From: Thermoplasmata archaeon
GTDB taxonomy: Archaea > Thermoplasmatota > Thermoplasmata > Lutacidiplasmatales > UBA184
Length of the DNA: 32,401 bases
Assembly (NCBI GenBank): GCA_030037815.1
Contig: JASHPZ010000045.1
Location: 1 to 32,401, forward strand
Reading direction: 5' to 3'
The position numbers and the translations under genes were made by a program. Shown here one piece after another: positions 1 to 32,401 of the stretch (its first letter is position 1; each line of letters opens with the position of its first letter). The notes under the pieces are model-generated. The model saw only the letters and a list, made by a program, of their open reading frames with translations, was not told where the DNA came from and did no database searches.

Positions 1-21
1 GGGGGGGGTGCGGCGAGCCCG

Positions 22-39
22 CCCGCCTCCGGAGGCGGG
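22..39. repeat. 18-bp perfect palindrome upstream of the first gene
   Basis: CCCGCCTCC followed directly by GGAGGCGGG is a perfect inverted repeat. It could be the stem of a terminator for a gene left of the window, but it has no loop and no T-run, so this is uncertain. A TTTA stretch at 57-60 lies about 34 bp before the GTG start at 94 and may be the TATA-like element of the first gene. Confidence 0.3.
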
Positions 40-93
40 GCGCCGCGGGAGCGCTCTTTACCCGCGGCGCGGTGGGCGGCGCGGGGTCGGACC

Positions 94-1587
94 GTGGACC
101 ACACGATGCTGATCGGCGGCGAGTGGGTCGGGGCCGAGAGCGAGGCGACGATGCCGGTCGTCAACCCGTTCGACGGCGCGTCGCTCGGGACCGTCCCGAA
201 GGCCGGTCGCGAGGACGTCCGCCGGGCGGTCGACGCCGCGCGCGAGGCGTTCGACCGGGGACCTTGGCCGCGCCTGCCGCCGCGGGGGCGGGCCGAGGTG
301 TTCCTGAAGGCGGTCCAGCTCCTCCAGCAGCGGCTCGCCGAGATCGCCGAGCTCGAGAGCCGCAACCAGGGCAAGACAATCAAGCAGGCGGCCGACGCCG
401 ACCTCCCGTTCTCCGTGGACAACCTGTCGTTCTACGCCGGGGCCGGCCGAACGCTTGAGGGGAAGGCGGCGGCCGAGTACACGGGCGACGGGACGACGAT
501 CTTCCGGCGCGAGCCGGTCGGCGTCGTGGCGTCGATCACTCCGTGGAACTACCCGATCATGATGGCGGTCTGGAAGATCGCCCCGGCGCTGGTCGTCGGC
601 AATACCGTCGTGCTCAAGCCGGCGAGCTACACGCCGCTGTCGAGCCTCGAGCTGGGCCGCGTGTTCCAAGACGCCGGACTCCCGGCGGGCGCCCTCAACA
701 TCGTCACCGGCCCCGGAGCGGAGGTCGGCGATGAACTGTCCCGCAACGCGAAGGTCGACCTGGTGTCGCTCACGGGGGACACGGCCACCGGACGCCGCAT
801 CATGGAGGCGGCGAGCGGCACGGTGAAGCGCGTGCAGCTCGAGCTCGGAGGCAAGGCCCCCTTCGTGGTCTTCGAGGACGCGGACCTCGGGGCCGCGGTC
901 GAGGGCGCGATGGTCGGCGGATTCGTGAACGGCGGGCAGGACTGCACGGCCGCGACCCGCCTGATCATCCACTCGAGTCTGCGCGCGAAGTTCGTCGAAA
1001 AACTGATCGAACGCGTCCGAACGGTGCGGGTCGGGGATCCGGCGTCCCGGTCGACCGACCTGGGCCCCCTAGTGAGCCCCGTGCAGCAGAAGTCCGTCCT
1101 CGAGTTCGTCGAGAAGGGCAAGACCGAGGGCGCGCAACTCAAGGTCGGAGGGACGGACGACCGCGCCCACCACCCGAACGGCGCGTTCGTGCTGCCGACC
1201 GTCTTCGACGACGTCGCCCCGGACATGGCGATCGCGCAGCGGGAGATCTTCGGTCCGGTCCTGGACGTGCTCGAGTTCTCGACGTTCGACGAGGCGATCC
1301 GCATCGCGAACGGGATCGAATACGGACTCGCCGGCAGCGTCTGGACGAAGGATGTTCGTACCGCACTCAAGGCCGCGCACGCGCTCCGGTTCGGGGACGT
1401 CTGGGTGAACGACCACCTCCCGCTCGGCTCGGAAACCCCCCACGGCGGGTTCAAGCAGTCCGGTTTCGGCAAGGACCTCGGGACCGACTCCTTGAACGAC
1501 TACACCGTCGTGAAGAACATCTACGTCGACCTGACCGGGCAGGCCCGGAAAGGCTGGCATTACACCGTCTACGGCGACCCGGCGTAG
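94..1587 (+). CDS. NAD(P)-dependent aldehyde dehydrogenase, gamma-aminobutyraldehyde / betaine-aldehyde type
   Basis: The 497-residue protein is a complete aldehyde dehydrogenase, oxidising an aldehyde to the acid with NAD(P)+ in the cytoplasm. Visible landmarks are the PWNYP segment near residue 150 (catalytic Asn), VVLKPA near 172-177 (cofactor-binding Lys), SLTGDTATG near 225-233, the general base Glu in QLELGG (about 250), the nucleophile Cys in GGQDCTA (about 284), and EIFGPV near 396. The GQDCTA and TGDTATG signatures and the HGGFKQSG...DYTVVK C-terminus resemble the YdcW/gamma-aminobutyraldehyde and betaine-aldehyde group; the actual substrate is inferred only. GTG at 94 is taken as start; ATG at 106 is an alternative that loses four residues. 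A second ALDH follows after 9 bp, so the two are probably co-transcribed. Confidence 0.9.
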   Translation: MDHTMLIGGEWVGAESEATMPVVNPFDGASLGTVPKAGREDVRRAVDAAREAFDRGPWPRLPPRGRAEVFLKAVQLLQQRLAEIAELESRNQGKTIKQAADADLPFSVDNLSFYAGAGRTLEGKAAAEYTGDGTTIFRREPVGVVASITPWNYPIMMAVWKIAPALVVGNTVVLKPASYTPLSSLELGRVFQDAGLPAGALNIVTGPGAEVGDELSRNAKVDLVSLTGDTATGRRIMEAASGTVKRVQLELGGKAPFVVFEDADLGAAVEGAMVGGFVNGGQDCTAATRLIIHSSLRAKFVEKLIERVRTVRVGDPASRSTDLGPLVSPVQQKSVLEFVEKGKTEGAQLKVGGTDDRAHHPNGAFVLPTVFDDVAPDMAIAQREIFGPVLDVLEFSTFDEAIRIANGIEYGLAGSVWTKDVRTALKAAHALRFGDVWVNDHLPLGSETPHGGFKQSGFGKDLGTDSLNDYTVVKNIYVDLTGQARKGWHYTVYGDPA

Positions 1588-1596
1588 GAGCGCGCC

Positions 1597-3081
1597 GTGA
1601 CCGACGGAATTCCCGCCGACGGGCGGGGCCGGCTGTTCATCGGAGGCGAGTGGCGGGTCCCGTCGAGCCGGCGCTACGCGCCGGTGCTCGACCCGTCGAA
1701 CGGCCAGGCGGTCGGCCAGGCGCCAGTCGCGACCGCGGACGAGGCCCGGGCCGCGGTGGACGCCGCCGCGCGTGCGGAAGGAACGTGGGGGGCGACGCCC
1801 GGGCACGAGCGGGCCCGGATCCTCCGCGCGGCGGCCGACCGGATCCGCGCGGACCGCGAGACGATGGCCCGCCTGATCGCGCGCGAGGTCGGCAAGCCGA
1901 TCACGGACGCGCGGGTCGAGGTCGACCGGGCGGTCGGCGTGTTCGAGCTGGCCGCCGACGAGATCCGCCACCTGGGCGGCGAGAGCTTCCCCGCGGACGC
2001 GTTCGAACGCCCGGCCGGCAACGAAGCGCGGTTCCTGTTCACCGTGCGGGACCCGATCGGCGTCGTCGTCGCGATCGGCCCGTTCAACTTCCCGCTCAAC
2101 CTCCTCTCCCACAAGGTCGCGCCGGCGCTCGCCGCCGGCAATCCGGTCGTGGCGAAGCCGACGAGCGCGGCGCCGTTCACCGCGCTTCGCCTGGCGAAAC
2201 ACCTCGAGGGCGCGGGACTTCCGAAGGGGGCGCTCAACGTCGTCGTGGGTCCCGGCGGCGCCGTGGGGGACACGCTGGTCGAGGACCCTCGGACGCGGCT
2301 CGTGACGTTCACCGGCTCCACCGAGGTCGGCAAGGCGATCGCGGAGAAGGCGGGCCGGCACGCGAAGCGGGTCATCCTCGAGATGGGCGGGATGGACCCG
2401 TTCGTCGTCCTCGCCGACGCGCCCATGGACGCCGCGGTCGCGGCGGCCGCCCGCGGCGCGTTCGGCTACTCGGGTCAGGTGTGCACCGCCTCGAAGCGCC
2501 TCCTGGTCGAGTCCCGCGTCGCCGACGCGTTCGCGCGGTCGCTCGCCGCGCGCGCGTCCGCGCTCCACGTCGGTCCGGCGCTCGAGGACGCGACCGAGGT
2601 GGGGCCCCTGATCGACGCGGCCGCCGTGGACCGGATGGAGGGGCTGGTCGCGGACGCGACCGCGCACTCCGCCACGGTGTTGGCGGGCGGCCAGCGCGCC
2701 GCGGGCCGGCCGGGGAACTTCTTCCTCCCGACCGTGCTGGACGGCGTGCCCGAGACCGCGCGGGTCGCGCGCGAGGAGCCGTTCGGGCCGATCGCGCCGA
2801 TCCTCCGCTTCGAGAACCTGGACGACGCGGTCCGCATCGCGAACGGGACGCCGTACGGTCTCCAGGCGGCCGTCTACACCCGGGACATCGCACGGGGATT
2901 CTCGCTCGCGAAGCGGATCCGCGCGGGCGGCGTCCATCTGAACGACCCGACGAACCTCCGGTGGGACGCCCTCCCGTTCGGCGGCGTGAAGGAGAGCGGG
3001 CTCGGACGGGAAGGGCTACGGTACGCGATGGAAGAGATGACCGAGGTCAAGCTGATCTCGGTGAACTTCGCCGGCGCGTGA
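1597..3081 (+). CDS. Aldehyde dehydrogenase, GapN / succinate-semialdehyde-like
   Basis: A second full-length aldehyde dehydrogenase (494 residues). It shows FNFPLN near 163 (catalytic Asn), VVAKPT near 185, the Rossmann FTGSTEVGK near 238-246, general base Glu in ILEMGGMDP (about 262), nucleophile Cys in SGQVCTASK (about 296), EEPFGP, and the C-terminal LPFGGVKESGLGREG. Overall it resembles the archaeal GapN / lactaldehyde / semialdehyde dehydrogenase branch more than the first gene does; the substrate is not determinable here. It starts with GTG 9 bp after the previous stop, with TAGGAG overlapping that stop as a possible ribosome site. It ends one base before the convergent kinase gene. 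Confidence 0.88.
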   Translation: MTDGIPADGRGRLFIGGEWRVPSSRRYAPVLDPSNGQAVGQAPVATADEARAAVDAAARAEGTWGATPGHERARILRAAADRIRADRETMARLIAREVGKPITDARVEVDRAVGVFELAADEIRHLGGESFPADAFERPAGNEARFLFTVRDPIGVVVAIGPFNFPLNLLSHKVAPALAAGNPVVAKPTSAAPFTALRLAKHLEGAGLPKGALNVVVGPGGAVGDTLVEDPRTRLVTFTGSTEVGKAIAEKAGRHAKRVILEMGGMDPFVVLADAPMDAAVAAAARGAFGYSGQVCTASKRLLVESRVADAFARSLAARASALHVGPALEDATEVGPLIDAAAVDRMEGLVADATAHSATVLAGGQRAAGRPGNFFLPTVLDGVPETARVAREEPFGPIAPILRFENLDDAVRIANGTPYGLQAAVYTRDIARGFSLAKRIRAGGVHLNDPTNLRWDALPFGGVKESGLGREGLRYAMEEMTEVKLISVNFAGA

Positions 3082-3082
3082 G

Positions 3083-3595
3083 TCAGATCCCGCCGTCCGC
3101 GAGCCGGGCGACGAGCTCCTCGACGATGTCCTCGAGCGGCTGCCACCCGTCGATGCGCTCGCCCCACTCGACGCGGGCGACCTTCACCCAGACCTCCCGC
3201 GTCGCTTCGGCCCCGTAGGAGAGCGCGCGGCCCCGGTCGCGCGCGATGCAGACGGCGAGCGGGACGTCGAGCGAGAAGACGCGGTGGGGGTACGGGAGCC
3301 GCGCGAGCAGGTCGAGGATGGCGCTCTCCCAGTAGAAGTTCCCCTCGACGATCGGCGAGACGCCGCGCCGCAGGAGCGCGTCCGCCCGTTCCACCGCGCG
3401 GTCGTTCGCGTGCAGGAACAGGGTCTCGGAGCCGCCGTCCCACTCGAATTGGTCCAGGAGCTCGTCGATCGCGATGACCTCCCCGCCGATCGCCGGGGCG
3501 AGCGCCCGCGCGACGGTCGTCTTCCCCGCGCCCAGCGGCCCGCGCACGACGACCAGGATCGGGGCGGGCGGCGCGGTGCGTTCGAACGGGATCAC
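3083..3595 (-). CDS. Small P-loop kinase of the AAA_33 / zeta-toxin-like type, substrate unknown
   Basis: A 170-residue protein that is essentially one P-loop kinase domain. Walker A is GPLGAGKT at residues 19-26, followed by an acidic DELLDQ near 43-48 and a conserved-looking SPIVEGNFYW near 88-97, as in small-molecule phosphotransferases. The GTG start at 3595 overlaps the TGA stop of the aminotransferase gene in a GTGA arrangement, which implies translational coupling, so its substrate may be a metabolite of the same pathway. A longer reading frame runs through it from 5092, but that is the shadow frame of the aminotransferase. The family is clear; the phosphorylated molecule is unknown. 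Confidence 0.75.
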   Translation of the reverse strand: MIPFERTAPPAPILVVVRGPLGAGKTTVARALAPAIGGEVIAIDELLDQFEWDGGSETLFLHANDRAVERADALLRRGVSPIVEGNFYWESAILDLLARLPYPHRVFSLDVPLAVCIARDRGRALSYGAEATREVWVKVARVEWGERIDGWQPLEDIVEELVARLADGGI

Positions 3596-5109
3596 GTCTT
3601 CTCGTCGCGCCGGGCGCCGATCGGGGGCCCCGGCAGGTGGTCCGGGAGCCCGGGGGTCGGCACTGCGTGCCCCGAGATCGGGTGCGGCGCCGCCGCCGGC
3701 CCGGTCGGGTGGGGCACGCGCGTCGCGGTCGGGGACCGATCTGCCGGGGAGTCGAGGCTCTCGAGCGCATCCTCGAAGGCGGCCAGACCGCGGTCGAGGA
3801 GCTCGTCCTCGATGACGAGCGGGGCCATGAACCGCAGGACCTGGTCCCAGGCGCCGGCGGTGTGCATCAGTACACCGCGGGCGAGGAGCGCCGAGCGCAT
3901 CGCCTTCGCGCGGTCGCCCCACGGACGCCGGCTGGGCCGGTCGTGGACGAACTCGAGCCCGACCATGAACCCGCGGCCGCGTACGTCGCCGAGCGTCGGG
4001 TGGCGCGCGGAGACCTCGCGGAAGCGCCCGAGCAGCCGCTCGCCGCGGACCCGCGTGCGGTCGACCAGGTCGGTCTCCCGCAGGATTCTCAGGCTCTCCG
4101 CGCCGACCGCGAGCGCAAGGGGGTTGCCGCGATACGTACCCAAGTGGAACCCGCGCGGCACCTCCCCGACGACATCCGAGCGGTAGGCCACGGCGGACAG
4201 GGGGATCCCCCCGCCGATCGTCTTCGCCAGGCAGAGGATGTCGGGCGTGACGCCCGCGTGCTCGACCGCCCACATCTTCCCCGTGCGCCCGAGGCCGGTC
4301 TGAACCTCGTCGGCGATCAGGAGGAGGTGGTGCCGGTCGCAGAACTCCCGGAGCGACGGGAGGAAGTCGTCGGGCGGGACGACGTAGCCGCCCTCCCCGA
4401 GGATTGGCTCGACGAGCACGGAGGAGGCCTCGTCGACCCCCGAGGCCGGGTCGTTGAGGAGGTGCTCGAGGTACGCGATCGTCCCGGCGGCGCCCTCGTC
4501 CGCGCCGAGCACGGGCCGGTACGGGTCCGGGTACGGCACGCGAACGACGCGGCCGCCCGCGAACGCGGTGGTCGCGTGGTACCGGCGCCCCCCCGTCAGG
4601 TGGACCGCGCCGCCGTGCACGCCGTGGTAGGCGCCCGAGAAGGCGACCGTCCCGTGGCGCTGGGTCGCGTGGTCGGCCAGGTTGACCGCGGTCTCGATCG
4701 CGTCCCCGCCGGTGACGGTGAAGAAGATGCGGGCGTGCGAGCGCATGCCCGGCGGCAGCGCGTCCGAGAGCTCGCGGAGGAAGTCGATCCGGGCCTCCGT
4801 CGGGAGTTCGAGCGCGTGCCAGATGCGGCGGCTCTGGGCCTCGAGCGCGGCCGACAGCCGCGGGTGCCGGTGGCCGAGGTTCAGGACCGAGATCCCCGAG
4901 ACCCAGTCGATGAACCGGTTCCCATCCTCGTCCTCGATGGTCGCGCCCTGTGCGACCTTCGGCGCGATCGGGAAGTAGTGCGGGTAGCCAACGGCCTCGG
5001 TCTCGAGCCGAGCCTGCTCCGCGAGGAGCGCGCGCGAGCGGGGGCCGGGCGGCGGGACGACGATGCGCGGCGCATCGGGAAAACTGAGCCACTCGTCGGC
5101 GCGGGTCAC
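3592..5109 (-). CDS. Class III PLP-dependent aminotransferase (4-aminobutyrate/diaminobutyrate-like)
   Basis: A 505-residue fold type I, class III transaminase, which moves an amino group from an omega-amino acid or diamine to a keto acid. Landmarks are the DEDGNRFIDW entry, a TVTGGDAIE segment near 131-139 where related enzymes have SGxEANE, the cofactor Asp in ADEVQTGLGRTG (about 267), and the Schiff-base Lys in CLAKTIGGGIP (about 296). The last 50 residues or so are a Pro/Ala-rich tail beyond the usual family end and are probably disordered. GTG at 5109 is the start; a CATAAC element about 34 bp upstream suggests a leaderless transcript. It overlaps the downstream kinase by 4 bp. The nearby dehydrogenases are natural partners for its semialdehyde product; the exact substrate is inferred. 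Confidence 0.88.
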   Translation of the reverse strand: MTRADEWLSFPDAPRIVVPPPGPRSRALLAEQARLETEAVGYPHYFPIAPKVAQGATIEDEDGNRFIDWVSGISVLNLGHRHPRLSAALEAQSRRIWHALELPTEARIDFLRELSDALPPGMRSHARIFFTVTGGDAIETAVNLADHATQRHGTVAFSGAYHGVHGGAVHLTGGRRYHATTAFAGGRVVRVPYPDPYRPVLGADEGAAGTIAYLEHLLNDPASGVDEASSVLVEPILGEGGYVVPPDDFLPSLREFCDRHHLLLIADEVQTGLGRTGKMWAVEHAGVTPDILCLAKTIGGGIPLSAVAYRSDVVGEVPRGFHLGTYRGNPLALAVGAESLRILRETDLVDRTRVRGERLLGRFREVSARHPTLGDVRGRGFMVGLEFVHDRPSRRPWGDRAKAMRSALLARGVLMHTAGAWDQVLRFMAPLVIEDELLDRGLAAFEDALESLDSPADRSPTATRVPHPTGPAAAPHPISGHAVPTPGLPDHLPGPPIGARRDEKT

Positions 5110-5237
5110 GGCTCCCCTCGACCGGTGAATCGGCCCACGGGTTATGAAGGCTCGTCGCGCCCGTGGGCCGCCTTAACCCCGAAGAGTCCGTAGGTTCCGT
5201 GCGCGAGCATTAAGCCGCACGACCACTGAAGCAGAGG
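5110..5237. promoter_or_regulatory. Divergent promoter region with tandem CCGTAGG-like sites
   Basis: This 128-bp gap serves the minus-strand aminotransferase and the plus-strand membrane protein. For the plus side, ATTAAG at 5209-5214 sits 24-29 bp before the ATG, placed as an archaeal TATA element of a leaderless gene. Upstream of it CCGTAGG (5188-5194) and CCGTGCG (5197-5203) form a direct repeat with a 9-bp period, a pattern that recurs before other genes here. For the minus side, CATAAC (5146-5141) lies about 34 bp before the GTG. Confidence 0.45.
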
Positions 5238-5870
5238 ATGGCGACCGCGGACGTCTCCGCGCCGGGGTTCGCCGCCGGAGAAACCGGCATTCCGCTCCTC
5301 CGAGCGGACGCGGCTGCGGAGGCGCACCGGGCGAGCACGATGCGCACGGCCGCGATCGGCCGGTACATCCTGTTCGGGCTCGGCGCGGTCACCCTGGGCT
5401 CCGGCGCGGGGCTCGCCTTCGCGCGGGAACCGTCGACCGCGCTCGTTTTCCTGCTCGTCGGTGCGCTGCTCGTGGCGCTCGGCCTCGTGCAGCACCGGAT
5501 CTACCGGCGGAGCCGGGCGGAGTGGCCCGCCCAACTGCTCCTGTTCCCGGACGGGATCGAGCTCGTGCTCACCTCCGGCGAGATTCGGGCGGTCGACTGG
5601 AGCGACCCGAAGCTCGACTTCACCGTCCACGTGCGGCACCCCGGGGACCCGTCCGCGACCGAGTACCTGTTCGCCTGGGGCGGACCCGGACGGGTGCCTC
5701 CCTGCTCGATCACCGCGGAGGGGTTCGAGCGTCTGAAGTCCGAGGTCGTCGCGCGGAGCCTGAGCTTCCGGGACGAGCGAACGGGGCACGGGGCCCGCGA
5801 GGTGCGACTCTGCACGGTCGGCCCGGCGCCGAAGAAGGTCGTCCACTCCGCCGCGGAGTGGGGTCCGTGA
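5238..5870 (+). CDS. Two-helix membrane protein with a C-terminal PH-like domain
   Basis: A 210-residue protein of unknown function. The first 36 residues are polar, then two hydrophobic helices at about 41-62 and 66-84 form a hairpin followed by basic residues (HRIYRRSR), and the remaining 110 residues form a soluble, probably cytoplasmic, beta-rich domain that resembles bacterial PH-like membrane proteins (inference from layout). The ATG at 5238 follows a TATA-like ATTAAG by about 25 bp. Its TGA stop overlaps the GTG start of the amidohydrolase by 4 bp, so the two are one transcription unit although no functional link is obvious. Confidence 0.7.
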   Translation: MATADVSAPGFAAGETGIPLLRADAAAEAHRASTMRTAAIGRYILFGLGAVTLGSGAGLAFAREPSTALVFLLVGALLVALGLVQHRIYRRSRAEWPAQLLLFPDGIELVLTSGEIRAVDWSDPKLDFTVHVRHPGDPSATEYLFAWGGPGRVPPCSITAEGFERLKSEVVARSLSFRDERTGHGAREVRLCTVGPAPKKVVHSAAEWGP

Positions 5871-6739
5871 CCGCCCGCCGACCGACCCGCATCGACGTCC
5901 ACCTCCACTTGAGCCGGTGGTGGAAGGACCTCCCGCGGACCGGGTACCGACCGGACTTGGATTACACGCCGACCGGGCTCCTCGCCGAGATGGACCGGAA
6001 CGGGATCGACTACGGAGTCGTCATCCAACTGTTCGAGGCGCCGTCGGTCCGCGAGGGTCTCGAGGAGGGTTGGCGGACGCGGGACGCGGGGGGCGGACGT
6101 CTCCTCCCGATCACCACCGTCGACCCGACGAAGGGCGAGGAGGAGGTCCGCGTCGCGATCGCGCTGTGGGAGGAGGACCCGACGATCCGCGGCGTCAAGC
6201 TGTATCCGGGGTACCAGAAGTTCTACCCGCACGACCGCCGGGTCGAGCCGATCCTCGAGTTCGCGCGCCGGCGGCGCCTCCCGGTGCTCGTCCACCAGGG
6301 CGACACGCTCGAGCCCGATGGGCTGGTCAAGTACGCCCGGCCGATCGAACTCGACGAGGTCGCGGTCCGCTGGCGGGACATCCCGTTCGTGCTCTGCCAT
6401 CTCGGCAATCCCTGGATCGACGAGGCGGCCGAGGTCGTGTACAAGAACGAGAACGTGTACACCGACACCTCGGGGCTGCTCGCCCACCCGAGCGCTCCCT
6501 TGTTCGGCCGGATGGTCGAGCAGGCCCGTCACCGGTTGGAGAACGCGATCGTCGGGGTCGGTCGTCCGGAGCGGTTCCTCTACGGCTCGGACTGGCCGCT
6601 CGAAGAGCTCCGCGTGGCGGTCGGGTTGATCGAGTCGCTCGACCTGCCCCCGCGCGACCGGGAGCTGATCCTTGGCGAGAACGCCCGTCGGCTCTACCGC
6701 CTGCCGGAGCCGGCCGCGCGGCCCGCCCACCCGTCATAA
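5867..6739 (+). CDS. Amidohydrolase family protein (Amidohydro_2, TIM barrel)
   Basis: A 290-residue metal-dependent hydrolase or decarboxylase of the amidohydrolase superfamily. The metal ligands can be followed: HxH in DVHLHLSR near residue 11, a Lys in RGVKLYPGY at about 105, His in LVHQGD near 141, His in LCHLGNPW near 180, and the terminal Asp in YGSDWP near 243. Family members hydrolyse cyclic amides or decarboxylate aromatic acids; the substrate is unknown. The GTG start at 5867 overlaps the previous stop (GTGA). A longer open frame reaching back to 5522 is rejected because it runs inside the preceding gene. A third gene, another aminotransferase, starts 31 bp downstream. Confidence 0.82.
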   Translation: MTARRPTRIDVHLHLSRWWKDLPRTGYRPDLDYTPTGLLAEMDRNGIDYGVVIQLFEAPSVREGLEEGWRTRDAGGGRLLPITTVDPTKGEEEVRVAIALWEEDPTIRGVKLYPGYQKFYPHDRRVEPILEFARRRRLPVLVHQGDTLEPDGLVKYARPIELDEVAVRWRDIPFVLCHLGNPWIDEAAEVVYKNENVYTDTSGLLAHPSAPLFGRMVEQARHRLENAIVGVGRPERFLYGSDWPLEELRVAVGLIESLDLPPRDRELILGENARRLYRLPEPAARPAHPS

Positions 6740-6770
6740 GGCCCTCGCCCCTCGGGCACCGGCGGCTCCG

Positions 6771-8111
6771 ATGGACGGCGACGAGGTGAAGCGGATCGTC
6801 CGCGACACGAACTACGTCACGTGGCGCCGGCAGGGCGGCTGGGACCCCCTGGTCGTGACGCGGGCCGAAGGGTCGCGCTTCTGGGACAGCGCGGGCCGCG
6901 AGTACCTCGACCTCTCCTCCCAGCTGATGGCGACGAACCTCGGCCACGGAAATCCGGCCGTCGCGCAGGCGATCGCCGAGCAGGCGCGCGGCGTCGCCTA
7001 CGCCGCGCCCGGGTTCGCGACCGAGGCGCGAGCCCGCGCAAGCGTGGCGTTGCGCGAGGTGCTCCCGGCCTCGCTCGACCGGTTCTTCTTCAGCACCTCG
7101 GGCACCGAGGCGAACGAGGCGGCGCTCAAGATCGCCCGCGCGGTGAAGCAGCGCACCAAGGTCGTCTCCCGGTACCGGTCGTACCACGGCTCGACGGCCG
7201 CGTCGATCTCGGTGACCGGGGACTTCCGACGCCGACCGGTGGAGGCGCTCGACCGGGTGCCCGGGACCGTGTTCGCGCCGGACTGCTACTGCTACCGGTG
7301 CCCGTTCGGGCTGACCTACCCGAGCTGCGGCGTCGCGTGCGCCGAGTACGTCGACTACCAGTTGGAACGGGAGGGCGACGTGGCCGCGATGATCGTCGAG
7401 CCGGTCGTCGGGACGAACGGCGTGATCGTCCCGGTGCCCGAGTACCTCCCCCGGATCCGTGCGATCACGAAGGCGCACGACGTCCTCCTGATCGCGGACG
7501 AAGTGATGAGCGGCTGGGGACGGGTCGGCGAGTGGTTCGCGGTCGACCGCTGGGGGGTCCGGCCCGACCTGCTCACGACCGCGAAGGGGATCACCGGCGC
7601 CCAGATCCCGCTCGGCCTGACCGCGACCACCTCCGAAGTCCACGACGCCTTCCGCGACACCTACTTCCCCCACGGCCACACCTACGAGGCGCACCCGCTG
7701 ACGCTCGCGCCCGCCGCCGCGGCGATCGCCGAGTACCGCCGCCTCGACCTGATCGAGAAGTCGCGCCGGGACGGCGTCTACCTCCTCGGGCGGCTGCGGG
7801 AGATCGCCGAGCAGCATCCGAGCGTCGGCGAAGTCCGCGGCCTAGGTCTGTTCGCCGCGGTCGAGCTCGTGAAGAACCGAAAGACCCGCGCTCCGTTCAA
7901 CACCGAGGAGGACAAGCTCGCGGGGCGCCCGCTGGTCGTCGACCTCGTCACGGGCGCGATGATGAAGGCCGGAGTCTACTGCGTCGGCTGGGTCTCGCAC
8001 CTCGTCGTCGCGCCGCCGTTGATCGTCACCCGCGCGGAGCTCGACCACGGCCTCGAGGTGCTGGACGCCGCGCTCCGGCTCGCCGACGAGCGGGTCGAGT
8101 CGTCCGCCTGA
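6771..8111 (+). CDS. Class III PLP-dependent aminotransferase with an internal cysteine cluster
   Basis: A 446-residue class III transaminase. The signature pieces are TSGTEANEAALK near 109-120, the cofactor-binding Asp in LLIADEVMSGWGR (about 243) and the Schiff-base Lys in TTAKGITGAQIP (about 272). Residues 172-190 hold five cysteines spaced C-x-C-x2-C-x8-C-x3-C on a loop; similar loops occur in a subgroup annotated as aspartate-aminotransferase-family enzymes, and a structural metal is possible. ATG at 6771 is chosen: it opens at the normal family N-terminus, and ATAAG about 31-35 bp upstream could be its TATA element. The open frame extends upstream to 6672 only as an overlap with the amidohydrolase. 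It converges on the methylmalonate-semialdehyde dehydrogenase. Confidence 0.88.
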   Translation: MDGDEVKRIVRDTNYVTWRRQGGWDPLVVTRAEGSRFWDSAGREYLDLSSQLMATNLGHGNPAVAQAIAEQARGVAYAAPGFATEARARASVALREVLPASLDRFFFSTSGTEANEAALKIARAVKQRTKVVSRYRSYHGSTAASISVTGDFRRRPVEALDRVPGTVFAPDCYCYRCPFGLTYPSCGVACAEYVDYQLEREGDVAAMIVEPVVGTNGVIVPVPEYLPRIRAITKAHDVLLIADEVMSGWGRVGEWFAVDRWGVRPDLLTTAKGITGAQIPLGLTATTSEVHDAFRDTYFPHGHTYEAHPLTLAPAAAAIAEYRRLDLIEKSRRDGVYLLGRLREIAEQHPSVGEVRGLGLFAAVELVKNRKTRAPFNTEEDKLAGRPLVVDLVTGAMMKAGVYCVGWVSHLVVAPPLIVTRAELDHGLEVLDAALRLADERVESSA

Positions 8112-8115
8112 GCGC

Positions 8116-9564
8116 TCAGAACCAGCGGCTCGTCACGACCTTCTTCCGCGTGTAGAAGTCGACGCCGTCGCGGCCCGTGGCGTGCAGGTCGCCGTAGAAC
8201 GAGCCCTTCCAGCCGGCGAACGGGAAGTACGCAGCCGGGGCGGGGACCCCGACATTGACGCCGACCATCCCGGCCTCGATGCGGTGCGCGAACGTCCGGG
8301 CCGCGCCGCCGTCCCGGGTGAAGATCGCCGCGGCGTTGCCGAACCGCGAGCGGTTCGCGATCGCGAGCGCCTCTTCGAGGTCGGCCGCCCGGATGACGGA
8401 GAGCACCGGGCCGAAGATCTCCTCCTGCGCGATCGACATCTCGGGCCGGACCCGGTCGAACAGGACCGGGGCAACGTAGTAACCGTCGGCCGCCGCCGGG
8501 AGCGTGCCCCGGGCGGCGACCACCGCGCCGGCCGCCTCGCCTTCCTGGATCCACCGAAGGATGCGGTCGCGATGGTCCGGCCGGATGACGGGTCCGACGA
8601 ACGTTCCCGCCCCGTCGGCCGCCCCGACCGAGAGCGAGCGGACGCGCTCGGCGAGCGCGGCGACCAATCGGTCGGCCCCCGGTTCGACCGCCACCACGAC
8701 GCTCCCGGCTAGGCACCGCTCGCCAGATTGGCCGTAGGCGCTCGAGAGGATCGCCGGCACGGACCGATCGAGGTCGGCGTCCGGCATCACGACCAGGAAG
8801 TTCTTCGCGCCCGCGAGCGCCTGGACCCGCTTCCCCGCGGCCGTCGCCGTCGTGTAGACGTGCCGCGCGGTCGGCGCCGACCCGACGAACGAGACCGCGT
8901 CGACCCGCGGATGCTGGAGGAGCGCATCGACGGTGCCCGCGTCGCCGTGCACGAGGTTGAACGTGCCGGCGGGGAACTCCGCCTCCTGGATGAGGCGGGC
9001 GAGGATCGCCGCGGACATCGGCACCCGTTCCGACGGCTTCAGTAGGAACGTGTTCCCGCAGACGAGGGCGAGCGGGGCCATCCAGAGCGGAATCATCACC
9101 GGAAAGTTGAACGGGGTGATCCCGACCACGACCCCGACCGGTTGCCGCAGGAGCGTCGTGTCGATGCCGGGCGCCACGTCGGAGAGGAACGCGCCCTGCA
9201 TCGTCGTCGGAGCGGAAGCGGCGAACTCGGTGGCTTCGATCCCGCGGCGGACCGAACCGCGCGCCTCCTCGGTCGTCTTTCCGTTCTCGCGCACAACCGA
9301 GCGGATCAGCTCGTCGGCGTGTTCCTCGAGCAGGTTGCGAAACTCGAGCACGCGCCGGGCCCGTTCGGCGACCGGCGTCTCCCGCCAGGCCGGGAAGGCG
9401 GCGACCGCCGCCGCGACGGCGCGGTCGACCTCCGCGGCGGACGACCGAGGCACGCGGGCGAGGACTCGCCCGGTGGAGGGGTCGGGGACGTCGAGTTCGC
9501 CGACGGAGTCGGGCCGGGACCACCGCCCGCCGACGTAGTTCTCGAGCCCGAGGGCGCCCGCCAT
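8116..9564 (-). CDS. mmsA: Methylmalonate-semialdehyde dehydrogenase (CoA-acylating)
   Basis: A 482-residue enzyme converting methylmalonate or malonate semialdehyde to propionyl- or acetyl-CoA with NAD+ and CoA, used in valine, beta-alanine or inositol breakdown. Subfamily marks are clear: PFNFPVMIPLWMAPLAL near 151-167, the usual general-base Glu replaced by Leu in ALAGAKN (about 249-255), the nucleophile Cys in SGERCLAGS (about 284), and the C-terminal FYTRKKVVTSRW. The ATG at 9564 gives the normal family length; the frame is open for 62 more codons upstream, but these overlap the divergent gene and lack family character. It is the one enzyme of this block with a firm subfamily call and points to a beta-amino-acid or branched-chain route. 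Confidence 0.9.
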   Translation of the reverse strand: MAGALGLENYVGGRWSRPDSVGELDVPDPSTGRVLARVPRSSAAEVDRAVAAAVAAFPAWRETPVAERARRVLEFRNLLEEHADELIRSVVRENGKTTEEARGSVRRGIEATEFAASAPTTMQGAFLSDVAPGIDTTLLRQPVGVVVGITPFNFPVMIPLWMAPLALVCGNTFLLKPSERVPMSAAILARLIQEAEFPAGTFNLVHGDAGTVDALLQHPRVDAVSFVGSAPTARHVYTTATAAGKRVQALAGAKNFLVVMPDADLDRSVPAILSSAYGQSGERCLAGSVVVAVEPGADRLVAALAERVRSLSVGAADGAGTFVGPVIRPDHRDRILRWIQEGEAAGAVVAARGTLPAAADGYYVAPVLFDRVRPEMSIAQEEIFGPVLSVIRAADLEEALAIANRSRFGNAAAIFTRDGGAARTFAHRIEAGMVGVNVGVPAPAAYFPFAGWKGSFYGDLHATGRDGVDFYTRKKVVTSRWF

Positions 9565-9703
9565 GGCTGTCGTGGAAGGGAGGTCGGCGCGCTCATGATG
9601 GATTCGGAGCGGGTGCGTCGGGCCGTCCGGTCGGCGTTTTGTAGGGGTCCCGGCTCGGAAATCCGCGTCCCGGCGCCGGCCGGGCCGCTCGGGAGAGGAG
9701 AGT
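9565..9703. promoter_or_regulatory. Divergent intergenic region
   Basis: A 139-bp gap between mmsA and the mutase-like gene. On the minus strand CTACAAAACG (9644-9635) is the only AT-rich stretch and may be a promoter for mmsA with a leader of about 50 nt. On the plus side GGAGAGGAG (9691-9699) is a good Shine-Dalgarno sequence 4 bp before a TTG codon. Confidence 0.3.
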
Positions 9704-11071
9704 TTGGACGCCCGGTTTGAAGAGGCATACGCGGAGTACGAGCGACGCACCCCCCGTTCGCAGGCGCTCTTCGAACGCGCGCGGATCTGGAGCCCACTCG
9801 GGGTGCATTCGAACTACCGGTTCCTCGACCCGTACCCGTTCTACGTGAGCCACGCGAAGGGGGTCCACCTCTGGGATGCGGACGGGAACGACTACCTCGA
9901 CTTCAACATGGGATTCGGCTCGCTCCAGAGCGGGCACGCGCACCCTGCGCTCGTGGACGCGCTGCGTCGACAGATCGACGACGGGACGATCTACGGCTAC
10001 GAGTGGGAGCGCACGCCCGAGGTGGCCGAGCGGATCTGCCGCCGCTACGGGATGGCGAAGGTCCGGTTCAGCACGACCGGGCTCGAGGCGACCCACCACG
10101 CCACGCGATTCGCCCGGGCCTTCACGAAGAAGTCCTACGTGCTGAAATTCGAAGGCTCGTACCACGGCTCCCACGACACGTTGCTCGTCGGGGTGAAGCC
10201 ACGGATCCAGGTCGCGGGGGAGCCCCGGCATCCGAACTCGGCGCCCGCGTCGCCCGGAATCCTCCCGGAACTGACCGGGCGGACGCTCGTCGCGCCGTTC
10301 AACGACCTCGAAGCGACCCGGAAGATCGCGCGGGAGCACCGGGACGACCTGGCCGCCGTGATCGCCGAGCCTATTCCGATGAACATGGGGTTCATCCTGC
10401 CCGAGGAGGGGTTCTTTCCGGGCCTGCGCGAGTTGTGCGACGAACTCGGGGCCCTTCTCATCCTGGACGAGATCAAGACCGGGGCGAAATACCCGCAGGG
10501 CGGCGCCGGGCGGGTCGGGGTCCGTCCCGACCTCATCACGCTCGGAAAGTCGATCGCTTGCGGTGTGCCGCTCTCCGCGATCGCTGCGGGTCCGGGAATC
10601 TTGGACGAGGTCGGCCCGCGGAAGGTCGCCCACGCGGGCACCTACAACTCGAACCCGCTCGCGATGGCGGCGTGCATCGCCTCGCTCGACCACATCCTGA
10701 CGGAGGAGGCCCTGACGCGGTCCGCGCAGTTGAACGACCGCCTCGCGAAGGGCTACGCGGAAGTGTTCGAGGACGCCGGGGTCACCGCACACGTCGCAGC
10801 GGACGGGGTATCGGGAACGGTCTTCTTCGCGGACCACCCGGTCCGGAACTGGCGGGACTTCCTGACGGTCGACGGGGACCGCTCAATGCTCTACTACTAC
10901 CACTGCCTCAACCGGGGGCTCATCCCATCCGGCACGGGGCCCGACGAGCAGTGGACGATCTCGGTCCAGCATACCCCGACGGACGTCGACCGGCACCTCG
11001 AGATCCTCGGCACCGTCGCGGAACGACTCGCGGGGTCCCCGCAGAGCGGAGAGATCGAGGAGTCGGTGTAA
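9704..11071 (+). CDS. Glutamate-1-semialdehyde 2,1-aminomutase-like class III aminotransferase
   Basis: A 455-residue PLP enzyme closest in layout to the HemL-like branch: SPLGVHSNYRF near the start, KFEGSYHGSHD near 148-158, cofactor Asp in LLILDEIKTG (about 255), Schiff-base Lys in TLGKSIACGVPLSA (about 282), and AGTYNSNPLAMAA near 317. The canonical SGTEA is TTGLEA here. Many HemL-like proteins are ordinary aminotransferases or beta-amino-acid mutases, and no heme gene is nearby, so a catabolic role beside mmsA is as likely as tetrapyrrole synthesis. The start is TTG at 9704, supported by a strong GGAGAGGAG ribosome site just upstream and by the lack of a better in-frame start before the conserved region. 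Confidence 0.8.
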   Translation: MDARFEEAYAEYERRTPRSQALFERARIWSPLGVHSNYRFLDPYPFYVSHAKGVHLWDADGNDYLDFNMGFGSLQSGHAHPALVDALRRQIDDGTIYGYEWERTPEVAERICRRYGMAKVRFSTTGLEATHHATRFARAFTKKSYVLKFEGSYHGSHDTLLVGVKPRIQVAGEPRHPNSAPASPGILPELTGRTLVAPFNDLEATRKIAREHRDDLAAVIAEPIPMNMGFILPEEGFFPGLRELCDELGALLILDEIKTGAKYPQGGAGRVGVRPDLITLGKSIACGVPLSAIAAGPGILDEVGPRKVAHAGTYNSNPLAMAACIASLDHILTEEALTRSAQLNDRLAKGYAEVFEDAGVTAHVAADGVSGTVFFADHPVRNWRDFLTVDGDRSMLYYYHCLNRGLIPSGTGPDEQWTISVQHTPTDVDRHLEILGTVAERLAGSPQSGEIEESV

Positions 11072-11089
11072 TCGGCGACCGTCGGGGGG

Positions 11090-11458
11090 TCAGGCCCGCC
11101 GATGGGCCCGAGACCTGGCGTGCCCGAGTTCGCGGATCTGCCGCGCCGTGTCGGTGCCCCCGGTCCGGAAGACGTCACGCGGAATGGCGTACGCCCGAAC
11201 GGCGAGGTAGACCGTCGCGACGGCCAGCGGGAAGCACACGAACACACCGACCCACGCCAGCTCGGTCTGACCGGGACTCCCGAACGGGACTCCCTTCGAC
11301 GCCGCGAGGGCGGAGACCCTGAGCCACGTCGCGGAGAACAGCCAGAGGCCCCCGAGCGTGATGACGGAGAACGCCGCGAGCCCCGTGATCAGGTCGGCGA
11401 GCAGGAACGCCCCCGTGCCGCGCGCCACACGACCGTGCAGGGTCATCGCCCACGCCAT
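11090..11458 (-). CDS. Small two-helix membrane protein of unknown function
   Basis: A 122-residue protein with two hydrophobic helices at about 17-43 and 66-90, a short polar loop between them and a basic C-terminus (RSRAHRRA). No family is recognised. The ATG at 11458 is followed by MAWAM. Upstream on the same strand CTCTAAATA (11509-11501) may be the TATA element. It ends 18 bp from the convergent mutase-like gene. Confidence 0.6.
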   Translation of the reverse strand: MAWAMTLHGRVARGTGAFLLADLITGLAAFSVITLGGLWLFSATWLRVSALAASKGVPFGSPGQTELAWVGVFVCFPLAVATVYLAVRAYAIPRDVFRTGGTDTARQIRELGHARSRAHRRA

Positions 11459-11669
11459 TTCTTACGTGGTTCCCGTAGGGTATCATAGCCTCAGTAACCC
11501 TATTTAGAGTCCACGTTGGACCGGACGCTCCATAGCATTCGGCCGCCCGGGGCGGTCGCGGACAGGTCCGCCGGCCGGGATCCGGCAGAGCCTCGTCCCT
11601 CGAACTTTACGGACCCCTCCGGATTCTTCGGCGCGGGAGCTTGAAAGGGCGAGCCGAATCGGACGGTTC
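11459..11669. promoter_or_regulatory. Divergent intergenic region with CCGTAGG-like repeat
   Basis: A 211-bp gap between two genes for small membrane proteins. ACGTGG (11464-11469) and CCGTAGG (11473-11479) are imperfect copies of the tandem element seen before other genes, again with a 9-bp offset. An AT-rich CTATTTAGAG (11500-11509) could serve as a TATA element for the minus-strand gene. Nothing else is recognised in the remaining 150 bp. Confidence 0.35.
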
Positions 11670-12176
11670 GTGAGCGCCCCCCCCTCGGCCGGTGAAACCG
11701 CGAATCCCCCAACCTCGGCACGTCCTTCCCGACGCCGAACGTGGATTGTCGTCGGCGCGGTGGTCGTGGCCGCCGGCCTGGTGGTGGGAGTCTACGCCCT
11801 CATGCTGCCCCTACACCACTCGACCGCGACGAACTCGGAGATTCTGGAGCCCCAGGACACGTCGTACAGCATTCCCGCGGAACAGTTCAACGGGATCGCC
11901 TTCGACATCAGCACGACGTCGGTCGTCAATGGGACGTTCTACAACACCTACGGGATCACCCTCTACACGATGACCCCGGCGCAATTCGAAACCTTCTCGA
12001 AGACCGGCGTGGTCTCCGGCTACAACTGGACCTCGGGGCGCATCGCGAACAACACGATCACGAACCTGAACATCGAGGTGCCACCCGGCGCGTGGGAGCT
12101 CGCATTCGTGAACAGCAACCTCCTGGTCGCGACCTCGATCGGATTCTACTCGAACCTGACGCTCGCGCCTGCCTGA
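11670..12176 (+). CDS. Membrane-anchored extracellular protein of unknown function
   Basis: A 168-residue protein with a basic N-terminus (SRRRTW), one transmembrane anchor at about 25-47 and an extracytoplasmic domain of about 120 residues rich in Thr, Asn and aromatic residues. Sequons NGT, NWT, NNT and NLT suggest N-glycosylation on the outside. The C-terminal GAWELAFVNSN...IGFYSNL resembles a beta-sandwich repeated in surface proteins of related archaea, but I cannot name the family. The start is GTG at 11670. It ends 77 bp from the convergent pilin-PstS gene. Confidence 0.6.
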   Translation: MSAPPSAGETANPPTSARPSRRRTWIVVGAVVVAAGLVVGVYALMLPLHHSTATNSEILEPQDTSYSIPAEQFNGIAFDISTTSVVNGTFYNTYGITLYTMTPAQFETFSKTGVVSGYNWTSGRIANNTITNLNIEVPPGAWELAFVNSNLLVATSIGFYSNLTLAPA

Positions 12177-12183
12177 CGGACAC

Positions 12184-12218
12184 TAAAAATTCGAACCCCC
12201 GGGGTTCTTCCCCGGGGG
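12184..12218 (-). terminator. Hairpin terminator of the pilin-PstS gene
   Basis: A 9-bp perfect stem (CCCCCGGGG at 12196-12204, CCCCGGGGG at 12210-12218) with a 5-nt loop lies 36 bp past the minus-strand stop. Read on the minus strand the stem is followed by TTCGAATTTTTAG, a T-run suitable for termination. The plus strand has no T-run after the stem. Confidence 0.6.
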
Positions 12219-12253
12219 GAAAGGGTTGATCGCACTGCTCGGTCGAGTCTGCC

Positions 12254-13684
12254 TTAGACCGAGTAGACGCTGATCTCCTGAGACTCCGACGCGAGGTTCA
12301 GGTTGTTCGCGGGGTCCATCACGAAGGTGACGAACTCCTGAGCAACACCGGACAGCGGCGTCAGGCTCACGATGTCGAAGGGGCGCCAGCCGAGGTACCC
12401 GACCGTGTAGTCCGCCGAGGTCGTCGGGGCCTTGATCCCGTTCGCAATCGTGCCCGAGCCGCCCGTCGTCGGCAGGATGCCGCCGTACCAGGTCGGGTTT
12501 GCGGTCGAACCGTCGCTCGCGGCGGTCTGACCCACCCCCGTGAAGGGGTAGAACGTCACGCCGGATCCGGACGCGCGCGCGAGCCCGTCGGAGGCGTAGC
12601 CGATCGCGGCCGAGTTCGAGGCGACCCCGCTGATGACTCCCGGGTTCCCGTTGGCCGTGTCGGTCGCGACGTACCCGCAGTCCGAGATGTAGTTCGAGCT
12701 GCCGCATCCCGTGAAGCCCGCCGAGCCCGGCGAGTTCAGCTGGGAGGCGGTCGCGAACTTCGTGTTGCTCGCCGCGTCAATCAGGCGAGCCTCGAACGAC
12801 TGGGTCGTACCGCTGGCGTCCGACCGAGCGTACGTGACAATCGGGACCGCGCCCGTAGCGCAAACCGTAAACCCACACGTCGAGGTCGTTCCGCTCGCGA
12901 CGGGGTAGCACTCGGTGTTCGCGAGTGCGCCCGTTCCGCAGGCCGCTCCAACCCCCGCACCCGCCGTGGTGGGCTGCTGGAGGGTCGTGCCAATCGTCAC
13001 GCCTTCGACGGCTGCCGGGATTTGGCTCCAGTCGATGACGCCGGCGGTCGGGATGGCCGCGGCCGCGACCAGGGTCGAGATGGTAACGCCATTCTCCGTC
13101 GTGCTCAGGAGAGTCGGGTTTCCGCCCGCGGCGTAGCTCGCGTCCTGGTAGACGAGGGCCAGCGTGTCGTAGTTGATGCTGAGCAGACCGTGGTTGTTCG
13201 TGGTCGAGGTGATCACATCGACCGCGTCGTAGGCGACCGTCGTGATGACCGTCGTGCTAGCATACTGGGCCGCGCAGTTGTAGGACGACTCAAGCGTAGG
13301 CACGTCGACCGGGAAGGAGGCCGCGCCCAAGTCGACCTGACCCGCGCAGACCGCGAGCATGCCCGCGCCGCTCCCGCCCTGGTTGTTGCTGATGACTACG
13401 TCCGAGTTGTTCTGTTGGAACTGGGTGACCGCGAGCGAGTCGAACGGGTACACGGACGTGCTCCCGCCGATCGTCAGCGTCGGTTCCGCATGCTGCGTCC
13501 CGATCCCGTTGGTGATGTTCCCCTGCCACACCACCAGCCAGAGATACAGGGCCGCCGCCGCCGCCACCGCGATGAGGATCAGGATCAGGGTCGCCACGAC
13601 GGGCGACACTGCCTTGTTCTCCCCGCGGAGCTTGCGACGATAGCTCCGGGCTCGTTCTCTCAACTTCACTCTCTTGTCGTTCAT
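12254..13684 (-). CDS. PstS-type phosphate-binding domain on an archaeal type IV pilin N-terminus
   Basis: A 476-residue fusion. Residues 1-24 are very basic and end in RGENKA; VSPVVATLILILIAVAAA (from 26) is a textbook archaeal pilin hydrophobic segment (PF07790-like), with expected prepilin-peptidase cleavage just before VSPVV. After residue 68 comes a PstS-like domain: LTIGGSTSVYPF (70-81), NQGGSGAGM (101-109), a phosphate-loop motif RSDASGTT (287-294), NSAAIGYAS (357-365), and the usual FVTFVMDP end. Eight cysteines after the anchor could form disulphides. Known solute-binding proteins of Sulfolobus also use class III signal peptides; assembly into a surface structure here is inference. 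ATG at 13684 starts the basic region; the longer frame to 14086 overlaps the ATPase gene. Neighbours are the pilus operon and, further on, the pst operon. Confidence 0.85.
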   Translation of the reverse strand: MNDKRVKLRERARSYRRKLRGENKAVSPVVATLILILIAVAAAAALYLWLVVWQGNITNGIGTQHAEPTLTIGGSTSVYPFDSLAVTQFQQNNSDVVISNNQGGSGAGMLAVCAGQVDLGAASFPVDVPTLESSYNCAAQYASTTVITTVAYDAVDVITSTTNNHGLLSINYDTLALVYQDASYAAGGNPTLLSTTENGVTISTLVAAAAIPTAGVIDWSQIPAAVEGVTIGTTLQQPTTAGAGVGAACGTGALANTECYPVASGTTSTCGFTVCATGAVPIVTYARSDASGTTQSFEARLIDAASNTKFATASQLNSPGSAGFTGCGSSNYISDCGYVATDTANGNPGVISGVASNSAAIGYASDGLARASGSGVTFYPFTGVGQTAASDGSTANPTWYGGILPTTGGSGTIANGIKAPTTSADYTVGYLGWRPFDIVSLTPLSGVAQEFVTFVMDPANNLNLASESQEISVYSV

Positions 13685-13718
13685 CTCTCTCTCGTTTCCC
13701 CCTGTTTCGGTTGTTGGG

Positions 13719-13759
13719 CGCTGCGGGGCGACTCGGGCCTCACCGGGCTCCCCGCAGCG
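13719..13759 (-). repeat. 10-bp inverted repeat in the leader of the pilin-PstS gene
   Basis: CGCTGCGGGG (13719-13728) and CCCCGCAGCG (13750-13759) are perfect inverted repeats around a 21-nt centre, ending 35 bp before the ATG of the pilin-PstS gene. If transcribed they form a stable stem in the 5' leader; if not, they may be an operator. Confidence 0.4.
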
Positions 13760-13870
13760 GTCGGACGAGGGAGGGCCGCGTTGATATTCCGGGCCAAACG
13801 AGAAGCCGTAGGCCGTCGGGGGACCCTGTAGGTTCGGCGCGTCGATAGATGCGATAGAGGTCGCCGGCGC

Positions 13871-13909
13871 CCTACGAAGCCTACGGTGTTTCCGTGCGGG
13901 GCCGTTAAC
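13871..13909 (+). promoter_or_regulatory. Promoter of the pilus assembly operon
   Basis: GTTAAC (13904-13909) lies 26-31 bp before the ATG at 13935, placed as a TATA-like element of a leaderless transcript. Upstream, CCTACGA (13871-13877) and CCTACGG (13880-13886) are a direct repeat with a 9-bp period, and TTTCCGTGCGGGGCCGTTAA closely matches the segment before the gene at 5238. A further pair, CGATAGA at 13843 and 13852, also repeats every 9 bp. The rest of the gap from 13685 holds the inverted repeat listed separately and nothing else recognised. Confidence 0.45.
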
Positions 13910-13934
13910 CCGCGCCGCCCGGTCGAGCGGCGCG

Positions 13935-15713
13935 ATGCGTTCCCCGGAGACGGTCGGCCGGGCGACCGCCTCGCCCCGGGACGCGCCGACTTCGAGCGCG
14001 ATCCGCGCGAAGGCGGTCGAGGCGAAGCCGAAGGACCTCGCGACGCTCAAGAAGGAGTCTCGAGCGCTCGAGGCCCGCCTCCTCAAGCGGGCGACCGTCC
14101 CCGAGAAGGTCCTGATTCAGGCCGAGCTCTCCTACATGCGCAACCAACTGATGGCGGACCGACGCCGGGTGGACGTGACGTACCCGGTGAATCCGCCGTT
14201 CGCGTTCGTCCAGATCCGCTTCCAGGCCCAGGACGGCGAACTCCTCTACCAGGTGCTCGAGCCCACGCTCCGCCCCGAGGAGCGGGACCAGATCACGAAG
14301 GTGCGGGAGAAGATGGAACTGATGATGTCCCAGGAGGAGATCCCGGTCTCGGACGGACACAGCCTCGAGGAGTCTCCGGCGCTCCACGAGTACCTCCGGC
14401 AGAAGTTCCTCACCGTCCTCGACCTCTACGACATTCCGGTCCCGGCGCGCCGCCAGCCGGTCCTGTTCTACTACCTCAAGCGGGAGTTCGTGGGGCTCGG
14501 CCGCACCGACGGGGTGCTGCGCGACCCGTTCCTCGAGGACATCAGTTGCCTCGGGCCCGGGGTCCCGCTGTTCGTGTTCCACCGCATCTTCGGGTCGATG
14601 CGGACGAACGTCCAGTACGACGGGGAGATCGAGCTGAACAAGTACATCTTCCGGCTCGCGCAGATCGCCGGCAAGCACATCTCGATCTACCAGCCGATCT
14701 TGGACGCGACGCTCCAGGACGGCAGCCGGATCAACCTCACGCTGGGAACCGAGGTCACGCGCAAGGGCTCGACGTTCAGCATCCGGAAGTTCTCGCACGA
14801 TCCGGTCTCGCCCATCGACCTCCTGCGGTTCGGGTCGGTCTCGGCGTTCGAGCTCGCGTACTTCTGGACCCTGGTCGAGAACCACCGTTCGCTCCTCATC
14901 TCGGGCGGGACGGCGGCTGGGAAGACGACGTTCCTGAACGCGATCTCGATGTTCATCCGGCCCGAGGACAAGATCGTCTCGATCGAGGACACCCCGGAGA
15001 TCCAAATCGACCACCAGAACTGGATCCAATCGGTCGCGCGCACGGGCTACGGAATGGGGGGCGGGGGGGCCTCCGGGGTCGGGGGTGCTTCCGGTATCTC
15101 GGCCCACGGCGCGAAGACCGCCGGCAGCGTCACGCTGTTCGACCTGCTGGTCGCGGCGCTCCGACAGCGCCCCGAGTACGTGATCGTGGGGGAGGTGCGG
15201 GGCGCCGAGTCGTTCACGCTGTTCCAGGCGATCTCGGTCGGCCACGCCTCGATGTCCACGATCCACGCGGGATCGATCGGAGAGCTCCTCCACCGCGTCG
15301 AGAACGAGCCGATGAACATCCCACGCGTGCTATTCCAGGCGCTCGACGCGGTCGCGTTCCCGGCCCAGGTAGCCGTGCAGAACGTGCGCGTGCGTCGCGT
15401 GACCGGCGTCACGGAGATCCTCGAGGTCGACCCCGCGACCAACGAGCTCCTGACGAACCCGATCTTCCGTTGGGAGCCGTCCAACGACTCGTTCACCTAC
15501 CTCGGACGGAGCTTCGTCCTAGAGCACATCGGCGATCGGACCGGCAAGAAGATCGACGAGCTCGAGACCGAAATGCGCCGGAAGGAGCGGTATCTCCAGT
15601 TGATGGACCAGCTCCACCTGACGTACTACCGGCACGTCAGCCGCGCGATCACCAACTACTACGTCGACCCCGCCGAGGCGCTCGCGGGCCTCGAGAAGCG
15701 GGTCGGCCGCTGA
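13935..15713 (+). CDS. Type IV pilus / Tad-like secretion ATPase
   Basis: A 592-residue cytoplasmic ATPase of the FlaI/GspE/TadA superfamily that powers pilin assembly. An N-terminal domain of about 300 residues precedes the RecA-like domain with Walker A GGTAAGKTT (324-332), the Asp-box SIEDTPEIQI (349-358), Walker B YVIVGEVRG with Glu about 420, and the His-box STIHAGS (441-447). A Gly/Ala/Ser-rich stretch at about 371-397 lies between Asp-box and Walker B and is longer than I expect for the family. The first 50 residues are basic and probably flexible. The ATG at 13935 fits a leaderless promoter. Two platform genes follow directly, so this is an assembly operon. No prepilin peptidase is in the window. 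Confidence 0.92.
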   Translation: MRSPETVGRATASPRDAPTSSAIRAKAVEAKPKDLATLKKESRALEARLLKRATVPEKVLIQAELSYMRNQLMADRRRVDVTYPVNPPFAFVQIRFQAQDGELLYQVLEPTLRPEERDQITKVREKMELMMSQEEIPVSDGHSLEESPALHEYLRQKFLTVLDLYDIPVPARRQPVLFYYLKREFVGLGRTDGVLRDPFLEDISCLGPGVPLFVFHRIFGSMRTNVQYDGEIELNKYIFRLAQIAGKHISIYQPILDATLQDGSRINLTLGTEVTRKGSTFSIRKFSHDPVSPIDLLRFGSVSAFELAYFWTLVENHRSLLISGGTAAGKTTFLNAISMFIRPEDKIVSIEDTPEIQIDHQNWIQSVARTGYGMGGGGASGVGGASGISAHGAKTAGSVTLFDLLVAALRQRPEYVIVGEVRGAESFTLFQAISVGHASMSTIHAGSIGELLHRVENEPMNIPRVLFQALDAVAFPAQVAVQNVRVRRVTGVTEILEVDPATNELLTNPIFRWEPSNDSFTYLGRSFVLEHIGDRTGKKIDELETEMRRKERYLQLMDQLHLTYYRHVSRAITNYYVDPAEALAGLEKRVGR

Positions 15714-15719
15714 GGACCG

Positions 15720-16664
15720 ATGCCGTCGACCGCCGACGTGACGGCCGCGACCGGAGCCACCGCCGCGGCCAAGAAACCGGCCAAGCCGGATTTCACCTCG
15801 AGCTACCGCACGTTTTGCTACCGCCTGATCGGCGAGCGGTTCGACCGCGGCGACGGCTCGCCCGTGCTGGCCGAGCGGTTGAAGCAGGCCGGGTTGACCG
15901 CGACGCCCGGGATGCACTACGCGATGATCCTCGTCACGTCGCTCGTGTCGATGGGGGCCGTCGGCGGGTTCGCGGTGCTCCTGTTCTACGTCGGGCTGCA
16001 CAGCCCGATCTGGTACCTCTACGTCCTCCTCGTGGCGGGGATCACCGCCGGGTCCGTCGTCGCCGCGTTCCAGTTCCTGTTGAGCACGCGCATCGCCAAT
16101 CGAAAGGACGAGCTCGACCGGGAGCTCCCGTTCACCCTCAGCGAGCTCTCGGTGCTCGCGAGCACCGGAACCTCCCCGATCCAGCTCGTCCGGCGGATGG
16201 CCCAGCGCGACCACGACGCCGCGATGACGGGGGAATTCCGCCGGATCGTCTACAAGACCGACATCCAGGGGAAGGACCTGATCACGGCCCTCGCGGAGAC
16301 CGCGAAGGAGACCCCGTCCGCGTCGGTGCGCGAGTCGTTCTGGGACATCGCGAACATGATCCACCAAGGCGGAAACCTCGACGAGTACCTCCGCAACAAG
16401 TCGGACGACGTCCTGAAGCTCAAGCGGGTGGTCCAGAAGGAGTTCATCGAACGGCTCTCGACGTTCCTCGACATGTACGTGAGCCTCGTGCTCGTCGGCG
16501 TCCTGCTCCTCGCCGTCGCGGCGTTCCTCCTGAACGCGCTCGGGAGCACCGCGGCGGGCCTGAACGCGAACGAACTCCTCCTGTTGCTGACGTTCGGACT
16601 CGTCCCGCTCGCCGTCGGGATGACGATCATCATGATCTCGATCGCCTACGCGAGGGCCGAATGA
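15720..16664 (+). CDS. Pilus assembly platform protein, single T2SF domain (TadB-like)
   Basis: A 314-residue inner-membrane protein with the layout of TadB/FlaJ half-proteins: a Lys-rich start, two helices at about 66-90 and 98-118, a cytoplasmic T2SF four-helix region (about 135-250; LPFTLSELSVLASTGTSP is the recognisable core), and two more helices at about 254-275 and 283-305. It should anchor and be turned by the upstream ATPase. In most archaeal flagellum-type systems one FlaJ carries two such domains; here they are split over two genes as in Tad systems. GAGGA 4 bp before the ATG is a fair ribosome site. Its stop overlaps the next ATG (ATGA). Confidence 0.88.
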   Translation: MPSTADVTAATGATAAAKKPAKPDFTSSYRTFCYRLIGERFDRGDGSPVLAERLKQAGLTATPGMHYAMILVTSLVSMGAVGGFAVLLFYVGLHSPIWYLYVLLVAGITAGSVVAAFQFLLSTRIANRKDELDRELPFTLSELSVLASTGTSPIQLVRRMAQRDHDAAMTGEFRRIVYKTDIQGKDLITALAETAKETPSASVRESFWDIANMIHQGGNLDEYLRNKSDDVLKLKRVVQKEFIERLSTFLDMYVSLVLVGVLLLAVAAFLLNALGSTAAGLNANELLLLLTFGLVPLAVGMTIIMISIAYARAE

Positions 16665-18079
16665 AGGGCCCGTGGGGGGTCCTCCTCATCGGACTCCTCG
16701 TGTTCCTCTTCGTGATCGCCCCGCCAGCCCGTGCCGCGCGGCCGGATCTGGGACCGATCACCATCACGCCGACCAGCCCGCTCCCGAACTCGACGGTGAC
16801 GTCCCAGACTCCGACGATCTCCGCGTCGTTCTCCGACACCGTGAGCACCGTCAACCCGAACTTGGTCTTCCTCTACGTCGACGGGTTCAACGTCACGCCG
16901 ACCGATTCGGTGAACGCGACGCCGTTCTCGGTCACCTACCAGCCGCCGTCGATCCTCCCGTTGAACATCGGCGCCGACAACGCCACGGTGTACGTGACGG
17001 ACCTCGCCGGCAACACGGCGTCGTTCGAATGGAATTTCACGGTGAACCCCAACGCCACCTCGGCCCCCAACCCGTTCGGCGGGATCAAGCCGACGACGAT
17101 CCTCCTTTACCTCGGGATTGCCGGCGCGATCTCGGGCGCGGCCGTCGGCGGCTACATCCTCTTCCTGAAACAGACGACCCGCTTCACCTTCCGCCGGTAC
17201 TTCGCGACCCACCCGGTCAAGCGGCAGTACTTCGACCTCTACCTCCCGCTGGTCGCGGCGTTCATCTTCATCGTGGTGGCCCTCGACTGGGTTTACACGA
17301 CGCCGAACCCGCCCCCGTACGCCTTCGACCTCGTGTTCGTCGTCGCGGTGTTCATCGCCTTGACGGCGTTCGGCATCGACTCGCGACGCGAGATGCTCCG
17401 CATCCGAGCCTACGAACGGGCGTTCTCCCAGTTCCTGTTCGAAATGGCCGACGCGATGCGGGGCGGCATCGACCCCGCGAAGGCGATCGTCGAGCTGTCG
17501 AAGACCCAGTCGAACATCCTCGCGCGCCACCTGCGGATCGCCGCGGACGGGATCCGGATGGGGCGACCGTTCGACGTGGTGCTGCGCGACCTCGTCCTCC
17601 CGATGAAGAGCCACCTCATCTCGCGCTACGCCGGTCTGGTCGCCGACGCGACCGCGGCCGGCGGGGAGACCGCGACGGTCGTCTACCGTGCCGCCAAGGA
17701 CATGGACGACTTCGTCAAGATCGAGGAGGAGCGGGAGAAGCAACTGCTCCTGCCGGTCGCGGTCATCTACATCGCATTCGGCGTCCTGATGGCGGTCCTG
17801 TTCGCCCTGCTGTTCATCGCCCCCGACCTGGGTACCCTGGACGTCTCATTCCTCAACATCGGGAACCCGCTCGCGAACGGAGGGGCTGCCGGCGCCACCG
17901 TCCCCCATCTGACGTTCGCGACGCTCAAGGAGCGGTTCTTCGAACTGATGCTGATCAACGCGCTCGGCACCGGCGCGATCATCGGCGCCTTCACGGAAGG
18001 CCGCGCGCGGTACGGGATCCTCCACTCGCTCGGACTGGTCGCCGGGACCGCGATAGCATTCATTCTGATCTTCCCGTAA
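16661..18079 (+). CDS. Pilus platform protein with signal peptide, external Ig-like domain and T2SF domain (TadC-like)
   Basis: A 472-residue protein of unusual build. Residues 1-26 form a Sec-type signal peptide or anchor (GVLLIGLLVFLFVIAPPARA). Residues 30-130 look like an Ig-like beta-sandwich (PTISASFSD, YVTDLAGNTASF) with about six N-glycosylation sequons, so it is outside the cell. Then come helices at about 144-168, 194-213 and 220-238, a cytoplasmic T2SF domain (about 250-360; FEMADAMRGGIDPAKAI, TAAGGETATVV), and helices near 364-387, 428-445 and 452-471. It is the second platform subunit beside the TadB-like protein. ATG at 16661 overlaps the previous stop; longer frames upstream are shadows. 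Fusion of an exported Ig-like domain to a pilus platform is not standard. Confidence 0.85.
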   Translation: MKGPWGVLLIGLLVFLFVIAPPARAARPDLGPITITPTSPLPNSTVTSQTPTISASFSDTVSTVNPNLVFLYVDGFNVTPTDSVNATPFSVTYQPPSILPLNIGADNATVYVTDLAGNTASFEWNFTVNPNATSAPNPFGGIKPTTILLYLGIAGAISGAAVGGYILFLKQTTRFTFRRYFATHPVKRQYFDLYLPLVAAFIFIVVALDWVYTTPNPPPYAFDLVFVVAVFIALTAFGIDSRREMLRIRAYERAFSQFLFEMADAMRGGIDPAKAIVELSKTQSNILARHLRIAADGIRMGRPFDVVLRDLVLPMKSHLISRYAGLVADATAAGGETATVVYRAAKDMDDFVKIEEEREKQLLLPVAVIYIAFGVLMAVLFALLFIAPDLGTLDVSFLNIGNPLANGGAAGATVPHLTFATLKERFFELMLINALGTGAIIGAFTEGRARYGILHSLGLVAGTAIAFILIFP

Positions 18080-18088
18080 TGCGGGAAG
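18070..18088 (+). terminator. Hairpin across the stop codon of the pilus operon
   Basis: CTTCCCG (18070-18076) and CGGGAAG (18082-18088) form a perfect 7-bp stem with loop TAATG, which contains the TAA stop. It is likely to end or protect the operon transcript. Confidence 0.45.
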
Positions 18089-18094
18089 TCGAGT

Positions 18095-18113
18095 CCCCCG
18101 GCGGGCGAGGGGG
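18095..18113. terminator. G/C hairpin between convergent genes
   Basis: CCCCC (18095-18099) and GGGGG (18109-18113) enclose a 9-nt loop directly before the stop codon of the minus-strand pilin-like gene and just after the pilus operon. It could act on both strands; no T-run is present. Confidence 0.35.
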
Positions 18114-18974
18114 TTAGCCGAGGAACGTTAGCGGGGGCGCTTCCCCGAACAACCCGGCGCTGTTGACGACGTCCAAGCTCGCATTGTAGGTGTCCGTCGC
18201 GGTCAGGTTGGTCAGCTCGACTTGAGCCCCGTCCTCCGACCAGGTGTGGCCGTCGGTCGCGTTCGTCACCGTCCACTCCCATGCGACGATCGTCGCGTTG
18301 CCACCCTGCTGGAACGAGTGCGTGCCGTCGAGGACCGGCAGGTCGACCAGGACGCTGCCCGTGAACGACTGGATGAACGTGAGGTCGGAGAGCGCCGTGG
18401 GGGGCACGTAGACGAACGTGAACCCGCTCCCCCGCTGGGTCTGGAGGTTGATCGTGAGATAGGAGTTCGACGAAGGGGCGGAGGTCCAGGAGAGGAACGA
18501 GAACAGGGAATCCGACGCGTTCAGGTCGAGCGTGATCCGCACCTGCTCGAGCGCCGGGAGGAGGAGGGCGTCGCCGACGTCTCCGTCCAGGATCCCGACC
18601 GCCACCTCGGTGTTGTTCGACACCCAGGTCGCGTTGTAGCTGACGACCGGGTTGCCGTTGACCACGAGGTCCGTGAGCGACATCGACTGGATGTCGCCGC
18701 TCCCGATCGTGAGCGACATCGCGCCGTAGGTGGCGTTGGTGGCGCTGACCGGGGCGGTCTGGACCGAGAGGACGTGGATCGCCTCGAGGCTACGGTCGTG
18801 GCTCGCCGCCTCCTGCGTCTGGAGCTGCTGCTGGTACGACGCGATGAAGAACGAGAAGGCGGTCGCCGCCGCGACCACGATCAGGACGAGCATCAACGTC
18901 CCGACGATCTCCGCGAGCCCCCGCGAGCCCCGCCAACTCCGGCGCATCGGGGGCGAACTCGGGCGACGAGTCAT
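18114..18974 (-). CDS. Pilin-like surface protein with class III signal peptide and PKD-like domain
   Basis: A 286-residue protein. Residues 1-19 are basic (MRRSWRGSRG) and are followed by LAEIVGTLMLVLIVVAAA, a typical archaeal pilin hydrophobic segment with cleavage expected between Gly19 and Leu20 and a Glu at mature position 3. The rest is extracellular, beta-rich, with about eight sequons. Residues about 217-277 (SFQQGGNATIVAWEWTVTN...TYNASLDVVNSAG) resemble a PKD domain. It is much longer than a plain major pilin, so it may be a minor, adhesive or tip pilin. ATG at 18974 starts directly at the basic region; the frame extends upstream over the divergent gene. It is the nearest candidate substrate of the adjacent assembly operon along with the pilin-PstS fusion. 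Confidence 0.8.
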   Translation of the reverse strand: MTRRPSSPPMRRSWRGSRGLAEIVGTLMLVLIVVAAATAFSFFIASYQQQLQTQEAASHDRSLEAIHVLSVQTAPVSATNATYGAMSLTIGSGDIQSMSLTDLVVNGNPVVSYNATWVSNNTEVAVGILDGDVGDALLLPALEQVRITLDLNASDSLFSFLSWTSAPSSNSYLTINLQTQRGSGFTFVYVPPTALSDLTFIQSFTGSVLVDLPVLDGTHSFQQGGNATIVAWEWTVTNATDGHTWSEDGAQVELTNLTATDTYNASLDVVNSAGLFGEAPPLTFLG

Positions 18975-19067
18975 AGGACTGACCACCGTAGATTCCGTAG
19001 ACGCCCGAGTTTTCGGTAACGGGACGGAGACTCCCCATCGCATTGTTATGCGACCGACCTCCCTCGT
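18975..19067. promoter_or_regulatory. Divergent promoter between pilin-like and FlaH-like genes
   Basis: CCGTAGA (18986-18992) and CCGTAGA (18995-19001) form a direct repeat with a 9-bp period, 12-27 bp before the pilin-like start. CCGAAAACTC on the minus strand (19016-19007) may be its TATA element. TTGTTATG (19043-19050) is 24-31 bp before ATG 19074 and fits a leaderless plus-strand gene. Confidence 0.4.
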
Positions 19068-19703
19068 GTGGCCATGAACCTCCCCGTCGAGGTGCCGGGC
19101 CTCGACACGATCGTGCCGCAGATCGACGGGAGCCGCATCGTCGTCGTGGAAAGCGGCGCCGACTCGGCGAAGAGCTTCTTCGTCCGTCGGCTCGCGCTCA
19201 CCGCCCACCGGCTCGGCTGGCCCGTGACGTTCGTCATCTCCCGCGACCAGCAGGAACTCCGGGCCCAGCTCGGGACGGAGGGGGGCGAAGGTGTCCCCGC
19301 CGACGGCTGGCTTCAGGTCCACGAGCGCGACGCGGTCCAGGAACTCCAGGAGTACGGGGAGATGGGCGGATTGCTCGCCATCGATTCCTTCTCGTTCCTC
19401 ACCCTCAACCTCCCGGGGAGCGAGCTCGCGCTGATGCTCCGGGACCTGCGCCGGGCCGCCCGCTCGCGCGGCACGGTCGTTCTGCTCGCGACCGACCGCG
19501 GAATGTTCGGGAGCCAGGGGGAGGCGGTCGTGAACCACCTCGCGGACGGGCTGATCCAGTTCCACGCGCGCGAGGCCGCCGAGGGGATCTCGCGGTTCCT
19601 GCGCATCCCGAAGTGGACGGACGGCAAGTTCGTGGACCGAAACATCTACTACGAGTTCGACGGTCGGCGGCTCGCGATCGACCTGCGCAGCCGGGTGCTG
19701 TGA
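19068..19703 (+). CDS. FlaH/KaiC-like RecA-fold protein with degenerate P-loop
   Basis: A protein of 211 residues from GTG 19068, or 209 from ATG 19074; the ATG fits the TATA-like element better. The fold looks like the single RecA/KaiC domain of FlaH (ArlH), the ring protein that works with the FlaI motor. At the Walker A position it reads ESGADSAKS, one residue short and with Ala where Gly precedes the Lys, so ATP hydrolysis is doubtful. A Walker-B-like GGLLAIDSFSF (about 98-108) is kept. No stop or frameshift breaks it, so this is divergence and not decay. It is followed by the AAA ATPase after 19 bp. Role as a regulator of pilus assembly is inferred from position and fold. Confidence 0.65.
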   Translation: MAMNLPVEVPGLDTIVPQIDGSRIVVVESGADSAKSFFVRRLALTAHRLGWPVTFVISRDQQELRAQLGTEGGEGVPADGWLQVHERDAVQELQEYGEMGGLLAIDSFSFLTLNLPGSELALMLRDLRRAARSRGTVVLLATDRGMFGSQGEAVVNHLADGLIQFHAREAAEGISRFLRIPKWTDGKFVDRNIYYEFDGRRLAIDLRSRVL

Positions 19704-19722
19704 GCGCGGGGACGGGGGAGCG

Positions 19723-20781
19723 ATGCCGACCGGTACGTACGAGCGCTACGGGCTCACCGGGAATCCGTTCCGAGACCTCGCGAGCGAGAGCCTCGACAAC
19801 GTCTCGATCTTCCACGTGAACCAGGAGGTCGACGACTCGCTCCGCACCATCCGGGAGGAGGTGCTCGACCGCGAGAATCGCGCGGTCGTCGCGGTCATCG
19901 GGGAGCTCGGCGCCGGCAAGACCGAGCGGCTGCTGGTCACCCTCGGGGAGGCGCGCGAGCGGAAGGCGTTCTGCGTCTACTTTGACGTCACCACGCGGAC
20001 GACCGCGGTCCTGCGGGGGATCGCGGGCGAGTTCCAGAAGACCGCGTCCAAAGCGAAGCTCGTCAAGCTGTTCGGCTCGCCGCCGTGGCTGCGGCCGCTG
20101 ACGGCGTTCGCGAAGTCAAAGGACGACCGATACGACCCGAAGACGGTCGGTCGGACGTTCGCGGCCGCCCTGAACGGAACGGCCCCGTCGTTCCTGATGC
20201 TCAACGACCTCCACAACCTGATCGAGTCGAAGGAGGTCGACGCCTTCAGTCGCGTCCTCCAGGAGCTCACCGACACGATCAAGCCCGGCGTCCTCGTGAT
20301 GTTCACCTGCTACTCGAGCTACCTCGCGTGGCTGCAGGTGCACTATCCTGCGCTGGCTTCGCGGATCAACCGGACCTTCCTTCTGAAGGGGCTCTCCGAC
20401 GACGAGGCGGCGCTGATCCTCGCGAAGAAGCTCCTGGTGAAACGACTCGTCGAGGACCTGGACCCGATCTACCCGTTCGACCGGGACGCGGTCCATGCCA
20501 TGAACGGCGCCGCGCACGGAAATCCGCGCCGCCTGCTCGAGCTCGCAGACCTCGCGGTCGAGTACGGCATCGCGCACCGTTCGTATCGCGTCGACGCGGA
20601 GGTGGTCCGGGCGATCCTCGACCAGCGCCAGGCAGCGGACGTGGCGTCCGAGGTCCTCCGACGACCCGTGGCCGCCCCATCCCCCTCCGCAGCCAAATCG
20701 CCGGCGGCGCCCCCCGCCGATCCCAAACGCGGGGCCACTTCCGCCTCGCCGTCCCCCCCGGCCTGGGCTGAGTCGAAGTAA
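19723..20781 (+). CDS. AAA ATPase, ExeA/GspA-like
   Basis: A 352-residue ATPase. The opening YERYGLTGNPFRDLA resembles the start of ExeA/GspA-type and related AAA+ proteins; Walker A is GELGAGKT (60-67), a Walker-B-like FLMLNDLHNL has Asp about 162, and SRINRTFLLKGLSDDEA near 215-231 is the usual arginine-finger/lid junction. The C-terminal 50 residues are Pro/Ala/Ser-rich and disordered. In bacteria GspA helps place secretion machinery in the envelope; here the same kind of role for the pilus is inferred from the neighbourhood. GGGGGAG before the ATG at 19723 is a good ribosome site. It ends 3 bp from the convergent AbrB-PhoU gene. Confidence 0.75.
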   Translation: MPTGTYERYGLTGNPFRDLASESLDNVSIFHVNQEVDDSLRTIREEVLDRENRAVVAVIGELGAGKTERLLVTLGEARERKAFCVYFDVTTRTTAVLRGIAGEFQKTASKAKLVKLFGSPPWLRPLTAFAKSKDDRYDPKTVGRTFAAALNGTAPSFLMLNDLHNLIESKEVDAFSRVLQELTDTIKPGVLVMFTCYSSYLAWLQVHYPALASRINRTFLLKGLSDDEAALILAKKLLVKRLVEDLDPIYPFDRDAVHAMNGAAHGNPRRLLELADLAVEYGIAHRSYRVDAEVVRAILDQRQAADVASEVLRRPVAAPSPSAAKSPAAPPADPKRGATSASPSPPAWAESK

Positions 20782-20784
20782 CGC

Positions 20785-21801
20785 CTACGAGTTCTCCGCG
20801 GTCGTCAGCACGGCGAGGTCGATCGTCTCTTCCGCGATCTCCGCCGCGTACGCCGCGGTCCGCCCGAGGCTGTCGACTAAGGCGCCGAGCGCCAGGAGCT
20901 CCTCCCCCTTGCGGGTCGACACGCGGCTGGAGAGCGCGTCCACGAGGCGCTGGTGGTCCCCCCGCTGGTCGATGGCCAAGTTCGCGCCCTCGATGTCGCG
21001 AGTCACCAGCGAGTTGAACGCCCGGTCGAGGATGCCCACCGCCGACGCGCGCGTCTCATCGATCTCCTTCCAGAATTTCGCGTCCAGCCCTTTCGAACCG
21101 GCCAGGGTCGCGTAGGTCGACGCGATCCGCTGCGCGTGAAAGCCGATCCGTTCGAGCAACTTGGCGATCAGGCGGTGCCCGTGGATCACCGCGGCCGTCG
21201 ATCGGTCTCCCGCGGGGAGCGGCGCCGAGTGGGCGAGGTGGTACTGCTTCGCGACCATCCAGTACAGCCGGTTCACGTCCTGACCGCGAAGGCTCACGTC
21301 GTGGGCCAGGTTCGCGTCCGAGGACTTCAGGGAGAGGATCGCGTCCTCGAGCATCGTGCGGACGGTCAAATGCATCCGCCGCAGGCACTTCTCGGAACTC
21401 AGTTCGGTCGGGTCCGAGAGGTCCTGAACGACGATCGAATTCCGAGTCTCCTCGATGACCTCGGGACCGATGACGAGTCGGCAGAATTCGCGCGCGACCC
21501 GTCGCACGAACGGCCCGCGGTCCGGCGCGAACCGGATGTCGATCAGTCCGAACCCCGTGACGTACGCCCCGATCAGCTTGCGGAGAAGGTGGTCGCGCGA
21601 CTCTTCCCCTTTTTCGAGGAAGACCTTCCGACGGACCTGGGGGCGCTCGCCGGAGCGGGGGCGGACCGAGACCGAGCCGTCGGACTCCGTGTCGACGAAC
21701 AGCGTGTCCCCGGCCTTGAGCCCGGCGTTGGTGACCCAGCGCTTGGGAAGCGAGACGAGGAAGGTCGACTTCCCCGCCAACTGTAGCTTACGACCCTCCA
21801 T
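20785..21801 (-). CDS. AbrB-PhoU fusion: phosphate uptake regulator with DNA-binding domain
   Basis: A 338-residue protein. Residues 4-50 are an AbrB/SpoVT swapped-hairpin DNA-binding domain (KLQLAGKSTFLVSLPKRWV, then GLKAGDTLFV). Residues about 100-330 are helical with the PhoU plan of two three-helix bundles (RMHLTVRTMLEDAI; HRLIAKLLERIGFHAQRI). Such fusions are known in archaea next to pst genes and are thought to be transcription factors that sense phosphate-transporter state. The ATG at 21801 gives a complete AbrB domain. Its own upstream region is unusually AT-rich, with palindromes that match sequence before pstS, which suggests autoregulation. Confidence 0.85.
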   Translation of the reverse strand: MEGRKLQLAGKSTFLVSLPKRWVTNAGLKAGDTLFVDTESDGSVSVRPRSGERPQVRRKVFLEKGEESRDHLLRKLIGAYVTGFGLIDIRFAPDRGPFVRRVAREFCRLVIGPEVIEETRNSIVVQDLSDPTELSSEKCLRRMHLTVRTMLEDAILSLKSSDANLAHDVSLRGQDVNRLYWMVAKQYHLAHSAPLPAGDRSTAAVIHGHRLIAKLLERIGFHAQRIASTYATLAGSKGLDAKFWKEIDETRASAVGILDRAFNSLVTRDIEGANLAIDQRGDHQRLVDALSSRVSTRKGEELLALGALVDSLGRTAAYAAEIAEETIDLAVLTTAENS

Positions 21802-21824
21802 CTCTGCGTTCCCTGGCTTCCCGA

Positions 21825-21890
21825 GCCTCTATGAACCCTTAAGGATTGAAACAATAGACTCTATTTGTCAACTATACACTACATAGAGGC
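21825..21890 (-). promoter_or_regulatory. Promoter/operator of the AbrB-PhoU gene
   Basis: Several symmetric elements lie in 66 bp: GCCTCTATG (21825-21833) and CATAGAGGC (21882-21890) are perfect inverted repeats; AATAGACTCTATT (21853-21865) is a palindrome with one central base; CTTAAG (21838-21843) is a TATA-like element. TAGACTCTAT (21855-21864) is shared with the pstS promoter at the same 11-bp gap from the TATA-like element. Confidence 0.5.
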
Positions 21891-21916
21891 CATAGCCACG
21901 GTCGGCGGGCCGGGGA

Positions 21917-21991
21917 TGCTCCCGGCGGGATTCGAACCCGCGTTACGGGGTCGAAGGCCCCGAATCCTTGACCGGACTAGACTACGGGAGC
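21917..21991 (-). tRNA. tRNA-Glu (anticodon UUC)
   Basis: A complete 75-nt cloverleaf without intron: acceptor stem GCTCCCG/CGGGAGC with discriminator A, D-arm from GTCT to GGAT, anticodon stem CGGGG/CCCCG with loop CCTTCGA (anticodon TTC at loop positions 3-5), and T-arm GCGGG-TTCGAAT-CCCGC. CCA is not encoded. It sits between the AbrB-PhoU gene and phoU. Confidence 0.95.
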
Positions 21992-22052
21992 GCCGCCGTG
22001 GCCCGGCCGGGGCGAGGTCCGAGCACCGCTAATGAGCTTTCGCGTGGCCCGC

Positions 22053-22760
22053 TCAGGCCCTCGTCCGCGACGCGGGCGGTCGCGGCGGGAAGTACTCGCT
22101 CCGCCGCTCGCCCGTGATGGCGTAGACGGCCTTCTCCGCGATCTTGCAAGCGTTATCGGCGACGCGTTCGAGGTGGCGGGCGCCCAGGAGCATGTACGCG
22201 AGGCGGTCCGCGGCCGGACCTCCGGCCCGCATCTGTTCGATCAACTGTCGCTCGGTCGAGTGGTACAAATCGTCCACCGCGTCGTCCAGGGCGAACACGC
22301 CCTTGGCCTCGGCCGCATCTCCGTGGACAAACGCGTGCATGGCCTGCCGAACCATCGCCCGGGCCCGCTCGTCCATCTGACGGAGCAACGTGGGGATGTC
22401 GTCGTTCGCGAGCGGGGTGGTCGCAACGTTGCGAGCCAAGTCGAACCCGAGGCGTCCGACCCGGTCGACGCAATTCGCGACCTTCAGGAGCGCCTCGATG
22501 GTCCGTAGGTCGCCGCCTTCCGGCTGCAGGATCGCGACCAAGCGGATCGCCTCGCCTTCGATCGCGACGTCGTAGCGGTCGAGGGGGGCGTCCCGGGCGA
22601 CCACCGAGTCGCGCAGCTCGGTGTCCGCGGTGAGGAGTGCGCGGGTCCCGTCGGCGACCATCCCGACCGCCAGGTCGGCCATCTCGGCCACGTGCTCCTT
22701 CAGCCGCCCAATCTCCCGGGTGTGCTCGTCCCCTGGACTCTCCACGTTGCTTGACGTCAT
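22053..22760 (-). CDS. phoU: Phosphate signalling protein PhoU
   Basis: A 235-residue all-helical protein with two PhoU repeats (EIGRLKEHVAEMADLAVGMV near 16-35; LARNVATTP near 107; AYMLLGARHLERVADNACKIAEKAVY near 191-216, the typical E(R)xADxxxxIAE motif). PhoU binds metal and links the Pst transporter to gene control; in bacteria it damps phosphate uptake. The ATG at 22760 overlaps the pstB stop (ATGA), so it is the last gene of the pst operon. A longer frame up to 23390 is the shadow of pstB. Unlike the other PhoU protein in the window it has no DNA-binding domain. Confidence 0.92.
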   Translation of the reverse strand: MTSSNVESPGDEHTREIGRLKEHVAEMADLAVGMVADGTRALLTADTELRDSVVARDAPLDRYDVAIEGEAIRLVAILQPEGGDLRTIEALLKVANCVDRVGRLGFDLARNVATTPLANDDIPTLLRQMDERARAMVRQAMHAFVHGDAAEAKGVFALDDAVDDLYHSTERQLIEQMRAGGPAADRLAYMLLGARHLERVADNACKIAEKAVYAITGERRSEYFPPRPPASRTRA

Positions 22761-23539
22761 GCGAATCGCCCCGTGATGAACTGCTCGGTGAGGGGGTCCT
22801 TCGGCCGCTCCAGGACGTCGGCCGTCGGTCCGACCTCGATCAAGCGACCCGAGTGAAGGAACGCGACGCGGTCGGAGACGCGCGCCGCCTGACTGACGTT
22901 GTGCGTGACCAACACCAGCACGATGTCCTGCTTGAGGCGTTCCATCGTCGACTCCACCCGCTGGGTCGCGGCCGGGTCGAGGGCCGAGGTCGGTTCGTCG
23001 AGCAGGAGGACCCGCGGATTCACCGCCAGCGCCCGCGCGATACAGAGGCGCTGCTGCTGTCCGCCGGACAGCGACAGCGCGGACCGGTCGAGGTCCTGCT
23101 TGACCTCGTCCCATAAACCGGCTCGGACGAGCGCCTCGGTGACCGCCCGATCGACGACCTCCTCGGGCTCGTGAATGAGGCGCAGGCCGAACGCCGCGTT
23201 CTCGAAGATCGACATCGGGAAGACCGTCGGGCGCTGGAACACCATACCGATCCGACGGCGGACGAGCACCGGATTCACGCCCGGGCCGTAGATGTTCTGC
23301 CCCACGTAGTCGACATGCCCCTCCACCCGGAGTCCGGGGGTGAGCTCCACCATCCGATTCAGCGTCCGCACGAAGGTCGTCTTCCCGCATCCGGAAGGCC
23401 CGACGACCGCCGTGAGACTGCGCGGCGGAAAGTCGAGCGTGACCCCGTCCAGAATTTTCCGCTTCGCCGCGGTGACCGTCAGCCCCCGTACCGCCAGGAC
23501 CGGTCCGTTTGCCGATGGGGAGGATGCCTCGCCGCTCAT
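22757..23539 (-). CDS. pstB: Phosphate ABC transporter ATP-binding protein
   Basis: A 260-residue ABC ATPase energising phosphate import. Walker A GPSGCGKT (47-54) with the PstB-like TTFVRTLNRM after it, Q-loop at FQRPTVFPMSIFENAAFG, signature LSGGQQQR (157-164), Walker B LLLDEPTSALDP (178-189) and switch His in VTHN (213). The order pstS-pstC-pstA-pstB-phoU is the classical one. The ATG at 23539 overlaps the pstA stop by 4 bp. Confidence 0.95.
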   Translation of the reverse strand: MSGEASSPSANGPVLAVRGLTVTAAKRKILDGVTLDFPPRSLTAVVGPSGCGKTTFVRTLNRMVELTPGLRVEGHVDYVGQNIYGPGVNPVLVRRRIGMVFQRPTVFPMSIFENAAFGLRLIHEPEEVVDRAVTEALVRAGLWDEVKQDLDRSALSLSGGQQQRLCIARALAVNPRVLLLDEPTSALDPAATQRVESTMERLKQDIVLVLVTHNVSQAARVSDRVAFLHSGRLIEVGPTADVLERPKDPLTEQFITGRFA

Positions 23540-24438
23540 GCGTAGAGCCCCTCGAGCCGCTTGCGGTACCGGCTCGAGATCAACCGGACCACGATGTTAA
23601 GGGCGATGACCACGACCATGATGAGGAACGCCGCCTGGAACGCAAGCACCTGCAGGCCGGACGATTGCGACTGCGCGAAGTTCTCCCAGATCAGCTGCGT
23701 TAGGAACGTGACCGGCGAATAGACGGTCTGCGGGACGAGGACGCCGGGTTGTGTCGTGAGCACGATCGGCGCCGTCTCGCCGACCCCGATGGCCATCGCG
23801 AGGAACACCCCGGTCAGGATCTGCGGGAACGCGATCGGCGTGCCGACCTTCAGGATGTATTGGCTCGGTTTCGCACCGGAGCCGAGCGCGGCCTCCCGAA
23901 TGTGGCGTGGCACGCTCGTGAACGCGAGGTCTGCGGTCCGGAACACGTACGGGGTCATGAAGAACGAGAGGGTGAACACGCCCGCGATGTAGGAGAGCCC
24001 CCAGCCGAAGTAGAGCACGAACGTGAAGTAGCCAAAGTACCCGATGATGATGGACGGCGTCCCCACGAGGAGGTTCGCCGACATCCGAACCCAGCCGGCG
24101 ACGCGGTCCGACAGGAATTCGGCGGTTGCGATCCCTCCGAATAGCCCGAATAGAACGGCGAGCAGCGTCGCGAGGAGCATCACTTCGAACGTTCCGATGA
24201 TCGGCACGCCGAGCGCGTCGGTCCGGTACGGGCTCGTGCTCGTGAGCACCGTCCAGCTCAAGGTGGGAAGGGCGCGGGCCGACACGTAGTAGACGAGCGA
24301 GAGAATCGGGAGGATCGCGACCAGGAAGAGGAGCGGAAGGAGCCAGCCGATGACCCGGTCGAACCCGAGCCTCCATCGGGTGCGCGCCGAGCCGTCAAAC
24401 CGGATGTTGTCGACGCTCGGCACGGACGCGTTCTCCAT
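23536..24438 (-). CDS. pstA: Phosphate ABC transporter permease PstA
   Basis: A 300-residue membrane permease with about six helices. The EAA loop for contact with PstB reads REAALGSGAKPSQYILKVG (about 187-205). GETAPIVLT near 228 is typical of PstA. It pairs with PstC to form the phosphate channel. GAGGT 4-5 bp before the ATG is a ribosome site; the gene starts 7 bp after pstC. Confidence 0.92.
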   Translation of the reverse strand: MENASVPSVDNIRFDGSARTRWRLGFDRVIGWLLPLLFLVAILPILSLVYYVSARALPTLSWTVLTSTSPYRTDALGVPIIGTFEVMLLATLLAVLFGLFGGIATAEFLSDRVAGWVRMSANLLVGTPSIIIGYFGYFTFVLYFGWGLSYIAGVFTLSFFMTPYVFRTADLAFTSVPRHIREAALGSGAKPSQYILKVGTPIAFPQILTGVFLAMAIGVGETAPIVLTTQPGVLVPQTVYSPVTFLTQLIWENFAQSQSSGLQVLAFQAAFLIMVVVIALNIVVRLISSRYRKRLEGLYA

Positions 24439-24445
24439 CGCGACC

Positions 24446-25435
24446 TCAGAGCCCCTGGACCTGTTCCGTGTAGAGCGACGCGATCAGCCGGCGGCCCAGC
24501 ACGTTCACCACGAGCGAGATCCCGAGCAGCACGAGCGCCATCTCCGCCAGCGCGGCGAGGATCTGAGGGCTCCCCGTGCCGCCGATTGCCGAGTCGAGGA
24601 GCTCGAACATCTGGGCGGCTACGGTGTTGCCCGTGTCGTAGACGTTCTTCGGGAGATTGGTCGCCGCCCCCAGGACCATCGCGACGGCCACGGTCTCGCC
24701 GAACGCGCGGCCGAATCCCAGAAACGCCGCGCTGAAGATGCCGCGGCGTCCGTAGGGGATTGCGACGCGCCGTACGACCTCCCACCGCGTCGCCCCGAGT
24801 GCGAGGCCGCTCTCCCACAGGTCCCGCGGCACCGACCGCAGGGCGTCGCGGATGAGGAGGGTGGTGATCGGGAGCGCCATCAGCGTGAGGATAAAGATCG
24901 AGATCAGCACGCCGAGCCCGTCCGTTCGGGTCGGCGGACCAAAACCCGGGATGAACGCGACGTGCATGACGAGCCAAGGCTCGAGCACGGACCCGAAGAC
25001 CGGAGCGACGATGACGAACGCCCAGATCCCGTAGACTACGCTCGGAATCCCCGCGAGCAGGTCGACGAACGGGTCGAGAATCCGGGTGAGGTACCCCGGG
25101 AGGTACGTCGCGGAAGCGACTGCGATTCCGATTCCGATGAGCATCGAGAATACGAGCGCCGGGACCGCGGTGAGGAACGAGCCGATCAAGAACACCATGA
25201 TTCCCCACTGGTCCGTCGGCGGATCCCAGTGGAATCCGAAGAACCCCCAGCCGAAGTTGGTGAACGAGGTCGCCCCGACCAACGCCACGAGAATCCCAAT
25301 CAGAATGGCCGCGGGCGCGAGAGCGGGCAGCGCGGCGACCCACCGGAGCCAGCGCATGGAGGCGGTGGACCGGGCGGAGGCGGGGGCAGGAAGGGGTTGC
25401 CGGTCGGTGGTAGGAGCCGCGACCGGCGTCGTCAC
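24446..25435 (-). CDS. pstC: Phosphate ABC transporter permease PstC
   Basis: The partner permease, about six helices, with the EAA loop LALGATRWEVVRRVAIPYG and GRAFGETVAVAM typical of PstC. The start is uncertain. The frame is open to 25597, which would overlap pstS. GTG at 25435 gives 329 residues with a Pro/Ala-rich, probably disordered, N-terminus; ATG at 25357 gives 303 residues beginning MRWLRWV right at the first helix. Neither has a clear ribosome site. The GTG leaves 29 bp after the pstS stop. Confidence 0.85.
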   Translation of the reverse strand: MTTPVAAPTTDRQPLPAPASARSTASMRWLRWVAALPALAPAAILIGILVALVGATSFTNFGWGFFGFHWDPPTDQWGIMVFLIGSFLTAVPALVFSMLIGIGIAVASATYLPGYLTRILDPFVDLLAGIPSVVYGIWAFVIVAPVFGSVLEPWLVMHVAFIPGFGPPTRTDGLGVLISIFILTLMALPITTLLIRDALRSVPRDLWESGLALGATRWEVVRRVAIPYGRRGIFSAAFLGFGRAFGETVAVAMVLGAATNLPKNVYDTGNTVAAQMFELLDSAIGGTGSPQILAALAEMALVLLGISLVVNVLGRRLIASLYTEQVQGL

Positions 25436-25464
25436 GAGGTGGTTCCCCGTCGGTCCCTTCCTTC

Positions 25465-26742
25465 CTAGGCCTGGACCGAGGCCAGCTCCTGCATGTCGTA
25501 CCCGATGACCTGGGGGGTCAGCGGGATGAAGTTCACCAGGTCCAAGTACGACGAGGGCACGCCGCTCGACGCGAAGTTGCCGTACGAGATCGCCCACTCC
25601 AGGAACTGGACCGTCGCGTGGAGGGCCGACGACGTCACGGTGTTCCCGGTGGGAGCGGTCTTGATCAGCGTGTACTCGAGGTTGACGATCGGGTAGGGCG
25701 TCGTCCCGACCGTCGGGACCGTCCCGCCCTCACCGAGGGTCAGGTTGATCGCACCGCGGGGGCTGCCGCCGAGGATCAGGCTGACCGCCAGCTGGTACTG
25801 GGAGTACTGGAGGTGCGTCAATCCGAGGTTCGCGTCCGCCGAGATGTTCGACTGCGACGGAAGGATGTAGTCCGCCGCGTGGGCCGGGTACGAGCCGTTC
25901 TGTAGCGTGTTGTTGTCGCCCACCGCCGCGTAGGTCAGGCCCGTGGCCGTCGACTCGTAGCTGATCCCGACGTAGCCGATCGAGTTCGTCTGCTTCTGGA
26001 GCGCCGCGACGACCCCGGAGTTCCCGGTAGCACCCGTCCACGGCGAGCCGGAGAGCGCGCTCGTCGAGTAGCCGTACGTCCAGCCCGACCACGACATGTA
26101 ACAGAGCGACGTGAACAGGAACGTGTCACCGCTCGAGTCCGACCGCTTGATGGGGTAGATCGTCTGGCTCGACAGCGCGTTCAACTCCGACTGCACGTTG
26201 GCCGGTTGCGCCTGAAGGATCAGGGGGTTGTTCCAGGACGTGATCGCGCCGCCGTAGATCATCGCAAGGATCGAGCCGTTCAGGTTGAGGTGTTGGGAGA
26301 CGCCCGGGAGGTTGTAGTAGATCAACTGCGCGGAGATCGCGACCGGGAGGTTGATCAGGTTGGTCTGGCTCGCGTTCGCGAGGTACCCGTCGCTCGCCCC
26401 GATGTTAACGAGGCCCGTCTGCGCGTAGCTCTGACCCGTTCCGCTGCCCGTCGACGCGGGGCTCAGGACCACGTTGGGGTTGTAGGCCGTGTAGTTCGGT
26501 CCCCACGACTTCATCAGGGGGTAGAGCAAGCTCGAGCCCGTCTCCGTCAGCTGGATCTGGTTCGAGCTCGAGGTCGTCTTGTTCAGGCTCGTGCCCAGAA
26601 CGTATCCGGCCCCGATCCCGACCAAGAGGAGCACGATCGCGATCGCGACCGCCACCCCCATGCCCATCTGCCCGGACCGCTTTCGGGTCGGACTCGAAAG
26701 CTGGTCACTCGTCGTTGTTCCGCTGGGGTTCTGTCCGCTCAT
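25465..26742 (-). CDS. pstS: Phosphate ABC transporter substrate-binding protein, membrane anchored
   Basis: A 425-residue phosphate-binding protein. After a polar basic N-terminus (TRKRSGQ) one hydrophobic segment (about 26-50) acts as an uncleaved anchor or signal peptide. The binding domain has LTETGSSLLYPL (65-76), a Ser/Gly-rich ASTGSGTGQS loop, the RSDSSGDT phosphate motif, and NSIGYVGISYES. It heads the pst operon and delivers phosphate to PstCA. Its anchor does not match the archaeal pilin consensus as well as that of the second PstS-like protein at 12254-13684, so the two proteins probably sit differently on the cell. The ATG at 26742 has a leader of about 80 nt if the TATAAAT at 26856-26850 is the promoter. 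Confidence 0.92.
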   Translation of the reverse strand: MSGQNPSGTTTSDQLSSPTRKRSGQMGMGVAVAIAIVLLLVGIGAGYVLGTSLNKTTSSSNQIQLTETGSSLLYPLMKSWGPNYTAYNPNVVLSPASTGSGTGQSYAQTGLVNIGASDGYLANASQTNLINLPVAISAQLIYYNLPGVSQHLNLNGSILAMIYGGAITSWNNPLILQAQPANVQSELNALSSQTIYPIKRSDSSGDTFLFTSLCYMSWSGWTYGYSTSALSGSPWTGATGNSGVVAALQKQTNSIGYVGISYESTATGLTYAAVGDNNTLQNGSYPAHAADYILPSQSNISADANLGLTHLQYSQYQLAVSLILGGSPRGAINLTLGEGGTVPTVGTTPYPIVNLEYTLIKTAPTGNTVTSSALHATVQFLEWAISYGNFASSGVPSSYLDLVNFIPLTPQVIGYDMQELASVQA

Positions 26743-26786
26743 GCTGGTTCACCGATTGCTTTCCGACGACGGCGGGTTCCCGGCGA

Positions 26787-26804
26787 CCGCGGCCGAAGCC
26801 GCGG
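26787..26804 (-). promoter_or_regulatory. Hairpin with TTCG loop in the pstS leader
   Basis: On the minus strand CCGCGGC-TTCG-GCCGCGG is a perfect 7-bp stem with a UUCG tetraloop, 45-62 nt before the pstS start. UUCG loops are very stable in RNA, so this may shape or protect the pstS leader. Confidence 0.4.
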
Positions 26805-26849
26805 CGCTCCCGGAGGCATCCGTCATCGCGGGTCGGACCGAAAGTTCGG

Positions 26850-26891
26850 ATTTATAGACGCTCGATTTAGACTATATAGTATAGCATAGTC
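26850..26891 (-). promoter_or_regulatory. pstS promoter with TATA element and candidate Pho operator
   Basis: ATTTATA on the plus strand (26850-26856; TATAAAT on the coding strand) is the best TATA box of the window. Eleven bp further upstream begins TAGACTATAT (26868-26877), shared with the AbrB-PhoU promoter. GACTAT (26870-26875) and ATAGTC (26886-26891) are inverted repeats, and ACTATATAGT (26871-26880) is a perfect palindrome. The rest of the 231-bp gap to truA holds the leader hairpin and a CTATAC box (26946-26951) for truA. Confidence 0.55.
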
Positions 26892-26973
26892 GACTGTATG
26901 CGACGCGTTCGCACCGAAGTTCGCCCCCTCCGGCCACCGAGAAACCTATACCGCGCGCCTCGGTCGCTCCGGC

Positions 26974-27804
26974 GTGCCGCGTTGGCTCGTGCGGTTCGGC
27001 TACGACGGCGCCGCGTGGGACGGCTGGGCCCGACAGCCGGGACACACCACCGTCGAGGGGGAGCTCCGGGCGGGGCTCCTCCGCCACCATATCGCGCGCG
27101 GTCCCGACGTCGGACGCCTCGAGGTGGCCAGCCGCACGGACCGCGGCGTGAGCGCCCGAGGGAACGCCCTGGCGCTCGACTCGGAACTGGGTGCGGTCCC
27201 CCTCCTGCGGGCGCTCAACGGCATCTCGCCCCGGATGTTCTTCACCGCAAGCCGGGAGATCGACGACGGATACCGGGTGCGCGCGGCCGTTCGTCGTCAC
27301 TATCGATACTTCGACAGCCCCGGGTCGGGTTCGGCCGCGGCGCGAGCCGCGGCGGCCCGCCTGTTCCGGGGGACGGTCGACGTCCGGTCGTTCGGCCGCG
27401 GGCTCCCGACCGATCGCTGTACCTATCGGGCGGTCGACTCCGTGACCGTGCGCGAGAGCGCGCGGGGACTCCGGATCGACGTCTTCGCCCGTTCGTACGT
27501 GTGGGGGATGGTCCGGAAGATCGTCGGCGCGATCCACGAGGTGGACGCCGGGCGGCTCCCGCTCGACGAACTCCGCCGCGCGCTTGCCGGAGAACTCCGG
27601 CTCACGCTCCCGATGGCCGCGCCCGAACCGCTGGTCCTGTGGGAGGTCGAGTATCGCGAACCGTGGACCCATCGGTGGGCCGGACCCAATCGCCACCAGC
27701 TCCGGTGGTGGTCGGACGAACGACTCTCGCTGGACCGACGGCGACGGGTGCTCGAGGGCCTGACCCCGGGCCCGGGCCGACCGGGCAGCTCCGCGCTGCG
27801 CTAG
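26974..27804 (+). CDS. truA: tRNA pseudouridine synthase A
   Basis: A 276-residue TruA-family enzyme making pseudouridine in the tRNA anticodon arm (positions 38-40). The catalytic Asp is in SRTDRGVSARGN (Asp about 56), preceded by the RFGYDGAAWDGWARQP opening. HYRYFD near 108 and FARSYVWGMVRKIVGAI near 171-187 are the other family segments. The GTG at 26974 lies 23-28 bp after CTATAC, as in a leaderless gene. It overlaps the convergent HPS/RraA gene by 4 bp at the stop codons. Confidence 0.93.
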   Translation: MPRWLVRFGYDGAAWDGWARQPGHTTVEGELRAGLLRHHIARGPDVGRLEVASRTDRGVSARGNALALDSELGAVPLLRALNGISPRMFFTASREIDDGYRVRAAVRRHYRYFDSPGSGSAAARAAAARLFRGTVDVRSFGRGLPTDRCTYRAVDSVTVRESARGLRIDVFARSYVWGMVRKIVGAIHEVDAGRLPLDELRRALAGELRLTLPMAAPEPLVLWEVEYREPWTHRWAGPNRHQLRWWSDERLSLDRRRRVLEGLTPGPGRPGSSALR

Positions 27805-29105
27805 CCGACGCGTTCCCAGCGCTCGAGCTTCTGAACCGCGGCCAGGGTCGATCCCCGCTGGATCTCCTCGCGGACGCGGTTCTCGTGCTCGAGCACGTCG
27901 AGCGCCCGATTTGCGATCTCCTGGGCCCGCTCGCGGGGCACGACCACGAGGCCGCTCAGGTCGCCGACGATCCAGTCGCCCGGCCGCACCCGCTGGCCCC
28001 CCACCACGACCTCGACCCCGATCTCGCCGTGGCCCTTCGGCTCACCGGCGTTCGAACTGACGGAGCGGCTGAACGACGGGAGCCCTAGCTCGAGGATGGC
28101 ATCCAGGTCCCGAATCGCGCCGTCGATGACGACGCCCGACAGCTTTCGGCCGTGGGCCGACCAGCTCGCGAGCTCCCCCCAGACGGCCGTCGTGCCGGAC
28201 CCGGAGTCGATCACGATCACGTCGCCGGGCCCGGCCCGGTCGATCGCCTCCACCGGCTTCGCCCAGTCGCCGTCCCGGGTGACGACGGTGACCGCCGGCC
28301 CGACCATGCGGGTGGACCGGTCCGGCAGATGCGGCACGAGGCCGTGCATCGCCCCCTGGCGCTGCATCGCGTCGGTGACGTTCGGGCTCGAGACCTTCAG
28401 GAACGCCGCCCGGATCTCCTCGCCCGAGTAGCGGCGGAACAGTTCGGTCGCGACCTCGGTGCGCGAGTCGATCGCGTGCCGGATCGCGCGGGTCGCCTCG
28501 ACCATGTGCGGGCTCTTCGTGATCGCCCCCCCAACGATCAGGATCTGCGCGCCCGCGCGCACCGCCCCGGCGACCGTCTCGGAGTTGAGGCCTCCGGCGA
28601 CCGCGACCGGCACGGGGCACTCCTTCGCGAGCGTCGCGAGGAGGTCGAACGGCGTTTTGCCGGCCATCTGCATGTCGATCCCGACGTGCCAACAGACCGC
28701 GGCAGCGCCGAGCCGCGCGGCGGTGCGGGCCCGCGCGACCGGGTCGGCGACGCCGAGGAGGTCGACCATCACCTCGGCGCCGTAGAGCTCCCCTCCGCGG
28801 ACCGCGTCCGCGATCGTGTCGTCGTCCGCCGCGCCGAGCACCGTCACGACGTCGGCACCGGCCTTCGCGGCGATCTCGACCTCGAAGGCGCCCGTGTCCA
28901 TCACCTTCATGTCGGCGACGATCCGCTGCGCCGGGAACGCCTTCTTGAGCTCCCGCACGGCGTCGAGCCCCTCGCTCTTCAGGAGCGGTGTGCCGGCCTC
29001 GACCCACTCCGCGCCCCCCTCGACGGCCTCGCGCGCCGCGGTGAGCGCGCGCGAGAGGTTCTCGAAGTCGAGCGCGACCTGCAGCACGGGCTTCTCGAGC
29101 CGCAT
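27801..29105 (-). CDS. Bifunctional 3-hexulose-6-phosphate synthase / RraA-like protein
   Basis: A 434-residue two-domain protein. Residues 1-212 are a TIM-barrel hexulose-6-phosphate synthase of the OMP decarboxylase suprafamily, with the DxKxxD motif ADMKVMD (Asp65, Lys67, Asp70). In archaea lacking the oxidative pentose phosphate route this enzyme, run in reverse, supplies ribulose-5-phosphate and releases formaldehyde. Residues about 230-410 are RraA-like (VIDSGSGTTAVWGELAS; VIDGAIRDLDAI with Arg332-Asp333), a family including RNase E regulators and aldolases. The fusion is known from other archaea. No 6-phospho-3-hexuloisomerase gene is in the window. ATG 29105 lies 25-31 bp after TTAATA (plus-strand 29130-29136); the longer frame to 29693 overlaps the methyltransferase. 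Confidence 0.9.
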   Translation of the reverse strand: MRLEKPVLQVALDFENLSRALTAAREAVEGGAEWVEAGTPLLKSEGLDAVRELKKAFPAQRIVADMKVMDTGAFEVEIAAKAGADVVTVLGAADDDTIADAVRGGELYGAEVMVDLLGVADPVARARTAARLGAAAVCWHVGIDMQMAGKTPFDLLATLAKECPVPVAVAGGLNSETVAGAVRAGAQILIVGGAITKSPHMVEATRAIRHAIDSRTEVATELFRRYSGEEIRAAFLKVSSPNVTDAMQRQGAMHGLVPHLPDRSTRMVGPAVTVVTRDGDWAKPVEAIDRAGPGDVIVIDSGSGTTAVWGELASWSAHGRKLSGVVIDGAIRDLDAILELGLPSFSRSVSSNAGEPKGHGEIGVEVVVGGQRVRPGDWIVGDLSGLVVVPRERAQEIANRALDVLEHENRVREEIQRGSTLAAVQKLERWERVG

Positions 29106-29159
29106 CGCCGATGGAAGGGAGCGTCCGCGTATTAACGGTCCCGCTGCTCGCCGCCGCCG

Positions 29160-29975
29160 GTGACGGCGGCGCGGGCCGGCGCGGTGCGGCTCTTGCGGGG
29201 CGACGCGCGCGACCTGCGCGCGCTTCCGCCCGCGTCGGTCCACCTCGTCGTCACGTCGCCGCCGTACCCGATGATCCCGCAGTGGGACGCGGTGTTCCGG
29301 GCCTGGGGGGCGCCGGACTACGACGCGATGCATCGTGAGCTCGACCGCGCCTGGGCCGAGTGCGCGCGCCTCCTCGTGCCGGGCGGGATCCTCGCGGTGG
29401 TGATCGGCGACGCGCTTCGGCGCGTGGACGGAGAGTTCCGTCTGTGGCCGAACCACGCGTCCGTCCTTGCCGGAGCCGGGGCGGCGGGGCTGCGCCCGCT
29501 CCCGTACGTCCTCTGGAAGAAACCGACCAACAAGCCGAATGCGTTCCTCGGCTCGGGGTTCCTCCCCCCGAACGCCTACGTGACGCTCGACTGCGAGTTC
29601 GTCCTCCTGTTCCGGAACGGTCTCCTGCGCCGGTTCCCGCCCCACGACGTCGCTCGGACCGAGAGCCGGTTCGGCCGCGCGGAGCGGGACCACTGGTTCA
29701 GCCAGGTGTGGGACGACGTCCGCGGCGCCCCGCAGCGGGGAGCCGGCGGGCGCACCGGCGCCTTCCCGCCCGAGATCCCGGACCGGCTCGTGCGCATGTT
29801 CTCCGTCCGCGGCGACACGGTCCTCGACCCGTTCGCCGGGACCGGTACGACGGTCTGGGCCGCGGCGGCCCGGGGCCGCGACGCGGTCGGGGTCGAGTGG
29901 GACGGGGAACGGTACGAAGAGCTCGTGCGGAGCGCGCGCGCCCGCGGGCCGTTTACGGAACTGGAGCCGGGGTAG
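29160..29975 (+). CDS. DNA methyltransferase, N4-cytosine (TSPPY) type
   Basis: A 271-residue SAM-dependent methyltransferase with the permuted beta-class order: catalytic motif IV TSPPYP at 32-37 first, SAM-binding motif I DPFAGTGTT at 223-231 near the C-terminus. SPPY points to N4-cytosine methylation. KKPTNKPNAFLGSGFLPPNAY near 120-140 and HWFSQVWDD near 178 are likely target-recognition parts. No restriction endonuclease gene is adjacent, so it looks like an orphan enzyme. The start is GTG at 29160, 54 bp from the divergent HPS gene. Its last 23 bp overlap the convergent unknown gene. Confidence 0.87.
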   Translation: MTAARAGAVRLLRGDARDLRALPPASVHLVVTSPPYPMIPQWDAVFRAWGAPDYDAMHRELDRAWAECARLLVPGGILAVVIGDALRRVDGEFRLWPNHASVLAGAGAAGLRPLPYVLWKKPTNKPNAFLGSGFLPPNAYVTLDCEFVLLFRNGLLRRFPPHDVARTESRFGRAERDHWFSQVWDDVRGAPQRGAGGRTGAFPPEIPDRLVRMFSVRGDTVLDPFAGTGTTVWAAAARGRDAVGVEWDGERYEELVRSARARGPFTELEPG

Positions 29976-30504
29976 CCGGCGCGACCGGTGCGGCGGCCGG
30001 TGCGGGGGGTGCCGGCGGCTCGGGCGGAGGGGGCGGCGCGGCCCGGTGCGCGATCTCCTCGTCGACGGCGTGGCGCAGGTAGCGCAGCGCCGAGTCGTTC
30101 AACCGGTCGAGGTGGAGCAGGAGGTAGTGCAGGTACAACCGCTCGGGCCGACTTGACGGTCCGGACGCGCGCGACACGCCGGAGCCCGGACGGTGCCGGT
30201 CGAGCGTCTCGGCGTGGTGCTCCCGTTCCGGTCCGTGGAACTCCCGGCCCCCGGCTCCGACCAGGGGCGGGTACAGGTGACCCACCGGGTCGTAGGCGTC
30301 CGGCTGGTCGAGCGCCGGAGCGGACGGCGGTCGGGCGGGGGTCGGCGCCGGGCGGTCGGCGCGGCCCCGCCAGTACGGATGCGCGGGGCGGTCCGGGTCT
30401 TGGAGCTCGTGAACCGGGCGGCCGGCGACGTCCTCGACGATCGTCTTCAGGCTCCAGCTGGCGCGGCGTCGCGCCGGGCCGTCGGGCGTGGCCTCTTCGC
30501 CCAC
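29953..30504 (-). CDS. Unrecognised protein with Pro/Ala-rich C-terminus
   Basis: A 183-residue protein that I do not recognise. Residues 1-45 are charged with one possible ordered segment (WSLKTIVEDVAGRPVHEL); the middle is Pro/Asp/Arg-rich; residues about 130-160 form an amphipathic helical stretch (ERLYLHYLLLHLDRLNDSALRYLRHAV is helical throughout when read in pieces); the last 25 residues are Pro/Ala repeats. GTG at 30504 is chosen because TTTATA (30534-30529) lies 25-30 bp upstream, as in the leaderless genes here. It lies 49 bp downstream of the VirB4-like gene on the same strand. It overlaps the methyltransferase end by 23 bp. Confidence 0.5.
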   Translation of the reverse strand: MGEEATPDGPARRRASWSLKTIVEDVAGRPVHELQDPDRPAHPYWRGRADRPAPTPARPPSAPALDQPDAYDPVGHLYPPLVGAGGREFHGPEREHHAETLDRHRPGSGVSRASGPSSRPERLYLHYLLLHLDRLNDSALRYLRHAVDEEIAHRAAPPPPPEPPAPPAPAAAPVAPATPAPVP

Positions 30505-30553
30505 GTCTCGGCCGGGCCGCGGACGCCCTATAAACCTCGCCTTCGAATGGAAC

Positions 30554-32218
30554 TCACGACGGTCCGGTGGGGGGCGCCGCCGCGCCGAGCCGGACCTCGA
30601 GGAACTCGAACTCCGGGGTGGTGGCGACCAGGGCGAGCGGCAGGTGCCAGGCGCCGATCCGCCACAAGGACTCCGCGTACCCCGCCTCGCGCGGCAGCCG
30701 CGCCTTCGGCAGCCACTCCGCCTCGGCCGCGGTGAGGCCGTAGAACGCGCGCGCTTCGGCCGAGACCTCGGGCAACCGCAGGAACCCCGTCGCGTAGAGG
30801 TTGCGGAGGAGCGACCGACCGCTCGGCGTGCGGAGGAAGTCGTCCGGCGCCTGGGAGAGGAGGAAGAGACCGGCGTCGTAGTGCCGGACGTGCCGGACGA
30901 CCCGGTCGAGGAACTCGAGCGTCGCGTCGTGGCGTGCGAGCAGATGGGCCTCGTCCACCACCACAAGCTTCGGACCGGGGCGGTCCCGCAGCCGTCCGTA
31001 GAGCCAGTCGAGCAGGTAGGTGAGGTGGAACGGCAACTGATCCTCGGGCACGTGGGAGAGGTCGACCGCCACCGGCGCGCGGAGCTCCCCGAGCGTGGTC
31101 GGTCCGTTCAGCCCCCGCAGGGATCCGGTGCGGAACACGTCCAGGAACGTCCCGAGGCGTCCGGCGGCCGCGGGATCCCCGAGCTCGCGGCCGAGGTCCT
31201 CGAACGTCGGCGTGGCGGTCGACCCCTGGAAGAGGCGGCTCACCGCGCTGTCGAGGGCGGCGCTCTCCTCGTCGCGCAGCGTCGGGAACAGCGCCCGCAG
31301 CATCGTCCCGACGCGGGCCGCTTTCTCGGCCCGGTCCCCGGTCGTCGCGGGGTCGAGCGGGTTCAGCCGCCCCGCGGCCGGGTCGGCGACCGGCACGACC
31401 GTGCCGCCGAGCGCCCGGACGAGGCCCCCGAACTCGCCGAGCGGGTCGAGGACGACGAGGTCGGCGTCCGGGCGCATCCAGCGGGTGCGCAGGAGGAGGA
31501 GCGCCGCGGCGAACGACTTCCCGGCACCGGTCGTCCCGAACAGTCCCCACGAGTAGCTCCCGTGTGCCCAGCGGTCCAGGACGACCGGGCTCGCGTCCGC
31601 GAGCGCCAGCCCGACGAGCACCCCGCCGGGCTCGAACACCGCCTCGTCCCCGAACGGGAACAGGGTCGCGAGCCCGTCGGTCGACAGCGTCTGCCAGTAC
31701 CCCGGCGGGCGGGCGTCGGCGCCGGTGAATTCGAACGGCGCCAGCGCCGCCTTCGCCTCGAACCGCGGCACCTGCGAGCGGAATCCGAGCGCGGTCAACC
31801 GCTCCGCGAGGCGCGCGCGCTCGGCATCCGCCCGACCCCGCGACGACCCGCGGGCGGCGAACCGGATCCCGACCTTCCACAACTCCTGGTGGCGCCGCGC
31901 GACCGCGCGCCCGAGGTTCTCCGCGCTCTCCCGCTCGGCCTCGATCTCGGCGGTCGCCGCGCCGCCGCTGCCCGCGGCGAGCTCCGTCTCGGCGACGGCC
32001 CGCGCGCCGTGCAGCACCTCGAGCGCGTGGGCGGAGGGAAGACGGTACGCTTCGACGGCGGCTTCGACGTCGCCGCCGGCCGTCAGGAGCCGCGCGAGGA
32101 ACCCGAACGGGAGCTCCGCGGGGAACTGGCGGAGGAGGAGCGGTGCCCGATAGCTGCGGCCGACCCGGACCCACGTCGTCCCTTCGGCCCGGGACGGCGC
32201 CGGACCCGGAGCCGTCAT
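30554..32218 (-). CDS. VirB4/TraC-like ATPase (HerA-FtsK superfamily)
   Basis: A 554-residue ATPase of the type seen in conjugation and type IV secretion. Residues 15-190 resemble the VirB4 N-terminal domain (SYRAPLLLRQFPAELPFGFL, DVEAAVEAYRL, then a long charged helix region). The motor domain has Walker A GTTGAGKS (228-235), LVVLDPLGEFGGL near 254-266, Walker B VVVDEAHLL (419-427) and the sensor LSQAPDDFL. It probably moves protein or DNA at the membrane. No relaxase or coupling protein is visible. The ATG at 32218 overlaps the stop of a small membrane protein gene (ATGA), an arrangement common for PrgI/VirB3-VirB4 pairs. Confidence 0.85.
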   Translation of the reverse strand: MTAPGPAPSRAEGTTWVRVGRSYRAPLLLRQFPAELPFGFLARLLTAGGDVEAAVEAYRLPSAHALEVLHGARAVAETELAAGSGGAATAEIEAERESAENLGRAVARRHQELWKVGIRFAARGSSRGRADAERARLAERLTALGFRSQVPRFEAKAALAPFEFTGADARPPGYWQTLSTDGLATLFPFGDEAVFEPGGVLVGLALADASPVVLDRWAHGSYSWGLFGTTGAGKSFAAALLLLRTRWMRPDADLVVLDPLGEFGGLVRALGGTVVPVADPAAGRLNPLDPATTGDRAEKAARVGTMLRALFPTLRDEESAALDSAVSRLFQGSTATPTFEDLGRELGDPAAAGRLGTFLDVFRTGSLRGLNGPTTLGELRAPVAVDLSHVPEDQLPFHLTYLLDWLYGRLRDRPGPKLVVVDEAHLLARHDATLEFLDRVVRHVRHYDAGLFLLSQAPDDFLRTPSGRSLLRNLYATGFLRLPEVSAEARAFYGLTAAEAEWLPKARLPREAGYAESLWRIGAWHLPLALVATTPEFEFLEVRLGAAAPPTGPS

Positions 32219-32401
32219 CGGCCCGCCCCCGGGCCCCTTCGGTGCGCCGCGCGGTCGGCGAACCAGAGCGCGACGACGAACCCCGCGACCAACCCCCCGC
32301 CCAGCCCCCCGACGGCCGGGGCGAGCCGGCCGAGCACGATCGCCTCGCTCGTGCCCCAGCCGACGAGCGCTCCGCCGACGGGGAGGCGCATCGGCCGCGC
32401 G
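32215..32401 (-). CDS. Small membrane protein before the VirB4-like gene (may continue past the window)
   Basis: A short frame ending in TGA at 32217-32215, overlapping the VirB4-like ATG. From ATG 32391 it encodes 58 residues with one or two hydrophobic segments (VGGLGGGLVAGFVVALWF) and a basic end (RAAHRRGPGAGR). The frame is open to the window edge, so this may be only the C-terminus. By position it could be a PrgI/VirB3-like partner of the ATPase; the sequence alone is too short to prove this. Confidence 0.5.
   Translation of the reverse strand, partial: ARPMRLPVGGALVGWGTSEAIVLGRLAPAVGGLGGGLVAGFVVALWFADRAAHRRGPGAGR

Follow-up and report, generated by a model that had tools for sequence, protein, structure and literature searches.

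The closest described system is the bindosome of Sulfolobus, in which solute-binding proteins (GlcS, AraS) carrying a class III signal are processed by PibD and have an ATPase and a platform protein of their own (PMC4187195; PMC4371748). According to these reviews, bindosomes have been described experimentally for Sulfolobus sugars only; predictions of class III binding proteins reach further, but an appendage formed by a bindosome has yet to be observed. An earlier note on the DNA investigated here had regarded a phosphate version encoded beside a pilus assembly operon as undescribed, and indeed no published phosphate bindosome or class III PstS was found in the literature searched, which was mostly open-access, so that an earlier prediction elsewhere is possible.

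Here, a window of 32,401 nucleotides from a Thermoplasmata archaeon, meaning the whole stretch of DNA analysed, was compared with these systems and with related genomes. The gene termed pPstS probably encodes a phosphate-binding prepilin and, with its neighbours, the phosphate equivalent of the bindosome of Sulfolobus, for which the assembly machine was independently recruited. As in the bindosome, a binding protein with a class III signal is accompanied by its own ATPase and platform genes; unlike in the bindosome, where the binding domain is for sugars, the domain of pPstS belongs to the phosphate family. The features of the locus are collected in Table 1.

Table 1. Features of the pPstS locus, with positions in the window.
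Feature	Position	Strand	Basis or remark
Small membrane protein, unknown family	11670..12176	(+)	recurrent pPstS neighbour
pPstS (class III PstS)	12254..13684	(-)	476 aa plus stop; ATG at 13684
PstS-type phosphate-binding domain, residues 65-476	12257..13492	(-)	PF12849, profile, model
Hydrophobic pilin helix, residues 26-58, VSPVVATLILILIAVAAAAALYLWLVVWQGNIT	13511..13609	(-)	AF2 model, conservation
Class III signal peptide, predicted, residues 1-25	13610..13684	(-)	basic, ends ENKA; TIGR02537
Divergent intergenic region pPstS/FlaI	13685..13934	(.)	250 bp
Conserved partly palindromic element CACGGAAACACCGTAGGCTTCGTAG	13872..13896	(-)	candidate operator
FlaI/PilB-like assembly ATPase	13935..15713	(+)	PF00437 113 bits; PDB 2oap, FlaI 4ii7
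FlaJ-like platform protein, first half	15720..16664	(+)	PF00482
FlaJ-like platform protein, second half	16664..18079	(+)	PF00482
Second pilin-like protein, MRRSWRGSRG/LAEIVGTLML...	18114..18947	(-)	TIGR02537 17.2 bits, below cut-off 20; synteny-conserved
KaiC/ArlH-like protein, weak	19068..19703	(+)	PF06745 25.4 bits vs 26.6 cut-off
AAA ATPase, same cluster	19723..20781	(+)	PF13401
AbrB-PhoU fusion regulator, far cluster end	20785..21801	(-)	PF01895 + PF04014; synteny
PhoU	22053..22742	(-)	TIGR02135 131.7 bits, cut-off 130.25
PstB	22757..23539	(-)	TIGR00972 E 3e-98
PstA	23536..24438	(-)	TIGR00974 E 6e-46
PstC, start codon uncertain, ORF overlaps pstS	24446..25597	(-)	TIGR02138 221.7 bits, cut-off 196
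Ordinary PstS (P0002), plain N-terminal TM anchor	25465..26742	(-)	TIGR00975 E 4e-48

The N-terminus of pPstS had been read in the earlier note as an archaeal pilin segment, to be checked with PF07790. That family gave no match at E ≤ 0.1, and the pilin call, which was borne out, therefore stands on TIGR02537 (residues 23-50, inside the stretch 20-55 where a pilin match had been predicted; 32.4 bits, cut-off 20), on a match to the Ignicoccus hospitalis adhesion filament Iho670 and on conservation. When the single protein was searched against the PDB by phmmer, both Iho670 (5kyh; residues 26-87, E 6e-5) and PstS structures were matched. The mature residue 1 of Iho670 pairs with residue 26 of pPstS in this alignment, which together with TIGR02537 places the predicted PibD cleavage at KA25/V26, and in nearly all relatives V26 is preceded by K, R, E or Q followed by A or G. 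The likeness to Iho670 is confined to the mature N-terminal helix; the head domain of the filament protein is unrelated and without a substrate-binding domain. Thus, pPstS displays the N-terminal domain, cleavage motif and subsequent hydrophobic helix of a class III prepilin, and the peptidase needed for class III secretion has a PibD candidate in the genome (G000:C12; PF01478, 31.3 bits vs a cut-off of 26.5). The mean pairwise identity of the helix among relatives is approximately 93%, compared to 46% for the binding domain. In 25 homologous segments the helix is 94% identical in amino acids, and since the shared four-fold sites are just 50% identical, the high identity at the protein level reflects purifying selection and not chance.

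The remainder of the protein is of the PstS kind, as the earlier note had also stated from the motif RSDASGTT (residues 287-294). PF12849 matched residues 65-381 with 43.1 bits (cut-off 27), and TIGR02136, a PstS-family model, matched at E 8e-17 with 61 bits, under its strict cut-off of 206. The predicted fold and the phosphate motif by which PstS is recognised (GS[ST], GGS, R-x-D-x-S-G-T) are both present. Positions S75-T76, GGS103-105, S123 and R287-x-D289-x-S291-G292-T293 are conserved in the family and also kept in ordinary thermoplasmatal PstS, and in the alignment S75, G103, G104, S123, R287, G292 and T293 are nearly invariant. Variation at D118 was considered as the loss of a ligand aspartate and dropped as an objection, because D56 of the E. 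coli protein aligns, as read by eye, with S123, which does not vary among the class III copies. The motif has drifted in some relatives, to RLDPGGTE in L045 and RQEVSGTT in L063, and is lost in L068.

An AF2 model built with 33 sequences reached a mean pLDDT of 86.2 and a pTM of 0.80 (a run with 8 sequences reached pLDDT 46 and was set aside), with a long N-terminal helix at 28-58 followed by a binding domain mostly above 90 pLDDT. Among Foldseek matches to the PDB, the first 44 were phosphate binders or their close relatives, with TM scores by target length of up to 0.83 to 4gd5/4lat, and the best were all phosphate binders of the PstS and DING kinds. A family profile of 33 rows, 22 of them class III copies and the others related PstS, picked up both Iho670 and, at E 5e-37, PstS 4q8r. 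In predicted fold and binding motifs pPstS is like the PstS of the TIGR02136/PF12849 kind (C. perfringens 4gd5/4q8r), from which it differs by the class III N-terminus in place of a lipobox or Sec signal and by long lineage-specific insertions. These bear the conserved cysteines C137, C270, C275, C327 and C336, which are missing from ordinary PstS and may form disulfides. In L047:13497-15179 and L071:37-1950, additional insertions of very large size separate the two lobes of the domain. At the level of sequence comparison, the presence in pPstS of a genuine archaeal class III N-terminus fused to a PstS-family domain is confirmed; that phosphate would be the ligand we infer by homology.

Strong matches to the binding domain were detected in 14 of 300 genomes of the class, all from a single family of Thermoplasmata (f1), and a scan of GTDB gave 22 loci with homologues; archaeal phyla outside Thermoplasmatota were covered by this pattern scan alone, which finds close relatives. 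A pilin N-terminus was present in 19 of the 22 loci, one of the 19 being clipped by the contig start, so the fusion recurs in related genomes, where the earlier note had proposed to look for it. Seven of the source MAGs bear AcS names, several of which (AcS1-45, AcS1-3, AcS11-62, AcS4-93, AcS5-107 and AcS5-116) recur in a published table of forest-soil Lutacidiplasmatales genomes (PMC9287336). The fusion is conserved in Lutacidiplasmatales, Thermoplasmata of acid soil. The earlier note would have rejected it on finding homologues whose N-terminus is an ordinary Sec or lipoprotein signal, which was the case only in part: the fusion held in most copies, lipoproteins prevail among the ordinary PstS of other Thermoplasmata, and in three copies from Lutacidiplasmatales (L059, L065, L068) the pilin segment is replaced by a TM N-terminus and a further domain. 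In L041/L065 (G034:C64), L043/L068 (G012:C130) and L059, the PstS-like domain is joined to a plain TM and Ig-like repeats. One class III PstS (L071, JASIAO010000353.1) comes from a contig of 3 kb assigned to a MAG of Acidobacteriaceae; transfer to bacteria was considered, and mis-binning is likelier given so short a contig with a thermoplasmatal relative.

The pilus assembly operon which the earlier note had placed next to pPstS encodes an ATPase and a platform of the families found in the archaellum motor (FlaI/ArlI, FlaJ/ArlJ), and the weak KaiC-like gene recalls ArlH, although its product had no ArlH match in the PDB. The archaellum FlaI model gave 379 of 550 bits, below its cut-off, and no archaellin was found in the window cluster. 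As Lutacidiplasmatales are reported to be without archaellum genes (PMC9287336), the operon is not easily a motility motor, and an archaellum was considered as its identity and rejected. Neither, by the models applied, is it the Bas system. No orthologues of BasE (156 of 1000 bits) or BasF (32 of 1300) were detected in the window cluster, the ATPase being nearer to archaellum FlaI (379 bits) than to BasE (156 bits), and no small pilins of the BasABC kind were found there, the one weak pilin-like gene lying at 18114-18947. Unlike in Bas, the platform protein is split in two, and the gene for the binding protein diverges from those of the machine and has links to pst/PhoU. By its predicted parts, the pPstS system would be like the bindosome in function, yet by model scores it is not the Bas system. 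The second FlaJ half carries an N-terminal secreted Ig-like stretch, an unusual fusion.

A class III gene divergent from a FlaI-FlaJ-FlaJ operon was found in about 20 distinct loci, in most of which the operon continues with the pilin-like gene, the KaiC-like gene, the AAA ATPase and the AbrB-PhoU regulator. Among 61 relatives, FlaI of the clade linked to pPstS (69-83% identity) was present in nine genomes at the threshold and as a partial gene in G015, and all other secretion ATPases were at most 47% identical. Class III pPstS was present in 11 of these genomes and occurred together with the clade FlaI in nine (Fisher p ~3e-8, ignoring shared ancestry); the exceptions were G035 and G008, which had pPstS only (in G008 where a contig begins), and G011, with FlaI only and at a contig start. 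G005 harboured two modules of pPstS and FlaI (C146 and C107). At the count used, 17 class III copies were beside FlaI and 3 (L056, L075, L050) not directly so, and the copies without a pilin segment were never directly beside FlaI (pilin presence vs FlaI adjacency, p 0.011).

This pairing bears on a rival explanation, that the processed pilin helix is a membrane anchor only, tethering single PstS molecules while the machine encoded next to it builds a pilus of its own. The ordinary PstS P0002 of the same window, in which no pilin motif was found, does have a plain N-terminal TM, and binding proteins of Thermoproteus tenax are mostly N-terminally anchored (PMC3189178), but a near-invariant helix under purifying selection is more than a tether needs. 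Three class III copies located away from FlaI would fit an anchor as well; they are set against the tight co-occurrence with one FlaI clade and the missing pilin segment in L059, L065 and L068. We consider an anchor alone unlikely.

Two further kinds of gene accompany pPstS. The small protein encoded on its 3′ side in the window has a single TM and no Pfam match over the cut-off. In many relatives it recurs next to either pPstS or the AbrB-PhoU gene, and L070/L085 and L086 have a related protein between pPstS and FlaI. Further out, positions 94-11071 hold a catabolic cluster, as far as names given by reading go, of an amidohydrolase and three each of aldehyde dehydrogenases and class III aminotransferases, parts of which recur next to pPstS in L042, L050 and L061.

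The window contains a complete pst/PhoU set just past the pilus operon, on the side opposite to pPstS, and two PhoU proteins in all. This order is common in part to G012 and L064. A different arrangement was seen in L057, L058, L060 and L074, where PstS, PstC, PstA and in part PstB follow directly 3′ of pPstS on the same strand, as far as contigs and recognition go; in L057 PstS stands alone since the contig ends there. Scores above the NCBIfam cut-offs were obtained for PstS and PstC in L058 and L074, for PstS in L057 and for PstA in L074. Genes for PstC/PstA/PstB, with which a PstS-family protein is expected to be encoded, thus occur downstream in L058, L060 and L074 and nearby in the window, and both arrangements agree in indicating a probable link with phosphate.

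The same linkage weighs on an adhesive pilus whose pPstS domain would grip phosphate-bearing surfaces such as minerals or polymers and feed no importer. The class III N-terminus does resemble that of the Ignicoccus filament, and Pseudomonas is reported to have adhesive appendages rich in PstS (PMC7922408); given the operon linkage with PstSCA(B) and PhoU genes and the retained binding motif, we find such a pilus very improbable. That another oxyanion is bound, with display as proposed, might be read from the long insertions in the binding region and the motif drift in some relatives, but is hardly credible when the best sequence and fold matches are all phosphate binders and Pst and PhoU genes lie next door.

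The partly palindromic element in the divergent region is located about 200 bp before pPstS and could be made out in the corresponding position in each of the 17 loci aligned, with a chance expectation of 0.02 matches per window. It could be an operator, perhaps for both directions, and the AbrB-PhoU protein, in which an AbrB (MazE-like) DNA-binding domain is fused to PhoU and which is kept at the cluster end, is a candidate for its regulator. A perfect copy of the element core, CCGTAGATTCCGTAG, occurs at 18986-19000 in the intergenic region of the pilin-like and KaiC-like genes and is not clearly conserved among relatives. One operator for the whole cluster, as the presence of CCGTAGnnTCCGTAG also at 18986-19000 might imply, was not upheld across loci.

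A pilin-PstS fusion adjoining both a pilus machine and a phosphate importer suggests a surface structure for phosphate scavenging, and the working of the phosphate-binding prepilin may be depicted as follows: PibD would cleave the precursor after KA25, and the FlaI/FlaJ machine would extract or assemble the subunits through the pilin helix. The subunits would then be displayed outside the membrane as a pseudo-pilus, a filament or an S-layer-associated array, where they would capture phosphate and hand it over to PstSCAB. The further proposal that FlaI/FlaJ build a surface filament or lattice mainly out of pPstS, a phosphate-scavenging pilus in which each subunit is a Venus-flytrap binding protein, is made tentatively and is in our judgement somewhat improbable; a binding domain that by far exceeds the usual pilin head in size counts against assembly.

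If the proposed role is true, pilus machines were turned to nutrient capture repeatedly in archaea, and the pPstS modules would add to the sugar bindosome of Sulfolobus a second case, directed at phosphate, from a distant lineage whose assembly ATPase is different and whose gene module is conserved. They provide defined genes for asking whether binding proteins polymerise, and for Lutacidiplasmatales the system would be a plausible way of scavenging phosphate in acid soil.
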